From contig NZ_CP045096.1 in NCBI RefSeq assembly GCF_009184865.1, positions 8,122,001 through 8,186,000 of the forward strand: DNA of 64,000 nt. The letters run 5' to 3'. Of the stretch, positions 1 through 64,000 are shown piece after piece (positions within the stretch are counted from its first letter, which is position 1; the number at the start of each line of letters is the position of its first letter). The stretch comes from Streptomyces phaeolivaceus (GTDB lineage: Bacteria; Actinomycetota; Actinomycetes; Streptomycetales; Streptomycetaceae). The position numbers and the translations under genes are program-made. The notes beneath the pieces were generated by a model. It was given only the letters and a program-made list of their open reading frames with translations. It was not told the DNA's origin and searched no databases.

Positions 1-1920
1 GGTCTGAAGGCGCTCGTGGTGCTCGACGACGCCGCCGGTGAGGAGCAGGTGCGGTCCCTGCTGCCGGGCGCGAGCAGCAGGAGCGCCGTGCTGATCAGCA
101 GCCGCAAGGCCCTGCACGGCCTGGACTCGGTCGAGCGGGTGGGCCTGGAGGTACTCGACCCCGCCCACGCCGTGCGGCTTCTGGCGCGGCTCGCGGGCTC
201 CGACAGGACGACGGCGGAGCCCGAGGCGGCGGCCGAGATCGCCCAGCTGTCCGGAGGGCTCCCGCTGGCGCTGCGGATCGCGGGATCCCGGCTCCGGACC
301 CGCAGCGCCTGGCCGCTCGGCGCCCTGGCCGAACGGCTCCGCGACGAACACGCCCGGCTGGACGAGATGGCCTCCGGCGACCTGGACGTACGCGCGGGGA
401 TCGAGGTCAGCTACCGCGCGCTGCCGGAGCCGGAACGCCTGGTCTTCCGCAGGCTCGGCATGCTCGAATCACCCGATCTCGCGCCCTGGGTGGCCGCACC
501 GCTCGCCGACATCGACATGTCCGACGCGGAGCGCCTGGTCGACCGGCTCGCCGACGCCCATCTGCTGGAGCCGCTGGGCGCCGACCACACGGGCCGCGTA
601 CGGTACCGCTTCCACGACCTGGTCCGGCTGTACGCCAGGGAACGGGCCGACCTGGAGGACACCCGGCGGGACCGCTCCTCGGCACTGTCCCGGCTGCTGC
701 GTACCTGGCTGGCGCTCAGCCGCCGGGCCGGGGACCTCGAACCCACCGGGCTGGCACACCTCGTACCCCGGCGGGCCGCCGGGGAGGCCGACACGGCACT
801 CGGCGAACGGCTGCTGGCCGATCCGCGCGCGTGGCTCCAGGCCGAGCACGGTTCGCTGGTGGCCGGGGTGGTGCTGGCCGCGCGCCTCGATCTCCTCGAG
901 GAGGCGTGCGACCTGGCCTCGGTGCTCGTCCAGGCGTCGTTCCGGGTGAACAACCAGTTCGACGAGTGGCAGCGCACGCACGACGCCGCCCTCGCCGCCG
1001 TCCGCCGGGCGGCGAACCCGCGCGGCGAGGCCGTACTGCTCACCGGCCTCGGGCAACTCCGCTACGAGCAGGACCGGTTCGACGAGGCCGACCGCTACTT
1101 CCGCGAGGCGCTGGCCGGGTTCGTACGGCTGGGCGACATCGGCGGGCAGGCCACGGCTCTGGCGGGGATCGCCGTCGTCGGCAAGGAGCGGGGCAACTTC
1201 ACCGAGGCGACGGCCTGTCTGGAACAGGCCCTGTCCGCCTTCGAGGCACTCGGGGACGCCGCGGGGGCGGCCGGCGCACTCTACGACCTCGGGGCGATCC
1301 TGCGGGAGAAGGGCAACTCCGAGGAGGCGACGGCCCAGCTGCGGAAGGCACTCGCGATCCACCGGTCGATCGGCAGCCGGCGCGGTGAGGGGCTGGTCCT
1401 GCGCGCGATCGGCCTGGTGCACCGCGCGGACGGCGACCTGGCGCGCGCCGAGGAACAGTGCGCGCGCGCCCTCGACCTGCTGCGCTCGGTCGGTGACCGG
1501 CTGATGGAGGCTTACGCCGTACAGGCGTTGGCCAAGGTCCGCTTCCGGCTGCGGCCCGACGACACGGAACTGCCCGCGCTGCTCGGCGCGCTACGGGTGT
1601 GCCGGGAACTGGACGACGTGTTCGGTGAGGCACTGCTGCTGCGCACCCTCGGCGAACTGCACCTCGCCCAGGGGCGGGTGGACCACGCGTCGGCCTGTCT
1701 CCGGCAGGCGCTGGACCTCTGGACACGGCTGAGGCATCCGCTGTTCCGCGCCCGCACCCTGCGTGACCTGTCCCGGCTCCACGAACTCCTCGGCGACCGG
1801 CCCGGCGCCCGCGCGCTGCGCCAGGAGGCGCTGCTGACGTTCCGTCGCTACGGCACCCGGGAGTACGCCGAACTGCGGGCCGTCGAGGAGACGGACCCGA
1901 GCGCGGTGCCCGGCAGATGA
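1..1920 (+). CDS. NB-ARC/TPR regulator, C-terminal part (AfsR/SARP-like), 5' truncated by window
   Basis: The reading frame is already open at base 1, so the gene starts upstream of the window. The first visible residues (LVVLDDA) look like the Walker B strand of an NB-ARC ATPase. The GGLPLAL motif near base 255 is the GxP signature of the same domain. From about base 1000 to 1900 there is a run of TPR repeats (for example GQLRYEQDRFDEADRYFREA), which in AfsR-type proteins serve for protein-protein contact. The missing N-terminus would decide the class: a SARP DNA-binding domain, a BTAD, or another effector. Seen: ATPase C-half and TPRs. Known of the family: such proteins are cytoplasmic signal-dependent transcription regulators. 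Inferred: a regulator, target unknown. The next gene begins about 115 bases downstream on the same strand. Confidence 0.85.
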   Translation, partial: GLKALVVLDDAAGEEQVRSLLPGASSRSAVLISSRKALHGLDSVERVGLEVLDPAHAVRLLARLAGSDRTTAEPEAAAEIAQLSGGLPLALRIAGSRLRTRSAWPLGALAERLRDEHARLDEMASGDLDVRAGIEVSYRALPEPERLVFRRLGMLESPDLAPWVAAPLADIDMSDAERLVDRLADAHLLEPLGADHTGRVRYRFHDLVRLYARERADLEDTRRDRSSALSRLLRTWLALSRRAGDLEPTGLAHLVPRRAAGEADTALGERLLADPRAWLQAEHGSLVAGVVLAARLDLLEEACDLASVLVQASFRVNNQFDEWQRTHDAALAAVRRAANPRGEAVLLTGLGQLRYEQDRFDEADRYFREALAGFVRLGDIGGQATALAGIAVVGKERGNFTEATACLEQALSAFEALGDAAGAAGALYDLGAILREKGNSEEATAQLRKALAIHRSIGSRRGEGLVLRAIGLVHRADGDLARAEEQCARALDLLRSVGDRLMEAYAVQALAKVRFRLRPDDTELPALLGALRVCRELDDVFGEALLLRTLGELHLAQGRVDHASACLRQALDLWTRLRHPLFRARTLRDLSRLHELLGDRPGARALRQEALLTFRRYGTREYAELRAVEETDPSAVPGR

Positions 1921-2036
1921 GCTGAACCAGGACTGAACCGGCACTGCGCTCGGGCTGTACCACCGTCTCCCACAGTGAGAGGGCAACGAGGAAACGAAGG
2001 AACAGGACCCGAACAAGGAACAAGGGGGAAGAACCG

Positions 2037-2411
2037 ATGCGCAAGCGCACCGTCGCGGCTCTGTCCGCGTCCACCGCCCTGGCTGTCGTGGCCATCGCGG
2101 CACCCAACGCCTCCGCCGAACCGAACCCGCCCGGCTGCGACCGGGGAGCCTTCTGTATCTACTCCGGCCCGGACCAGACCGGTTCGCTGCTCGTGGAGCG
2201 CCAGGGCAACTGGTCCGGCAGCGTCAGCGGCCGGTCCGTCTTCAACAACGGCACGAGCTTCCCCGGCGGCGACCACATCCAGCTCACCTGGACCTACAAC
2301 GGGGGCACGTACAGCGACTGCCTGCACTACAACCCGGGCCCCGGCGACTACAAGTGGAACTTCGTGGCCGGGGTCGTGTTCAAGCAGGCCACCTGGCGTG
2401 GTGAGTGCTGA
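2037..2411 (+). CDS. Secreted peptidase-inhibitor family I36-like protein
   Basis: A 124-residue protein with a clear Sec signal peptide: two basic residues, a hydrophobic stretch and ASA cleavage near residue 27. The mature part is about 97 residues, rich in Gly, Tyr and Trp, with four cysteines (GCDRGAFC, YSDC, RGEC) that could form two disulphides. This matches the small beta-gamma-crystallin-like Streptomyces metalloprotease inhibitors (SMI, family I36). A purine-rich ribosome-binding site lies just before the ATG at 2037. A strong hairpin follows the stop, so it is probably a single-gene unit. Other secreted crystallin-fold proteins of unknown role share this pattern, so inhibition is inferred from the family and not shown here. 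Confidence 0.8.
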   Translation: MRKRTVAALSASTALAVVAIAAPNASAEPNPPGCDRGAFCIYSGPDQTGSLLVERQGNWSGSVSGRSVFNNGTSFPGGDHIQLTWTYNGGTYSDCLHYNPGPGDYKWNFVAGVVFKQATWRGEC

Positions 2412-2428
2412 TCCCCGCCTCCCGCACA

Positions 2429-2456
2429 CGGCCGCCGCGGACTCCCGCGGCGGCCG
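2429..2456 (+). terminator. Hairpin terminator after the I36-like gene
   Basis: Perfect 12-bp arms (CGGCCGCCGCGG and its complement) close on a 4-nt loop, 18 bases after the stop codon. There is no clear T-tract, as is usual in Streptomyces. Confidence 0.75.
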
Positions 2457-2624
2457 TTCCCGTGTCGTGGACGAGCCGGCCCCGGCCCGGTGCCGGCCGT
2501 ACGGCGTCGTGGGGAGCCCCGTGGGCCCGAGCGCCGAGACGGATGTCACACCGGCTGCCTGTCACGTATCGCCGGGCGCCCCGGTCCGTATGGGGGAATC
2601 CGCCACCATGACACGGAGCTCACC

Positions 2625-5600
2625 GTGGAATCGCTTCGCCACCACTACGGCAACCCACTCGCGGGGCAGGGCGGCAGCACCGGCACGCGCGCGATGATCG
2701 GCCGGGACGAGGAACTGCGCACCCTCCGCCGGGTGTTGGCGGACGCGACGGCCGGGCACGGCGGCGCGCTGCTGGTCCACGGCACTGCGGGCGTCGGCAA
2801 GTCGGCCCTGCTGCGCACGATCGGCGCCGAAGCCGAAGGCAGCGGCTTCCGGGTGCTGAGCGCGTCCGGCGTGGAGTCCGAGCTGTGGCTGCCGTTCGCC
2901 GCACTCCAACTGCTGCTGCAACCGGCCGCCGACGGTATCGAGAACCTGCCGGACCCCCACCGGCTGACGCTGAGCGACGCGTTGAGCGCCACGGAGACCG
3001 AGCCCCAGCTGTTCCGGGTCGGCATGGCCGTACTCGAACTGCTCGCCGACGCGGCCGACCGGCAGCCGCTTCTGCTGCTCGTCGACGATGTGCAGTGGGC
3101 CGATTCCTCCAGCCGGGACGTGCTCAGGTTCGTCGCCCGGCGCCCCCGCGACCTTCCGATAGCGATCATCGTCGCCTCCCGGATCCACTACCCCGAGTCG
3201 AACAGCCTGAGCGCGTACCCGGACCTCCTTCTGGAACCGCTCGGCCGGACGGCCGCCGCCGAACTGCTCGACCTCGGCGCCCCCGGACTGCCGGCGCCGG
3301 TACGGGCACTCGTCCTGGAGCGCGCGGCGGGCAACCCCCTGGCCCTCGTCGAGCTGCCCAAGGCGGTGAAGGGCCTGCCCATGGAGCCGGACGATCTGCC
3401 GCTGCCGCAGCGGCTGGAGGAGGCGTTCGCCGCGCGCACCGACACGGTGAGCAGGCAGTGCCGTACGTTCCTCCTGGCTCTGGCCGCCGAGCCGAACGCC
3501 CCGCTGGACCGGCTGCTGAGGGCGTCGAGTCGCCTCTCCGGCTCGACGGCTTCCGTGGACACCTTGCAGGAGGCGGTCGACGCGGGCCTGGTGACCCTGA
3601 TCGGCCGAACCCTCGAATTCCGGCATCCGCTGATGCGCTCGGCGATCCACACCCGCGCCACCGTGGCCGATCGCCTGGGCGTGCACCGGGCCCTCGCGGA
3701 GGTGATGGACGACATGCCCGAGCGTCAGCTCGTTCATCCGGCCGCCGCCACGCTCGGCCCGGACGAGGAACTGGCCGCCCGGCTGGAGCGTTTCGCCGAT
3801 GTGTCGCAGGCCCGGGGCAAGGTGGCCGCCGCCGTCCCGGCCCTGCGCCGGGCGGCCGATCTCGTCCACGACACACAGCGCAGGACCGGCATCCTGATCC
3901 GGGCGGTGGAGCTGGCCAGCGAGATCAACGACCGCGTCCACACCCAGCTGCTGCTGGACCGCGCCGACCCGCGCGAGCTGGGCCCCCTGGAGCGGGCCCG
4001 CCTCATGGTCGTGTCCGACAAGGCCGCGTTCGACCCGGGCGAACCGCATCGACGTATCCGGGAGATGGTCACCACGGCGGCCGGGGCGTTCGACGCGGGA
4101 GGCGCGGACACCGCCGAGAGCCTGCTGTGGTGGGCGGCCGCACGATGCTTCTTCCAGGACGGCGACGCGACCGTGCGCGCCGAGACCGCGGCCGAACTGG
4201 CTCGTTGGAACCCCGATCCGGACGACCCGCATGTGCTGACGGTACGGGCGTACACCGAACCGTACCGACAGGGTGCCGAGGTGCTCGCCCGGCTCGACGC
4301 CATCGAACCGGACGCCAGGGACGGCCGGATCCTGCACTTCCTCGGCAGCGGCGCGATGGTCCTGGGCGACACCGGCCGCGCCGTCCGCCACCTGTCGGCG
4401 GCGGCCGGTGTGCGGCGGTCGCAGGGCAGGCTCGGACTGCTGGCACGCTCACTGGCCGGCAGCTGGCCACGGGCCTACCTCGGTCAGCTCGACCGGGCTC
4501 GCGAGGAGTCCGGCGAAGGGCTCGCCCTGGCCGAGGAGACCGGGGAACGGATCGTCTGGCTGGGCCTGAAGGCGACCGGGGGACTGGTGGCGGCGCTGCG
4601 CGGCGAGACCGAGGCCGCGGCGCGCACGATCCGCGAACTGCGCGCCCACCCGCTGTTCCCCGGCATGCCGTTCGCCACGGTGATGGCACAACAGGTCGAC
4701 GGCCTGCTCGCCCTCTTCGACGGCCGCACGACCGAGGCGTACGACCTTCTCGCGCGCGCGTTCGATCCGGCCGACCCGCACTACCACTCGGTGAGCCGCT
4801 GGCTGCTCGCACCGGACCTGGCGGACGCCGCGGTGGCCGCCGACGCCGTCCCGGAGGCCCGGGAGCTGTTCGCGGAACTTCCGGCACTGGCCCGCCGACT
4901 GCCCTCGGAGATGATGGTGGTCGCGCACGCCTACACCGACGCCGTACTGGCCCCGGACGACACGGCGGAGGAGCGCTACGCCGCCGCACTCGCCGCGCTG
5001 CCCGTCGGCTGGACGCTGTCGCGGGCCCGGCTGCGGCTGCACCACGGCCGCCGGCTGCGCCGTCGGCGCCGCAACGTGGACGCCCGGAACCCGTTGCGCG
5101 CGGCCCGCGACGCGTTCGACCAGATCGGCGCCCAGCCCTGGGCCGAGCCGGCCCGCGAACAACTGCGTGCCGCCGGTGGGTCGAGCCGGCGGCGGCACGC
5201 GAACACCGCCGAGCAGTTGTCGGCCCAGGAGATGCAGATAGCCGTACTGGCGTCACAGGGGCTGAGCAACCGGGAGATCGGCAGGCGCCTGTTCATCTCG
5301 CACCGCACCGTCGGAGCACACCTGTACCGGATCTATCCACGCCTGGGCATCACCAGCCGGGGCAAGCTCGCCGCCGGGCGCGGCGACCTCGCCCTGTCCG
5401 TGAACGGCCCCGATGAGGCGAGTGCACTTCATGCGTCCAGTTGCGAGAACCCTTTCAAGTCCATTTCGTGGTGGTCGGGTTGGGCCTTTTCCTGTACGGC
5501 TTCATTGAGGAGGACGGCGAGCCGGCGCGCAAGGAACACAACCTGGAATGGGTCTGCGGCCCCGACTCCGGCGGCTCGACGACCAAGCAGCGCTGCCAGA

Positions 5601-5639
5601 CCTGGGGCCCGGCCAACTACACTTGGTCCAACGGCGTAG
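2625..5639 (+). CDS. LuxR-family LAL regulator (large ATP-binding) with abnormal C-terminal tail
   Basis: A large ATP-binding LuxR-type regulator. The AAA/STAND domain shows Walker A GTAGVGKSALL (about base 2788) and Walker B LLLLVDDVQWAD (about base 3070). A long helical, TPR-like middle region follows, and a C-terminal LuxR helix-turn-helix (QGLSNREIGRRLFISHRTVG, about 5255-5315). I start it at the GTG at 2625, which has GGAG six bases upstream. ATG 2694 (MIGRDEELR) is the alternative. The family part ends near base 5375. After that the frame runs on for about 85 residues of Arg/Ser/Ala-rich sequence overlapping the remnant of another gene, while a TGA in another frame sits at 5414. The natural stop was probably lost by a small indel. 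Likely a cytoplasmic pathway regulator, target unknown. Confidence 0.85.
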   Translation: MESLRHHYGNPLAGQGGSTGTRAMIGRDEELRTLRRVLADATAGHGGALLVHGTAGVGKSALLRTIGAEAEGSGFRVLSASGVESELWLPFAALQLLLQPAADGIENLPDPHRLTLSDALSATETEPQLFRVGMAVLELLADAADRQPLLLLVDDVQWADSSSRDVLRFVARRPRDLPIAIIVASRIHYPESNSLSAYPDLLLEPLGRTAAAELLDLGAPGLPAPVRALVLERAAGNPLALVELPKAVKGLPMEPDDLPLPQRLEEAFAARTDTVSRQCRTFLLALAAEPNAPLDRLLRASSRLSGSTASVDTLQEAVDAGLVTLIGRTLEFRHPLMRSAIHTRATVADRLGVHRALAEVMDDMPERQLVHPAAATLGPDEELAARLERFADVSQARGKVAAAVPALRRAADLVHDTQRRTGILIRAVELASEINDRVHTQLLLDRADPRELGPLERARLMVVSDKAAFDPGEPHRRIREMVTTAAGAFDAGGADTAESLLWWAAARCFFQDGDATVRAETAAELARWNPDPDDPHVLTVRAYTEPYRQGAEVLARLDAIEPDARDGRILHFLGSGAMVLGDTGRAVRHLSAAAGVRRSQGRLGLLARSLAGSWPRAYLGQLDRAREESGEGLALAEETGERIVWLGLKATGGLVAALRGETEAAARTIRELRAHPLFPGMPFATVMAQQVDGLLALFDGRTTEAYDLLARAFDPADPHYHSVSRWLLAPDLADAAVAADAVPEARELFAELPALARRLPSEMMVVAHAYTDAVLAPDDTAEERYAAALAALPVGWTLSRARLRLHHGRRLRRRRRNVDARNPLRAARDAFDQIGAQPWAEPAREQLRAAGGSSRRRHANTAEQLSAQEMQIAVLASQGLSNREIGRRLFISHRTVGAHLYRIYPRLGITSRGKLAAGRGDLALSVNGPDEASALHASSCENPFKSISWWSGWAFSCTASLRRTASRRARNTTWNGSAAPTPAARRPSSAARPGARPTTLGPTA

Positions 5640-5775
5640 AGAACACCGGCATCACGATCTCGCTGGTCGGCGTGGGGCTCCTCGTCGCGTCCGATCGGCG
5701 CGAGCCGCAGGCGCCCGCTGCCTCGACGTACGCCAACCAGCCGCAGTACACGCCCCCGCAGGGCTACTACGGGAT
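5441..5775 (+). pseudogene. Remnant of a small membrane protein
   Basis: This frame encodes one hydrophobic segment (FVVVGLGLFLYGFI), then a polar stretch with three spread-out Cys/Trp-rich motifs, then a second hydrophobic segment (ITISLVGVGLLVA) and a Pro/Gln/Tyr-rich tail. It looks like the body of a two-helix membrane protein. No good start exists (only TTG 5441, without a clear ribosome-binding site). Around base 5775 the protein passes without a stop into a transposase C-terminus, so both ends look broken. I do not recognise the family. Confidence 0.5.
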
Positions 5776-5941
5776 CAGGTGGCGTGCTTTGCAAGCGCAC
5801 CGCGACCGAGCCCTGGCCCAGGCCCGGGCATTCGTCGAACGCGGGATGGCACGGCTCAAGACCCGGCGCAGCTTCCGAAGATCACGAAGCAGTCCGAATC
5901 GAATGACGTCAATCGCCAAGGCCCTCCTCGCCCTGGAGTAG
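5776..5941 (+). pseudogene. IS5-type transposase C-terminal fragment
   Basis: The last 55 or so residues of this frame (ERGMARLKTRRSFRR, then SPNRMTSIAKALLALE and stop) match from memory the conserved tail of Streptomyces DDE transposases of the IS5 superfamily. The catalytic domain is absent. It is fused in frame behind the membrane-protein remnant, marking an old IS insertion followed by deletion. Confidence 0.65.
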
Positions 5942-6101
5942 TACCGCTGAAAAAGCTCCGTGACCGATACAAGGCCAGGCACAAGGTCGAGTGCCGGATC
6001 GGGCTCCTTGCAGAGGTCCGGGGCGTCGCGACGCGTTACGAGAACTTGTCGTCCGCTACGAAGCCAACGTCCAACTCGCCTTGATACGCCAGGCACTGTG
6101 A
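5942..6101 (+). pseudogene. Second degraded IS5-type transposase tail, frameshifted
   Basis: One frame reads KVECRIGLLAEVRGVATRYENL and the next frame continues ELVVRYEANVQLALIRQAL followed by TGA at 6099. Spliced together they resemble the ATRYDKLAVRYEATV C-terminal signature of IS5-family transposases. A one-base indel around 6046 separates the halves. No other part of this element is left. Confidence 0.5.
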
Positions 6102-6154
6102 ATTTCAGACAAAACCCAGGCCTCGTCCGTAGGCTGCACTACAGTTGGTCGACT

Positions 6155-6577
6155 ATGCCTGATCTCCTGGGAATCAACCATCTGACGCTTTCCACGACCG
6201 ACCTCGACCGGCTCGTGACGTACTACACGGAGTTACTCGGAGCGGTGCTCGCATTCGAGCGCGCTGCAACCCCTTCTGATCCTCGAATTGCAATCATCGA
6301 TGTCGGCGGGGACGACCACCTGATGATCGTCGAAACCGCTACCACCCCCACCGCTGATCTCGACCCCCTGAGGCGGGCGGGATGGGAATTGCGCGTGGGA
6401 ACATATAAGCAACTGTGTGAGGTTCGCGAACAGATCCTGGATGCCGGGTGGCCGGTCGGGCAGATCGAGACGCTGCCCACGCAGTGGACGATGACAGCTG
6501 GTGATCCCGATGGACGCCCCGTGGACGTTCGGGCACATCGCTCCCGCACCGAAACGCCGCCACCAACCACCGGCTAA
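6155..6577 (+). CDS. VOC (glyoxalase/bleomycin-resistance fold) family protein
   Basis: A 140-residue protein with the start typical of the VOC superfamily (GINHLTLSTTDLDRLVTYYTELLG) and the usual babbb repeats, ending with a DPDGRPVDVR-type metal-site strand. VOC proteins are small metal-dependent enzymes or ligand binders; the substrate cannot be told from sequence. The ATG at 6155 is chosen because upstream sequence in the frame belongs to the transposase remnant. The gene contains a TTA leucine codon (GAG TTA CTC, near 6234), so translation should depend on the bldA tRNA. It lies isolated between IS debris and the IS701-type element. Confidence 0.75.
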   Translation: MPDLLGINHLTLSTTDLDRLVTYYTELLGAVLAFERAATPSDPRIAIIDVGGDDHLMIVETATTPTADLDPLRRAGWELRVGTYKQLCEVREQILDAGWPVGQIETLPTQWTMTAGDPDGRPVDVRAHRSRTETPPPTTG

Positions 6578-6599
6578 CCTCGATCGTTCGCACGCCCAG

Positions 6600-6811
6600 C
6601 AGACTCGGAGGTCTTCGTGATGTAGCTGATCTTGAGTCGTAAGCTCGTTGTCGCCTGCCGGTGGGAGTCCGGTCCGGGTAGCTGCCAGGAGGCCCGGTAG
6701 CAGACTGGCGGCGTCGGGAGGAAACGCCCGGCGTCGAAGCCCAGTGTCGAAAGCCCTGCAAGGGGGAGCAAAGCAGCGGTCCGTAGCATCACGCGAAGTC
6801 TGCGGCGTCGT
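6600..6811 (+). ncRNA. Structured non-coding sequence, possible group II intron 5' part (interrupted)
   Basis: About 210 bases without a credible ORF, written in the style of a structured RNA: repeated short GC arms with purine-rich joins (GGGAGTCCGG, GGAGGCCCGGTAGC, GGGAGGAAACG, GGTCCGTAGCATCACG). From memory this resembles the 5' domain of actinobacterial group II introns. No reverse transcriptase is present. The IS701-type element begins exactly where this sequence stops and similar sequence resumes at 8206. The assignment is tentative. Confidence 0.3.
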
Positions 6812-8205
6812 TAGTACTGCAACCGCATCTGGCGTGACGGATGGTCGGCGGTCTCGTTGGTATGACTGTGTGCTGATGCGCTGACGGTTGAGCAGGTCGA
6901 GTCGTGGTCCGAGGGGGTGGCCGGGCTCCATGCCCGGTTCGCCCACCGTTTCGGCAGGTCGGAGCCCCGCGAGCGGGCGCTGGACTACCTGAACGGACTC
7001 GTCGCGCCGCTGGAGAAGAAGAACGGGTGGACGCTGTCCGAGCAGGTCGGGCAGCTCCGCCCGGACGGCGTCCAGCGCCTGCTCAACCACTCCGACTGGG
7101 ACGAGAACGCGGTCCGCGACGATGTGCGCGACTTCGTCGTGGAGACCATCGGAGCCAAGAACGCGGTCCTGATCTGCGACGACACCGGTTTCCTGAAGAA
7201 GGGCACCAAGTCCGCCGGAGTCCAGCGGCAGTACACAGGTACCGCCGGCCGCACGGAGAACTGCCAGATCGGGACCTTCCTGGCCTACGCCTCCGCCAGG
7301 GGGCGGGCATTGATCGACCGTGAGCTCTACATCCCCGTTTCCTGGACGGATGACCGTGAGCGCTGCCGCGCAGCCGGGATCGACGACGAGATCCCCTTCG
7401 CGACCAAGAATGAGCACTGCAAGTGGATGCTGCAACGTGCCGTCGACGCAGGCATCCCGTTCGCGTGGGTCACCGCTGACGAGGCATACGGGCAGGTCAA
7501 GCACCTGCGGGTATGGCTGGAGGAACGCAGGATCGCGCACGTACTGGCCACCAAGGTCAACGACACCGTGACCACGGCGGACGGCGGCGACGCCAGGGTG
7601 GACCAGTTGGTCGCCGCCCTGCCCAGGCAAGCGTGGAAGCGGGTTTCCGGGGGCCAGGGCGCGCACGGCGAACGGATCTACGACTGGGCCCGCGTCGCCA
7701 TCCGCCCGTACTGGGAGAACGGCTTCGGGCACTGGGTTCTGGCCCGCCGCAGCATCAGCGACCCCACCGAGATCGCCTACTACGTCTGCTACGGATCGGT
7801 GGCCTCCCGGCTGAAAGACCTGGTCAAGGTAGCCGCCGCGAGGTGGGCGGTGGAGGAGTGCTTCCAGACCGCCAAGGGCGAGTGCGGCCTGGACCACTAC
7901 CAGGTGAGGCTCTACCGGGCCTGGTACCGCCACATCACCCTGGCCATGGCCGCCCTCGCCTACCTGACCGCCGTCCGCGCCGCAGAAGCCGCAAAAGGGG
8001 CGGAGCGGACGACGAGCAAGACCTCATACCCCTCAGCGTCCCGGAGATCCGCCGACTGATCGGCCACATCATCGTCACGCCCCGCCACCACAGCAACGAC
8101 CATCATCTGCACTGGTCACGCTTCCGACGACGCAGCCAGGCCCGTGCCCGCCGCTCCCACTACAAACGCCGAGGCCACAACCCGCAGATGCGGTTGCAGT
8201 ACTAG
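6811..8205 (+). mobile_element. IS701-family-like insertion sequence with terminal inverted repeats
   Basis: Perfect inverted repeats bound the element: TAGTACTGCAACCGCATCTG at 6812-6831 and its exact complement at 8185-8204. The outermost four bases are TTAG on the left (6811-6814) and CTAG on the right (8202-8205). Both fit the YTAR target type known for IS701, though the two copies differ at one base. The body is about 1.39 kb and holds one transposase gene. The element splits a non-coding structured sequence. Confidence 0.85.
6917..8059 (+). CDS. IS701-family transposase (C-terminus continues in -1 frame)
   Basis: A DDE transposase of the IS701 type. The catalytic residues are visible: first Asp in LICDDTGFLKKG, second Asp in VTADEAYG, and Glu in EECFQTAKGECGLDHYQVR. 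The GTG at 6917 is the earliest standard start, but family-like sequence (EQVESWSEG) extends some residues upstream, so the true start may be a non-standard codon. This frame stops at 8059, whereas the expected C-terminal tail (LSVPEIRRLIGHIIV through HWSRFRRRSQARARRSHYKRR) lies in the -1 frame up to 8205. The run AAAAGGGG at 7993-8000 sits just where the frames should switch, so this is either a programmed -1 slip or an inactivating indel. Confidence 0.85.
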   Translation: MAGLHARFAHRFGRSEPRERALDYLNGLVAPLEKKNGWTLSEQVGQLRPDGVQRLLNHSDWDENAVRDDVRDFVVETIGAKNAVLICDDTGFLKKGTKSAGVQRQYTGTAGRTENCQIGTFLAYASARGRALIDRELYIPVSWTDDRERCRAAGIDDEIPFATKNEHCKWMLQRAVDAGIPFAWVTADEAYGQVKHLRVWLEERRIAHVLATKVNDTVTTADGGDARVDQLVAALPRQAWKRVSGGQGAHGERIYDWARVAIRPYWENGFGHWVLARRSISDPTEIAYYVCYGSVASRLKDLVKVAAARWAVEECFQTAKGECGLDHYQVRLYRAWYRHITLAMAALAYLTAVRAAEAAKGAERTTSKTSYPSASRRSAD

Positions 8206-8530
8206 CGGCCCGCCCTTTTGAGGCGGGGACAGGGAGTGCCGAGCCCCCGAAATCAGGGCGAAGGCCATGGAAGCGGCGAAGATCCTGGAGATGCAGCCGT
8301 GAGGGACTCCCCGGCGTATGGGGCATGGAACGTTGCGACGGTGACAGCGGGAACTGGGGAGGCCCTCCCCGGCCCGGCGGCCTGCGGACAGGTGCTGCCG
8401 GAAGCTGCGCGTCCTATAGCCGGGTGATCCCCGGGAAGTGGGCGCGAGCCGGGTGGGCGTCGGCCAGACGCGGTCGGCGTGACGCGACCGACATCGGACG
8501 TTGCGAGGCTGCTTCGGGGGCAACCCTCCG
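8206..8530 (+). ncRNA. Structured non-coding sequence, continuation of the element split by the IS
   Basis: This sequence continues the RNA-like style seen before the IS (CCCCCGAAATCAGGG, GGGGAGGCCCTCCCC, GGGTGATCCCCGGGAAG). It encodes nothing I can support. It fits the other half of the interrupted element, but no domain V of a group II intron and no maturase gene can be found, so if it was an intron it is dead. Confidence 0.3.
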
Positions 8531-8674
8531 TGAAGGCTGACAGGTACTCAGGTACCGCTGACGTGCCGTCAGCCATTCAAGATCATCTTGCACGTGTGTT
8601 GCACAAGGTGTTGAAAAACAACAGTGATCACTGGAGGGTCGTGAAGATGAGTATCCACAGGTCAGCAGGCATTT

Positions 8675-8716
8675 CGAGGTGCCGTGCCCCTTGCCTCCAA
8701 GGGGCACGGCACCTCG
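8675..8716. terminator. 19-bp perfect hairpin with 4-nt loop in a gene-free stretch
   Basis: Arms at 8675-8693 (CGAGGTGCCGTGCCCCTTG) and 8698-8716 are exact complements around the loop CCTC. It could end transcription in either direction. No gene remains on either side of it: 8531-9293 has no ORF I can support. Confidence 0.6.
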
Positions 8717-8840
8717 CCGATCAGATGTCCCGGAAGGGACGCGCCAGCGCTGTGACCTGCACCGATGGGCCGTCACGGCGCGCTGACCAGCAAGAATGGC
8801 CTTTCGGCTGTTTCACGCTCGTGCCCGTCAATGCAGCTGG

Positions 8841-8862
8841 AAGTCCCAGAAGAGTCCCAGAG
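8841..8862 (+). repeat. Left copy of a 22-bp direct repeat (AAGTCCCAGA motif)
   Basis: Two tandem AGTCCCAGA units. The same 22 bases occur at 19390-19411 in the same orientation with one mismatch. The pair encloses the large ATPase system and the AbiE pair, so they could be attachment-site remnants of an integrated island. No integrase gene lies between them. Confidence 0.45.
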
Positions 8863-9293
8863 AGCTCTCACCGCTGACGGACGCCTTTCCGGCTTGATTC
8901 AGGGTGACGTGGCGCGGTGTGAGCTGGATCGTGTGCATCGGTGGTCCGCCCTGATCGGCCAGCAGCACGGGCTCCTTGAACGCCCCGTTGTCGACGAAGG
9001 CCAGAGAACCAGGATGCCGAGCGACCGGCGCTCGGCCGAAGCGCGTCACGTCCCGGTGAGTCCGAGGCGGCGGGACAGTTCGTCCACCGCGGCGCGCTGT
9101 GGCGAGGCCGGGCTCGTGCGCATGGTCCCGCGATGTGAGCTCGGTCCGATCTCGGCGCGCGAGTGTGTTCGATAAGAGTCACTGCTGGCCATCGCAAAGT
9201 GACGAAAGTGCTTCCGGAATGTTCCGAGTCGACATACCCTGCGGAGATTACCGCACGTCAGACCGCAACGGCCTGAAGCGCGGCGGAGGTGTC

Positions 9294-11618
9294 ATGGGTG
9301 GGGACCCGTATGTATCAGCAACGGTTGACGAATGTGGGGGGCCGGAGGCGTCATCGATGCCTGGCGACAGAGCGCAGGTGCCTGATCCCTACGGTGACCG
9401 GGCCCTGCTGACCTCTGCCATGACGAACGGCTACGACGCCGTACCCGACGAAGAACGGGATCGGTTACAGCGCTATCTCGAAGCGGTTGTCGCGGCCCGC
9501 CCGGCGCCCGTGCACACCACCGTCGCCTTCAACGCGGTGTACTTCGGGTACAACCTCGGCGGCGACGGCTACGGCGGCAGCCCACTCCGCCTCGACGACT
9601 TCCCTGTGATCACCTTCGGCGAGTGCGTCCCTGTGCTCCCCGTCGGTGCAATGGTGTGTGTCGCCACCGGGTCGGACCCGTTGTACGCCGAGATCGTCTA
9701 CCGGGAGGGTGCCCACCCAGAGGTGGGTGCCCTTGGTGACATACCAGCCTGGGTGTCGGGGGCGCCCGCAGGCGCCGACGGCCCGGGGCGGCCGGGAGAC
9801 GTCGCCGCGCCACGGCGAAGAGAGCTCCTGGTCCCGGATCTCCATGCCTTCGGCCCGGCTCTGAGCCTGTCATCGGCTCAGCTCCACCGCTTACGCACGC
9901 GCCGACGCTGGATCAACGAGGACGGACATGTCGTCGTCGACGTCCGTTATCCGTCTCCGGAGGCGGCCCGGCGCGACGACCTGACGGCCTATGCGGACCA
10001 TCTCCTGACGACGGCACGGGAGCAGTTGCTCAGCCCCTTCGTCCCCGTGTCCCTCGCCGCACTGGTGGGCGGCACGCACGACGACGACCTGCGGGCAGGG
10101 TTGCTCGGTCTCCTCGACACGGTGCGGGGTGTGCTCAACTCCAGTGCCGCCTTGCGTACATGGGGTGACTACGCCATGACCCGGACCTCCCTCGCAGACT
10201 GCTGGCGGGACACCGGACCGCTGGGTGGCGATGACCTCAGGTCGCTCGCCGCGGCGGTCGAACGCGCGGCCACCCCGGGGAGACGGCGCTACGGTCTCAC
10301 CATGCCGGTCACCGTGTACACGGCGGTCGGACCGCGGCTTCGCGGGTTCCCGGGCGCGGCGGAACTGCTCAGGGGAGTGGGGTACGCCGCAGCGGTGTGC
10401 CGGGCGAACGTGGCGCTCACCGACGTCGTCCAAGGGGACAGTGACCACGGCCTGTTCGAGAACGGCTCCCGGATCACGCTCGACGACGCCTTCGAGGGTG
10501 GAGGCGTGTGGCGGTCCCATCATCCCGGTGACGCAGAAGCGCCCGGAGATCCCCTGGCCCCGGCCGGACGCGGCTGGACGTCCACGTTGCCGGCACCAGC
10601 GGAGCCGGAGTCGGCAACAGAGTTGGACCCGGTCGATCTGGCCCTGGCCGACGACGCCTCTCTCGGCACCGGCGAACTCCTGCGGAGCGATGCGCAGGAG
10701 ATCGTTTGGCGGGCACCCCTGAGGCTGGCCCAGCTCATCGACGGCTGGTTCCCTCTGCACCCGTACATCGTCGAGGAACTCCGCAGGTCTCACGGTGCGT
10801 GCCCAACGGTTCGGCTCGAACTCGACCACGCCGGCGAGTTATTGGACGAGAAGGAAGCGGTGCAGGACGTCGTCACCGCCGAACTCGGGCACGACTCTGG
10901 CCGGTTGACCGGGATCGCCTGGCCCCGCGACTTCTTCCCCGGCCTCATGCTTGAGCTGCGCTGCCTCCGCGGCGGTTCGGTGATTCGCCTGGCCACGACG
11001 CGGCTCAAGGAACGGGTGCAGGTCGGCGACCGTGAGACCGGGCACTGTTACGACCCTCGTGTGCTTACCAGGGAGGACGCCCCGGGAAGTGACCGCCACG
11101 GTGACAGCGCGGTCGGGCTCGGTCCCCGGCAGCTGGTGCTACGCACCGTGCGCCGTTGCGGTCTGCTCACCCTCGACGGCCATGCCCTGATGGACCGTTC
11201 AGTCCTGCCGAGCGCGGTCTACGGGCGTCGACCGACCCGGTCACAGGTCACCGCCCTGGAATTGGCCGTCGCGGAACTACTCGCGGAACGGCTCCTGGAA
11301 CCCGCCCTCGGCAGCCGAGACGCCTGGGACCAGCCGCATTTCCCGCCGCACGACGGAGAGCGGACCATTCCTCTCATCGGCTACCGCCCCGCCCGGCCGC
11401 GGGTGATACGTCCTTGGGGCGGCATCGAACCGGGTAGTGATGGGCTGCAAGCCGTCCAGTTCGTCCCCGGTCATCTGCGCCGCCTGCGGCCGGGTTGCTC
11501 GCCCAGCGACGTTCAGCGCGTGGCCTTTCGGGAGTACTGCCGCAGGCTCGGCAAGGCGGACGGCTGGGAACTGCCCTACGGATACACGTTCGTCACCGAG
11601 CACACGCGCGGTCGCTGA
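9294..11618 (+). CDS. Large protein of unknown family, first gene of a two-gene system
   Basis: A 774-residue soluble protein that I do not recognise. The start ATG at 9294 follows GGAGG by four bases; the open frame extends upstream but that part reads as non-coding. No signal peptide or membrane helix is seen. Notable stretches are an N-terminal FNAVYFGYNLGG segment, a Gly/Asp/Ala-rich linker around residues 400-450, and a C-terminal half with aromatic-rich beta-like strands (LQAVQFVPGHLRRLRPG, ELPYGYTFV). Two TTA codons occur in frame (9465 and 10839), so expression should need bldA tRNA. The gene for a giant ATPase starts 83 bases after the stop on the same strand, implying joint action. 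Base usage is visibly less GC-biased than the core genes to the right, in keeping with transfer. Function unknown. Confidence 0.8.
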   Translation: MGGDPYVSATVDECGGPEASSMPGDRAQVPDPYGDRALLTSAMTNGYDAVPDEERDRLQRYLEAVVAARPAPVHTTVAFNAVYFGYNLGGDGYGGSPLRLDDFPVITFGECVPVLPVGAMVCVATGSDPLYAEIVYREGAHPEVGALGDIPAWVSGAPAGADGPGRPGDVAAPRRRELLVPDLHAFGPALSLSSAQLHRLRTRRRWINEDGHVVVDVRYPSPEAARRDDLTAYADHLLTTAREQLLSPFVPVSLAALVGGTHDDDLRAGLLGLLDTVRGVLNSSAALRTWGDYAMTRTSLADCWRDTGPLGGDDLRSLAAAVERAATPGRRRYGLTMPVTVYTAVGPRLRGFPGAAELLRGVGYAAAVCRANVALTDVVQGDSDHGLFENGSRITLDDAFEGGGVWRSHHPGDAEAPGDPLAPAGRGWTSTLPAPAEPESATELDPVDLALADDASLGTGELLRSDAQEIVWRAPLRLAQLIDGWFPLHPYIVEELRRSHGACPTVRLELDHAGELLDEKEAVQDVVTAELGHDSGRLTGIAWPRDFFPGLMLELRCLRGGSVIRLATTRLKERVQVGDRETGHCYDPRVLTREDAPGSDRHGDSAVGLGPRQLVLRTVRRCGLLTLDGHALMDRSVLPSAVYGRRPTRSQVTALELAVAELLAERLLEPALGSRDAWDQPHFPPHDGERTIPLIGYRPARPRVIRPWGGIEPGSDGLQAVQFVPGHLRRLRPGCSPSDVQRVAFREYCRRLGKADGWELPYGYTFVTEHTRGR

Positions 11619-11701
11619 TCCGTCACGGCACTTTCGTGTTCATGGGTCCGGCGCCAGCCCCTCCCTTCTTCTTGGTGCCCACAGAAACGGAGTACGCGTA
11701 C

Positions 11702-14700
11702 ATGCAGGACCGCTACCGCGTCGTCACGGGGCCGCCGTGGTCCCCGTCAAGCGTCTCGGCCCAGGACCTCGAAAGCCTGGCCGCCGCGCTCAACGCTTTG
11801 GAGCACCCGGCCGTCGCCGCCCTGAACGACCTAACGGTCGACATGGTGGAACTGGCCTTCAACTCCCTGCGGCCAAAGGACCGGCAGGAGCTGCTCGGTA
11901 GCCTGGGCATCCGTATGGCGGCCCCTCGACGGGTGAGCAGTGCCCTGTGCCGGGATGTTCTCGCGAGGTTGCGGCGTGAGGCGCTGCAGCACACCTGCAC
12001 ATGCGGGATGAAGAGACTTACGGTCAGCGTGATGAACCAGGTCGAGAGGCACGTCTTTACGCAGGACGGCGAGACGGTTCCCGACCCCGTTACTCGGTGG
12101 GGCGCGACGCTCGTCCGGGCCACGGTGTTCGCGTGGTGCAATGCCTCCGTCACCGACGCCCACATCCTTGCCTGGGCGGCGGACCAAGACTGGTTCGTAG
12201 CGACGGCCGACGACATGGAGACGGCTCAGCTCGCCGCTGTCGGTGCCGCGGCGTGCTCCATCGTGGAGGCGAACCCGGACTTCGCCCCCGGAGCGGTGGA
12301 AGACGACAAGTCGCCGCTCGCGGGCGACGGAAAGCCTGTGCGTGCTGCCGTCGCCGACCGGCCGGGCACGAATACCCCCGCCCCCGAGACCGTGGTACCC
12401 GACCCCGACACCTCCTACGAGATGACCGCTACGGCTTCCGACAGTGCCCGAACCGACAAGGGGACGGATCCGGAGGCGACCTGCCGACAGCTGGAGTCGG
12501 CCCTCGCGCAAGCCCGGCAAGCCGCGGAGAAGGTGACCAGCGCGGTCGCGGAGGGCTGCCCTCCGCAGGACGAGGACCTGGCTCCGCTGGCCGCGCTGGG
12601 TGCCGTCTTCGACAGCGTCGACGCGGTGCTCCGCGCCGCGGGGATCGAGGGGGTGCCCAGCCGCCTTGAGGACTTGACGCGCGCCGCACGCGCGCACCGT
12701 GCGGCGCAAGAACGTGAGCACCAGGCACGGGAGTCGCTGCGGGAGCTGCTGGATGTCGCCTCCCGTCCAAACAGCTCCGCCACTGCCGGCATCGCCGTCG
12801 AGGCCGTGCGCGGCGTGGCCCGCCGCCTGCTGGACACACCGGTGTGGGAGGAGCAGCAACGAGAGGAGAGCGCCGCGCTGGCCGCCTTGGCCCGGCTCAT
12901 CAGGCTGGGGCGGCAGGCGGATGCCGCGGCGGAGATCCTGGCTCTGCAGGAGCAAGTCGTGCGGGTACTGCCCACGTGTGCCATGGCCGTGGTCATGGCC
13001 CCTGAACTGACGTTGGCCCAGCCGGAGGACGCTGGCCGCGAACCCGCTGGGGCCGAGGCGGACGGCATCGCCGAGCCTGCCGCTGCCGAGACGACCGTGG
13101 AGTACGGGGTCTTACAACCAGCCGACCGGACAGAGGAGGCCGCGCCTCACCCTGCCTCCGAACCGGAAGTCGCCGAGCCCGCGCTGACGACGGTCCCCGA
13201 GCCGGTCCGCGCCACCGACGCACAGGCCGCGGCCCCTGCCGACAGCGCCCCGGCACCCCGCACGGGCCCGGACGTGCCTGTCCAGGTGCCCGCCGCACCC
13301 ACGATCCGTCCCACCGAGGACGCACCCGTCCGAGAATCAGTCCCGTCGGCAGGTAACGACATCGACGAGGCCGCAGCCGAGCGGGCCTTGGCACAGTTGG
13401 TCGTTGACCGGCGCTTCGGACTTGCCCACCATCTGGCGAGGGCTGCAGGCCACTCCGAGCCCCAGGTGTCGGCGTTCCGCCTGGCAGGTGCTGCCGCGCT
13501 GCTCACCTCCGGTGACAGCCAGGGCGCCCGCCTGACGGCGGACCTGCTCCGGGAGTACGGCGGATACGTGGGCCGGGACACCGAGGTCAGCGAACTCCTG
13601 CTGCTACCTGCCTTGTTGCGTACTGCACTGATCACGGGCGACCACTCCGCAGGCGCTCAGCTCAAGGCGCTGGTGCCCCGGCTCCCGGACCGGCTCGGGG
13701 AGGCGGCGACCAACGTCGCCGACCGTGCTCTCAGCGGTGCCCTGATGATCGCTTCCCCGCTGGTTGCCGACGCCTCCGAAAGCGAGATCCGGTTGCGGGA
13801 GTTGCGCGAGCAGAGCCGTGCTCTGCTCGCGCCGCAGAGGCTGCGGTTCGCGCGGGCGACGGAGATCGCCAAGCGCTGGCTGACCCCCGACGACGGGATG
13901 CTCGGATCGCTGCTCATGACCGTCGTCGGCGACAACCGCGACGCGATGCAGCAGGTGCGCGAGCAGGCCGAGCGGCTGTCGAAACTGGCCGAGGTCAACA
14001 GCGAGATCGACCGCATGGACCGCAAGCATCGCTCGTCCAGCGGCAAGCCGCTGCAAGGCTCCGGGCGGCAGGATCTGGTGCATCTCGTGGAGCGAGCCGT
14101 CGGCCTCGTCAAGGAGTGGTGCCTGGCGGTCGACGGCACCCGCCGCGGGGACCGTTCCGACGGCAACCGTGCGGCCAAGGAGATCTCCTCCCTGCGCCAG
14201 TCTCTGCTGGACGGCAGGGAGGCCGCGCTGGGCGATCTGGAGCAGCTGGCCCAGCGCTCGGACGCCGTCTCGTCCGCGATGGCCTGGGCGGCACGCGCTT
14301 CGATGGAGGGCCTGTTCGCTCTGCTGGCCGGTGACACCGTGACCACGCGTCCCGGCGGTCCGGTCGACCCGGAACTCGTGCTGAACGCGGAACTGCTGAA
14401 GGTGTGCGACGCCCCTGACGAGCGGCCGTCGCTCGACGAGCTTCTCATCGCGGTCGACCGGAGCTGGCGGGACGCCTTCGACGAGCGGCTCTCCCACGAT
14501 GCCTTCACCGCGGCCCGTACCATCGTCGAACTGGCCGGACGAGGGCTGCTTCCCGCCCGAACTGGGGAGTTCGTCCCGCCCACGGACACTGAGATCGACG
14601 AACGGGAGGCCGTTCGGCGCAAGCAGCTGCGCAAGGCACACGGCGAACTCGTCGCCGAGCTGCACCGTGCGCAGGCGGATGGTGCAGTGACCGAGGACCA

Positions 14701-17700
14701 GGACCTGGGTCTTCAGGAGCTGCTGGCCGACGCCCATGACCGCCTCGAAGGCCCCGACCGGCACGACTTGCTGAATGTGCGTCGGGCGCTCGACACGGTA
14801 CGGAGTGACCTGCCCGCATTCCGGCAGCAGGCGGCCGACCGCATCCGCGCCCGGCTCGACGCCCTGGACCCCACGGCGGAGGAGCGGACCCAGGTCCTGC
14901 GGCGCCTGGAGACGAACGACCTGGCCACCGCCGCCGACCTCGTCTACTTCCTGGAGATCGGCGAGCCCGTCCCGGAGATCGAAGGAGGCGAGTCCCACCT
15001 GCCCGACTTCTTCCCAGCCGTGCCCGACGGCCTGCCGGGAGGCATCGGCCACGACCTCGTCGACCTGGTCCGGTCCGGCGGCAAGCATCCGATGCTTCCC
15101 GTCCTGGACTACGGGGGCCTCTCCACCGACGAGGCGGCACTCGCGGCCGACGCCCTCGACGAGTGGCGCGCGCTGGCTGCCACCGAGCGGAAGGACCGGC
15201 TCCAAGTGGCTCCGACGAGACAGGTGCCTCCGCTCCTCAAGCTCCTCGGCTATGACGCCAAAAGCGCCAGGCCGCTCGACGACCGGTCCCAGCACCGGCG
15301 GGAATACCGTCTCTTCGAAGCAACCGGGGTGGAGATCAACGGCAGGGCGAAGGCGCCCGCGTTTGGCTCGCAGATCAGGGAGCAGGGCGGTAACCTGCGG
15401 GTGATGATGGTCTGGGGCAGACCGCCCGCCAAGGTCGTCATGAGCTGGGCAGAGCGCGACACCAGCGATGCGAGCCTCCTCGTCGTCTACTTCGGCACGC
15501 TGAGCCGTGAGGCCCGTGTCGAACTCGCCGTCGGCTCCGGCCGGTTGCAGCCGCTGCTGGTCGTGGACGACGCCGCCCTCGCCTATCTCGCTGCCTGCGG
15601 CAATCGCCAGGTCAGCACCGCCACGCAGACACTGCTGCCCTTCTCCGGCGTCAACCCGTACATCAGGGAGAAGCGCGGCCGGATCGGCGGCGAGATGTTC
15701 TACGGCCGTGACGCCGAGCGCAAGAGCATTCTCGACCCGCGCGGCACCCAGGTCATCTATGGTGGCAGGGGACTCGGCAAGTCGGCATTGCTCGCCGACG
15801 CCGGGGAACGTTTCACGGAGCAACGCCCTGGCTACCACCAGGTGGTGTACGTCAACCTCGACCAGGAAAACATCGGCAAGGGCAGCTCGTTCGGGCCGGA
15901 GACGTTGTGGAGCGTCCTGGAGCGGGAGCTGACGGAGGCGCAGGTACTCGACGACCGGCCGCAGGGACGCAGGAAACGGCAGGAGATCTCCGAGCGGGTG
16001 CGTGTCGGCATCCGGACCTGGCTGGACGGGGACTCACGCCGCCGTCTTCTGATCCTGCTCGACGAGTGCGACCAGTTCTTCGAGGCGGACGCCCCGCGCT
16101 TCGACCAGACCAAGAAGCTCAAGGGTCTCGGGTCCGACACCAAGGACCGTGCCAAGGTCGTCTTCGCCGGACTGCACTCCGTGCAGCGTTTCTCCAAGCT
16201 CGCGAGCAACGGACCGTTCGGCCACCTCGCGCAGACCCCGAAGGTGATCGGTCCGCTGGCTCCCCAGTCCGCGGCCGAGCTGTTGGTCGAGCCGATGAGG
16301 GCGCTTGGGTTCGAGTTCAAGGACCTGGATCTCGTCAACCGGGTGCTGGGCTACTGCTCCTACCAGCCCTTCCTGCTCCAAATGTTCGGGCACCGGCTGG
16401 TCGAGCTGATGCACCGCAAGCGGGCGCGGCGTGGAGCCGAGGGACCCCCTTATGAGGTGGAGGTGACCGACATCGAGGTCGTGGAGACGGACGCCGCGCT
16501 CAGAGATGGCATCTCGGCGGCCTTCAAGGACACGCTGAGCCTCGACCACCGATACGACGTGATTGCCAACGTGCTGGCGTACCACGCCCGCCATCGCGGC
16601 CTGGAGGTGCGGCTGAGCGACACCGAGCTGCGCGAGGAGTGCGAGACGTACTGGCGCAAGGGGTTCGCGCAGCTCGACACCGAGGGTTTCCGCGCCTACC
16701 TCTCCGAGATGGTCGGCCTCGGTATCCTCGCGCCCAACCACGACGGCCTGGGCTGGCATCTGCGCGGCCCCAACGCCCTGCGCATGATTGGTACCTCCCA
16801 CGAGGTGGAGGCCCGCCTGCTCAGGGCCGAGCAGGACTGTGAACTCCAGGAGAGCATCGTGCAGGAGGGCCGCCCCGAGCTGCCCGACGGCCAGCCGGCT
16901 CCGCTGACCAACACCCAGCTCGACGACCTTCTGGGCGAGCGGTCCAGCCGAACCAGGATCGTCCTTGGTACATCCGCCACCGGAGTTACCGACGTCGCCC
17001 GGACCTTGCGTACTATCGCCGGACCGATCGACGGCTGGACGCTGCCGCCCGTCGGTAAGCCCAGCGTTTACAAGCAGGAGCTCATCGGCGGACGCCCTCG
17101 TGAACGACGTGTCGTCATCAGTGACTTCGTCAACTACCGGGACCCGGTGCGGCCTGAGACCTGCCGGGAGGCCGTCGACCTGGCCGAGACGCTGCTGCCC
17201 ACCACTCCGGGGGTCACCCGCGCGGTGGTCCTCGTCACCGACACCACTCAGCTGGCCCTGTGGCGCACCCTGCTGACGGGATTCGAACCCACCTCGGCCG
17301 CCCCGGTGGTGCTGCGCCGCCATGACCGTCGCAGCCTGCGCAACTGGGCTCAGCGTGTCAACATGTTCCACACGGAGGACCGCTTGGACCGTCTCCACGA
17401 GCTGACCGGTGGCTGGCCGCTCCTGGTCGGCCGAGCACATCGCCTGCACGGCGAACTGGACGACCCCGACAAGGTGTTGCGCCACCTGGCAGGCCTCCGC
17501 GCGGACCGAGCCGAGGCCGGCGTCTTCGCCGAGGCGACCGGAGTGTACGCGGACTCGCTGCTTGCCGCTGGCTACCGGGCCCTCGACGACGAGTTCAAGG
17601 ATGGTCCGTTCGACATGGAGGGCGCGGTGACCGCTGTTGCGCTCAAGATCGAGGACGAGGAGGAGGCGCGGTGGATCGTCAACTGCCTCGACTGTCTTCA

Positions 17701-17773
17701 GGTATTCGATCGCGAGGACATCCAATTGCGCTTGGAACCGCTGTTGCGCCAGTGCGTGGCGCTCCGCGTGTGA
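11702..17773 (+). CDS. Giant STAND/AAA-like ATPase of unknown system (about 2,020 residues)
   Basis: A very large soluble protein. I prefer ATG 11702, which follows AAACGGAG with a 9-base gap; ATG 11642 in the same frame has no ribosome-binding site. Order of parts: helical N-terminus with a CTCG motif; coiled-coil-like region (about residues 260-360); Ala/Pro/Glu-rich linker (about 443-553); long helical-repeat region; then a P-loop ATPase with Walker A GGRGLGKSALL (near base 15761) and Walker B LLILLDECDQFFE (near base 16046). A winged-helix-like segment follows (about 16550-16790), then a second, degenerate ATPase-like module (GTSATGVTDVARTL, later ELTGGWPLLVGRAHRL) at the C-terminus. One TTA codon lies at 13112. 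The architecture suggests a signal-sensing NTPase switch, as in many defence systems, but no nuclease, TIR or protease effector is recognisable. It is paired with the upstream 774-residue protein. Confidence 0.8.
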   Translation: MQDRYRVVTGPPWSPSSVSAQDLESLAAALNALEHPAVAALNDLTVDMVELAFNSLRPKDRQELLGSLGIRMAAPRRVSSALCRDVLARLRREALQHTCTCGMKRLTVSVMNQVERHVFTQDGETVPDPVTRWGATLVRATVFAWCNASVTDAHILAWAADQDWFVATADDMETAQLAAVGAAACSIVEANPDFAPGAVEDDKSPLAGDGKPVRAAVADRPGTNTPAPETVVPDPDTSYEMTATASDSARTDKGTDPEATCRQLESALAQARQAAEKVTSAVAEGCPPQDEDLAPLAALGAVFDSVDAVLRAAGIEGVPSRLEDLTRAARAHRAAQEREHQARESLRELLDVASRPNSSATAGIAVEAVRGVARRLLDTPVWEEQQREESAALAALARLIRLGRQADAAAEILALQEQVVRVLPTCAMAVVMAPELTLAQPEDAGREPAGAEADGIAEPAAAETTVEYGVLQPADRTEEAAPHPASEPEVAEPALTTVPEPVRATDAQAAAPADSAPAPRTGPDVPVQVPAAPTIRPTEDAPVRESVPSAGNDIDEAAAERALAQLVVDRRFGLAHHLARAAGHSEPQVSAFRLAGAAALLTSGDSQGARLTADLLREYGGYVGRDTEVSELLLLPALLRTALITGDHSAGAQLKALVPRLPDRLGEAATNVADRALSGALMIASPLVADASESEIRLRELREQSRALLAPQRLRFARATEIAKRWLTPDDGMLGSLLMTVVGDNRDAMQQVREQAERLSKLAEVNSEIDRMDRKHRSSSGKPLQGSGRQDLVHLVERAVGLVKEWCLAVDGTRRGDRSDGNRAAKEISSLRQSLLDGREAALGDLEQLAQRSDAVSSAMAWAARASMEGLFALLAGDTVTTRPGGPVDPELVLNAELLKVCDAPDERPSLDELLIAVDRSWRDAFDERLSHDAFTAARTIVELAGRGLLPARTGEFVPPTDTEIDEREAVRRKQLRKAHGELVAELHRAQADGAVTEDQDLGLQELLADAHDRLEGPDRHDLLNVRRALDTVRSDLPAFRQQAADRIRARLDALDPTAEERTQVLRRLETNDLATAADLVYFLEIGEPVPEIEGGESHLPDFFPAVPDGLPGGIGHDLVDLVRSGGKHPMLPVLDYGGLSTDEAALAADALDEWRALAATERKDRLQVAPTRQVPPLLKLLGYDAKSARPLDDRSQHRREYRLFEATGVEINGRAKAPAFGSQIREQGGNLRVMMVWGRPPAKVVMSWAERDTSDASLLVVYFGTLSREARVELAVGSGRLQPLLVVDDAALAYLAACGNRQVSTATQTLLPFSGVNPYIREKRGRIGGEMFYGRDAERKSILDPRGTQVIYGGRGLGKSALLADAGERFTEQRPGYHQVVYVNLDQENIGKGSSFGPETLWSVLERELTEAQVLDDRPQGRRKRQEISERVRVGIRTWLDGDSRRRLLILLDECDQFFEADAPRFDQTKKLKGLGSDTKDRAKVVFAGLHSVQRFSKLASNGPFGHLAQTPKVIGPLAPQSAAELLVEPMRALGFEFKDLDLVNRVLGYCSYQPFLLQMFGHRLVELMHRKRARRGAEGPPYEVEVTDIEVVETDAALRDGISAAFKDTLSLDHRYDVIANVLAYHARHRGLEVRLSDTELREECETYWRKGFAQLDTEGFRAYLSEMVGLGILAPNHDGLGWHLRGPNALRMIGTSHEVEARLLRAEQDCELQESIVQEGRPELPDGQPAPLTNTQLDDLLGERSSRTRIVLGTSATGVTDVARTLRTIAGPIDGWTLPPVGKPSVYKQELIGGRPRERRVVISDFVNYRDPVRPETCREAVDLAETLLPTTPGVTRAVVLVTDTTQLALWRTLLTGFEPTSAAPVVLRRHDRRSLRNWAQRVNMFHTEDRLDRLHELTGGWPLLVGRAHRLHGELDDPDKVLRHLAGLRADRAEAGVFAEATGVYADSLLAAGYRALDDEFKDGPFDMEGAVTAVALKIEDEEEARWIVNCLDCLQVFDREDIQLRLEPLLRQCVALRV

Positions 17774-17790
17774 CAGTGCGCGACACCGGT

Positions 17791-17818
17791 CCGGCCGCCC
17801 GCATGTCCGGGCGGCCGG
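17791..17818 (+). terminator. Hairpin terminator after the giant ATPase gene
   Basis: Arms CCGGCCGCCCG and CGGGCGGCCGG close on a 6-base loop, 17 bases after the stop. It ends the two-gene transcript. The remaining sequence to 18095 shows no gene. Confidence 0.75.
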
Positions 17819-18095
17819 TGGCCTTTCACGTTCACTTTGCCGATAGCGACCAGAGAGGTTGCACATATCCGCCGGCGCGCTGCCCTGTTCACGCCTACTT
17901 GCCTACGGTCGAGGTCCTGGAGTCCAGGCTCATAGGGACACACGAGGGACGACCCCCAGCTGATCACCCGCGCCGAGGGGGCGGCAGCTTGCCTGGCGCG
18001 CTTGGCGCGACAAGCTCGCGACCGACTCTTTTCCTACCTGATCATTCTTGACTCTTGCTCAAATTGTTTGCAGCTGTGCTCGCATCCGGACGCGC

Positions 18096-18773
18096 TCAGC
18101 CGATGTCCGGATCACCGGCCTCTTCGAGGAGCCGGATGGCGAGGTCATCGGCCCATTTCACGGCCCAGGCGCGGAGAGCGGTGATCGTGGCGTCCTCGAG
18201 CCCATAGGCCGCGAAGGCTTCGTCGTCGGTCCACTCGGCGCCCGTGAGGTTTGACTGCAGATCCTCGCGCTCGAAGCGGCCACGGGCATGGCGGCGGCCG
18301 AACTCCTCAAGCTCGGCATTGGTCCAGCGGCGGGATGCTGCGAACACGTCGATGAGGTCGCGTGGTGCTCCACGGTCGGCCAGGGCACGGACCTTGGTCC
18401 CAATCACGTCCTCTTCCGCGAGGACCGGCCCGTACGGGCTCTGGGTGACAGGCCGCCAGAAGATCTCCTTGAGGATGTCGACTTCGCAGTCCTGCCCTGT
18501 GGCTGGGTCAGTCACGGTGAAGCGGGCGGACAGCGGGGCGGTCTCCAGCGCGTGCACCTCCCAGCCGCGGGCCTCCAGGCCGACGCGGAGCGTGGCGGCG
18601 ATGTCGGCCATGGGCGCCGGGTTCTCGGTGGCGACATCGAGATCCTGGCTGGGGCGGTTCACGAGGCGGTGCGCCCGCACGGCATACCCGCCGGTGAGAA
18701 CCAAGGGATACGGGGAGCCGAGCGCGAGCACATCCGCCAGGAGCCGCGTGTGCAGATCCGGCATGTCCGTCAC
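18096..18773 (-). CDS. AbiEii/AbiGii-type nucleotidyltransferase toxin
   Basis: A 225-residue protein of the AbiEii/AbiGii toxin family (DUF1814-type nucleotidyltransferase fold). Visible motifs: LVLTGGYAVRAHR and NRPSQDLDVA (the S-x-D-x-D metal site), then the KVRALADRGAPRDLIDVF segment typical of the family. Known for the family: type IV toxin-antitoxin and abortive phage defence, where the enzyme adds nucleotides to tRNA 3' ends. The GTG start at 18773 overlaps the stop of the upstream gene by four bases (GTGA), so the two are translationally coupled. Starting at ATG 18764 is possible. It stands convergent to the ATPase system, with which it shares the putative island. Confidence 0.8.
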   Translation of the reverse strand: MTDMPDLHTRLLADVLALGSPYPLVLTGGYAVRAHRLVNRPSQDLDVATENPAPMADIAATLRVGLEARGWEVHALETAPLSARFTVTDPATGQDCEVDILKEIFWRPVTQSPYGPVLAEEDVIGTKVRALADRGAPRDLIDVFAASRRWTNAELEEFGRRHARGRFEREDLQSNLTGAEWTDDEAFAAYGLEDATITALRAWAVKWADDLAIRLLEEAGDPDIG

Positions 18774-19162
18774 GCGGCTGCCCGGTTGCGGGAGGCGAGC
18801 TGGGGGAAGGCGTCTTCCCATACGGAGCGCACGGTGCGACCGACGAGCGTGCGCAGCACTGGCCACAGCTGGAGGAGCAGATCCCGGTTGAGATAGTGGG
18901 GCAGGTCATCACGCAGGCCCTCGTGCAGGACGGTGCGGTACAGGCCCATGCGCTGGCGCGGCTTGCTCATGTCGTACGAGGTCATTCCCGACCAAGCCAT
19001 GTGTAGCGGCAGCTCCACGATCCCCTGGGTCGGGCCGTGCAACTCGTCCAGCGACTCCGGCAGACGCCGCCGGAACTTCTCCCGGTACAGCGCCAGGTCC
19101 TCGGCGACCGCGCCCGAGACGTCGCTCGGCGTGGGTGCGGGATGCTGTGTGCTGGAGGGCAT
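18770..19162 (-). CDS. Small partner of the AbiEii-like toxin (putative antitoxin)
   Basis: A 130-residue protein directly upstream of, and overlapping by 4 nt, the nucleotidyltransferase gene. It is mostly helical, with a conserved-looking core (ELPLHMAWSGMTSYDMSKPRQRMGLYRTVLHEG) and no HTH of the AbiEi type that I can see. Position and coupling make it the natural antitoxin or partner, but that is inference; canonical AbiEi antitoxins are longer and have a winged helix. The Shine-Dalgarno GGAG is only two bases from the ATG. Confidence 0.7.
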   Translation of the reverse strand: MPSSTQHPAPTPSDVSGAVAEDLALYREKFRRRLPESLDELHGPTQGIVELPLHMAWSGMTSYDMSKPRQRMGLYRTVLHEGLRDDLPHYLNRDLLLQLWPVLRTLVGRTVRSVWEDAFPQLASRNRAAA

Positions 19163-19485
19163 GACTCCATTATGGCGGTCCCAGCAGTGGTGAGGGCCAT
19201 GATGTGCGAGCCTGCGTCCGGAGTGAGCTGGGAGCGGGCTCGTGGAGGGGGACTGGTCGTGGCACGCGGGGCAGCGAGCCGAGATGCAGGTCCTGACCTG
19301 GTCTTTTACGTGACTCGTTCAGGCTGACATCTTTCCGATGACGCCTCGTGCCGAGTGCGCAGCAACCGGAAGTTCTCGGTCCCGACCAAAAGTCCCAGAA
19401 AAGTCCCAGAGGTGCCGCCACCTCCCCTCCCGCATCGCATTTATGCAGGTCAGTAGGGGTGTGACGGCGCCTTTTCTGAGGACCC
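19163..19485. other. Gene-free stretch with island-border signals
   Basis: About 320 bases with no supportable gene. It holds the right copy of the 22-bp repeat and a TGACA-ended sequence at 19310-19329 that loosely resembles the Tn7-like end at 27924. The stretch is bounded by the AbiE pair on the left and the 3' end of the XRE-MurA gene on the right. Confidence 0.4.
19390..19411 (+). repeat. Right copy of the 22-bp direct repeat
   Basis: Same orientation and 21 of 22 bases identical to 8841-8862. It lies between the AbiE pair and the 3' end of the XRE-MurA core gene, that is, just where foreign DNA would be expected to end. Confidence 0.45.
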
Positions 19486-21015
19486 TCAGATGTCCCGGAA
19501 GATCTCGATCTGCGCCCCCACCGTGTTGAGGCGTTCCGCGAGGTCCTCGTAACCGCGGTTGATGACATAGACGTTGCGCAGGACGGACGTGCCGTCGGCG
19601 GCCATCATCGCCAGGAGGACGACTACGGCGGGGCGCAGGGCGGGTGGGCACATCATCTCGGCGGCGCGCCAGCGGGTCGGGCCCTCGACCAGGACCCGGT
19701 GGGGGTCGAGGAGCTGGAGACGGCCGCCGAGGCGGTTGAGGTCGGTGAGGTAGATCGCGCGGTTGTCGTAGACCCAGTCGTGGATGAGGGTCTGGCCCTG
19801 CGCGGCGGCGGCGATGGCCGCGAAGAACGGGACGTTGTCGATGTTCAGGCCGGGGAACGGCATCGGGTGGATCTTGTCGATCGGGGCCTGGAGCTTGGAG
19901 GGGCGGACGGTGAGGTCCACCAGGCGGGTACGGCCGTTGTCGGCGAAGTACTCCGCCGAGCGGTCGTGGTCGAGGCCCATCTCCTCCAGGACCGCCAGTT
20001 CGATCTCCAGGAACTCGATCGGCACCCGGCGCACGGTCAGTTCGGACTCGGTGACGACCGCGGCGGCGAGCAGGCTCATCGCCTCGACCGGGTCCTCGGA
20101 GGGCGAGTAGTCGACGTCGACATCGAGGCGGGGCACCCCGTGCACGGTGAGCGTGGTGGTGCCGATGCCCTCCACCCGTACGCCGAGCGCCTCCAGGAAG
20201 AAGCAGAGGTCCTGGACCATGTAGTTGGACGAGGCGTTGCGGATGACGGTCACACCGTCGTGGCGGGCGGCGGCCAGCAGCGCGTTCTCGGTCACCGTGT
20301 CGCCGCGCTCGGTCAGCACGATCGGGCGGCCGGGGGTCACGGACCGGTCCACCTCGGCGTGGTACAGCCCCTCGGTGGCCGTGATGTCGAGGCCGAACCG
20401 GCGCAGCGCGATCATGTGCGGCTCGATCGTCCGCGTCCCGAGGTCGCAACCGCCCGCGTACGGCAGCTTGAAGTGGTCCATGCGGTGCAGCAGCGGGCCG
20501 AGGAACATGATGATCGAGCGGGTGCGGCGGGCCGCCTCCGCGTCGATCGCGTCGAGGTCCAGTTGGGCAGGCGGCACGATCTCCAGGTCGACCCCGCCGT
20601 TGATCCAGCGGGTGCGTACGCCGATGGAGCCGAGCACCTCCAGAAGGCGGTACACCTCCTCGATGCGGGCCACCCGGCGCAGCACTGTGCGCCCCTTGTT
20701 CAGCAAGGTGGCGCACAGCAGCGCGACACACGCGTTCTTGCTGGTCTTCACATCGATCGCACCGGACAGCCGGCGTCCGCCGACCACCCGCAGATGCATC
20801 GGACCCGCGTAGCCGAGCGAGACGATCTCACTGTCCAGGGCTTCACCGATTCGAGCGATCATCTCAAGGCTGATGTTTTGATTACCGCGCTCGATACGAT
20901 TCACCGCGCTCTGACTCGTGCCAAGCGCCTCCGCCAACTGTGATTGTGTCCAGCCACGGTGCTGCCTTGCGTCACGGATGAGCTTGCCGATGCGTTCGAG
21001 GTAGTCGTCTGCCAT
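19486..21015 (-). CDS. murA2: XRE HTH - MurA-like (EPT fold) fusion protein
   Basis: A 509-residue fusion. Residues 1-70 form an XRE/Cro helix-turn-helix (WTQSQLAEALGTSQSAVNRIERG). The rest is a UDP-N-acetylglucosamine enolpyruvyltransferase fold. Many MurA landmarks are kept: KTSKNA (the Lys-Asn pair), AGGCDLGTRT (the Cys that attacks PEP) and VINRGYEDL (the C-terminal Arg). The usual A-T-D-L-R-A loop is instead A-A-E-M-M-C-P-P, so substrate handling may differ. From memory it matches the second murA (SCO5998) of S. coelicolor, beside aconitase. It could be a wall-precursor enzyme that also regulates transcription, or a regulator using the EPT fold as a sensor. A palindrome just upstream of its ATG is a likely own operator. 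Confidence 0.85.
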   Translation of the reverse strand: MADDYLERIGKLIRDARQHRGWTQSQLAEALGTSQSAVNRIERGNQNISLEMIARIGEALDSEIVSLGYAGPMHLRVVGGRRLSGAIDVKTSKNACVALLCATLLNKGRTVLRRVARIEEVYRLLEVLGSIGVRTRWINGGVDLEIVPPAQLDLDAIDAEAARRTRSIIMFLGPLLHRMDHFKLPYAGGCDLGTRTIEPHMIALRRFGLDITATEGLYHAEVDRSVTPGRPIVLTERGDTVTENALLAAARHDGVTVIRNASSNYMVQDLCFFLEALGVRVEGIGTTTLTVHGVPRLDVDVDYSPSEDPVEAMSLLAAAVVTESELTVRRVPIEFLEIELAVLEEMGLDHDRSAEYFADNGRTRLVDLTVRPSKLQAPIDKIHPMPFPGLNIDNVPFFAAIAAAAQGQTLIHDWVYDNRAIYLTDLNRLGGRLQLLDPHRVLVEGPTRWRAAEMMCPPALRPAVVVLLAMMAADGTSVLRNVYVINRGYEDLAERLNTVGAQIEIFRDI

Positions 21016-21027
21016 GGGGGCGAGGTT

Positions 21028-21043
21028 ATCTCAGATATGAGAT
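21028..21043. promoter_or_regulatory. ATCTC-N6-GAGAT operator upstream of XRE-murA
   Basis: ATCTCAGATATGAGAT has 6-bp arms and ends 13 bases before the start codon, a position where binding would block expression. The same ATCTC-N6-GAGAT pattern occurs before aconitase at 27976-27991. An XRE protein binding its own promoter is the simplest reading. Confidence 0.6.
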
Positions 21044-21144
21044 GGCACCTCTTGGAGGGTCTGTTGGAGTGGCGGCACGGGGCCGTTCGGGTGACGGGGT
21101 GTCAGTCGTGCCGGGTGCGTGCTCGGTTCCTGCTCGGTGCGTGC

Positions 21145-21342
21145 TCAGTGGCGCTTGGCGTTGCGGGTGCGGCGCCAGCCGAAGGGGCCGGGCAGGTCCA
21201 TCGAGGTCGTACGGCGTCCGGTGCTGCTGTGGGTGTGGCGCGGGCCGTTGCGGGCGCCGGTGGTGAGGGACCAGGAGCGCTTGTTGATGTTTAGTCGCAC
21301 ACCCGGCAGGATGCGGAAACTCTTGCGGAACGTGAGCGGCAT
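21145..21342 (-). CDS. DUF4236 small protein
   Basis: A 65-residue basic protein beginning MPLTFRKSFRILPGVRLNINKRSWS, the hallmark of DUF4236 (short N-terminal beta-strands with an F-R-K-S-F/G-V-R-L-N pattern). The ATG at 21342 is preceded by AAGGAGG at good distance, which decides the start over the longer open frame. Function of the family is unknown. It lies upstream of the XRE-murA gene on the same strand, separated by about 130 bases that include the operator. Confidence 0.75.
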   Translation of the reverse strand: MPLTFRKSFRILPGVRLNINKRSWSLTTGARNGPRHTHSSTGRRTTSMDLPGPFGWRRTRNAKRH

Positions 21343-21464
21343 GTCTGCCTCCTTCCCGATGTACGCCGGGTACCCCGCTCGGCGGTTCGCATCCCTGTCG
21401 GGCGTCGGCAACCGCGGTTTCCGGGCCGGGAATTGGCTCCCCGGGCCCGGAGGAGCCGGTCGCG

Positions 21465-22217
21465 TCAGCGCGACGGCAGTACGCAGAACTCGTTGCCGTC
21501 GGGATCGGCCATCACCGCCCAGTCGCCCTCGCCCTGGCCGGACTTGCCCGGGTCGGACTCGGCCTGGCCGATGTCGACACGGGTCGCGCCGAGGGAGACG
21601 AGGCGGTCGATCTCCGCGCGCCGGTCGCCGTCGGCGGGTGGTGCGAGGTCGAAGTGCAGCCGGTTCTTCCCGGTCTTCGGGGCCACCGGCGGACCGCCCC
21701 AGGTGATCTTCGGGCCGCCGTGCGGCGAGCGGATCGCGGTCTCCTCGTCCTGGTCCCAGACCAGCGGCCAGCCCAGCGCCCGACTCCAGAAGTACCCGGC
21801 CGCCTGTGAACCGTCGCTCGCGAGCGCGCCGATGAATCCGCAGTCGGCGAGGAAGTTGTTGCCCGGCTCGATCACACAGAACTCGTTGCCCTCGGGGTCG
21901 GCGAGGACCACATGCTCCTCGTCCGGGAGCTGGCCGATGTCGATGTGCCGTCCGCCGAACTCCAGCACCCGCTCCACCGTCCGCCGCTGGTCGTCCAGGG
22001 AGCGGCTGGTCAGATCGAAGTGCGTCCGGTTCGCGACGGTCTTCCTCTCCCGGCTCGGCAGGAAGCGGAGCCGGAACCCGGTGTCGTCGTTCGGCGCTAG
22101 CGCGACGGCGCCATACGGGTCCTCGACCGTCTCCCAGTCGAGGACGCCGGCCCAGAAGCGCGCGAGGCCGACGGGGTCGTTCGCGTCGAAGCCGAGCGCG
22201 TGGAGGTGGGAGGTCAT
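21465..22217 (-). CDS. Double VOC-domain (glyoxalase-like) protein
   Basis: A 250-residue protein with two tandem VOC modules. The first begins HLHALGFDANDPVGLARFWAGVLDW and ends DPEGNEFCVIEP. The second begins GFIGALASDGSQAAGYFWSRALGW and ends DPDGNEFCVLPSR. The twice-seen DPxGNEFCV strand carries the metal-site Glu. Such Glyoxalase_6-type pairs are common in Streptomyces and their substrates are unknown. The ATG at 22217 was taken because the domain begins right after it. Confidence 0.8.
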   Translation of the reverse strand: MTSHLHALGFDANDPVGLARFWAGVLDWETVEDPYGAVALAPNDDTGFRLRFLPSRERKTVANRTHFDLTSRSLDDQRRTVERVLEFGGRHIDIGQLPDEEHVVLADPEGNEFCVIEPGNNFLADCGFIGALASDGSQAAGYFWSRALGWPLVWDQDEETAIRSPHGGPKITWGGPPVAPKTGKNRLHFDLAPPADGDRRAEIDRLVSLGATRVDIGQAESDPGKSGQGEGDWAVMADPDGNEFCVLPSR

Positions 22218-22310
22218 GTCGCGGGGTCTCCGATCCGCCGGCTCACGGCCGCGATCGGGACTCACCGAGCCGCAGGCGGGCCGGCCCCCCTGCCCATGAG
22301 GACAGCAATG

Positions 22311-22489
22311 CTAGGCCGTGTCCGCAAAGTCCCGCCTGCCCCGCGACACCTGGCACGTACTCTCGCCGCACCGGACGAAAGCCCAAGTACTCCAAGTGCG
22401 AGGGCTTTCGCCCGGCACGCCGAGAGCACGCACCGGGCACCGCGGGGCCGCCCTACGGGCGACGACGGGACTTTGCGGACACGACCTAG
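22311..22489. mobile_element. MITE-like palindromic element, 179 bp
   Basis: Terminal inverted repeats of 24 bp with one mismatch: 22311-22334 begins CTAGGCCGTGTCCGCAAAGT and 22466-22489 is its complement. The ends carry CTAG, fitting insertion at TA as in the IS630/Tc1 group. The interior is itself an imperfect palindrome (CGAAAGCCC with GGGCTTTCG, TCTCG with CGAGA, CCCCGCG with CGCGGGG) and has no ORF. It is probably moved in trans by a related transposase elsewhere in the genome. Confidence 0.7.
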
Positions 22490-22971
22490 GAACCCCGGGG
22501 AACGCCCCGCAACGGGAAATACCCGGCGCCGGCGCGGTGCCCGCGCCCTGCCTGTCGCCCGGGGGCGCCGTGCCCGTGCGCCCGGGGATTGGCGCACGCC
22601 ACATCTGTCCTTTGGCAGTGAAGTTAGTCGGCAGGCGGGCGCTGATCTGCGGCGACTATGTTGAATGACAGAGCCTCGAAAGGATCTTTGGCCTGGGCCA
22701 TCTCTTTCGGATCACGCTCACGGGCGTGCGATAGGTTGCCCGCCACGACTGAGCTCGGACCCGTCGCCTGGCCACGTGCCCGATAAGGACCGAACGGCTC
22801 GTGCTCCGCGAGTCCGAGGTCCGGGACCGTGCGCCGTTCATCGAAACTCTCTTGGCTGGTCAGTGTGCCGTGGGCCGATGAAGGACGGAGAGACCAACCG
22901 AAGTGGTCCCTCATGCGTTGGTAAAGGGGTTGTGAGGCGTCTTAGGATCCGCCCAGCACGGCGGAACAGGG
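22490..22971. other. Gene-free stretch
   Basis: About 480 bases in which I cannot support a gene. The 96-codon minus-strand frame at 22624-22914 has no family signature and no convincing ribosome-binding site. The only structured feature is the transposon-end-like sequence ending at 22670. Confidence 0.4.
22650..22670 (+). repeat. Sequence resembling the Tn7-like right end
   Basis: The stretch GCGACTATGTTGAATGACA aligns with ACGACTCGATTGGATGACA at the proposed right end (27906-27924), sharing CGACT, TTG and ATGACA. It has the same orientation, so it is not the matching left end of that element. It may be a relic end of an earlier insertion, or chance. Confidence 0.3.
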
Positions 22972-23418
22972 GTGGGGATGGACGACGAGCTGATGCAGGA
23001 TTTCGATCAGGGGTCTGCCAGACGGGAACGCCGACGGCGCTGGGGGGTGCTGGGCTACGTGCTTGCCACCGTGGTGGCGGCCGCGCTCGTGATGGCCGGT
23101 GTAGTCATCGGCCGGATAACAGCTGCCATCGGCGGTGACGACAACGCCAGTAGCGTGTGCATGCAGGCGGAGAAGTCCCTCAAGGCAAGCGGGCAGCGCA
23201 CGGGGACGTTGGACAAGGAAACGGACAGCGCCGAGATACGGTCGGAATGGCGCTATGCGATGACCGTTGTGGTGCAGAACCCGGACTGTTTCCCGCCAGG
23301 CGCTCGTGCGGCCGCCCAGAATTTGCTCGACAAGCTCGACCAGCAGGATGACGTCGCAGCACTGTGCGCCGCCATCCCGGCTGACCCTGGCGTGCCGTGG
23401 TGGGATAGAGGGTGCTGA
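22972..23418 (+). CDS. Small single-pass membrane protein, unknown function
   Basis: A 148-residue protein: short acidic N-terminus, a basic stop-transfer cluster (RRERRRRWG), one membrane helix (LGYVLATVVAAALVMAGVVIG, about residues 27-48) and an external domain of about 95 residues with four cysteines, ending PWWDRGC. Topology is inferred as N-in. GTG 22972 and ATG 22978 are both possible starts. The protein lies just before the 3' end of the tniQ gene in convergent orientation and may be cargo of the transposon or a chromosomal gene beside it. I do not recognise the family. Confidence 0.6.
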   Translation: MGMDDELMQDFDQGSARRERRRRWGVLGYVLATVVAAALVMAGVVIGRITAAIGGDDNASSVCMQAEKSLKASGQRTGTLDKETDSAEIRSEWRYAMTVVVQNPDCFPPGARAAAQNLLDKLDQQDDVAALCAAIPADPGVPWWDRGC

Positions 23419-23485
23419 AGAGAGTCCAGGAAGCTCCGGTTCGAGGAGTGGGGCGCCGAGGAGTGGCACGGCGTGTGGTCCGCGG

Positions 23486-24142
23486 TCACGGTGTTCGGTT
23501 GAGCCTGGACTGGGCGGCTTCGTCTCCAGGGTGAGCTCCCTCGTCCTGTTGCTGCTTGAGGTGGTAGCGGATGGATGCGTAGGAGACCGAGTAGTCGTGG
23601 TCGTCCATGAGCTTGGTCCAGATGCCCCTGACGTTGAGGTTGTCGGTGATCATGCTGTCGATCAGGCCGATGAGCCTGCCTCTGAGCGGGTCCCTTCCCC
23701 GGGAAACTTCCCTCTCGGCTGGGCGTGAGGTGTCCAGCGCGAGACGGACTGTCCGTGGCGGGATCTTGTATTGCTCGGCCAGTGAGCGGACCGTCATGCC
23801 CCTGCGGGCATCGTTGGCGATGAGGACTGGCAGGTCGAGGCGGTCACGGAAGGGGTGTCTGCTGGGGTAGCGAGGGTTCGGCTTGGAGCGTCCGCGTGGT
23901 GAGCTGGCATCCGCAAGTGCCCGCTCCAGAGCTGCGGGAGATCGGCCGGAGACAATGGCGAGGCTTTCGAGACGGGGTTTTCCGAACCACCGAGGCGGAC
24001 CGCAGAGGAAGCAGTGCAGGTAGCTGGGCTTGAGGTGGTTCGCGCGGGCAAGCCGGCGGATGTAGGAGTCGGTTGACTCTCCGAGTCGTGGCGCGACCTG
24101 GATGGGGAGCCGGGCCAGACTCCGGGGGAACGTTGTGGTCAC
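23486..24142 (-). CDS. tniQ: TniQ-family target-selection protein (Tn7-like)
   Basis: A 218-residue protein, last gene of the transposition operon. The N-terminus has the TniQ signature (RLPIQVAPRLGESTDSYIRRLARANHL) followed by a CxxC (CFLCG), half of the usual zinc site. Instead of the second zinc half, the C-terminal 120 residues contain two HTH-like stretches (MTVRSLAEQYKIPPRTVRLAL and NVRGIWTKLMDDHDYSVSYA). TniQ/TnsD proteins bind target DNA or a targeting complex and recruit the TnsC ATPase; here the extra DNA-binding part suggests direct sequence recognition. The GTG start at 24142 overlaps the tnsC stop (GTGA). Confidence 0.8.
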   Translation of the reverse strand: MTTTFPRSLARLPIQVAPRLGESTDSYIRRLARANHLKPSYLHCFLCGPPRWFGKPRLESLAIVSGRSPAALERALADASSPRGRSKPNPRYPSRHPFRDRLDLPVLIANDARRGMTVRSLAEQYKIPPRTVRLALDTSRPAEREVSRGRDPLRGRLIGLIDSMITDNLNVRGIWTKLMDDHDYSVSYASIRYHLKQQQDEGAHPGDEAAQSRLNRTP

Positions 24143-25188
24143 CGATGTGCCGCCCTCTTCAGCGGAGTCCTGGGGGTTTCTGCCGTGTGGTCCAGTGGGA
24201 TTGCGTCGAGCCCGTCCTTGGTCACGCGTTCGGTGCCGTTGAGGATGGCGTCGATCGCGGCCCCGCGGATAGCGTGGGAAAGGGCGCCGATCATGCCGTC
24301 GGTCCGGTTGTGGAGATAGCGGTCCAGTTTGGCCAGCGTGCCTGGCGGGTGATCGTGCAGGAGCAAGGTCTCCTCCATGGTCGCGACCAGCCCCTTCCAC
24401 TCGTCGCCGTAGGGAAACGGGCGGGTGGGGACGAGCGTGAAGCGGCCCGCGATTTGTGCGCCCCGAGTGCCGGCCAGAAGCTCGCTGTTCTCGATGTCGA
24501 TGCCCGCGTAGACGAACGTCGCGGGGATGCGCTCGGAGAAGTACTTCAGGGTGTCGGACACTTCGGCGCCTGCCCGGGTGACCTGCGAGATGTTGTGGAT
24601 CTCATCTACGAGTACCAGGCCGGTGCGGGTGTCGGTGCAGACGCCGACCACGGCTTCGATGATGTCCGTCATGTTCGACCGGTGCCGGACCGGCAGGCCA
24701 AGGAAGCGGGCGAATTCCGCCGCGACCATGCGGGCGGTCGCAGCGGGCGGGACGGTGACGTAAAGCACCGGGATGCGGTCGGGAACGTTCGGATGACGGG
24801 TCCGGTCGAGGAGTTCGTGCGCGCGTCCGAGCTGGGTGATGGCGCTGGTCTTGCCCGTTCCGGGGCGCCCGGAGACCATCAGGCCGCGGCGGGCGCTGAT
24901 CGCATGGCGGTTGAGCAGGACCAGACGTCGGCCGCAGACCACGGTCTTTTCGACGAACGAGGTAGCAACCACAAGCATCCGGGCGTGATGGTCCAGCCGG
25001 TCTTCGTCGTAAAGGTCCTGCTCGACCGGCGTCCGGAGTCGCAGATCACGAGGCGACAGAAGTGCCGGGGGCGGGGGCGGTCCCTCGATGAACTTCCGCC
25101 AGCCGTCCAGGGTGGTCAGCTGCCGGTTGGCCTCGGCATCGACCTTGTGCAGCGCGGGGTGTCGGGTCGCTGGTTCGGCCAGGGTCAC
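24139..25188 (-). CDS. tnsC: TnsC/TniB-like AAA+ transposition ATPase
   Basis: A 349-residue AAA+ protein with Walker A SGRPGTGKTSA (about residue 107) and Walker B TGLVLVDEIHNI (about residue 190), plus the TnsC/TniB-type sensor segment FVYAGIDIENSELL. In Tn7-like elements this ATPase forms a filament on target DNA, bridges the target selector (TniQ) and the transposase (TnsB), and gives target immunity. The GTG start at 25188 overlaps the stop of tnsB by four bases, and its stop overlaps the tniQ start, so all are translated together. Confidence 0.88.
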   Translation of the reverse strand: MTLAEPATRHPALHKVDAEANRQLTTLDGWRKFIEGPPPPPALLSPRDLRLRTPVEQDLYDEDRLDHHARMLVVATSFVEKTVVCGRRLVLLNRHAISARRGLMVSGRPGTGKTSAITQLGRAHELLDRTRHPNVPDRIPVLYVTVPPAATARMVAAEFARFLGLPVRHRSNMTDIIEAVVGVCTDTRTGLVLVDEIHNISQVTRAGAEVSDTLKYFSERIPATFVYAGIDIENSELLAGTRGAQIAGRFTLVPTRPFPYGDEWKGLVATMEETLLLHDHPPGTLAKLDRYLHNRTDGMIGALSHAIRGAAIDAILNGTERVTKDGLDAIPLDHTAETPRTPLKRAAHR

Positions 25189-27080
25189 GTGCGTCTCCAG
25201 GGGTTGGCGAGCGGATCGAACAGGCCCAGCGGGATGACCTTCGCCACCTCGGTGCCGGTCGCGTCGCCGGGCACGGGTTCGTTGGTGCGTGGCTCAGGCG
25301 GTGGCCGGTCGGTGGCGGTGGCCCGAGTGCGGGCAGCGACCCGCCGGTCGCGCCGTGAGCGTCGGGCCGGGCGGTCCTTCTCCTCAGATCCAGGGCCGTC
25401 GTGGGCCCGCCGCAGCAGGGCAGCGGCAGCAGCGGCGATCTGTTTCTCCGTCCCGCCTGGAACCTGTTCACGGGCGTGGTCCCAGGCCATCTCTCCGAAC
25501 GGGACGCCGACGCGGTGCAGGTGTTTCCAGAAAACTGTGATCCACCGGGCCGGTTCGCTGCGGCGGTCGCGTACCCAGACCCGGGAGACGTCGTAGGGGT
25601 CGTAGTGGATCTCCCACAGCCCCTTCTTCTCCGCCACCCCGGAGTGCTGTCGGCGCAACGGAGTCAGCTCGCCGTCGTCGTAGGTGCGGTGGTTGATCCG
25701 GATGCCGTAGGAGTTGATCGCCTGCCAGCGCTCGGGCAGCAACTCGACGTAGTCCTCGCCGCTGAACGGGGCCGGAACATAGCCACAAGACTCCAGCAGC
25801 ATCGCGTACTTCTCGTTCGGTGTGAATGCCCGCTTCGGTGAGTCCGGGTCCCGCAGTGCATCGTGCGGACGGTTCTGCCAGATGACGATCCACTCGTCCA
25901 GCAAGTTCTGGAGTTCGGGCAGGGACCACAGCGGTCCGTCCTCCAGGCCCCGGCCCCGGCGGTCCACCGACCGGCCCGTGTAACCCGCGACGAACTGCGC
26001 GAACAAGGTGGCCACCGAACCCAGTGTCTTCTCGATCGCGCCCTTCTCGAAGGGCGACGCCTTGTGCGTCGGCTGGAGACTGATGCCCAAGTAGCGGCAC
26101 GAGGCACGGAAGTTGTTCGAGATGAAGACCTTGCCGTGGTCGCAGACGATCGTGTCCGGCACGATCACGGGCCTCGCAGCGGCATGCTCCAGCCGCTCGT
26201 CAAGAGCCAGCAGTCGCCGGTGTGGCAGCACTGATCTCGACATCCGAAGCGCGTCCGACCAGCCAGGACGCATCGTCTCAGGAGTGATGCTCCGGGCCAG
26301 GAGAGCGGAAGCGTCGGCCGCTTTCGTCGTCGGTCGCAGCACTGCGGCGGCGAGTGACCTGGTCGCAAGGTCGATCATGGCTGTCAGCTCGACCTTCTCG
26401 GCAATGCCCTCGTCCAGACGGACCAGGACATCCAGCGGCGTGGAGTCGATCTGCATCCACTCGCCCGGCGCGCAGGCTGGCACCTCCCCGAAGGGCCCGG
26501 CCGGACGCGCGTTCACCGAACGGCGCGTGGTCGCCGAGCCCGTCGCGTGGGTGCCGGTGGCCAGCCTGTCGAACAGCCGGTAGAGCGTGCGCTGTGAGGG
26601 AACCTCGATGTCCCGCGCGTCCTCGCGGGAGGCCAGGATCTGTGTCGCCCGCCAGACCACGAAGCCGATCGTCTTCGACGATGCCTCGGTCGTCTCGTCG
26701 ATTGCCTGCCGCATCGCCTCGACCACCGCCGGGGCCACCCGGCCGAACGACGGCATCTGCTTGGCCGACCGGCCGTCGGCCAGCCCGACCAGCCCGTCAC
26801 GCTGGTAGCGCTGGCGCCGCTGCTTGACCCCGCTGGCCGTCATCGCGTGCCCGGCCGCCGTCAACTCGGCAGCCTTGGCCCGCTCCCTCTGAGCCAGCGA
26901 GTTCCGTTCCGGGTCGAACTCCGGCCGTGGCGCCGTCCCCGCAGGAGCGTCCGGCGGCAAGCCGTCCAGAACCTCCAAAATGTGCCTCTCCCACCAGCGG
27001 GCCTGTTCCGCAGCAGTCTGCGGGAACTCCGCGATCCTGGCCGTCGCAGGCACCCGCCGCCCTCTTCCCACCTCCGTCAC
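25185..27080 (-). CDS. tnsB: TnsB/TniA-like DDE transposase
   Basis: A 631-residue Mu/Tn7-type transposase. N-terminal HTH segments (AKAAELTAAGHAMTASGVKQ) precede an RNase-H-fold catalytic core with first Asp in WMQIDSTPLDV, second Asp in VCDHGKVFI and Glu in FEKGAIEKTLGS. A beta-barrel Mu-transposase C-terminal domain follows (YGIRINHRTYDDGEL through WEIHYDPYDVSRVWV). The basic tail ends PLGLFDPLANPWRRT and probably contacts TnsC. It joins the 3' transposon ends to target DNA. The GTG start overlaps the tnsA stop (GTGA). Confidence 0.9.
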   Translation of the reverse strand: MTEVGRGRRVPATARIAEFPQTAAEQARWWERHILEVLDGLPPDAPAGTAPRPEFDPERNSLAQRERAKAAELTAAGHAMTASGVKQRRQRYQRDGLVGLADGRSAKQMPSFGRVAPAVVEAMRQAIDETTEASSKTIGFVVWRATQILASREDARDIEVPSQRTLYRLFDRLATGTHATGSATTRRSVNARPAGPFGEVPACAPGEWMQIDSTPLDVLVRLDEGIAEKVELTAMIDLATRSLAAAVLRPTTKAADASALLARSITPETMRPGWSDALRMSRSVLPHRRLLALDERLEHAAARPVIVPDTIVCDHGKVFISNNFRASCRYLGISLQPTHKASPFEKGAIEKTLGSVATLFAQFVAGYTGRSVDRRGRGLEDGPLWSLPELQNLLDEWIVIWQNRPHDALRDPDSPKRAFTPNEKYAMLLESCGYVPAPFSGEDYVELLPERWQAINSYGIRINHRTYDDGELTPLRRQHSGVAEKKGLWEIHYDPYDVSRVWVRDRRSEPARWITVFWKHLHRVGVPFGEMAWDHAREQVPGGTEKQIAAAAAALLRRAHDGPGSEEKDRPARRSRRDRRVAARTRATATDRPPPEPRTNEPVPGDATGTEVAKVIPLGLFDPLANPWRRT

Positions 27081-27850
27081 CGGTCACCTCCGCCTGCCAA
27101 GCGCACGAGGGTGGACGGCCCCAGCAACTCGACCGCCAGTCCCTCGGCGACCAGCTCTTGGAGCCAGAGGAGATGGAACAGGGCGGGGAGTGTCCCAAGC
27201 CGGTCACCGGCCGCATCGGCTCCAGCCATCAAGGGGACCGGGGCCGCGAAAGCTTCCCGGAGCTGGTCCTGGACCCTCCCGCGCAGACACCGGGGATGCC
27301 GGTAACGCGACAGCCATCGGACATTCGCCAGCAGCACCGCCTCCGGCACCCCGACCCGCTCGAAACCCCACCCCGCTCGGCCGCAGGCCAGACGGGTGAC
27401 ATCGAATGCCTCCGCGTCTGTCGGCCCGATCCGCTCATCAGCACGGACATCAACGACCACCGCAGAGCCGTCCGCGCGACGTACGAAATAGTCCGGAGCG
27501 TGCCGACGCTCACGCTCGCCGTCGTGCCAGTGCAGCCAGAACGGCTGCGAGGCGATCCCCGCGATCTCGGGATCGAAGTCCATGAGCACAAGCCGGTCCC
27601 GCTCTAGCCACGACTCGAAACCGACGTGACGGCCGGTCGTCGCCGACCAGTACCAGCCCGAGAAGTGACGCTCACCACGCGACCAGCGAAACGGCCGCAC
27701 GGCGGGCACGTCCTCGAACCGGGCCGTGGCACAGTCCAGCAGCGGCCGCCGTCGACGCTCGCGTACAGCATCCACGTACGACAGCTCTACGTACGGCTCC
27801 GCAAGATCCGCCCCGACCGGTACGGCCACCCAGCACCCCCAGCACGTCAC
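27077..27850 (-). CDS. tnsA: TnsA-like endonuclease
   Basis: A 257-residue protein with a TnsA-type restriction-endonuclease fold: Glu in FESWLERDRLVLMDFDP, Asp in RRHAPDYFVRR, and VVVDVRADERIG where many TnsA proteins have a Lys in the last motif (here Arg). TnsA cuts the 5' strands so that the element moves by cut-and-paste rather than by cointegrate. The GTG at 27850 is the longest start; GTG 27829 is an alternative. It is first in the four-gene operon and faces away from the transposon end 75 bases upstream. Confidence 0.8.
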   Translation of the reverse strand: MTCWGCWVAVPVGADLAEPYVELSYVDAVRERRRRPLLDCATARFEDVPAVRPFRWSRGERHFSGWYWSATTGRHVGFESWLERDRLVLMDFDPEIAGIASQPFWLHWHDGERERRHAPDYFVRRADGSAVVVDVRADERIGPTDAEAFDVTRLACGRAGWGFERVGVPEAVLLANVRWLSRYRHPRCLRGRVQDQLREAFAAPVPLMAGADAAGDRLGTLPALFHLLWLQELVAEGLAVELLGPSTLVRLAGGGDR

Positions 27851-27855
27851 CTCGT

Positions 27856-27924
27856 ACGACTAGGTTCGCTGGCAAGGAAGCTGAAACGACTAGGCCCGTT
27901 GTCAAACGACTCGATTGGATGACA
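27856..27924 (-). mobile_element. Proposed right end of the Tn7-like transposon with TnsB-site-like repeats
   Basis: Three repeats of ACGACT(A/C)G lie at 27856, 27886 and 27906 immediately upstream of tnsA. The sequence ends ATGACA at 27924, which read inward is TGTCATCCAATCGAGTCGTT. Mu/Tn7-type elements start with TG, often TGTCA, followed by several transposase sites. The opposite end was not found in the window. Confidence 0.5.
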
Positions 27925-27975
27925 GCGGACAACATCGGGCCGGGCATGACCAGCCCGCGCCCATGTACTACTGTT

Positions 27976-27991
27976 ATCTCGACATCGAGAT
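27976..27991. promoter_or_regulatory. ATCTC-N6-GAGAT operator upstream of aconitase
   Basis: ATCTCGACATCGAGAT, extended by matching T/A bases on both sides, lies 144 bases before the acnA start. It matches the site before the XRE-murA gene in both arms and spacer length. Confidence 0.6.
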
Positions 27992-28046
27992 ATCTGCCGA
28001 GGCGCACCTCGGCCGCACGTCACGGCCAATCTGGCGGTAAGGGCTA

Positions 28047-30849
<2,803 letters not shown>

Positions 30850-30869
30850 GCGGTCCGGTACGGCGATTG

Positions 30870-30907
30870 AGGGCCGCATCCCCGGTGGGACACGGGGGTG
30901 CGGCCCT
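30870..30907 (+). terminator. Terminator hairpin after acnA
   Basis: 15-bp arms beginning AGGGCCGCATCCCCG with a single G-U-type mismatch and an 8-base loop, 20 bases after the stop. It may also serve the convergent gene ending at 30941. Confidence 0.8.
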
Positions 30908-30940
30908 TCGCGTCGGCCTTTCGGCGACCTGCGTGCGGTC

Positions 30941-32002
30941 CTACAACCAGCCGCGCTGGGCCGCCCGTGCCCCCAGCTGGAAGCGGCTCGCCGCGCCGAG
31001 CCGGTCCTGCAGCTCGCTCACCCGGCGCCGCAGGGTTCTCAGGCTCACCCCCAGATGGCGGGCCACCGCCTCGTCCTTCATCCCGGCCGCCAGCAGCCGG
31101 GTCAACGTCCGCTCCCCCTCGGAGAGTTCACCGTCCCCGACCGGCTGACCGAGGGGCGTCGCCTGCTGCCAGGCCAGGTCGAACAGCTTCTGCAGCGCCT
31201 CGGTCACCGCCGAGTGCCGTACGACCACCGCGCAGTAGCCGCCCGCCTCGGACGCGGTCAGCGGCAGCATCGCCCGACGGCCGTCGACCACCAGCAACTT
31301 GACCGGCACCGAGGGCAACACCCGTGCCTGCTCGCCGAGTTCGACCATCTTCCAGGCGTGGTAGAGGACGTCCGGGTCCTCCAGGGCGGTCGCCGCGTAC
31401 ACCGTGCGATAGGTGATGCCCCGGCTGAGCAGATCCGACTGGAGGTCCAACTGCGGGGTGCGCGGGGCCAGATACGGGGGAGTGTCGAAGACGCACACCT
31501 CGTGCTCGGCGCGCGCGTACAGCTCCTCCAGCCGGGCCGCGTTGGCGCCCTCGCCGGAGACCACCTCGACCAGCCGGGACGGCTCCTCCCGCAGCAGTCC
31601 GGCCTCGTGCGCGGTGGCCATCTCCTCGGCGGTGGCGGCCAGCAGCTCGGACTCGGTCTCCCGCCGCCGGATCAGCGCACGGATCGCCACCCGGGGGTCG
31701 ACCGCGCGTAACCCGCCCATGGAGTCCGGCGGCTGGAGCAGTCCGAGGGCGAGCAGCCGGTTGCAGGAGTCGCGGACCAGGGCCGGGGTGGCGCCGCTCA
31801 GCAGCGCCCAGCCGGCCGCGCCCGCGTCGGGCTGGTGGAGGATCGACCGGTACACCAACTCGTCGAAGGCGGAGACCCCCACCGCGGACCAAGGGCTCGC
31901 GGCAGGGGCCGGTCTTGCGGTGTCGTGCGCTGCGTCGTGCACTGATTCGTGCGCCGTGTCGTGCACTGATTCGTGCGCCGTGTCGTGTGCCGTGTTCACC
32001 AT
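30941..32002 (-). CDS. LuxR-type HTH regulator with N-terminal winged-helix-like region
   Basis: A 353-residue regulator. The C-terminus holds a LuxR-like HTH (LLAAGMKDEAVARHLGVSLRTLRRRVSEL). The middle resembles the TrmB/PLD-like ligand module of Streptomyces LuxR-HTH proteins (EHEVCVFDTPPYL, VKLLVVDGRRAMLPL), and the region after residue 40 resembles a TrmB-type winged helix. The first 30 residues are an unusual His/Asp/Ser-rich repeat (HDTAHESV units) coded by a 24-bp tandem repeat. The start may instead be a later codon. It lies upstream of the secreted protease gene on the same strand pattern, so that protease is a plausible target. Confidence 0.8.
   Translation of the reverse strand: MVNTAHDTAHESVHDTAHESVHDAAHDTARPAPAASPWSAVGVSAFDELVYRSILHQPDAGAAGWALLSGATPALVRDSCNRLLALGLLQPPDSMGGLRAVDPRVAIRALIRRRETESELLAATAEEMATAHEAGLLREEPSRLVEVVSGEGANAARLEELYARAEHEVCVFDTPPYLAPRTPQLDLQSDLLSRGITYRTVYAATALEDPDVLYHAWKMVELGEQARVLPSVPVKLLVVDGRRAMLPLTASEAGGYCAVVVRHSAVTEALQKLFDLAWQQATPLGQPVGDGELSEGERTLTRLLAAGMKDEAVARHLGVSLRTLRRRVSELQDRLGAASRFQLGARAAQRGWL
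31921..31998. repeat. Tandem repeat at the 5' end of the LuxR-type gene
   Basis: A unit of about 24 bases (core GTGTCGTGCACTGATTCGTG) occurs twice exactly and again in degraded form on each side. It encodes the HDTAHESV repeats. Copy number could vary by slippage. Confidence 0.7.
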
Positions 32003-32058
32003 GTCCGGGCACGGTAGACGAACTCTGTTAACGCCGACGCACGGGTGGCGGGTGGCGC

Positions 32059-35000
32059 CTACTTCAGGCCGAACGCCCGCAGCACGGTCTGGTCGATCCC
32101 GTTGCCGTCGCGGTCGGTGGCCCGCACCCGCAGCGACACCGACTCGGCGTCCGTCGCCGGCGTGAACCGTGCCTTGCCGCTCTTCACCGTCACCTCCTCC
32201 CAGGACGTGCCGTCGTCATAGGAGACCCAGGCCCGCAGACTGCTCGCCTTCACGGCGCCCAGCTGATCGGCGAGGGGCAGATCGACCTTCACCGCCTGTC
32301 CGCTCTTGGCCCGGTTGAGGAGGTCGAGACCCTTCGGGGCGATACCGACCGTGAGCAGCGGCAGCGCCGTCTCGGTGGCGGTGCGCGCCGAGGCGAAGGT
32401 CCACTCGGTGTGCGTGCTGGTGGAGTACTTGGCCCAGGCCGCCCGGCGCGCCACATCCAGCTCGAAGCGGTACGAGGCCTTGTCCGCCGCCACGTCGAAG
32501 GTGCCGTACCCGCCGAGCGTCGAGTCGCCGACCAGCTTCCCGTCCGCGTAGAGCTTGCCCTTGGCGGTGTTGTCGGTGCCGTCGACGTAGCCGTAGTGGC
32601 CCGGTGTGGAGTCGGTCAACTCGGCCACGGAGAAGGTGAGTCTGTCACCGGAGCGGGTGGACAGACCGTACTCCTCGCTGGTTCCCGGGCGGACGACCTG
32701 GCGCAGCCAGTTCTCGGTGGGTTCCGTGGCCGGCTCGGTGAAGGTCCGCAGCGGGCTCCACTGGCCCCTGAGCGTCTTCCAGTTCGGGTAGACGACATGC
32801 CAGGTACGGGTGTCGGGGTCGACGTAGTAGTACTCTTCGCGATCCGTGCCCAGCTCCATGTAGTCGCTGCTCTCGATGCCGAACAGCTGCCAGGGACGGA
32901 AGGTGTACAGGGCGTCCGCGCCGATCTCGCCGGCCGTCGCCCCGTGGTAACGGGCCTTCCGCCGCACCGTGTTGGAGGCGTCCAGCGTGTACGTCTGGTC
33001 GGCGGAGATGGCGCCGCTGTCCGCGGCGAGCAGGTTGTAGGCGTACGGGCTGACCGGGGTGCCGCTCAGTTTCAGCGTGACCTTCTCGCCGGTCTTCAGC
33101 AGCGCGGTGAGCCCGGTGCCCTCCTCACCGGTGGCGATCATCAGCGGGACGGTGGTGGCGCGGTCCACGGCCTCGATCCAGAAGCCGGGCGTCTTGCGGT
33201 AGGCGATGAGGTAACCCGCCCCGGCCTTGGTGGCGTTGTCCAGGGCGTTCTGCGCCCGCTCCGTGGCGCCGAGCGCGACCACCGCCACCTTGCCCTTGAC
33301 GTCGAGCCCCGCGAAGTCGGCCTCGGTACCGCCGCCCGCGTCCACCGCGCGGACCTTGTGGTCACCGCTGATCCTCAGCGGGAAGTCCTCATAGGTCTGC
33401 GAGTAGTACAGCGAGGACAGCTCGGTCTTCTCCGGGCTGGTGACGCTCGCCGTCAACTCCTTGGCGTACAGCCGGAACTTGGCGGAGAACTCCAGACTGC
33501 CCTCGGTGACCTGCTCGGTCGGTGTCACATAGACATGGTCGGTCCACCAACCCTGACTGTACGTCAGCCCCCAGCCACCGCCCGGCCCTTCGCGGTGCAC
33601 ATTGGTGCTGAAGCCCTGGAACTCGGAGTCCTGCTTCGTCCTCGGCTTGATCTCCACCGCCTCGCGGGCGTCCAGGACGACCTTGGTGTCCCCGTTCACC
33701 TTGATCTCGGGGGCGACGACCACCGAGGTGCCGACGGGGAGGCCGCCCGCGTCGCGGTCCGGGATCCAGGTCGACATGGAGTACTTGCCGGCCGGGACCT
33801 CCCACGTCCAGCCGGTGCCGAGGAAGCCGTACTCGTCGGGGATGGCGTTGCTCAGTTCCATGAGGGTGTAGATCGACCCGCCGGTGGGCGCCTTGCCGTC
33901 CCGGCCCAGGAGGGAGACGGCGAGGTCGTACGTCTTCGGTGCCTTCTCGAAGCCGACGCCCGTGGTGACCCGTACACCGTCGTCGGCGGTCGCCGTGATG
34001 TGGCCCGCGTACCGGCCCTCGGCCTTGTCCGCCGGGTCCACGCCGACCGGGAGCGTCGCGGTGCCGCGCGCGGGCACGGTCAGTGTGCCGTCGACCTGGG
34101 TGATGTCGGCGAGCGACGACGAGATCTTCAACCCCACCGCTTTGTCGGTGGTGTTGGTGTAGGTGATGTCCTTGGTGGCGATCTCCGTGTCGCCGTCCTC
34201 GAACTTGCCGAAGCTCAGCGTCGGGGTCGCGAACACGTTCTGACCGACGGCCCGTACGACGTCGACCCGACCGTCGCCCTGCTCGAACACGGAGTTGTCG
34301 GCGTTCGTCCTCGCCGTGCTGGCCAGGGCCTCCTTGATCCGCTCGCCCGTCCAGTCCGGATGCGCCTGCGCGACCAGCGCCGCCGCGCCCGCGACATGCG
34401 GGGTCGCCATCGACGTGCCGTTCGCCGTCGTGTAGTGGTCGTCGACCGGCGTCCCCATGGCGGTGCCGGCGGCACGGGCCGCGGTGATGGCCACGCCCGG
34501 CGCGGTGATCTCCGGCTTGACCGCGAAGTCACCGGGGCGCGGGCCGCGTCCGGAGAACGGGGCCAGCCGGTCCGACTCGTCGACCGCGCCCACGGTGAGC
34601 GCCGAGTCGGCGATGCCCGGGGTGCCCACGGTCTGCTCGCCGGGGCCCGAGTTGCCCGAGGCGATCACGAAGAGGGCGCCGGTGGACGCGGACAGCTCGT
34701 CGACGGTCTCGCTGAGCACGTCCGAGGGGCCGGTCGCGGTGCCGCCCAGCGACATGGAGACGATCCTCGCGCCGGAGTTCGCGGCCCACTCCATGCCCGC
34801 GATGATCCAGGAGGACTGGCCCCGGCCGTCGTTGCCCAGCACCTTGCCGACCAGCAGCTCCGCGCCCGGCGCCACGCCCTTGCGCAGGCCGTCCGAGGCC
34901 GCGCCCGAACCGGCGATCGTGGACGCCACATGGGTGCCGTGGCCGTGACCGTCCTGCACCGACTGCTCCGGCACGAACGTCCGGGACTCGGCGACCCTGT

Positions 35001-35727
35001 CCACGAGATCCGGGTGCCCGGTGTCCACGCCCGTGTCCAGGACCGCGACCTTCACGCCCTTGCCGTCGTGGCCCGACCGCCACACCTCGGGTGTGCCGAT
35101 CTGCGGGACGCTCGTCTCCAGGGACACCTTCACCTGGGCGTCCAGCCAGAGCCTGTCGATGCCCTCACCGAGCTGCCGCGCGGCCTTCGTGGTGGGCTCG
35201 GTGCCGAGGGCGGGGGCGATGTCCGCCCAGAACGCGGTCGACTTCTCCGCGCTCAGCGCCGCGCCGTCGATCCCGGGCAACGCCAGTGTGCGCCGGGCGC
35301 CTTCGGGGGTCGTACGGCCCTTCGCGTATGTCGCGATCAGCGGGGTGGCGCCGGTCCTGTCGTCGCCGTATCCCTGCTGCACCAGCCGGGTGACATTGAA
35401 GAGCGCCGGGTCGAGGCGGCCCGCCCGTACCAGCGGGACGGCGTCCGCCGGCAGAACGCTGACCTCGCCGTCCCGTTCGCTCGACAGGAACGTGGCGGAC
35501 TCCCGGCCCGCGCCGCGCCGGACGTCGACGGCGTGCTTGCCGTCCGGTCCGGCGGTGAGCGAGACGGTGTCGCCGGTGATGAGGGTGACGGTCCGGGTGG
35601 TGGGGGCGGTCGAGTTGACGGGTTCTGGGCCGGCGGCGGTGGTGGGGTCGGCCGTCGCGGGCGTGATCGCCGCCGCGAGCAGACCGGCCGCTCCCGCCAC
35701 GGCACCGAGGGTGTGGAGTCTTCGCAT
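32059..35727 (-). CDS. Secreted S8 (subtilisin-like) serine protease with PA domain, 1,222 residues
   Basis: A large secreted protease. Signal peptide: MRRLHTLGAVAGAAGLLAAA with cleavage near ATA. The subtilase domain shows all three catalytic motifs: Asp in VAVLDTGVDTGHPDL, His in DGHGHGTHVAST, Ser in NGTSMATPHVAGAAAL. An inserted protease-associated (PA) domain follows (LDVKGKVAVVALG and GAGYLIAYRK), then beta-rich C-terminal domains. ATG 35727 begins a proper signal peptide, so the longer upstream frame is not used. The role is extracellular protein digestion. The neighbouring LuxR-type gene may control it. Confidence 0.92.
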   Translation of the reverse strand: MRRLHTLGAVAGAAGLLAAAITPATADPTTAAGPEPVNSTAPTTRTVTLITGDTVSLTAGPDGKHAVDVRRGAGRESATFLSSERDGEVSVLPADAVPLVRAGRLDPALFNVTRLVQQGYGDDRTGATPLIATYAKGRTTPEGARRTLALPGIDGAALSAEKSTAFWADIAPALGTEPTTKAARQLGEGIDRLWLDAQVKVSLETSVPQIGTPEVWRSGHDGKGVKVAVLDTGVDTGHPDLVDRVAESRTFVPEQSVQDGHGHGTHVASTIAGSGAASDGLRKGVAPGAELLVGKVLGNDGRGQSSWIIAGMEWAANSGARIVSMSLGGTATGPSDVLSETVDELSASTGALFVIASGNSGPGEQTVGTPGIADSALTVGAVDESDRLAPFSGRGPRPGDFAVKPEITAPGVAITAARAAGTAMGTPVDDHYTTANGTSMATPHVAGAAALVAQAHPDWTGERIKEALASTARTNADNSVFEQGDGRVDVVRAVGQNVFATPTLSFGKFEDGDTEIATKDITYTNTTDKAVGLKISSSLADITQVDGTLTVPARGTATLPVGVDPADKAEGRYAGHITATADDGVRVTTGVGFEKAPKTYDLAVSLLGRDGKAPTGGSIYTLMELSNAIPDEYGFLGTGWTWEVPAGKYSMSTWIPDRDAGGLPVGTSVVVAPEIKVNGDTKVVLDAREAVEIKPRTKQDSEFQGFSTNVHREGPGGGWGLTYSQGWWTDHVYVTPTEQVTEGSLEFSAKFRLYAKELTASVTSPEKTELSSLYYSQTYEDFPLRISGDHKVRAVDAGGGTEADFAGLDVKGKVAVVALGATERAQNALDNATKAGAGYLIAYRKTPGFWIEAVDRATTVPLMIATGEEGTGLTALLKTGEKVTLKLSGTPVSPYAYNLLAADSGAISADQTYTLDASNTVRRKARYHGATAGEIGADALYTFRPWQLFGIESSDYMELGTDREEYYYVDPDTRTWHVVYPNWKTLRGQWSPLRTFTEPATEPTENWLRQVVRPGTSEEYGLSTRSGDRLTFSVAELTDSTPGHYGYVDGTDNTAKGKLYADGKLVGDSTLGGYGTFDVAADKASYRFELDVARRAAWAKYSTSTHTEWTFASARTATETALPLLTVGIAPKGLDLLNRAKSGQAVKVDLPLADQLGAVKASSLRAWVSYDDGTSWEEVTVKSGKARFTPATDAESVSLRVRATDRDGNGIDQTVLRAFGLK

Positions 35728-35988
35728 GGGTGGTGCGTCCTCCCCTGAAACGCTGACGAACGCTTCCGGCCTGATGGGCGGAAGCCAGTGATCAGGGTGG
35801 GTGGCGCGCCGAGAGAGGCTCAAGGGGTTCCTGTGGCCGGTCCGTGCCAACGCCCTCTTCGGTCAAGCCAGTTGGCGGTTTCGGTACGTCTCGGTGCGGG
35901 GTGCCGTCCGTGCCCGCCGACCGGGTCGCACGGCTCCGGGTCAGCCGGAACACAGGCTTCCCCCAGGCAACAGGGACAGGATCAGGAC

Positions 35989-36060
35989 ATGGCTGGCACC
36001 TCCGCGACCCGAAACGGCCGAGTCCGGGTCCTCATCGTCGACGACGAACCCGGGCTCACC
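35989..36060 (+). pseudogene. Response-regulator N-terminal stub
   Basis: MAGTSATRNGRVRVLIVDDEPGLT is the typical first strand and acidic pair of an OmpR-type response regulator. The frame then leaves the family immediately and stops within about 35 residues. Everything beyond residue 25 is deleted. Confidence 0.7.
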
Positions 36061-36411
36061 GATCCGTCACCCTGGTCGCGGTGTGCGCCGCGATGACGCT
36101 GGCCACGGTCTTCGCGCAGCGCGCCTCACTGCTCGGCGCCCTCGACGAACGGGTCACCGACGCCGCCGAGCGCAGCCTCGGCGGGGCGAGCGTCGGCCCG
36201 CGCAACCACACCGACCTGGCGTTCCTCCGCGAGCAGGGCCAGGCCGTCGGCACCCTCGTCGCACGGCTCGACGGCTCAGGGAACATCACCTCCGCCGAGG
36301 TCGTCGGCGCGGACGGCGATCCGACGGCCCTCAGCACCGCGCAGCGGACCGCCCTCGACGGCCTCGCGGCCGACGGCTCCACGCACACCCGGACCGTGCC
36401 CGGCCTCCGCC
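36061..36411 (+). pseudogene. Sensor histidine kinase fragment (N-terminal sensing domain only)
   Basis: In the frame following the response-regulator stub, SVTLVAVCAAMTLATVFA is a membrane segment, followed by an extracellular sensor stretch (HTDLAFLREQGQAVGTLVARLDGSG). HAMP, dimerisation and ATPase parts are missing. The two-component pair has lost nearly all coding sequence by deletion. Confidence 0.7.
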
Positions 36412-36659
36412 TGATGGGCCGCCGAGGTGGTGGCGAGATCGAGATGCACCCGGTTCTTCACCGGCGGCTTGCGCTCCGCGACGGGAACCACGTCGACGCC
36501 GATGACGACCGGGTCGGGCCAGACGAGTTCCTCGCCGGGACCGACGTACGTCGTCACACCGGGGCTGTGGGCCGTCCACCCGAGCGCCTCCGCCCGGAAC
36601 CGGCCGACCGCCGAGGCGTCGAGGGCCTTGATGATCACATGAACGGGTCGCAGCGCCAT
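36412..36659 (-). pseudogene. Truncated VOC protein
   Basis: MALRPVHVIIKALDASAVGRFRAEALGW begins a normal VOC protein, and homology-like sequence continues to about KNRVHLDLATTSAAHQAE. The frame then runs into the antisense of the kinase fragment at about 36412, so the C-terminal half is lost. The junction is the end point of the same deletion. Confidence 0.65.
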
Positions 36660-36870
36660 GCGGCGATCCTATGGGCGCGACCACGTGTGGCCACCCGTGG
36701 CCATCTTGCGGCCACCCGTGGCCACTTGCGGTCGTCTGCGGTGATGCGCGGCGGTCGAAGCCCCCGTGCCCCCGTGCCCCGGTCTCACGAACCCGTCGGA
36801 CAACCTCCTGGCGGAACCCTCTGGCGGAACCCCCTGGCGGCGGGGCCACCGAAGGGCGAAGACTCGTCCC

Positions 36871-37377
36871 ATGGATGTCCCTCCGGATGAACCGATGCCC
36901 CGCCTCGTACGCCCCCTGCCCTTCGTCGACGAGCACACGATCCTCGTCGCGGCGGACGCCGAGGACGTCTGGTGGGCCCTGGCCGAGACGCTCGACTGGG
37001 CCTTCTCCCGCCCCTCCGCGGTCCGTTGCGCGAAGCTCGTGGGCTGCGCGGACCACACGGCGGCCGGACCGCGCCCGCCCGTCGAGGGCGCGACGACGTT
37101 CCCGGGCTTCCGTACGGCGACAGCGATCCCGCCCCGTGAACTGACCCTCCTGGGCCGCCACCGCTTCTCCTCGTACACCCTGACCTTCCGCCTGGACGAG
37201 GCGGAGCCGGGCGGGGTCCGCCTCCGCGCCGAGACCCGCGCCACCTTCCCGGGCCCGGCCGGCGGCCTCTACCGCCTCCTCGTCCTCGGCACCGGCACCC
37301 ACGCCAGACTCACCCGCCGCCTCCTGACCACCGTCCGACTGCGCGCCGAACGCCCTTGGCGACCATCACCGGCATGA
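36871..37377 (+). CDS. SRPBCC-like small protein of unknown function
   Basis: A 168-residue protein resembling the SRPBCC/DUF2867 class: an N-terminal VDEHTILVAADAEDVWWALAETL segment typical of the START-like fold, and a C-terminal GLYRLLVLGTGTHARLTRRLL helix. These proteins bind hydrophobic ligands, and the ligand here is unknown. ATG 36871 is taken; ATG 36895 is possible. The stop overlaps the next start by four bases (ATGA), so it is coupled to the following gene. Confidence 0.7.
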   Translation: MDVPPDEPMPRLVRPLPFVDEHTILVAADAEDVWWALAETLDWAFSRPSAVRCAKLVGCADHTAAGPRPPVEGATTFPGFRTATAIPPRELTLLGRHRFSSYTLTFRLDEAEPGGVRLRAETRATFPGPAGGLYRLLVLGTGTHARLTRRLLTTVRLRAERPWRPSPA

Positions 37378-39020
37378 CGGCCCGTTTCCACCTCCGCCTC
37401 GATCGCGTTCTCGGCGACCGCCCGTTCGCCGAGATCGGTGATCCCGCCCTCGCCTTGGAGGACAGGGGCCGGCGCCTGCTGGCGGTGGCGGGCACATGCG
37501 GAGCGCTCGCGGGCATGAACGAGTTCGGCCGTATCGCACCGGTCGCTGTCTACGGCACCGACGACCTGACCTGCCGCGCCCTCCTCCACGCCCGCCACCC
37601 CGTCCACGCGCTGGCCTTCCACCCCGGGCTCCCCCTCCTCGCGGTCGGCACGGGGAGTTACGACGGCGGCTACTTCTTCGAGGGCGAACTGCTCCTGCTG
37701 GACCTGGAGTCGGGCACGGCCACCTCGCTCATCGCGCATGAACTCGGCCGCCAGGTCCTGGGCCTGGAGTGGCTCGACGCACAGCGGCTGCGCGTGCTGA
37801 TGGCACCGCACGACGACTGGGAGGACGAGAAGGCGTGGGCCGAGAGGCATGTCGCCGTGGTGCGCCGCCCGAACTGGAGGGCCGTACCGCCGCGATCCGT
37901 CCCCAGCGAGGACCTGGTCGGCCCACGGGTGGCGGCCCCACGCCCCGACGGCCGCGAGCACGCCCACCGAACGCTCTCGGATCTGACCACGGATCTGAAC
38001 GCCGGGTTCACCACAGACCTGACCACGGATCTGACCACGGATCTGAACGCCGGGCTCACCACAGACCTGACCACGGGCTGGGATGCGCGCCGCAACGTCC
38101 GCGCGGTGGAGGAACTGTCCGACGGCAGGATCCTGGCGACGCTCGACGGGCTCCGGCTGGAGTGCTGGTCGCCCGGGGGCGGCAGACAGTGGGCGGTCCC
38201 CGACGACGCCCCCGACGACGCCCCCGGCGGCGGCCGTGACCTCGTCGTCGCCGACGGCGAGCGCTCGGCCTGGGTCGGGCTCGTGCGGCCGGAGTGGGAG
38301 AAACGCCCGCAGTCCGTGCTCCGGCTCGCCCTCGACGACGGGGCACTGCGCGACCGGCTCACCCCGTCCGCCCCGGTGTCCCTGGTGCGTCTCGCCGACG
38401 GCCGGCCGGCCCTCGCGCCCGCCGGGTCCAACGGAGAGCGCGGCAGACTACGCATCCGGCGCGGCAGCCGGAGCTACTTCCGCGAGACCGTGCGGGCGCG
38501 GGACGAGCCATGGCCCGAGCCGGCGGAGCACTGGCTCTCCGCCGCCGCCCCGGTCACGACACCGGCCGCCGGCCGCCCGAGCGAGCCGGCCGCCGGGACG
38601 ACCAGCCGGCTGTTCCCGTACTCCTGGGTACCCGGCGAGACGCACTTCGCCGGTCCCGGGATCGAGACCGCCGAGGGCGACCTGGTGCACGCCGGCACCG
38701 TCCACCACGGTCACGGGCTGCGGCCCGGCGGCTCGTTCGTCGTACGCCGCTCGGCGACGACGGGGGAGCCGGACTGGGTCTTCCGGACGGACCGGAAGGC
38801 CACCGCGCTCGATGCCGACGCCGACGCCGAGACCGTGTACGTCACGTACGACGACGGCGAGATCGTCGCGCTCGATCTCCACGACGGCACCGTGCGCGAC
38901 CGCCGTCCGCTGACGGTGGCCGCGGTGCCCGTCCTCCCGACCGCGCTGACCGTGGCGGGCCCCGGCCGTCTGCTGATCGGGACCAGCGACGGACGGATCC
39001 TGGTCTGCTCGGCCGACTGA
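37374..39020 (+). CDS. Beta-propeller-like (WD40/PQQ-type) hypothetical protein
   Basis: A 548-residue protein with repeated propeller-like strands (PVHALAFHPGLPLLAVGTGSYDGG, GRILATLDGLRLECWSPGG, TVYVTYDDGEIVALDLHDG, GRLLIGTSDGRILVCS). No signal peptide or membrane helix is seen. The ATG at 37374 overlaps the preceding stop (ATGA), preferred over the frame start at 37356. Between about 37975 and 38080 a tandem repeat inserts LTTDLN(A)-type residues, likely a flexible loop. I do not recognise a named family; a scaffold role is possible but only inferred. Confidence 0.7.
   Translation: MTARFHLRLDRVLGDRPFAEIGDPALALEDRGRRLLAVAGTCGALAGMNEFGRIAPVAVYGTDDLTCRALLHARHPVHALAFHPGLPLLAVGTGSYDGGYFFEGELLLLDLESGTATSLIAHELGRQVLGLEWLDAQRLRVLMAPHDDWEDEKAWAERHVAVVRRPNWRAVPPRSVPSEDLVGPRVAAPRPDGREHAHRTLSDLTTDLNAGFTTDLTTDLTTDLNAGLTTDLTTGWDARRNVRAVEELSDGRILATLDGLRLECWSPGGGRQWAVPDDAPDDAPGGGRDLVVADGERSAWVGLVRPEWEKRPQSVLRLALDDGALRDRLTPSAPVSLVRLADGRPALAPAGSNGERGRLRIRRGSRSYFRETVRARDEPWPEPAEHWLSAAAPVTTPAAGRPSEPAAGTTSRLFPYSWVPGETHFAGPGIETAEGDLVHAGTVHHGHGLRPGGSFVVRRSATTGEPDWVFRTDRKATALDADADAETVYVTYDDGEIVALDLHDGTVRDRRPLTVAAVPVLPTALTVAGPGRLLIGTSDGRILVCSAD
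37978..38078 (+). repeat. Intragenic tandem repeats (CTGACCACGGAT units)
   Basis: Units of 12 bases (GATCTGACCACG) and a larger roughly 60-base duplication encode repeated T-T-D-L steps with two N-A-G insertions. The repeats keep the frame, so length may differ between strains. Confidence 0.75.
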
Positions 39021-39155
39021 CCACGGCGCCCTCCCGAGGCCCGCACCCACCCAGGCCCGCCCCTCCCCCTCCCCCCCCGCCCCCCCCGCACGCGTCAGTC
39101 CGCGTCACCCGTTTACAAGCGCCGCGCTCCGCGCTAGCTTCCGAAGCAGGTGGGG

Positions 39156-39169
39156 TGGGAGCGCTCCCA
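39156..39169. promoter_or_regulatory. CebR operator upstream of the LPMO gene
   Basis: TGGGAGCGCTCCCA is the exact palindrome known as the CebR box, the LacI-family repressor released by cello-oligosaccharides. It lies about 150 bases before the LPMO start. A C-rich run (39058-39090) precedes it; nothing else is seen in 39021-39318. Confidence 0.88.
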
Positions 39170-39318
39170 TTCGGGGTGGCGGACCGGAACCCGTCGCCGT
39201 CGGATCCGCTCCCGCCCCACACCAGCCCTCCGCACACCGGCATGTCCGGATCGGCAGCTCCACAGCGGCACCCGCACGTTCCCCCACCTCCAAGCCGTAC
39301 ACGCAAGGAGTATTTGTC

Positions 39319-40392
39319 ATGCACATGACAGATCCACGATTAAGTTTGCTCCGGCGCCACAGAGCACTCCTGCTCGTTCTGCTCGCCCTAGTGACCACGA
39401 TCCCGGCGCTCGGCCTGGTCGTCACGGCGGGCAGCGGGAAGGCGGAGGCGCACGGCACTCCGATGAAGCCCGGCAGCCGCACCTTCCTGTGCTGGCAGGA
39501 CGCCCTCACCGACACCGGCGAGATCAAGGCGATCAACCCGGCCTGCAAGACGGCTCAACAGGTCAGCGGCACCACGCCGTTCTACAACTGGTTCTCGGTG
39601 CTCCGCTCGGACGGCGCCGGCCGCACCCGAGGCTTCGTCCCGGACGGCCAGCTGTGCAGCGGTGGCAACACCAACTTCACCGGGTTCAACACCCCCAGCG
39701 CGGACTGGCCGTTGACCCATCTCACCTCCGGCGCGACCGTCGACTTCTCGTACAACGCGTGGGCGGCGCACCCGGGTTGGTTCTACGTCTACATCACCAA
39801 GGACGGCTTCGACCCGACGAAGACGCTCACCTGGAACGACATGGAGGCGCAGCCGTTCCTGAGCGTCGACCACCCGCCGCTGAACGGCAGTCCGGGCACG
39901 GTCGAGGCCAACTACTCCTGGCGGGGCCAGCTGCCCGCCAACAAGTCGGGCCGCCACCTCATCTACATGGTGTGGCAGCGCTCCGACAGCGCCGAGACCT
40001 TCTACTCCTGCTCCGACGTCGTCTTCGACGGCGGCAACGGCGAGGTCACCGGTATCAAGGAGCCCGGCAACCCCAGCGAGCCGGTACCGGGCCAGTGCGC
40101 CGCGACCCGCCGTACGACGGGCAGTTGGACCGGTGGCTATCAGTCCGAGGTCGTCGTCACCAACACCGGCGACGTGCCGATGCTCGGCTGGATGGTCAAC
40201 TGGACGCTTCCCGCGGGACAACGGGTCGACAGTCTCTGGAGCGGCACCGCGACATACACCGGGCAGAACGTGATGGTGCACAACGCGAACTGGAACGGCT
40301 CGCTGGATCCCGGCGAAACGGCGACGTTCGGCTATGTGGTGCAGGGGTCGGGAGGTGATCCCGCGACCACGCTGCCCTGCCGGGTGGGCTGA
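39319..40392 (+). CDS. Secreted AA10 lytic polysaccharide monooxygenase with CBM2
   Basis: A 357-residue secreted copper enzyme. After the signal peptide (ending KAEA) the mature protein starts with His (HGTPMKPGSR), the N-terminal copper ligand. A second ligand His is in AAHPGWFYVY. The AA10 domain runs to about residue 245, and a C-terminal CBM2 follows (CAATRRTTGSWTGGYQSEVVV to GETATFGYVVQG) with exposed Trp residues for cellulose binding. AAGGAG lies eight bases before ATG 39319. The perfect CebR box upstream points to cellulose rather than chitin as the substrate, oxidatively cleaved to open crystalline surfaces for cellulases. Confidence 0.93.
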   Translation: MHMTDPRLSLLRRHRALLLVLLALVTTIPALGLVVTAGSGKAEAHGTPMKPGSRTFLCWQDALTDTGEIKAINPACKTAQQVSGTTPFYNWFSVLRSDGAGRTRGFVPDGQLCSGGNTNFTGFNTPSADWPLTHLTSGATVDFSYNAWAAHPGWFYVYITKDGFDPTKTLTWNDMEAQPFLSVDHPPLNGSPGTVEANYSWRGQLPANKSGRHLIYMVWQRSDSAETFYSCSDVVFDGGNGEVTGIKEPGNPSEPVPGQCAATRRTTGSWTGGYQSEVVVTNTGDVPMLGWMVNWTLPAGQRVDSLWSGTATYTGQNVMVHNANWNGSLDPGETATFGYVVQGSGGDPATTLPCRVG

Positions 40393-40448
40393 GGCCCGGC
40401 ACCCGACCACGTCACCCGCCCTGTGCGGGGGCGGGCGGCGCGCTCGGG

Positions 40449-40489
40449 GCGGACCGGGTGGGCGGGCGGTGCGTGCCCACCCGGTCCGC
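40449..40489 (+). terminator. Terminator after the LPMO gene
   Basis: Perfect 15-bp arms (GCGGACCGGGTGGGC and complement) with an 11-base loop, 57 bases after the stop. Confidence 0.8.
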
Positions 40490-40558
40490 GAGCCGCGACC
40501 CGGTACGGGGGAGACCGGGCGCGGTGGGAGTGCGGCTGTGGGACCCCTCGAAGAACTG

Positions 40559-40570
40559 GACAACGTTGTC
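40559..40570. promoter_or_regulatory. LacI-type palindrome GACAACGTTGTC, orphan copy
   Basis: The same 12-bp palindrome lies in the promoter of the mannosidase gene (44546). Here it sits between two convergent genes with no start nearby, so it may belong to a deleted gene. Confidence 0.55.
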
Positions 40571-40648
40571 GAGTGGTCTGGACAAGACTCTATCGTTTCA
40601 ACGGGCAACCAAGTCAAGCCGGTTGGGGTGGGACGGGTCGGACGGGGT

Positions 40649-40678
40649 CGGGTGCGGTCGGACGGGTCGCCGCACCCG
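40649..40678 (-). terminator. Terminator after the GH92 gene
   Basis: Arms CGGGTGCGG and CCGCACCCG, 12 bases beyond the GH92 stop on the minus strand. Confidence 0.6.
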
Positions 40679-40689
40679 AGCCCGTGCGG

Positions 40690-43600
40690 TCAGGACAGCA
40701 GTTCCACCTCCGCGAGCGTCGCCGTGCCGTCGAGGACGAGCCGGTAGTGGTCGTACGCCTTCGGGGCCGGGACCGAGAAGGCCCGGGTCTGGCGGTCCCA
40801 GGTGAAGGACTCGCCGGAGCGTTCGTCGAGGGTCTTCCAGGTCGTGCCGTCCCTGGAGCCCTGGAGGGTCCACCCGCTCGGTGCCTCGGCGCGGTCGGCC
40901 GAGGTCAGCGTGTACTGAACCGCCTTGGTCCGGGCCGGGGTCGGGAGCGGAACCGTCTCCACCGACGCCTTCGTCGACGACGTGTCGTCGAAGAGCGCGC
41001 CGTCGCCCTCGACGGCGTCCGAGCGAGGGCTCGGCACCCGCTTGCCCTTGGTGATCGACACCGGCGCCGCCTGCTCACCGGTGCCCCAGCGGGACGGCTT
41101 CGGGCCCATGTCGAACTTCAGCACGCCACCACGGGAGATGAGGGAGTGCGGCAGTGAAGTCGACGTCCAGGCCTTGCCGTTGACCCGCAGACCCTGCACG
41201 TACACGTTCTTCGCGCTGTTCCTCGGCGCCTCGACCACCAGGTCCCTGCCGTTCTCCAGATGCACGGTGGCCTTGGTGAACAGCGGCGAGCCGACGGCGT
41301 ATTCACCGCTGCCCATCACCAGCGGATAGAAGCCGAGCGCGGAGAAGAGATACCAGGCCGACTGCTCGCCGTTGTCCTCGTCGCCGTGGTAGCCCTGCCC
41401 GATGTCGCTGCCGGTGTAGAGGCGGGAGAGCGCCTCGCGGACCTTCTCCTGCGCCTTCCAGGGCTGTCCGGCGGCGTCGTACATGTAGATCGCGTGGTGG
41501 GCGACCTGGTTGGAGTGGCCGTACATGCCCATACGGACGTCACGGGCCTCCGTCATCTCATGGATGACCCCGCCGTAGGACCCGACGAACTCGGGGGAGG
41601 CCGTCTCCGGCGTGGAGAAGTACGTGTCCAGCTTCTGCGCCAGCCCGCCGCGCCCGCCGTACAGGTTGGCCAGGCCCTTGCTGTCCTGCGGCGCGGTGAA
41701 GGCGTACCCCCAGCCGTTGGTCTCCGTGTAGTCGTGGCCCCAGATACGCGGGTCGTACTTCGCGGAGTCCACCCGCCAGGCCCCGTTGCCGTCCCGGCCC
41801 TGGAAGAAGCCGGCCTTGTCGTCGAACAACTGCACATAGTCCTGGGCCCGGTCGAGGAAGTAGGCGGACTCCTCCTGGTATCTCCGCTCGCCCGTCTCCC
41901 GGTACAGCGCCTGGCCCATCCGGGCGATGCCGTAGTCGTTCAGACAGCCCTCCAGGGCCCAGGACAGGCCCTCGTGGGTGTCGGTGCCGGTGTAGCCGAG
42001 GAAGGGCGAGGTGGCCATGCCCTTGCGGCCGACGCCCGCCGACGGCGGGACGACCGTGGCGTTCTTCAGGGCCGCCTCGTACGCCGACTTCGCGTCGAAG
42101 TCGACTCCCTTGACGTATGCGTCCGCGAACGCCACGTCCGAGGAGGTGCCGGTCATCAGGTCCGCGTAGCCGGGGGAGGACCACCGGGAGGTCCAGCCGC
42201 CGTCCTTGTACTGCTGCACGAACCCGTCGACCATTTCCCCCGCCTGACCGGGCGTCAGCAGCGAGTACGCGGGCCAGGTCGTCCGATAGGTGTCCCAGAA
42301 GCCGTTGTTGACGTACACCTTGCCGTCGACGATCTTCGCGCCCGTGTGGGTCGGGGTGTCCGGGCCGGTCATGGGGGAGAAGGGAGAAGCGTACTTGTAC
42401 GTCGAACCGACCTTCTCGAAACCGGAGTTGGGGTACAGATACAGCCGGTAGAGGCTGGAGTACAGCGTGGTCAGCTGGTCGGGGGTCGCGCCCTCGACCT
42501 CCACCTTGCCGAGTACGCGGTCCCACTGCGCCCGCGCCCGGTCCTTCACCGTCTCGAAGGAGGTGCCCTCCGGGATCTCCTGGCGCAGGTTGTCCTTCGC
42601 CTGGTCGAGGCTGATGAGGGAGGTGGCGAGGCGGAGCGTCACCGCGCGGTCGTCGCCCGCGTCGAAGCGGAGGTGGCCCTTCACCCCGGCCGAGGCACCG
42701 TCCGTGACCGGGGCGTCGACGACCCCGTACACGAAGAGCCGGGTCGCGCCCGTCGACAGCCCCGACTTCACATCCGAGAATCCCGTGACGACCCCGGCCT
42801 CCTTGTCCAGGGTCAGCCCCGCCTGGTCCGTGACGTTGTCGAAGATCACGTTCGCGTCGTCGCCGGGATAGGTGAAGCGCAGCGCCGCCGCGTGGTCCGT
42901 GGGCGCCATCTCGGCCTTGACGCCGTTCTCGAAGCGCACCCCGTAGTAGTACGGCCGGGCCGTCTCGTTCTCGTGCCGGAACGCCAACGCCCGTGCCGTA
43001 CGGCTCAGTTCGGGGGTCCCGGAGGCCGCCGAGGGCATCACCTGGAAGGTCTGCCGGTCGCCCATCCAGGGGCTCGGCTCATGACTCGCGCTGAACGCCT
43101 GGACGGTCGGCAGGTTGTCCGCGTTGTTGGCGCGGGCGTAGTCGTACAGCCAGCTCAGTGAGCCCGCGTTGGTCACCGGCGTCCAGAAGTTGAAGCCATG
43201 GGGCACCGCGGTCGCCGGGAAATTGTTGCCGCGGGAGAAACCGCCGCTGGAATTCGTTCCCCTGGTGGTCACCGCGTAGTCGGACAGATGCTTCTTCGGC
43301 GGCTCCGGCGCGCGGACGCGCAGCGTCACGTCGTCGAGCCAGCCGCGGAACCTCGCCGGGCCCTTCGGGGAGTCGTAGGCCACCAGGATCCGGTCCACGG
43401 TCCGTCCGGCCGCGACCGACCCGATCCGCGCGACCACGTCGTTCCACTGGTTGACGTACAGCACCTTCGCCGCGCCCTGGCCGCGCGGCGACAGCGGGAA
43501 TCCGTGCTGGTCCGCGGCCCCCAGCTCGCTCAGCGAGGTGCCGTCGGTGAAGACCAGGTCGACCGCGACGTTCGTGGCGTCGTAGTCCAGATCACCGTCC

Positions 43601-44487
43601 GCCATCGACGGGAAGATCCGGTACGCCAGCTCGGTGTCCCGCTCGACGGCCACGTTCACGTCGAAGACCTTGTTGTACGAGTGGGCCCGGCCGTCCGCCG
43701 TGTGCCGGCCCGCGTATCTCAGGGCCCGCTTGCCGGTGAAGCCCGCGCCGGCCTTCGCGGTCGCCGAGCCGCTCGGGCCCCGGTCGACCAGCGACAGCAT
43801 CTCCTTCGGCGCGGGTGCCTGCCCGCCGCCCGTGGAGAACTGCACATCGGCGAGCTGGGTGATCATCGAGGCGCCGTTGTTCTTCGTGATGTCCAGCCGG
43901 TAGTGCCGGTACTCGGCCGCCGCGTCACCCGGAATGTCGTACGACCTGGTCTGGAACCGCTCCCCGAAGCTCTCCCCGGAGCGGGTGTCGAGGGTCTTCC
44001 ACTCCTTGCCGTCGGTGGAGCCCTTCAGGGTCCAGTCCTTGGGGTCGCGGGTCTCGAAGTCGTTCGCCGAGGTCAGCGCGTAGGTGACCACCTTGGTCGG
44101 GCGGTCGAGGTCGAACTCGGCCCAGCCGGTGGGCTGGAAGGTGAGCCACTTGGTGCCGGACTCGCCGTCGACCAGGTTCTCCTTCACCTCCCCGCTGCCC
44201 GCGTTCTCGCCGCTGGCCCGGACATCGGTGACATGGTCGGTGATGTTGCCGGGGATGCCGGTGGTGTAGCCGCCGTCCACGCCGGAGGCGCGGGGGGAGC
44301 CGTCGGGCGCGGTGTCGACCGTGCTCAGCCAGTCCGGAGCCGGGTCGTCCGGTTCGAAGGAGGAGGCGAACTCCCGCTCCCCGGCCGCCGGTCGGTCCGG
44401 TAACGCGACGGCCGCGCCCTGCGAGGCCACCACCAGAGCGAAAGCGGCGGCGCCGAGCGCCGCCGTGGAACCCCGTCCGTGCCGCAT
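40690..44487 (-). CDS. Secreted GH92 alpha-mannosidase with F5/8C-type carbohydrate-binding domains
   Basis: A 1,265-residue secreted glycosidase. Signal peptide: MRHGRGSTAALGAAAFALVV with cleavage near AVA. Residues about 60-230 and the last 110 residues are F5/8 type C (CBM32-like) domains with the repeated W-T-L-(K/Q)-G-S-x-D-G pattern. The core is GH92: PHGFNFWTPVTNAG, ALEGCLNDYGIARMGQAL and the signature GDEDNGEQSAWYLFSALGFYP. GH92 enzymes are calcium-dependent exo-alpha-mannosidases, often alpha-1,2, acting on N-glycans and yeast or fungal mannan. ATG 44487 has GGGAGG nine bases upstream. A LacI-type operator lies 59 bases before the start, implying induction by a sugar. Confidence 0.93.
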   Translation of the reverse strand: MRHGRGSTAALGAAAFALVVASQGAAVALPDRPAAGEREFASSFEPDDPAPDWLSTVDTAPDGSPRASGVDGGYTTGIPGNITDHVTDVRASGENAGSGEVKENLVDGESGTKWLTFQPTGWAEFDLDRPTKVVTYALTSANDFETRDPKDWTLKGSTDGKEWKTLDTRSGESFGERFQTRSYDIPGDAAAEYRHYRLDITKNNGASMITQLADVQFSTGGGQAPAPKEMLSLVDRGPSGSATAKAGAGFTGKRALRYAGRHTADGRAHSYNKVFDVNVAVERDTELAYRIFPSMADGDLDYDATNVAVDLVFTDGTSLSELGAADQHGFPLSPRGQGAAKVLYVNQWNDVVARIGSVAAGRTVDRILVAYDSPKGPARFRGWLDDVTLRVRAPEPPKKHLSDYAVTTRGTNSSGGFSRGNNFPATAVPHGFNFWTPVTNAGSLSWLYDYARANNADNLPTVQAFSASHEPSPWMGDRQTFQVMPSAASGTPELSRTARALAFRHENETARPYYYGVRFENGVKAEMAPTDHAAALRFTYPGDDANVIFDNVTDQAGLTLDKEAGVVTGFSDVKSGLSTGATRLFVYGVVDAPVTDGASAGVKGHLRFDAGDDRAVTLRLATSLISLDQAKDNLRQEIPEGTSFETVKDRARAQWDRVLGKVEVEGATPDQLTTLYSSLYRLYLYPNSGFEKVGSTYKYASPFSPMTGPDTPTHTGAKIVDGKVYVNNGFWDTYRTTWPAYSLLTPGQAGEMVDGFVQQYKDGGWTSRWSSPGYADLMTGTSSDVAFADAYVKGVDFDAKSAYEAALKNATVVPPSAGVGRKGMATSPFLGYTGTDTHEGLSWALEGCLNDYGIARMGQALYRETGERRYQEESAYFLDRAQDYVQLFDDKAGFFQGRDGNGAWRVDSAKYDPRIWGHDYTETNGWGYAFTAPQDSKGLANLYGGRGGLAQKLDTYFSTPETASPEFVGSYGGVIHEMTEARDVRMGMYGHSNQVAHHAIYMYDAAGQPWKAQEKVREALSRLYTGSDIGQGYHGDEDNGEQSAWYLFSALGFYPLVMGSGEYAVGSPLFTKATVHLENGRDLVVEAPRNSAKNVYVQGLRVNGKAWTSTSLPHSLISRGGVLKFDMGPKPSRWGTGEQAAPVSITKGKRVPSPRSDAVEGDGALFDDTSSTKASVETVPLPTPARTKAVQYTLTSADRAEAPSGWTLQGSRDGTTWKTLDERSGESFTWDRQTRAFSVPAPKAYDHYRLVLDGTATLAEVELLS

Positions 44488-44545
44488 CAGCAGCACCCTC
44501 CCTACGTCCAGCAGACAGTTTTCGATCAAGAAATGATCGAAAGAG

Positions 44546-44557
44546 GACAACGTTGTC
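44546..44557. promoter_or_regulatory. LacI-type operator GACAACGTTGTC upstream of GH92
   Basis: Perfect 12-bp palindrome with the central CG typical of LacI-family operators, 59 bases upstream of the GH92 start. No LacI-family gene is present in the window, so the regulator is encoded elsewhere. Confidence 0.75.
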
Positions 44558-44746
44558 GACCGTGTAACGCAGGGACCAGTAGTGGTTGAAGTGACGTCTG
44601 ATGTCAAGGGTGTTGAGTGCGCCATCCGGGGTGAATGGCGGGGATTTTCCGGTCAGGTGGCGCAAGGGCGCTCATATTTCCGAGAGGTCTCAACTCGGAA
44701 AAGACCGAAGACGAACCTTGCATTCGATCTTGCCCCGTTGGCGGGA

Positions 44747-44762
44747 AGTGGACTATACCTGT
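44747..44762 (+). promoter_or_regulatory. DasR-responsive-element-like site in the ngcE promoter
   Basis: AGTGGACTATACCTGT matches 12 of 16 bases of the ACTGGTCTAGACCAGT-type dre consensus, allowing C/G at position 2. It overlaps a possible -10 (CTATAC) spaced 17 bases from TTGCCC at 44730. DasR is released by glucosamine-6-phosphate, so control of a GlcNAc/chitobiose importer would fit. Confidence 0.5.
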
Positions 44763-44967
44763 CGGCGTCCGCATAGTGGTCGCACAGGTCGCACAACCGT
44801 GGACAGGCGCTACCTGGGGGGAATTACCGGTGGTCGCGGACGTGTCCGCGCGCCGACCGCCGTGTTGCCCCTGTTGAATCCTCACGCACGACCCCAGCTT
44901 GAACCGACCGCGGTGCCGGGAGGATCCGGTTCACCGCCTGAGTCCTGGAGAAGGCGAGGACTTGAGC

Positions 44968-46443
44968 ATGGGATCCACAACCGCCGAGAACGACCACGGC
45001 CCCGAGGGTGCCGGCACCACCGACCTCGAAGGCGTGGGCCGCCGCGATCTGATCAAGCGTTCCGCCGCGCTCGGCCTGATCACCGTCCCGACGATGAGCT
45101 TCCTGTCCGCGTGTGCCAGTGGGGGCGGCGGGGACGACGACACCTCCGAGGACACCCAGGGCGAGGCCTCCGAGTCCAACCCCTTCGGCGTCAAGAAGGG
45201 CAGCAAACTCGACGTCGTCATCTTCAAGGGCGGCTACGGCGACGCCTACGCCAAGGCCTGGGAGGCCGCCTTCCAGAAGAAGTGGGGGGTCACCTCCACC
45301 CACACCGGCACCCAGGAGATCACCGGCAAGCTCCAGCCCCGGTTCAACGCGGGCAACCCGCCGGACATCGTCGACGACTCCGGCGCCCAGCAGATCCCGA
45401 TCGACGTCCTCTACAAGAACGGCCAGCTCCTCGACCTCGCCGAGGTGCTGGACTCGCCGTCGATCGACGACCCGAGCAAGAAGGTCCGCGACACGCTGAT
45501 CCCCGGCACGCTCGACGCGGGCATGCAGGAGAACAAGGTCGTCGCCCTCAACTACATCTACACGGTGTGGGGCCTGTGGTACTCCGGCAAGCTCTTCAAG
45601 GAGAACGGCTGGGAGGAGCCGAAGACCTGGGCCGACTTCCTCACCATCTGCAAGGAGGCCAAGGCCAAGGAGATCGGCGGCCTCGCCCACCAGGGCAAGT
45701 ACCCGTACTACATCAACGTCGCCATCATGGACCTGATCGCCAAGACGGGCGGCCTGGAGGCCATGAAGGCCATCGACAACCTCGACCCGAAGGCGTTCGT
45801 CGGCTCCGACGCCGCCAAGGCCGGCGTCGAGGCGATCTACGAGGTCGTCGAGAAGGGCTATCTGATGCCCGGCACGAACGGCCTGACGCACACCGAGTCC
45901 CAGGCCCGCTGGAACCAGTACAAGGCCGTGTTCATCACCTCCGGCTCCTGGCTGGAGAACGAGCAGCTGACGCAGACGCCGGACGACTTCGAGATGACGT
46001 TCATGCCGATGCCCGTCCTCCCCGACAGCGTGATGCCGTTCGAGGCGATCCGGGCCGGCTCCGGGGAGCCGTTCATCATCCCGGCCAAGGCGAAGAACCT
46101 GCCGGCGGCCAAGGAGTTCATGCGGATGATGCTCTCCAGGGAATGGTCGACGCTGTTCGCCAAGGAGGCGAACTCCCTGACGATCGTGAAGGACGGCGTC
46201 GACACCGGCGTCTCGCTGCGGCCCGGTACGCAGTCGACGGTGGAGGTCTCCAAGGCCGCCGGTGACAACACGTTCCGTTACCTGTACACCGAGTGGTACA
46301 GCGAGATGGACACGGCGATCCAGAACGCGTCGAACGAACTGATGGCGAAGCGGATCCAGCCGGCCGAGTGGCTCAAGCGGGCGCAGGCCGCGGTGGACAA
46401 GCAGGCCAAGGACCCGGATTCCAAGAAGAACCGCCGGGACTAG
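44968..46443 (+). CDS. ngcE: Sugar ABC transporter substrate-binding lipoprotein NgcE-like
   Basis: A 491-residue solute-binding lipoprotein. The N-terminus has a twin-arginine (RRDLIKRSAALGL) and a lipobox with Cys (FLSAC), so it is exported, probably by Tat, and lipid-anchored. The body is a MalE-type fold (LDVVIFKGGYGDAYAKAWEAAF, MPMPVLPDSVMPFEAIRAG). From memory it matches NgcE, the N-acetylglucosamine/N,N'-diacetylchitobiose receptor (SCO6005 in S. coelicolor); two permease genes follow. The ATG at 44968 has GGAGAAGGCGAGGAC upstream. A hairpin after the gene would raise its level above the permeases. Binding specificity is inferred from family and synteny. Confidence 0.88.
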   Translation: MGSTTAENDHGPEGAGTTDLEGVGRRDLIKRSAALGLITVPTMSFLSACASGGGGDDDTSEDTQGEASESNPFGVKKGSKLDVVIFKGGYGDAYAKAWEAAFQKKWGVTSTHTGTQEITGKLQPRFNAGNPPDIVDDSGAQQIPIDVLYKNGQLLDLAEVLDSPSIDDPSKKVRDTLIPGTLDAGMQENKVVALNYIYTVWGLWYSGKLFKENGWEEPKTWADFLTICKEAKAKEIGGLAHQGKYPYYINVAIMDLIAKTGGLEAMKAIDNLDPKAFVGSDAAKAGVEAIYEVVEKGYLMPGTNGLTHTESQARWNQYKAVFITSGSWLENEQLTQTPDDFEMTFMPMPVLPDSVMPFEAIRAGSGEPFIIPAKAKNLPAAKEFMRMMLSREWSTLFAKEANSLTIVKDGVDTGVSLRPGTQSTVEVSKAAGDNTFRYLYTEWYSEMDTAIQNASNELMAKRIQPAEWLKRAQAAVDKQAKDPDSKKNRRD

Positions 46444-46487
46444 TGGGGCGTCGGAGCGCCGTGGGAGCTGCGCACTGTGGTGAGCTG

Positions 46488-46543
46488 CGGGTTCGTCGTG
46501 GCTTGTCGCGCAGTTCCCCGCGCCCCTGAGATGACGGGGCGCG
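46488..46543 (+). repeat. Intergenic repeat (GCGCAGTTCCCCGCGCCCCT family), copy 1, with hairpin
   Basis: Contains CGTGGCTTGTCGCGCAGTTCC, shared with copies at 51221 and 59131. The arms CGCGCCCC (46519-46526) and GGGGCGCG (46536-46543) form a stem followed by CTTTTCG, so it can act as an attenuator between ngcE and ngcF. Confidence 0.75.
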
Positions 46544-46580
46544 CTTTTCGTCTCATGGAACCCGAGGCAGGGAAACGCCA

Positions 46581-47510
46581 ATGCGTAAAGGGCAGAACCG
46601 GTTCGTCGCGGGATTTCTCCTCGTCCCCGTGGCGCTTTATCTGATCTTCGTGATCTGGCCGTACATCCAGACATTCGGCTATTCGCTGACGGACTGGAAG
46701 GGGCAGTCCCAGACGTTCTCGTTCATCGGACTCGACAACTACACGGCGTTGTTCGAGGACGACATCTTCCTCCAGGCGATCTGGCACAACATCCTGTTCC
46801 TGGTCTTCATCCCGGTGATCACCATCCTGCTCGCGCTGTTCTTCGCGTTCATGCTGAACGCGGGCGGTCGCGGGCGGGCCGGCGGAGTCTCCGGGGTCGC
46901 CGGATCCGGCTTCTACAAGATCGTGTACTTCTTCCCGCAGGTGCTGTCGCTGGCGATCCTCGCGGTCCTGTTCGGGGCCGTGTACCGCAGCGACAGCGGC
47001 GGCATGCTCAACGGTTTCCTGATGCGCCTGGGGCTCGTCGACGAGAACAGCCCCGTCGAGTGGCTGAACGAGCCGAACTATGTGCTCTGGGCACTCATCC
47101 TGGTCGTCGTCTGGCACGGCGTCGGCTTCTATCTGGTGCTGTTCTCCGCCGCCATGCAGGCCATCCCCAGAGACATCTACGAGGCCGCGCTGATCGACGG
47201 CGCCGGCCGCGCCCACACCTTCTTCCGCATCACCCTGCCGCTGCTGTGGGACTCCGTGCAGACCGCCTGGGTCTATCTCGGCATCGCGGCGATGGACATG
47301 TTCATCCTGGTCTCCACCATGACCGCGGGCGAGTACGGGGGCGGCCCCGACCACCACAGCGAGGTCATGGCGACCGTGATGATGCGGAACTTCCTGCTGT
47401 ACGGCAGGAGCGGCTACGCCTGTGCGATGGGCGTCGTGATGCTGCTCCTCACCCTGATCGTGTCGGTGGTCATGCTGCGGGCCACCCGTCGCGAGCGCGT
47501 CGAGTTCTGA
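46581..47510 (+). CDS. ngcF: Sugar ABC transporter permease NgcF-like
   Basis: A 309-residue inner-membrane permease of the MalF type with six predicted helices, beginning FVAGFLLVPVALYLIFVIWPYI. The EAA loop that docks the ATPase is visible as EAALIDGAGRAHTFFRITLPL. It pairs with the next gene to form the channel for the NgcE-bound sugar. It is separated from ngcE by a repeat-borne hairpin and followed after 19 bases by ngcG. No ATPase gene is present in this operon, so the shared ATPase MsiK is the likely energiser (known for other Streptomyces sugar importers). Confidence 0.9.
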   Translation: MRKGQNRFVAGFLLVPVALYLIFVIWPYIQTFGYSLTDWKGQSQTFSFIGLDNYTALFEDDIFLQAIWHNILFLVFIPVITILLALFFAFMLNAGGRGRAGGVSGVAGSGFYKIVYFFPQVLSLAILAVLFGAVYRSDSGGMLNGFLMRLGLVDENSPVEWLNEPNYVLWALILVVVWHGVGFYLVLFSAAMQAIPRDIYEAALIDGAGRAHTFFRITLPLLWDSVQTAWVYLGIAAMDMFILVSTMTAGEYGGGPDHHSEVMATVMMRNFLLYGRSGYACAMGVVMLLLTLIVSVVMLRATRRERVEF

Positions 47511-47529
47511 GCGGGAGAGACGACACAAG

Positions 47530-48465
47530 ATGAGCGCACCCCTCAAGACCGCCTCGCGCGGCGAATCGGTCCCCACCGGCCCGACCGTGACCAAGCGGGG
47601 ACCCGGCGGCCCCGGCGACGAGCGCGGCGAAGGCGTCGTCCTCAACGTCTTCTCGCACGGCTTCCTCGCCCTGTGGGCCCTGCTGATCGTGCTGCCGCTG
47701 CTGTGGCTGGTGCTCAGCGCCTTCAAGACCGACGCCCAGATCGGCGGCTCGGCCTTCGGCTGGCCCGAGAACTGGACCCTGGACGTCTTCTCCCGCGCCT
47801 GGGACAAGGGCATCGGCGACTACTTCGTCAACACGGTCATCGTGCTGGTCTTCTCCGTCCCGCTGACCATGCTGTTCGGTTCGATGGCCGCGTACGTGCT
47901 GGCCCGCTACCCGTTCCGGGGCAACCGGCTGCTCTACTACTTCTTCGTCGCCGGGGCGATGTTCCCCGTGTTCCTGGCCCTGGTGCCGCTGTTCTTCATG
48001 GTCAGACGGCTGGACATGCTGAACACCTACCAGGGGCTGATCCTGGTCTACGTCGCCTACTCGCTGCCGTTCACCGTGTTCTTCATGCACGCGTTCTTCC
48101 GGACGCTGCCCACCGCGGTCTTCGAGGCGGCCATCCTCGACGGGGCGTCGCACACCCGTACGTTCTTCCAGGTCATGCTGCCGATGGCCAAGCCGGGCCT
48201 GATCAGCGTCGGGATCTTCAACACGCTCGGCCAGTGGAACCAGTTCATCCTGCCCACGGTCCTGATGCAGCCGCAGAGCGGCGACGATCCCGAGCGGTAC
48301 GTCCTCACCCAGGGCCTCATCCAGCTCCAGCAGCAGCAGGGTTACGCCTCCGACCTGCCCGTCCTCTTCGCCGGTGTCACCATCGCCATGATCCCCATGC
48401 TCGTGGTCTACCTCTCCTTCCAGCGCCAGGTACAGGCGGGCCTCACCTCGGCCACGCTCAAGTAG
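47530..48465 (+). CDS. ngcG: Sugar ABC transporter permease NgcG-like
   Basis: A 311-residue MalG-type permease with six membrane helices after a polar N-terminus of about 35 residues. The EAA loop is EAAILDGASHTRTFFQVMLPM, and the C-terminus ends QRQVQAGLTSATLK as usual for the family. GGGAG lies eight bases before ATG 47530. Third gene of the ngc operon; together with NgcF it forms the membrane pore. Confidence 0.9.
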   Translation: MSAPLKTASRGESVPTGPTVTKRGPGGPGDERGEGVVLNVFSHGFLALWALLIVLPLLWLVLSAFKTDAQIGGSAFGWPENWTLDVFSRAWDKGIGDYFVNTVIVLVFSVPLTMLFGSMAAYVLARYPFRGNRLLYYFFVAGAMFPVFLALVPLFFMVRRLDMLNTYQGLILVYVAYSLPFTVFFMHAFFRTLPTAVFEAAILDGASHTRTFFQVMLPMAKPGLISVGIFNTLGQWNQFILPTVLMQPQSGDDPERYVLTQGLIQLQQQQGYASDLPVLFAGVTIAMIPMLVVYLSFQRQVQAGLTSATLK

Positions 48466-48530
48466 CCCGCCCCGGGACCCCAAGTAGCCGCAGAGTGACA
48501 TTTAGTGGTCATTCGGCGACCCCAGTTTCC

Positions 48531-48544
48531 GTCAAGGACTTGAC
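48531..48544. promoter_or_regulatory. Inverted repeat GTCAAG-N2-CTTGAC upstream of rok7B7
   Basis: 6-bp arms with a 2-base spacer, about 125 bases before the rok7B7 start. The CTTGAC half could double as a -35 element. It may be an autoregulatory site, but no second copy was found before xylF. Confidence 0.3.
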
Positions 48545-48667
48545 TGCGGTAACCCGTTCAGCGGAGTTTGGAGTTCACAACTTGTAAGTGACCCGGGTCC
48601 CGTGGCTGTGACCTGGGTCATGGGCGGCGTGCGGGCCGCCCGTCCTGGGACGGGAGTGGATGAGTCG

Positions 48668-49867
48668 ATGGAGACTCCGGGATCGCAGTCGTCGCTGCAC
48701 CGAGCAAATCTCGAACGCGTCGTGCGGGCGGTGCGGCTCGCCGGGTCGCTGACGCAGGCGGAGATCGCCAGGAGCACCGGCCTCTCCGCGGCCACGGTCT
48801 CCAACATCGTGCGCGAGCTGAAGGACGGGGGAACCGTCGAGGTCACGCCCACCTCGGCGGGCGGTCGCCGGGCGCGCGCGGTCTCGCTCAGCGGCGACGC
48901 CGGGATCGTGATCGGCGTGGACTTCGGCCATACGCATTTGCGCGTCGCGATCGGGAATCTCGCGCACCAGGTGCTGGCCGAGGAGTCCGAGCCGCTGGAC
49001 GTGGACGCCTCCTCGGCCCAGGGCTTCGACCGGGCGGAGCAGCTGGTCACCCGGCTGGTCGAGGCGACGGGCGTCGACCCCACGAAGATCGCGGGGGTGG
49101 GCCTCGGTGTGCCCGGCCCGATCGACGTGGAATCCGGGACGCTCGGCTCCACCGCCATCCTGCCGGGCTGGACCGGCACCAAGCCCGCCGCCGAGATGCA
49201 GGGCCGTCTCGGCGTCGCCGTGCACGTGGACAACGACGCCAATCTGGGCGCCCTCGGCGAGCTGGTCTGGGGCAGCGGCCGGGGGGTGCGGGACCTGGCG
49301 TACATCAAGGTGTCCAGCGGCGTTGGTGCCGGACTGGTGATCGATGGCAAGATCTACAGGGGCCCGGGTGGCACGGCGGGAGAAATCGGGCATATTACTC
49401 TTGATGAATCCGGCCCGGTCTGCCGCTGCGGCAACCGGGGCTGCCTGGAGACCTTCGCCGCCGCGCGCTATGTGCTGCCGCTCCTCCAGTCCAGCCACGG
49501 CACCGGTTTGACCATGGAAGGGGTCGTACGGTTGGCGAGGGACGGGGACCCGGGCTGCCGTCGGGTGATCGCCGACGTCGGCCGACACATCGGAAGTGGA
49601 GTCGCCAATCTCTGCAATCTGTTGAACCCGAGCCGCGTGGTCCTCGGTGGCGATCTCGCCGAGGCCGGAGAGCTGGTTCTCGGACCCATAAGGGAGTCGG
49701 TCGGCCGGTACGCGATCCCGAGTGCCGCACGTCAACTCTCGGTGCTGCCAGGGGCGCTTGGCGGTCGCGCGGAGGTGCTCGGGGCACTGGCCCTGGCCCT
49801 CAGTGAGATGGGTGATTCGACCCTTTTGGACGGGACCCTCTCCGCAGCAACCCCTGTCTTCACTTAG
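48668..49867 (+). CDS. rok7B7: ROK-family transcription regulator Rok7B7
   Basis: A 399-residue ROK regulator: N-terminal MarR-like winged helix (GSLTQAEIARSTGLSAATVSNIVRELKDGG), then a sugar-kinase-like ROK fold with VIGVDFGHTHLRVAIGNL, GLGVPGPID and the zinc motif CRCGNRGCLE. It starts at ATG 48668, where the HTH begins after about 25 residues. From memory the location beside xylFGH identifies it as Rok7B7 (SCO6008), reported to repress the xylose transporter and to affect carbon catabolite repression and antibiotic production. The sugar-kinase fold probably senses a sugar. It lies between ngcEFG and xylFGH, all on the same strand. Confidence 0.9.
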   Translation: METPGSQSSLHRANLERVVRAVRLAGSLTQAEIARSTGLSAATVSNIVRELKDGGTVEVTPTSAGGRRARAVSLSGDAGIVIGVDFGHTHLRVAIGNLAHQVLAEESEPLDVDASSAQGFDRAEQLVTRLVEATGVDPTKIAGVGLGVPGPIDVESGTLGSTAILPGWTGTKPAAEMQGRLGVAVHVDNDANLGALGELVWGSGRGVRDLAYIKVSSGVGAGLVIDGKIYRGPGGTAGEIGHITLDESGPVCRCGNRGCLETFAAARYVLPLLQSSHGTGLTMEGVVRLARDGDPGCRRVIADVGRHIGSGVANLCNLLNPSRVVLGGDLAEAGELVLGPIRESVGRYAIPSAARQLSVLPGALGGRAEVLGALALALSEMGDSTLLDGTLSAATPVFT

Positions 49868-49991
49868 AGAACGAAACACGCCGTTGCCAACCCGTTAAGG
49901 ATTTACTTCTTGACGTCGCACGTGTGGCCGAGTTGACTTCCAGCCACCTCGGCCGCAGTGCTGCGGCCCGTGTCAGGGAGGCACAACCCAA

Positions 49992-51095
49992 ATGAACGCA
50001 ACGATGCGTAGAGTCGCGATCGGCGCCACCGCGATCTCGCTGGCGCTGTCCGTGGCCGCCTGTGGCAAGGCCGGCGACGACGGCGACTCGGACAGCGGCA
50101 GCACCAGCGGTTCGGACAGCAAGTCGATCGGCCTGCTCCTGCCCGACTCGGTCACCGCGCGCTACGAGAAGTTCGACAAGCCTTACTTCGAGGCCAAGGT
50201 CAAGGAACTCTGCGACGACTGCGACGTCCAGTACGCGAACGCCGCGGCCGACCCGAACAAGCAGGCTCAGCAGATGAGCACCATGGTGACCAAGGGCGTC
50301 AAGGTCATCGTCGTCTCCGCCCAGGACTCCGCCGCCATCAAGTCCTCCATCCAGGCCGCGGTGGACAAGGGCGTCAAGGTCGTCGCCTACGACCGTCTCG
50401 CCCAGGGCCCGGTCTCGGCCTACGTCTCCTTCGACAACGTCAAGGTCGGCGAGCTGCAGGGCCAGGCCCTCCTCGACGCCCTCGGCGACAAGGCGACCCC
50501 CAAGGCCAAGGTCGTCATGATCAACGGTGACGACGCCGACCCGAACGCCGGTCAGTTCAAGGAGGGCGCGCACAAGGCCCTCGACGGCAAGGTCGACATC
50601 GCCTACGAGCAGTCCGGCCTCTGGAAGGACACCGTCGCCGCCGAGAAGATGTCCGCGGCGATCACCCAGCTGGGCGCCAAGAACATCGCGGGCGTCTACG
50701 CCGCCAACGACGGCATGGCCGGTGGCATCGCCAACACCCTCAAGGGTGCGAAGATCGGCAGCATCCCGCTGACCGGTCAGGACGCCGAACTCGCCGCCAT
50801 CCAGCGGATCGTCGCCGGCACGCAGTCCTCCACGGTCTACAAGGCCTACAAGCCGGAGGCCGACACGGCCGCCGAGCTGGCGGTCAACCTGCTGGAGGGC
50901 AAGGACATCAAGTCCCTGGCCGACACCGAGGTGACCAGCGGCTCCGGCGACAAGGTCCAGGCGAAGCTGCTGACCCCGGTCTCCGTCACCAAGGAGAACA
51001 TCAAGGACACGGTGGTGAAGGACGGCCTGTACACGGTCGCCGACATCTGCACCGCCGAGTACGCCAAGGCGTGCAAGTCCGCCGGTCTGGAGTAG
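49992..51095 (+). CDS. xylF: Xylose ABC transporter substrate-binding lipoprotein
   Basis: A 367-residue periplasmic-binding-protein family 1 lipoprotein. The lipobox is SVAAC at about residue 24, followed by a Ser/Asp/Gly linker. The ligand-binding body is XylF/RbsB-like (SIGLLLPDSVTARYEKFDKPYFEAKV, VVAYDRLAQGPVSAYVSFDN, VYAANDGMAGGIANTLKG). GGGAGG precedes ATG 49992 by 10 bases. It binds xylose for import by XylGH and is probably repressed by Rok7B7 next door. A strong hairpin downstream would give more xylF than xylGH mRNA. Confidence 0.92.
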   Translation: MNATMRRVAIGATAISLALSVAACGKAGDDGDSDSGSTSGSDSKSIGLLLPDSVTARYEKFDKPYFEAKVKELCDDCDVQYANAAADPNKQAQQMSTMVTKGVKVIVVSAQDSAAIKSSIQAAVDKGVKVVAYDRLAQGPVSAYVSFDNVKVGELQGQALLDALGDKATPKAKVVMINGDDADPNAGQFKEGAHKALDGKVDIAYEQSGLWKDTVAAEKMSAAITQLGAKNIAGVYAANDGMAGGIANTLKGAKIGSIPLTGQDAELAAIQRIVAGTQSSTVYKAYKPEADTAAELAVNLLEGKDIKSLADTEVTSGSGDKVQAKLLTPVSVTKENIKDTVVKDGLYTVADICTAEYAKACKSAGLE

Positions 51096-51117
51096 TCACT
51101 CCGGCCCGCTGAGCCTG

Positions 51118-51166
51118 TCCGGCGCCCGCCCCACCTTCAGACCCCGCTTCCGGGGCGGGCGCCGGA
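51118..51166 (+). terminator. Attenuator/terminator hairpin between xylF and xylG
   Basis: Perfect 15-bp arms (TCCGGCGCCCGCCCC and complement) with a 19-base loop, 22 bases after the xylF stop. A second 10-bp hairpin lies at 51193-51232. Both precede a distant xylG start. Confidence 0.75.
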
Positions 51167-51220
51167 CGGAACCTCGACGCTCCGCTGGAACTGCCACGAC
51201 GGGCCGTCGGTCGTCGAACG

Positions 51221-51265
51221 CGCCGTCGTGGCTGGTCGCGCAGTTCCCCGCGCCCCTTCAGGGCT
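51221..51265 (+). repeat. Intergenic repeat (GCGCAGTTCCCCGCGCCCCT family), copy 2
   Basis: CGTGGCTGGTCGCGCAGTTC and the following CCCCGCGCCCC are nearly identical to copy 1. It lies between xylF and xylG. Confidence 0.75.
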
Positions 51266-51403
51266 CGGGGAGCGCGGCGGCTCCCCCCATGTTCCCCTTG
51301 TAAGCCTTGTGCACGGCCCCCGAGTCGAAGGGGTCGGCACATTTCCGCGCCTGATTCCAGGCGCGGCATCCCCGCCGGTCAGGCGGCGAAGGAGATGGTT
51401 CAC

Positions 51404-52186
51404 GTGTCCGCTACGCCCGTGCTGGCGTTGCGCGGAGTCTCCAAGCGATTCGGTGCGGTGCAGGCACTCACCGACGTCGATCTGGAGGTCCACGCCGGAG
51501 AAGTGGTCGCCCTGGTGGGCGACAACGGCGCAGGAAAGTCCACCCTGGTCAAGACGATCGCGGGTGTCCACCCCATCGATGAGGGCGTCATCGAGTGGCA
51601 GGGCGACCCGGTCCGGATCAACAAGCCGCACGACGCCCAGGGACTCGGCGTCGCGACGGTCTACCAGGACCTCGCGCTCTGCGACAACCTCGACGTCGTG
51701 GGCAACCTCTACCTCGGGCGCGAGCTGCTGCACAGGGGTGTCATCGACGAGGTGTCGATGGAGAAGAACTCCCGCGAGCTGCTGTCCACGCTCTCCATCC
51801 GGATCCCCAGCGTCCGTATCCCGATCGCGAGCCTCTCCGGAGGTCAGCGCCAGGTCGTCGCCATCGCCCGCGCCCTCATCGGCGACCCCAAGCTCGTCAT
51901 CCTCGACGAGCCCACCGCCGCCCTCGGTGTCGAGCAGACCGCGCAGGTCCTCGACCTGGTCGAGCGGCTGCGCGAGCGCGACCTCGCCGTCATCCTCATC
52001 AGCCACAACATGGCCGATGTGAAGGCGGTCGCGGACACCGTCGCCGTCCTGCGGCTGGGCCGGAACAACGGTTCCTTCTCCGTGAAGGACACCAGTCACG
52101 AAGAGATCATCGCCGCGATCACGGGTGCCACGGACAACGCCGTGACCCGTCGTGCGGGGCGGCGCACCACGGAGGCGGCAAAGTGA
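51404..52186 (+). CDS. xylG: Xylose ABC transporter ATPase (single nucleotide-binding domain)
   Basis: A 260-residue ABC ATPase: Walker A VGDNGAGKSTLVK, signature LSGGQRQVVAIARAL, Walker B LVILDEPTAAL, switch His in ILISHNM. It has one nucleotide-binding domain, half the length of the two-domain XylG of E. coli, so it should work as a homodimer. The GTG at 51404 is chosen because AAGGAG ends ten bases before it; ATG 51395 directly abuts that site and cannot be used. Its stop overlaps the xylH start (GTGA). Confidence 0.92.
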   Translation: MSATPVLALRGVSKRFGAVQALTDVDLEVHAGEVVALVGDNGAGKSTLVKTIAGVHPIDEGVIEWQGDPVRINKPHDAQGLGVATVYQDLALCDNLDVVGNLYLGRELLHRGVIDEVSMEKNSRELLSTLSIRIPSVRIPIASLSGGQRQVVAIARALIGDPKLVILDEPTAALGVEQTAQVLDLVERLRERDLAVILISHNMADVKAVADTVAVLRLGRNNGSFSVKDTSHEEIIAAITGATDNAVTRRAGRRTTEAAK

Positions 52187-53517
52187 GCGACACGTCCAAG
52201 ACCGTGAAGAGCGATTCCGCGCCGGACACCGGGGCCGAGGGGCAGACCACGGTCGCCCCCGCCGACGACCCCACGGCCGCGCCGGTCACCGTCGTCGACC
52301 CGCGTCTGCTGGTCCGCGAAGAGGGTCTCAAGGGCTACGTCACCGAGTTCAAGCGCAAGGTGAAGGGCGGCGAGCTGGGCTCGCTGCCGGTGGCCATCGG
52401 GCTGATCGTCATCTGGACGATCTTCCAGCTGCAGAACGACCTCTTCCTGAGCGCCGAGAACCTCTCGGACATCAGCTACTTCCTCTCGGCCACCGGCATG
52501 CTCTCCATCGGCCTGGTGTTCGTGCTGCTGCTCGGCGAGATCGACCTGTCCGTGGGTTCGGTCAGCGGTCTGGCCTCCACCCTGTTCGCCGTGCTCGCGG
52601 TGAACCAGGGCATGAACTCCTGGTTGGCACTGCTCCTCGCGATCGTCACCGGTCTCGCCATCGGCGCCCTGCACGGCTGGTTCTTCGCCAGGGTCGGCGT
52701 ACCCGCGTTCGTCGTCACCCTGGCCGGCTTCCTCGGCTGGAACGGCGTGATGCTGTGGATGCTGGGTGACAGCGGCACGATCAACATCCCGTCGGACACG
52801 GGTCCGGTCCATCTGCTCGGCAAGAGCTCCTTCTTCATGGACCAGGCCATCATCGGCGCGTACATCCTGGCCGGCCTCGCTGTGGCGCTCTCGCTCGTCG
52901 GCAACGTCAACGAGCAGCGCCGTCGTCGGGCCGCGGGTGTGCCGTTCCGGCCGACCAGCGAGATCGGCTTGCGTGTCGGCGCGCTCGCCGTCGTGTCCTT
53001 CGTCGCTGCCGCCGTGCTCAACGACGCGGCCGGTGTCTCCAACGCGCTGGTGATCTTCCTGGCGGCACTGGTGATCGTGGACTTCGTGCTGCGTCGTACC
53101 ACCTACGGCCGTCAGGTGTTCGCGGTCGGCGGCGGCATCGAGGCGGCCCGCCGTGCGGGTATCAATGTGCCGATGGTCCGGATCACCGTGTTCGCCATCT
53201 CCGGTGGGTTCGCGGCGATCGGCGGCATGTTCTTCGCCGGTCAGACCGCGAGCGCGACGCTGTCCGCCGGTGGTGGCAACGTCCTGATGCTCGCGATCGC
53301 CGCAGCCGTCATCGGTGGCACCAGCCTCTTCGGCGGGCGGGGATCGGTGTGGTCCGCGCTGCTGGGCATGCTGGTCATCCAGTCGATCACGACGGGCCTC
53401 AACCTGCTGAACATGAACACCTCGATCCAGTACATGATCACGGGTGCGGTGCTGCTGGGCGCGGTCGTCATCGACTCCGTCAGCCGCCGGAGCCAGAAGG
53501 CGGCGGGCCGCGCGTAG
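52183..53517 (+). CDS. xylH: Xylose ABC transporter permease
   Basis: A 444-residue permease of the BPD_transp_2 (ribose/xylose) type with about ten membrane helices after a polar N-terminus of about 65 residues. Family motifs: GLVFVLLLGEIDLSVGSVSGL and GGTSLFGGRGSVWSALLGML. Translationally coupled to xylG by a GTGA overlap. It forms the homodimeric channel for xylose delivered by XylF. Confidence 0.92.
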   Translation: MSDTSKTVKSDSAPDTGAEGQTTVAPADDPTAAPVTVVDPRLLVREEGLKGYVTEFKRKVKGGELGSLPVAIGLIVIWTIFQLQNDLFLSAENLSDISYFLSATGMLSIGLVFVLLLGEIDLSVGSVSGLASTLFAVLAVNQGMNSWLALLLAIVTGLAIGALHGWFFARVGVPAFVVTLAGFLGWNGVMLWMLGDSGTINIPSDTGPVHLLGKSSFFMDQAIIGAYILAGLAVALSLVGNVNEQRRRRAAGVPFRPTSEIGLRVGALAVVSFVAAAVLNDAAGVSNALVIFLAALVIVDFVLRRTTYGRQVFAVGGGIEAARRAGINVPMVRITVFAISGGFAAIGGMFFAGQTASATLSAGGGNVLMLAIAAAVIGGTSLFGGRGSVWSALLGMLVIQSITTGLNLLNMNTSIQYMITGAVLLGAVVIDSVSRRSQKAAGRA

Positions 53518-53549
53518 CGGTCCGGCCCGGCGCCCTTCGGGGCGCGCAG

Positions 53550-53578
53550 GTGCCCGGTGCCTTTCAGGCGCCGGGCAC
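53550..53578 (+). terminator. Terminator after xylH
   Basis: Stem GTGCCCGGTGCC with GGCGCCGGGCAC around the loop TTTCA, with one mismatch, 33 bases after the stop. Confidence 0.75.
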
Positions 53579-53743
53579 TTCTCCTTGTTGTCGGACGTTT
53601 CGTACGGGTACGTCTGCGCAGGATGGTTTACGGCCGTTCGTGTGACGTGGGAGTCGACCGCCCGGCGGTCGGCCGTGCACGCGGAAGATTAGACTTCGAC
53701 GAGCCCGGTAACGCTCGAACAGCACTATCGCAAGGAGGCACGG

Positions 53744-55663
53744 GTGCCGCTGCTGACCCGCATCAGGGGACCGCGCGATCTGGACCGGCTCAGCCTGGAG
53801 GAGTTGGACCAGCTGGCGGAGGAGATCCGGACCTTCCTCGTCGAGGCGGTGTCGAAGACCGGCGGTCACCTCGGCCCGAATCTCGGCGTGGTGGAGCTGA
53901 CCATCGCCCTGCACCGGGTCTTCGACTCGCCCAAGGACAAGGTGCTCTGGGACACGGGCCACCAGTCCTACGTCCACAAGCTCCTCACCGGGCGTCAGGA
54001 CTTCTCCAGGCTGAAGATGAAGGGCGGCCTCTCCGGCTACCCCTCGCAGGCCGAGTCCGAGCACGACGTCATCGAGAACAGCCACGCCTCCACGGTGCTC
54101 GGCTGGGCCGACGGCCTCGCCAAGGCCAACGAGGTGCTGAAACGCGACGACCACGTGGTCGCGGTCATCGGCGACGGCGCGCTCACCGGCGGTATGGCCT
54201 GGGAGGCGCTCAACAACATCGCGGACGCCAAGGACCGACCCCTGGTCATCGTCGTCAACGACAACGAGCGCTCGTACGCGCCGACCATCGGCGGCCTCGC
54301 CAACCACCTCGCCACCCTGCGGACCACCGACGGGTACGAGCGGTTCCTCGCCCGCGGCAAGGACCTCCTGGAGCGCACCCCGGTCGTCGGCCGCCCGCTC
54401 TACGAGACGCTGCACGGCGCCAAGAAGGGGCTGAAGGACTTCATCGCCCCGCAGGGCATGTTCGAGGACCTCGGCCTCAAGTACGTCGGGCCGATCGACG
54501 GACACGACATCGAGGCCCTGGAGTCCGCGCTGTCCCGCGCCAAGCGGTTCGGCGGGCCGGTCATCGTGCACTGCCTCACCGAGAAGGGCCGCGGTTACCA
54601 GCCCGCCCTCCAGGACGAGGCGGACCGCTTCCACGCCGTCGGCAAGATCCACCCGGACACCGGTCTGCCGATCGCCTCCTCCGGCGCCGACTGGACCTCC
54701 GTCTTCGGCGAGGAGATGGTCAAGCTCGGCAAGGAGCGCGAGGACGTCGTCGCCATCACGGCGGCCATGCTCCAGCCGGTCGGCCTCGACAGGTTCGCCA
54801 AGGCCTTCCCCGGCCGGGTGTACGACGTCGGCATCGCCGAGCAGCACGGCGCCGTGTCGGCGGCGGGCCTCGCCACCGGCGGACTGCACCCCGTCTTCGC
54901 CGTCTACGCCACCTTCCTCAACCGCGCCTTCGACCAGGTCCTGATGGATGTGGCCCTGCACAAGTGCGGGGTGACGTTCGTCCTGGACCGGGCCGGTGTC
55001 ACCGGCACCGACGGCGCCTCGCACAACGGCATGTGGGACATGTCGATCCTCCAGGTCGTCCCGGGGCTCCGGCTGGCCGCGCCGCGCGACGCCGACCAGG
55101 TCCGCGCCCAGTTGCGCGAGGCCGTCGAGGTCACGGACGCGCCGACCGTGGTCCGCTTCTCCAAGGGCGCCGTCGGCCCCGCCGTACCCGCCCTGCGCCG
55201 CGTCGGCGGCATGGACGTACTGCGCGAGCCGGGCACCGACACCCCAGACGTGCTCCTCGTCTCGGTCGGCGCCCTCGCCCCGATGTGCCTGGAGATCGCC
55301 GACCTGCTCGACAAGCAGGGCATCACCACCACCGTCGTCGACCCGCGTTGGGTCAAGCCGGTCGACGAGCACATGGCGCCGCTCGCGGACAAGCACCGCG
55401 TGGTCGTCACCGTCGAGGACAACTCCCGTGTCGGCGGCGTCGGTTCGGCCGTCGCCCAGGCGCTGCGCGACGCCGGTGTGGACATCCCGCTGCGGGACTT
55501 CGGCATCCCGCCGCGCTTCCTGGACCACGCCACCCGCGCCGAGGTGCTGGCCGAGATCGGGCTCACCGCGCCCGACATCGCCCGCCAGGTCACCGGACTG
55601 GTCTCCAAGATCGACGGCCGGTACGACGACACCGCCGCGGAGGTGGAGTCCACGCGCGACTGA
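53744..55663 (+). CDS. dxs: 1-deoxy-D-xylulose-5-phosphate synthase
   Basis: A 639-residue thiamine-diphosphate enzyme joining pyruvate and glyceraldehyde 3-phosphate to DXP, first step of the MEP isoprenoid pathway. Motifs: [15 protein letters not shown] (catalytic His), [15 protein letters not shown], the TPP motif [16 protein letters not shown] to NDN, and the transketolase C-terminal domain. The GTG at 53744 follows AAGGAGG at 6 bases. Actinomycetes often have two dxs genes; from position this is the one next to the xyl cluster. A perfect terminator follows. Confidence 0.96.
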
Positions 55664-55683
55664 GCCGTCCGGTTGGGCTGTTC

Positions 55684-55723
55684 GGGCCGGTCCCACCATC
55701 CTTTACGGTGGTGAGACCGGCCC
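55684..55723 (+). terminator. Terminator after dxs
   Basis: Perfect arms GGGCCGGTC and GACCGGCCC extended by CACCA/TGGTG, 20 bases after the stop. Confidence 0.85.
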
Positions 55724-55809
55724 ATTCGCGTGAAATCGCTCGCGCCGGGGCATACGGACCACGCCCCCTCTCGATCATGTCGAGGACGACAAGCGTGGGA
55801 GGTTCGCCA

Positions 55810-57336
55810 GTGAGCAGCACACTCTTCAGGACGAAGAAGGTCGAGCAGTCCATCCTCGATACCGAGGAACCAGAGCACGCGCTCAAGAAATCCTTGTCCG
55901 CGCTGGATCTGACGGTCTTCGGCGTCGGTGTCATCATCGGCACCGGCATTTTCGTCCTCACCGGCACGGTGGCCAAGAACAACGCCGGTCCCGCCGTGGC
56001 CCTCGCCTTCGTCGTGGCCGGCGTCGTCTGCGCGCTCGCCGCTCTCTGCTACGCGGAGTTCGCGTCCACGGTCCCGGTCGCCGGATCCGCGTACACCTTC
56101 AGTTACGCCTCCCTCGGGGAGCTGCCCGCCTGGATCATCGGCTGGGACCTGGTGCTGGAGTTCGCGCTGGGGACGGCGGTGGTGGCGGTCGGCTGGTCCG
56201 GCTACATCCATTCGCTGCTGGCCAACGCGGGCTGGGAACTGCCCGCGGCGCTCAGTACGAGGGACGGGGCGGACGGCTTCGGCTTCGACATCCTCGCCGC
56301 CGCGCTCGTCCTGGTGCTCACCGCCATCCTCGTGGTCGGCACCAAGCTCTCCGCGCGGGTCACCTCGGTGGTCGTCGCCATCAAGGTGACGGTCGTCCTC
56401 ACCGTGATCATCGCGGGCGCCTTCCTCGTCGAGGGCAAGAACTACGACCCGTTCGTGCCGAAGGCGCAGGCGGTGCCGGCGGGGGACAGCCTGCAGTCCC
56501 CGCTGATCCAGCTGATGTTCGGCTGGGCGCCCTCCAACTTCGGTGTGATGGGCATCTTCACCGCCGCCTCCGTCGTCTTCTTCGCGTTCATCGGCTTCGA
56601 CGTCGTCGCCACGGCCGCCGAGGAGACGAAGAACCCGCAGCGGGACATGCCCCGGGGCATCATCGGCTCCCTCGTCATCTGCACCACGCTGTATGTGGCG
56701 GTGTCGATCGTGGTGACCGGGATGCGGCACTACAGCGAGCTGTCGGTGACCGCGCCGCTCGCCGACGCCTTCAAGGCCACCGGGCATCCGTGGTTCGCGG
56801 GCTTCATCAGCTTCGGCGCCGCCGTCGGTCTGACGACGGTGTGCATGATCCTGCTGCTCGGCCAGACCCGGGTGTTCTTCGCGATGAGCCGCGACGGACT
56901 GCTGCCGCGCTTCTTCTCCCATGTCCACCCGCGGTTCAGGACCCCGCACCGGCCGACCATCCTGCTCGGTGTGGTCATCGCGGTCCTCGCGGGTTTCACC
57001 CCGCTGAGCGAGCTGGCCGAGCTGGTGAACATCGGCACGCTGTTCGCCTTCGTGGTCGTCGCGATCGGCGTGATCATCCTGCGCCGGACCCGCCCCGATC
57101 TGCACCGGGCGTTCCGCACCCCCTGGGTGCCGTTCATCCCGATCCTCTCGGTGCTCGCCTCGCTGTGGCTGATGCTCAACCTGCCCACCGAGACCTGGCT
57201 CCGCTTCGCCGGCTGGATGGCGCTCGGCTTCGTCGTCTACTTCGTCTACGGCCGCTCGCACAGCCGCCTCGGACGCCATGAGGAGACCACCGTGGACGAG
57301 GTCGGCGGGAGGCCGCCGGGGAACGGCGCCGCGTAG
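55810..57336 (+). CDS. APC-superfamily amino-acid permease (cationic amino-acid transporter type)
   Basis: A 508-residue membrane protein with 12-13 predicted helices. The first helix and following loop carry the CAT-type signature (GVGVIIGTGIFVLTG, then YAEFASTVPVAGSAYTFSY). The family's GFDVVATAAEETKNPQRD loop is also present. It imports amino acids by proton symport or exchange; specificity is not clear from sequence. The GTG at 55810 is preceded by GGGAGG at seven bases, better than ATG 55777. The very long upstream open frame is antisense-like shadow of dxs. Confidence 0.9.
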   Translation: MSSTLFRTKKVEQSILDTEEPEHALKKSLSALDLTVFGVGVIIGTGIFVLTGTVAKNNAGPAVALAFVVAGVVCALAALCYAEFASTVPVAGSAYTFSYASLGELPAWIIGWDLVLEFALGTAVVAVGWSGYIHSLLANAGWELPAALSTRDGADGFGFDILAAALVLVLTAILVVGTKLSARVTSVVVAIKVTVVLTVIIAGAFLVEGKNYDPFVPKAQAVPAGDSLQSPLIQLMFGWAPSNFGVMGIFTAASVVFFAFIGFDVVATAAEETKNPQRDMPRGIIGSLVICTTLYVAVSIVVTGMRHYSELSVTAPLADAFKATGHPWFAGFISFGAAVGLTTVCMILLLGQTRVFFAMSRDGLLPRFFSHVHPRFRTPHRPTILLGVVIAVLAGFTPLSELAELVNIGTLFAFVVVAIGVIILRRTRPDLHRAFRTPWVPFIPILSVLASLWLMLNLPTETWLRFAGWMALGFVVYFVYGRSHSRLGRHEETTVDEVGGRPPGNGAA

Positions 57337-57448
57337 GCCGGTAGCCCTGTAGTCCCGTGGTGGCTGTGGCCCCGTGGGTTCCGCTTGTGGCGGGTGCCCA
57401 CGGGGCCACGTCGTCGGTACGGGGGCGGGCCTCGCGGTGGACGCCCGT

Positions 57449-57823
57449 TCAGGACTCCCCGCGCACCGCCCGGGGACCGGTCACCTCGGCGCCCAACTCG
57501 CCCACTCTGCGGCGTAGTTCGCGGTCGGCGGTGACGACGAGGCAGGGGCGGTCGCGGGCCTCCTCGGCGACCAGTTCCACGATGCGGTCGTCACCGCTGC
57601 GGGGGGCCGCCTCGACCCGTACGCCGGGGACCGGTTCCACTTCACGGGCGGCGCCCTCGACGACCAGGACGAGTTCGACGGGCTCGTCCCGGCCGGGGAC
57701 CCCGTCCCGGGCGAGCCGGTCGCGCAGGCGTTCCGCCGCGCCCCGGCGGTCGCGCCACCAGCCGTCGGGGACGGAGCCCACGACATTGGCCGCGTCGACG
57801 ATCACAAGCAGGGGGTCGTCCAT
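57449..57823 (-). CDS. Small NYN/PIN-like domain protein
   Basis: A 124-residue protein with the order of acidic motifs of NYN/PIN-like nucleases: LLVIVDAANVVGS near the N-terminus, GDDRIVELVAEE in the middle and LVVTADRELRRRV near the C-terminus. Such domains usually cut RNA using metal ions. The ATG at 57823 is placed right before the first motif; upstream codons of the longer frame do not look coding. Divergent from the next gene. Catalysis has not been shown for this family. Confidence 0.65.
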   Translation of the reverse strand: MDDPLLVIVDAANVVGSVPDGWWRDRRGAAERLRDRLARDGVPGRDEPVELVLVVEGAAREVEPVPGVRVEAAPRSGDDRIVELVAEEARDRPCLVVTADRELRRRVGELGAEVTGPRAVRGES

Positions 57824-57966
57824 GCGGACAGGGTCGCACGCCCGGCAGCCCCTCCCGGTTGGTGAAACGTTCATCCTATGATGGGGGCCGCTCGGCCTTC
57901 CGCGTTCCTGTGCGAGAAGGCGGCCGGGGAGCCGCGCCGAGCGTCATCGAAAGGGCAGGTCACGTC

Positions 57967-59088
57967 ATGCGGACCAGATCCGGGCGCGCCGCTGCCCAGG
58001 GGGCGGCGGCCGACACCTCGGCGAACGGCGGGGGCGGACGGCACCGGGCCGAGACCACCCTCGCCGGTACCTGGCTCGTCCTCGGCAAGGACGGCAGGCT
58101 CACCGCGTACGCCCGCGCGCGTACGGGGCTGCTGCGCTGGACGCAGAGCCGGCCCGGCGGCGCCGAGTGGACCGGCCCGGACCTCTTCCCCGTGGCCGGA
58201 CTGACCGACCTCCACCTCGTGCGGGGCGCGGACAGCTATGTGCACTTCCTCGGGCGGCGGGAGACCGCCAAGGGCGACGGTCCGGCCGCCGTGGACATCG
58301 TGCACGCCATCCAGTACCAGACCGGGCGGCCGGTCACCGAGTGGCGTTCGCTGGGCAATCCGCACAAGGACCCGGTGAAGGCCGCGCGGTTCGGGATACC
58401 GGCCGGGGCCGTGAGCGCCGGCGGCGACGTCCATGTCCTCGTGCGCAACGCGGGCGGCGGCGTCATGCTGCGCCGGGAGCTGGCGGGCGGCAAGTGGAGC
58501 CCGTGGACCGACCTCAAGGGCAGCGGGGTGCGGGACCCGGTGGCGGTGGTGGCGTACGCCTCCGGGCGGGTCGAGGTGATGGCCGGGGGCCAGGACCTCA
58601 TCATGCGCTGGACCCAGGACAAGCCCGACGGCGCGTTCGCGCAGACGCCGACCATTCCGCTGTCGGTGCTGCGCGGCAGCGCGGTGGGGCTGGAGACCGG
58701 GCCCGACCGGGCCACGTACTACTGGACCGACCCGGCCACCGGGGGTGTCGTCGCGCACCGGCCCGGTGGGTGGGTGATTCCGCTGGGCGGGGCGCCGGCC
58801 GAGGGACCGGTCGCCGTGCTGCGGGCGCCGCTCGACGGCTACGACTGTGTGGTGCTGGCCCATCGGGACATCGAGGGGCAGGTGATGCTGGCGGCGTGCG
58901 GAACGGAGAACGAGCAGGCCGGGGTGTGGTGGTCGCCCACGGGCGAGCGGTGCGTGGGGGCGCCGGCGCTGGCCCGGGACGCGTACGGGCGGGTCGTGCT
59001 GGGGGTGCTCGGGGCGGACGGGGCGCTGCGGGTCGCTGTGCAGCGGGACGAGGGTGGATTGGCTCTGGCGCCGTCTGTCCTTGTGTGA
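57967..59088 (+). CDS. Beta-propeller-like hypothetical protein (tachylectin/PLL type)
   Basis: A 373-residue protein made of repeated strands with W and G at regular steps (LTAYARARTGLLRWTQSRPGG, VMLRRELAGGKWSPWTDLKG, LIMRWTQDKPDG, VWWSPTGERCVG), like PLL/tachylectin propellers that bind sugars. No signal peptide is seen. ATG 57967 has AAGGGCAGG upstream. The last eight codons form the left arm of a giant terminator. Function unknown. Confidence 0.7.
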   Translation: MRTRSGRAAAQGAAADTSANGGGGRHRAETTLAGTWLVLGKDGRLTAYARARTGLLRWTQSRPGGAEWTGPDLFPVAGLTDLHLVRGADSYVHFLGRRETAKGDGPAAVDIVHAIQYQTGRPVTEWRSLGNPHKDPVKAARFGIPAGAVSAGGDVHVLVRNAGGGVMLRRELAGGKWSPWTDLKGSGVRDPVAVVAYASGRVEVMAGGQDLIMRWTQDKPDGAFAQTPTIPLSVLRGSAVGLETGPDRATYYWTDPATGGVVAHRPGGWVIPLGGAPAEGPVAVLRAPLDGYDCVVLAHRDIEGQVMLAACGTENEQAGVWWSPTGERCVGAPALARDAYGRVVLGVLGADGALRVAVQRDEGGLALAPSVLV

Positions 59089-59109
59089 CGGCGCCAGAGC
59101 CAATCCACC
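59053..59109 (+). terminator. Perfect 23-bp inverted repeat overlapping a stop codon
   Basis: Arms 59053-59075 and 59087-59109 are exact complements (ends GGTGGATTGG...CCAATCCACC) with an 11-base loop that contains the last codons. The stop TGA (59086-59088) sits at the loop edge. A very stable terminator, probably for the plus-strand gene. Confidence 0.8.
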
Positions 59110-59130
59110 GGGGTGGGTGCGTCGGCGGGT

Positions 59131-59184
59131 GCGGGTCGTTCGTGGTTGCTCGCGCGGTTCCCCGCGCCCCTGAAAAGCAGGGGC
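59131..59184 (+). repeat. Intergenic repeat (GCGCAGTTCCCCGCGCCCCT family), copy 3
   Basis: TCGTGGTTGCTCGCGCGGTT followed by CCCCGCGCCCCTG and a second arm CAGGGGC. It lies between two genes, as do the other copies. Confidence 0.7.
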
Positions 59185-59199
59185 TGCGCCCCATGCCTT

Positions 59200-59652
59200 T
59201 CAGGACCGCTGCCCCGTCGCCGGCGGCCACCGGCCGTCGTCCCCGCCCGCCCCGAGCGTGCCCCGTACGTCGGCCGACAGGCCGGCTCGGTCCATGGCTT
59301 CGCTGAGTGTCTGCCGGAACTCCTCGGTGTCGATTCCCGTCACCTTCGCCTCCACGACGACCTCCGACTCCTGATCACCGTGCGAGCTGCGCACCGAGAC
59401 CTTCACCGGAACCGCGCGCACCCGGATCCAGGCGCGCAGCACCGAGGCGAAGGCGGTGACCGCGCTTCCGGTCATGATGATCTCCAGGGCTGTGAGGGGG
59501 CCGCCCAGGGTGCCGGGCGCCGCCGGCTCCTGACACAGCCGTACGCCGTCGATGTCCGGCTCCTCCCCGAGCCTGCGGTACAGGTCGCGCAGGTCGTCGG
59601 CGGTCATCGGGTGCGAGGGGTGCGCCGCGACGGTCAGGATCATCTGGTCCAC
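59200..59652 (-). CDS. EACC1-type small membrane protein (effector-associated constant component)
   Basis: A 150-residue protein: an N-terminal alpha/beta part (DLRDLYRRLGEEPDIDGVRL), one hydrophobic segment (LTALEIIMTGSAVTAFASVLRAWI) and a beta-rich C-terminus (VKVSVRSSHGDQESEVVVEAKV). This is the layout of EACC1, described in actinobacterial conflict systems together with caspase, trypsin or STAND effectors. It lies 70 bases downstream of the caspase-STAND-WD40 gene on the same strand, as expected. The GTG at 59652 has AGGAG at five bases. It is thought to anchor or gate the effector; the mechanism is unknown. Confidence 0.8.
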   Translation of the reverse strand: MDQMILTVAAHPSHPMTADDLRDLYRRLGEEPDIDGVRLCQEPAAPGTLGGPLTALEIIMTGSAVTAFASVLRAWIRVRAVPVKVSVRSSHGDQESEVVVEAKVTGIDTEEFRQTLSEAMDRAGLSADVRGTLGAGGDDGRWPPATGQRS

Positions 59653-59722
59653 GTGGTCTCCTGGGTGAGAAAGGGGAGCGGGGCGGAAGGGGTTCGGGTC
59701 GGCACCTGCGGCGGTGGGCGGG

Positions 59723-62700
59723 TCAGGGGTCGGGGCACGCGTCCTGCGGGCGTACTCCGTTCGCGTACCGGGACCAGGCCGCCGTCATGGCGTCGGGCGG
59801 TGTCACGGCGCAGAGTCGGGAGACGAGGAACTCGGGGGACGGCCGGGACACGGTGACCGTCGCGTCCTCATGACCGACCACGAGTGTGTCCTGTGGGCCG
59901 AAGGCCAGGGCGGAGACCGGGCTCGGGCCTGCGGAATCGGTCAGGGCACGGAGCCGGCCACGGGTGTCCGCGCTCCACAACCGGACGTGCCCGGCGTCGT
60001 CACCGGTCGCCAGGAGGGTGCCCCGCTCGTTGAAGGCCATGGCCGTGATGGTGGCGGGGAGAGCGGCCCGCGAGCCGTGCCGCACCGGATCGTTCGTCGC
60101 AGCGGTCGTCAGGGTGCTCCCGTGAGCTGTCGCCAGGAGCCGGCCGTCGGAGGACAGGGCGACTCGGGACCAAGGGACGTACACCGTGTACGAGGAGGAG
60201 ACCCAGTCGGACCCCGCGACCTTCAGGGCACGGGCCCCGGCATCGGTGACGTCGTACAGGGCGGGGGCCGAGGCGCCCTGGACGAGGAGGCGGGTGCCGT
60301 CGCCGCCGAGAACGGCCGGCTGCGCGGTGTCGGCCAGGGTCTCCGACCCGAGAGCGGGCAGCCGCCGCGGACCCGAGGCGGCCGACAGGTCCCACAGCCG
60401 GGGACGGCCCGTGGCGTCGGACGTCAGCAGTGTGTCGGACGAGGGCGCGTACTGGAGCGCCGTCGTGCGCCCCGGGATCCGGATGGTGCCGGGTCGTGGC
60501 GCTCCCGGGCCGAGCCGCCACGACTCGGTGGTCCGCTTCCGCCCGACCAGCAGGCCGCCGATGCCGGGCCGGAACGCGAGCAGGCCGACGGGTCCCGCCG
60601 TGGAGCCGGAGATCCGCACCGGCTCGGGTGCCCGGGTGCCGGGGCCCACCTCGCCGTCCAGCGGGAATGCGTGGACCGAGCCGTCCCGCAGGCCGACCGC
60701 GACCGTGCCGGCGTCATCGGACAGTGCCACCGCGGAAGGGGCCGCGGCGAGGTGCAGCGTCGTCAGATGCCCGGGGCTCAGCAGCCAGCCCGTGTTCCAG
60801 AGCCGAGTCGTCCCGCCGGTCGTCGCCAGCAGTGACGCGTGGCCGTCGAAGACCGCCTTGTGGACCGGCGCGGGGTGGAAAACGTGGGGCGACTCGATGC
60901 CGGGCTCCAGGGTCGTGGCGAGCCGTGGTTCGCCGGCCCGGCTCACGTCCCACAGGCGTACGCCGTCCGCGGCGACGGCCAGGGCCCGGCCGTCGGGGGA
61001 GAAGTCGACACCGGTCACCTTTTCCGTACCGAGTCGGAACCCCTCGGCGGGGGACGACAGTGCCGCGCCGCCACCGTCGGGACGCACGGTCCACAGGGCC
61101 ACGCGTCCTCCGGCCCGAGCCTCGGCGAGGCGCCGTCCGTCCGGGCTGAAGGACAGCGGCAGCCCGCGCACATCCGCCCGCCTGCTCCTGGGCAGCGGGC
61201 CTCTCAGCGTCCGGCCCTCGTCCGTACGGGCGTGACGCAGCAGGAGGCGGCCGTCGGCACGACGTTCGGCGAGGATGTCGCCGTGCGGGCCAAACACGGC
61301 GAAGGCGTCCGGCAGGGTGCCGTCGGCCACCAGCCCGCCGCCGTCGGTCACCCGCCACAGCTCCGTGACGTCGCGGTTTCCCTCCTGGCCCATGGACGAG
61401 GGGAGCGTCTGGGCTACCGCCAGCATGCCGCCGTCGGCGCGGAAGGTGAGGTCGGCGGTGTCGAGCGACTCGGCTCCTGCCTCCCTCACCACGGTCGGGC
61501 CCGGACGAGGCCGGCCGGGACCGGTCCGCCACACCAGCAGCCGCCCGTCGGAGTCCACGCCGACCAGCAGGGCGGCGTCGGGACTGAAGCGGAGCGCGGT
61601 CAGCGCCGAGCCCTGCGGCAGATCGAGCGTCGCGGTCCGCCGGTGTCGGACGGTGTCCCACAGCCACACCCGCCCGTGCGCCTGAACGGCGAGCCGGTTC
61701 CCGCGCGGGTCGAACGCCAGGGTCTCGGCGGCCGGCAGCACGGTCGACGAACCCTGTGACTCCTGGGCGGGCAGCGCGGTCGCGGCACTGGCGTACAGGC
61801 TCGCGCGGGCCTGCGCGGTCCGCGCGGTGCGGTACGCGGCGACGGCGAGCCTGCCCGCCAGCACCGGGTCGGTTTCGCGCACCTCGTCCGACCGGGCGGC
61901 CAAGGACCGGGACAGCGCCGCCCGTTGATGAGCGGTCAGGGAGTGCTTGATCCGCGCCCGGTCCCACGCGCCACCGGCCGTGACGAGCAGCAGCGCCACC
62001 ACGGCCGCCGCGAGCAGCCGATGCCACCGGCGCAGCCTCCGCAGGGAACGCGCGGACATACGCTCCCGCCGGGCGGAGGCCCGCAGGAAACGCCATCCGA
62101 GTGCGCCCAGGTCGTCGGCGGGCCGGGTGTCGGCGGCGGCCCAGGCCTCGTCCAGCATCCGGCCCGTGTACAGCACCGACTCGTCGCCCCCGGCCTCGTG
62201 CCAGGCGTGGGCAGCCTGGAGGATCCGCTGTCGGCGGGTGAGCCAGTCGCGGTCCTGTTCCAGCCAGTCGCGCATCGTCGGCCAGGCGGGCAGCAGCGCC
62301 TCATGGATGAGCCGCACGGTCTCCCGGCCCGTCGCCGGATCGGTGTCCAGCGCCAGCAGCCGGGCCGCCCGCAGGTGCTCCAGTACGTGCCGGGTACCCG
62401 TGGGGTCGCCGAGTTCACGCAGCAGCCGGTCACGGGTCGTCCTGGTCCGGGTCGGAGGTCTGCCTTCCACCGACTGGACCAGCCGGGTCAGCAGCAGCCG
62501 CGCGATACGCCGCTCCTTGGGGCCGAGGCCCTGGAAGGCTCTGTCGGCCTGCGTGGCGACGACCGAGGCGATACCGCCGGAGGACCGGTAGGCGGCACGG
62601 GTGAGGAGGCCGCCGCTCCGGTTCTCCCAGGTGACCCGCAGCGCTTGCGCGAGATGCGGCAGGACGCTCGCGTCGTACTCGGCCTGCCCGGACGTTCCGC

Positions 62701-64000
62701 GGACGGACGTTCCGCGGACGGATGTTCCTTCGGCAGGTCTGTTCCGGCCCGGTGCCGGCGCGGCGGGCATGCCGGGCCCGTGGTCGCTGTCGGGGGACAC
62801 GTCCAGGTCGGCGATGATCAGCTCGACGAGCCCCTCCTCCACCGCCAGCCCTTCCGCGTGCGCGGGCCCCAGCACGGCCTCGCGCACCTCGTCGTGGCTG
62901 AGCGGGCCGACCGCGATCTGATTGCCGTTCAGGGCTTCGAGCAGGTGGGGGTGGGAGGCCAGGGCACCCAGGAAGTCGGCTCGGGCAGCCAGCAGGACAT
63001 GGGCCGACAGCGAGGCCGGTTCGCCGTCGGCCGGGTCCGTGGCGCGCGCCGCCGCGCACAGCGCCTCGACGAACGCCGAGGACTCGCGCGGATCCTCACA
63101 GAGGGTGAAGGCCTCCTCGAACTGGTCGACGACGATGACGGGCCCGAGAACCCGGTCCTTCGCCCTCGGCACGCGGCCGTCGGCGGCCCCGGGACGCGGA
63201 ACCACCGCCCCGGCGGACTGCGGTGCCGGGATCGCGGGCCGGCCCGGTGGTGTGCTCCGCCGCGCGGCCACCTCGCGCACCCAGGTGGTCATGGTCGCCG
63301 CGCCGCCCCGGTCCAGTTCGGCGCGCAGCGTCGCGCGCGGTCTGCCCAGGTCGGCGGAGAAGGCCTCCGCGAGCGCGTCCAGGGGGCGGTGGGTGGGAGC
63401 CAGCACGATCCGCGGACGGTGCTCACTGCCCGCCACGGTCCGGGCCCGCGCCAGATCCTGGAGGAGCCCGGCGTGGATCAGCGAGGACTTGCCGCAACCC
63501 GAGGGACCCAGCAGCATCACCGGCAGCGGCGGACCGAAGGGCGCGGTCAGACAGACCGCGAGGCGGCTGATGATCCGCTCACGGCCGTGGAACCAGTGGG
63601 CCGTACCGGCGTCGAAGGGAGAGAGACCGGGGTACGGACACACCCCGCTGTCGCGGACATGCCGCTCCCCGGGCGCCGAGTCGTCGGCCGCGGCCTCGGG
63701 ATGGACGTTGCGGCCCAGCACCATCAGTTCGGCTCTGCCACGGGACTGGACGGTCGGTGTCGGGCTCAGCTGCCGTGTCAGATGGGCCGCGACGTCCCCG
63801 AGCGTCAGATCGGTGGGCAGTCCGGCCGCCCCTCGCTCCAGCAACTCGATCAGCCGACCGCTCATCGCCGTATGGCGCTCGCCGACCGGAGCCAGTGCCT
63901 GTTCGTCCGCCGAGGCCGCCGTCAGCAGGTAACTCTGCCGCAGAGGGCCGAAGTTCACGGAGAGGGCGCGGCCCGCGTAGCAGCAGTCCAGTACGACGAC
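59723..64000 (-). CDS. Caspase - nSTAND1 - TM - WD40 protein, 5' end beyond window
   Basis: At least 1,425 residues; the frame stays open to the window edge. The edge codes for VVVLDCCYAGRALS, where the Cys of DCCYAG is the catalytic residue of a caspase-like (C14) protease. An nSTAND1 ATPase follows: CPYPGLSPFDAGTAHWFHGRE, Walker A LLGPSGCGKSSLIHAGLL and Walker B PVIVVDQFEEAFTL. Next comes one membrane helix (LLAAAVVALLLVTAGGAW, near 61985) and a C-terminal WD40 propeller of many repeats (TALRFSPDAALLVGVDSDGRLLVWRTG, VTGVDFSPDGRALAVAADGVRLWD). The WD40 part probably senses, the STAND part switches and the caspase cuts, in a phage-defence or cell-death pathway. EACC1 is encoded directly downstream. 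Confidence 0.93.
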   Translation of the reverse strand, partial: VVVLDCCYAGRALSVNFGPLRQSYLLTAASADEQALAPVGERHTAMSGRLIELLERGAAGLPTDLTLGDVAAHLTRQLSPTPTVQSRGRAELMVLGRNVHPEAAADDSAPGERHVRDSGVCPYPGLSPFDAGTAHWFHGRERIISRLAVCLTAPFGPPLPVMLLGPSGCGKSSLIHAGLLQDLARARTVAGSEHRPRIVLAPTHRPLDALAEAFSADLGRPRATLRAELDRGGAATMTTWVREVAARRSTPPGRPAIPAPQSAGAVVPRPGAADGRVPRAKDRVLGPVIVVDQFEEAFTLCEDPRESSAFVEALCAAARATDPADGEPASLSAHVLLAARADFLGALASHPHLLEALNGNQIAVGPLSHDEVREAVLGPAHAEGLAVEEGLVELIIADLDVSPDSDHGPGMPAAPAPGRNRPAEGTSVRGTSVRGTSGQAEYDASVLPHLAQALRVTWENRSGGLLTRAAYRSSGGIASVVATQADRAFQGLGPKERRIARLLLTRLVQSVEGRPPTRTRTTRDRLLRELGDPTGTRHVLEHLRAARLLALDTDPATGRETVRLIHEALLPAWPTMRDWLEQDRDWLTRRQRILQAAHAWHEAGGDESVLYTGRMLDEAWAAADTRPADDLGALGWRFLRASARRERMSARSLRRLRRWHRLLAAAVVALLLVTAGGAWDRARIKHSLTAHQRAALSRSLAARSDEVRETDPVLAGRLAVAAYRTARTAQARASLYASAATALPAQESQGSSTVLPAAETLAFDPRGNRLAVQAHGRVWLWDTVRHRRTATLDLPQGSALTALRFSPDAALLVGVDSDGRLLVWRTGPGRPRPGPTVVREAGAESLDTADLTFRADGGMLAVAQTLPSSMGQEGNRDVTELWRVTDGGGLVADGTLPDAFAVFGPHGDILAERRADGRLLLRHARTDEGRTLRGPLPRSRRADVRGLPLSFSPDGRRLAEARAGGRVALWTVRPDGGGAALSSPAEGFRLGTEKVTGVDFSPDGRALAVAADGVRLWDVSRAGEPRLATTLEPGIESPHVFHPAPVHKAVFDGHASLLATTGGTTRLWNTGWLLSPGHLTTLHLAAAPSAVALSDDAGTVAVGLRDGSVHAFPLDGEVGPGTRAPEPVRISGSTAGPVGLLAFRPGIGGLLVGRKRTTESWRLGPGAPRPGTIRIPGRTTALQYAPSSDTLLTSDATGRPRLWDLSAASGPRRLPALGSETLADTAQPAVLGGDGTRLLVQGASAPALYDVTDAGARALKVAGSDWVSSSYTVYVPWSRVALSSDGRLLATAHGSTLTTAATNDPVRHGSRAALPATITAMAFNERGTLLATGDDAGHVRLWSADTRGRLRALTDSAGPSPVSALAFGPQDTLVVGHEDATVTVSRPSPEFLVSRLCAVTPPDAMTAAWSRYANGVRPQDACPDP

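Follow-up and report, generated by a model that had tools for sequence, protein, structure and literature searches.

The main finding of this work is a pair of adjacent genes in Streptomyces phaeolivaceus, p1 and p2, which sequence comparison across actinobacteria indicates to be real and old. Because the two genes are direct neighbours in 76 of 80 loci, and an exonuclease-helicase gene precedes the pair in 36 of the 80, they likely form an uncharacterised defence system. We consider it reasonably probable that p1 and p2 are the recognition-and-switch half of such a system, directed against phages or plasmids, and infer its defence activity. The window, that is, the whole stretch of 64,000 nucleotides that was analysed (C2:8122001-8186000 in genome coordinates), contains the following features:

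6917-8059: DDE_5 transposase frame of 380 amino acids
9294-11618, + strand: p1, 774 amino acids, ATG at 9294 and stop at 11618; open frame, partner of p2
9381-10613, + strand: N-terminal half of p1 (residues 30-440), no recognised fold
10665-11057, + strand: B3-like (DNA-reading) domain of p1 (residues 458-588), a lead from fold comparison
11112-11399, + strand: winged-helix-like domain of p1 (residues 607-702)
11702-17773, + strand: p2, giant nSTAND1-type ATPase of 2,023 amino acids; alternative in-frame ATG at 11642
11702-15031, + strand: long N-terminal region of p2, weakly conserved, no convincing domain match
15296-15643, + strand: conserved domain ahead of the ATPase, roughly 1219-1334 in p2 alignment numbering; matches to distant relatives include it
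15653-16795, + strand: STAND/ORC-type ATPase core and winged helix
15761-15793, + strand: Walker A, GGRGLGKSALL, invariant in 45 sequences
16046-16072, + strand: Walker B, LLILLDECD, its D and E identical in all 45 sequences aligned
16910-17770, + strand: C-terminal module of p2 (last 290 residues or so), alternating strand/helix order in the model, possible degenerate ATPase
17791-17818, + strand: stem-loop, likely terminator, 18 bases past the p2 stop
18096-18866: AbiEii, Pfam match (E 2.4e-14)

As originally predicted, two large genes lie next to each other on one strand; both frames are open and form an operon-like unit, with GGAGG directly ahead of the p1 ATG. The 2,023-residue form is the likely p2 gene because clear conservation begins with the M at 11702 when 45 sequences, that of the window among them, are aligned, and because the public copy of the protein has the same length. 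The p2 alignment numbering is counted from 11642 and is 20 residues longer than this form. The shared terminator stood in part, since the stem is a perfect one of 11 G+C base pairs but is missing from the T-run scan for terminators because it has no T run. Similarly, of the AbiE toxin pair described beside the genes, AbiEii was confirmed but its small partner (18770-19162) gave no Pfam match at E <= 0.01, and the insertion-sequence debris corresponds to the transposase frame upstream.

The adjacency of the two homologues was borne out in relatives: among 80 named actinobacterial loci, from Streptomyces and related soil bacteria, 76 have p2 as the next gene downstream of p1, and the other four all run off contig ends. 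The description of a two-gene system fits the window, which carries the pair alone, but does not hold for all relatives. A third gene lies directly upstream of p1 in 36 of the 80 loci and encodes a single chain of about 2,000 amino acids with motifs of a DEDDh exonuclease, a DinG-type helicase and a RecQ-type helicase, the RecQ part matching RecQ, BLM and WRN chains. S. mashuensis and S. lomondensis carry this three-gene form. This gene was not found beside p1 in the other 44 loci, the upstream sequence of one being too short for a verdict, and in helicase-less loci tblastn (E <= 1) recognised no remains of a helicase next to p1. One 40-residue helicase match was observed elsewhere in locus L072 at the same threshold. 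The window gave no meaningful match to the DEDDh-DinG-RecQ gene, and the whole genome no full-length copy, only two matches to the RecQ part. Four comparisons within the helicase-less clade indicated purifying selection on p1 and p2, and a residue signature of helicase loss was found at two positions in p1 and at none in p2.

Presence within the genus is patchy (13 of 101 genomes, the one studied here included, one of them with a C-terminal match only). Homologues of p2 occur on plasmids of other phyla, and two alphaproteobacterial plasmids (Bradyrhizobium, Microvirga) encode a p2 homologue and a pPIWI-RE domain in one reading frame. Genes for pPIWI-RE also adjoin the operon in at least four of the 80 loci. 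None lies beside the pair in the window, the only PF13032 match of this genome being far away at C2:3359336, and no genome-level co-occurrence with pPIWI-RE was observed (4 of 13 carriers vs 31 of 101 genomes). Phage records gave no match to p1, none of 45 pattern stretches in viral contigs was a relative, and the DEDDh-DinG-RecQ helicase had no match on plasmids at E <= 1e-60. Individual relatives adjoin genes matching Wadjet, Gabija, DISARM, BREX, RM and pPIWI models, among 14 flanking genes picked by eye; up to 10 of the 80 loci occupy one common site, and most have different neighbours. At E <= 1e-10, 119 PADLOC families were found in the flanks vs 89 in random genes, a comparison that gives no clean statistic because it covers the best 25 of the 119 and 89 families and because PD-T4-6 and mad6 are present in both. 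A system matching no known one had been foreseen, and PADLOC models indeed returned nothing for p1 and nothing better than PDC-S01 (E 0.029) for p2. The gene set was not found described in the literature searched, passages of PMC10482375 among it, which lay mostly outside subscription papers and bioRxiv. The defence or conflict reading of the original prediction is supported in part, by the STAND ATPase, the adjacency, the patchiness, the defence-model neighbours and the lack of a better PADLOC match; its two-gene form is not general.

The main rival explanation, which we consider rather unlikely, is an accessory function in DNA repair or self-protection, in which p1 and p2 would recognise damaged DNA, for example cross-links caused by soil antibiotics, with the damage then processed by the DEDDh-DinG-RecQ enzyme. 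The closest studied exonuclease-helicase, SaDinG (DEDD-DinG of Staphylococcus aureus), joins an exonuclease to a DinG-type helicase and has been described as an adaptation to cross-link repair, and in MrfAB a DEDDh nuclease works with a helicase (accessible part of PMC12345164). The RecQ, BLM and WRN matches of the third gene and the resemblance of the p2 core to ORC/Cdc6 also favour repair. The third gene of the relatives shares the exonuclease and DinG-type helicase with SaDinG but adds the RecQ-type helicase in one chain of about 2,000 residues, adjoins p1-p2 and is absent from the window. Moreover, the patchy presence, the plasmid copies, the defence-model neighbours and the frame shared by p2 homologues and pPIWI-RE fit conflict better, and the pair persists in the 44 loci where the enzyme was not found beside p1.

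The protein p1 has 370 homologues at E <= 0.001 and an AlphaFold model with a pLDDT of 87. In this model, its C-terminal half resembles a DNA reader with a possible B3-like and a winged-helix-like domain, the B3-like region showing a fold match to the LlaJI.R1 structure 6c5d. Foldseek against PDB and viral models returned nothing at E <= 0.001 for p1, and a profile search of PDB sequences nothing at E <= 1. In the N-terminal half, ten residues (H74, N80, E133, D182, N372, D377, D397, D398, W406 and R407) are conserved in 90% or more of 53 sequences and also occur in the three most distant ones. An effector had been suspected in this protein; none was found in the N-terminal half, where no catalytic motif was recognised, and in the three-gene form the effector is probably not in p1 because the giant exonuclease-helicase gene precedes it in 36 of 80 loci. 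An abortive infection system, with p2 as a STAND sensor oligomerising on a phage trigger and the N-terminal half of p1 as a cell-stopping enzyme, is improbable, since p1 offers no recognisable catalytic motif and half of it resembles a DNA reader.

By profile comparison, p2 is an nSTAND1-type ATPase, as the STAND-like character proposed for it had implied. Its C-terminal 924 residues score 32.7 bits vs the curated cut-off of 27.1 for nSTAND1 (PF20703), which matches 30 of 45 members at E <= 0.01 and is unlisted at E <= 1 for the full-length frame. The C-terminal part has 490 homologues at E <= 0.001. The invariance of Walker A and of the Walker B D and E agrees with the intact P-loop ATPase predicted, and the winged-helix-like segment behind it is supported by the structure model, which covers p2 behind its first 1,100 or so residues and aligns with Aeropyrum ORC2 (1w5t) over model residues 213-615. 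For the N-terminal half, a profile search of PDB sequences gave a single match, to Afp11 (E 0.0068). ORC/Cdc6 and TnsC rank among the best Foldseek matches of the ATPase core, and together with the plasmid copies and the transposase genes in the window they would suit a regulatory or maintenance locus of a mobile element, with p2 acting in replication or transposition as a loader of the ORC/TnsC kind; we regard this as very improbable, since it is an exonuclease-helicase gene that recurs as partner, the neighbours examined match defence models and they differ at most loci, apart from those at the common site.

In the defence system that we favour, p1 would bind invader DNA through its B3-like and winged-helix half, and engagement of p1 would lead p2 to assemble or to switch its state with ATP. 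In loci that encode it, the giant enzyme would then be loaded and would unwind DNA in both polarities, with degradation by its DEDDh domain at the same time. The window may represent a stripped two-gene version whose executor was lost or never acquired; with the executor absent, the pair would have to block the invader itself, possibly with the residues conserved in the N-terminal half of p1 as candidate site, or recruit a host nuclease. More tentatively, giant STAND ATPases of this kind may form an undescribed family that spans several phyla, with p2 as its actinobacterial branch. They would serve as a chassis on which modules for recognition and execution can be exchanged. One branch (Bradyrhizobium/Microvirga) would carry PIWI, as pPIWI-RE in one frame with the ATPase, and another the B3/winged-helix reader and an exonuclease that bears, in the same chain, two helicase motors expected to run in opposite polarities, the window being a stripped form working without either executor. 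If true, these proposals would add a recurrent, unlisted defence system to Streptomyces, account for the p1 and p2 C-terminal homologues, mostly named 'hypothetical' among the matches listed, and tie giant STAND ATPases to prokaryotic PIWI modules. The occurrence of the pair both alone and together with a helicase-exonuclease of 2,000 residues would also amount to a natural experiment, in which the role of the enzyme could be tested directly.

Several known systems share features with this locus. A B3-like reader is coupled to an AAA+ ATPase in LlaJI and McrB; the likeness to such restriction systems comes from the 6c5d fold match alone, whereas in the window the putative reader and the ATPase are separate proteins, the ATPase is STAND-type and no McrC-like nuclease was recognised. 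In pPIWI-RE systems, proposed as restriction systems, the PIWI module is encoded with a DinG-type helicase, the triad being REase, DinG and pPIWI-RE (Burroughs et al., 2013, PMC3702460). The likeness lies in the adjoining pPIWI-RE genes and the frames common with p2 homologues, but the giant STAND ATPase and p1 are not mentioned for the triad in the accessible part of that source. STAND-type conflict systems have been placed in multicellular bacteria such as Streptomyces (PMC7159879, in part); p2 passes the nSTAND1 cut-off but carries its ATPase towards the C-terminal end, with over 1,200 residues in front of it, has p1 as partner, and no effector domain was recognised in the window. The DUF499-centred BREX-related systems also combine an ATPase and a helicase with a third protein, which in their case is an N6-methyltransferase (PMC12839542, in part).

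Membership of BREX/Pgl, for which PglZ and BrxC would be expected at the locus, was dropped, as no BREX model matched p1 or p2 at E <= 1, and the BREX genes found in this genome lie elsewhere. Comparisons by hhalign of the p2 C-terminal profile with the genome's BrxD-like protein, and of the p1 profile with its PglZ-like protein, gave nothing, both being weak with a single sequence on one side. Dpd was likewise considered and dropped. The anti-phage system Shango consists of a TerB-like protein, an ATPase and a helicase (PMC10250203, in part) and resembles the three-gene form in including the last two, but its ATPase and helicase models have only 439 and 720 positions, and membership was dropped because neither p1 nor p2 gave a match to any Shango model at E <= 1. 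The fold matches listed for p1 point clearly neither towards a TerB-like fold nor away from it. The only SngB match of the genome, at C2:2542991, is a far better match to BrxD.

The p1 gene, encoding a 774-residue protein whose C-terminal half may be B3-like and winged-helix-like, and p2, encoding a giant nSTAND1-type ATPase, lie in a 10.2 Mb genome, with nearest matches in Streptomyces, in the following setting:

2490–5639: 1,049-residue AAA_16 protein with a LuxR-type C-terminal domain
9294–11618, plus strand: p1
11702–17773, plus strand: p2, followed 3' by a perfect 11-bp stem
18096–18866: AbiEii gene adjoining the pair
19486–21015, minus strand: EPSP-synthase-like domain and N-terminal HTH_3 in one frame, adjoining the AbiEii gene
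24139–27080, minus strand: adjacent genes for a TniB-like ATPase and a Mu-type transposase C-terminal protein, presumably a Tn7/Tn5053-like element

The p1 and p2 genes are separated by 83 bases, or by 23 if p2 starts at 11642. Against Pfam, PADLOC and NCBIfam, p1 gave no convincing match (best RskA_N, E 0.03), and the full-length p2 frame gave nothing beyond AAA matches below threshold and PDC-S01 (E 0.029). At E ≤ 0.001, 370 proteins are homologous to p1 (7,990 candidates scored; 120 of the 370 listed) and 490 to the C-terminal part of p2 (7,993 scored; 120 of the 490 listed). The p1 gene occurred in 13 of 101 genomes drawn from the genus, own included, one of them (G026) matching the C-terminal part only; in a phylum sample with only two candidates scored per genome, 4 of 396 genomes matched, own included, one of these by the C-terminal part only and one being a remnant. 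Scanning 84,980 species, each represented by a single genome, yielded 86 relatives, of which 80 loci, all actinobacterial by their titles, were retained. In 76 of the 80, tblastn placed p2 downstream of p1 on the same strand, a few having only a partial p2 before the contig end; in the other four (L084, L097, L121 and L124) the sequence stops within or just past p1. Rare adjacency of the homologues, which would have spoken against the original prediction of a two-gene defence or conflict system, is therefore not what the loci show. A decayed copy (locus L162, G463:C2:358000-377900) holds pieces of p1 (residues 1–271) and of the p2 C-terminus at one place. Proteins with the p1 C-terminal module alone were seen at L027, flanked by UvrD-like and DUF262-like genes (by eye), at L151, with a DUF262 gene about 4.6 kb away, and at L161, near a gene with a PDC-S14 match.

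Directly 5' of p1, 36 of the 80 loci carry a third frame of about 2,000 residues; in three copies scanned with Pfam it matched DEAD, Helicase_C_2 and Helicase_C, and in one also RNase_T. When the 31 complete copies are aligned (five with split or cut frames being omitted), the DEDDh residues, the DinG-type Walker A and DEAH box, and the RecQ-type Walker A, DEAH box and motif VI, as we take these motifs to be, are conserved at 95% or above, as is, with no percentage given, a cluster of cysteines at the C-terminus. Similar proteins are more widely spread (427 at E ≤ 0.001, 120 of them listed), and among the matches listed two are named from Chloroflexota/Dehalococcoidia. The third gene was not found in 44 loci, one of which (L077) is too short on the upstream side, at 168 bases, for a judgement; no recognisable remnants were seen in the helicase-less loci, and a search of the own genome returned two matches only, each confined to the RecQ portion. 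Mapped onto a quick tree built from the C-terminal part of p2 in 45 rows (the window plus 44 of the 76 loci that have p2), the presence or absence of the third gene requires two changes, and each of the 11 rows from outside Streptomycetaceae has it; two losses would be the simplest reading, subject to where the root lies. Two very distant plasmid pairs (p1 identity 28%) have no third gene, while a genome from a different class carries it next to p1, p2 not being seen in the 2.1 kb remaining before the contig end. As a group, the helicase-less pair is not decaying: dN/dS was 0.17–0.21 for p1 and 0.24–0.30 for p2 in three closer comparisons, and a fourth, the most distant, gave 0.26 for p1 and 0.28 for p2. 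Within the helicase-less set the p2 frame is split in L051, L060 and L112, and both frames are split in L096 and the plasmid copy L152; the helicase-bearing set has split p2 frames (L087, L095, L119) and split helicases (L090, L113, L126).

With gene order, motifs, selection and, at their stated confidence, the folds as the established part, we hypothesize that p1 would read DNA, p2 would act as the switch and the giant exonuclease-helicase, where present, would degrade DNA, the likely purpose being defence. The polarity expected of the RecQ part is general knowledge. That expected of the DinG part is taken from PMC12345164.

All 14 flanking genes picked by eye and tested one by one match some PADLOC model: four pPIWI-RE, the others being DUF262-like HEC-05, PDC-M55C, PD-Lambda-1, JetC, JetD, GajB, DrmB, BrxHI, a type I methyltransferase and, weakly, LmuB. 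Random samples of 120 of 247 flanking genes and 120 of the 219 genes in 20 random regions matched 119 and 89 PADLOC families, a qualitative comparison with 25 of each listed; among the matches listed, the flanks gave JetA, type IIG, DrmB/DrmC, GajB and pPIWI, and the control mostly RecQ-like and kinase-like families. Settings differ among loci, yet one neighbour gene is common to up to 10 of the 80. The AbiEii gene beside the window pair groups with genes that flank five of these loci (L049, L056, L092, L119 and L124).

Homologues of p2 also occur on 26 plasmid records of several phyla (20 of the 26 listed). Thirteen were inspected, and PF13032 (pPIWI-RE), sought in all of these except L152, matched in 4 of 12. 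In Bradyrhizobium and Microvirga it is part of the same open frame as the p2 homologue. The Azospirillum match crosses the stop, a single TAA within one frame, that separates an 846-residue gene from the p2 homologue. The S. xanthophaeus match sits on the strand of p1, some 3.5 kb upstream of it, and overlaps an annotated gene in a different frame. Related proteins of about 1,130 residues precede the match in the three alphaproteobacterial cases, that of Azospirillum showing Walker A and B motifs on visual inspection. Among the 80 loci, the pPIWI-RE gene of L118 ends 12 bases 5' of the helicase ATG on the same strand, L110 being similar in appearance, and at L087 and L128 it is convergent with p2. 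Across whole genomes, carriers of p1 show no enrichment for pPIWI-RE (4 of 13 vs 31 of 101). In L164, L165, L167, L168 and L181, p2 homologues are followed by related genes of 380–560 residues (mutual identity 22–36%), annotated as AAA family ATPase in L164, L168 and L181. The own genome (G000) has a divergent pPIWI-RE match (G000:C2:3359336-3359989, E 1.3e-24) in a 902-residue frame, which frames in genomes G013 and G079 resemble in length and match range, and, far from the window, a BREX set (L163, G000:C2:2540500-2552000) with BrxC, PglZ, BrxD and BrxHI matches.
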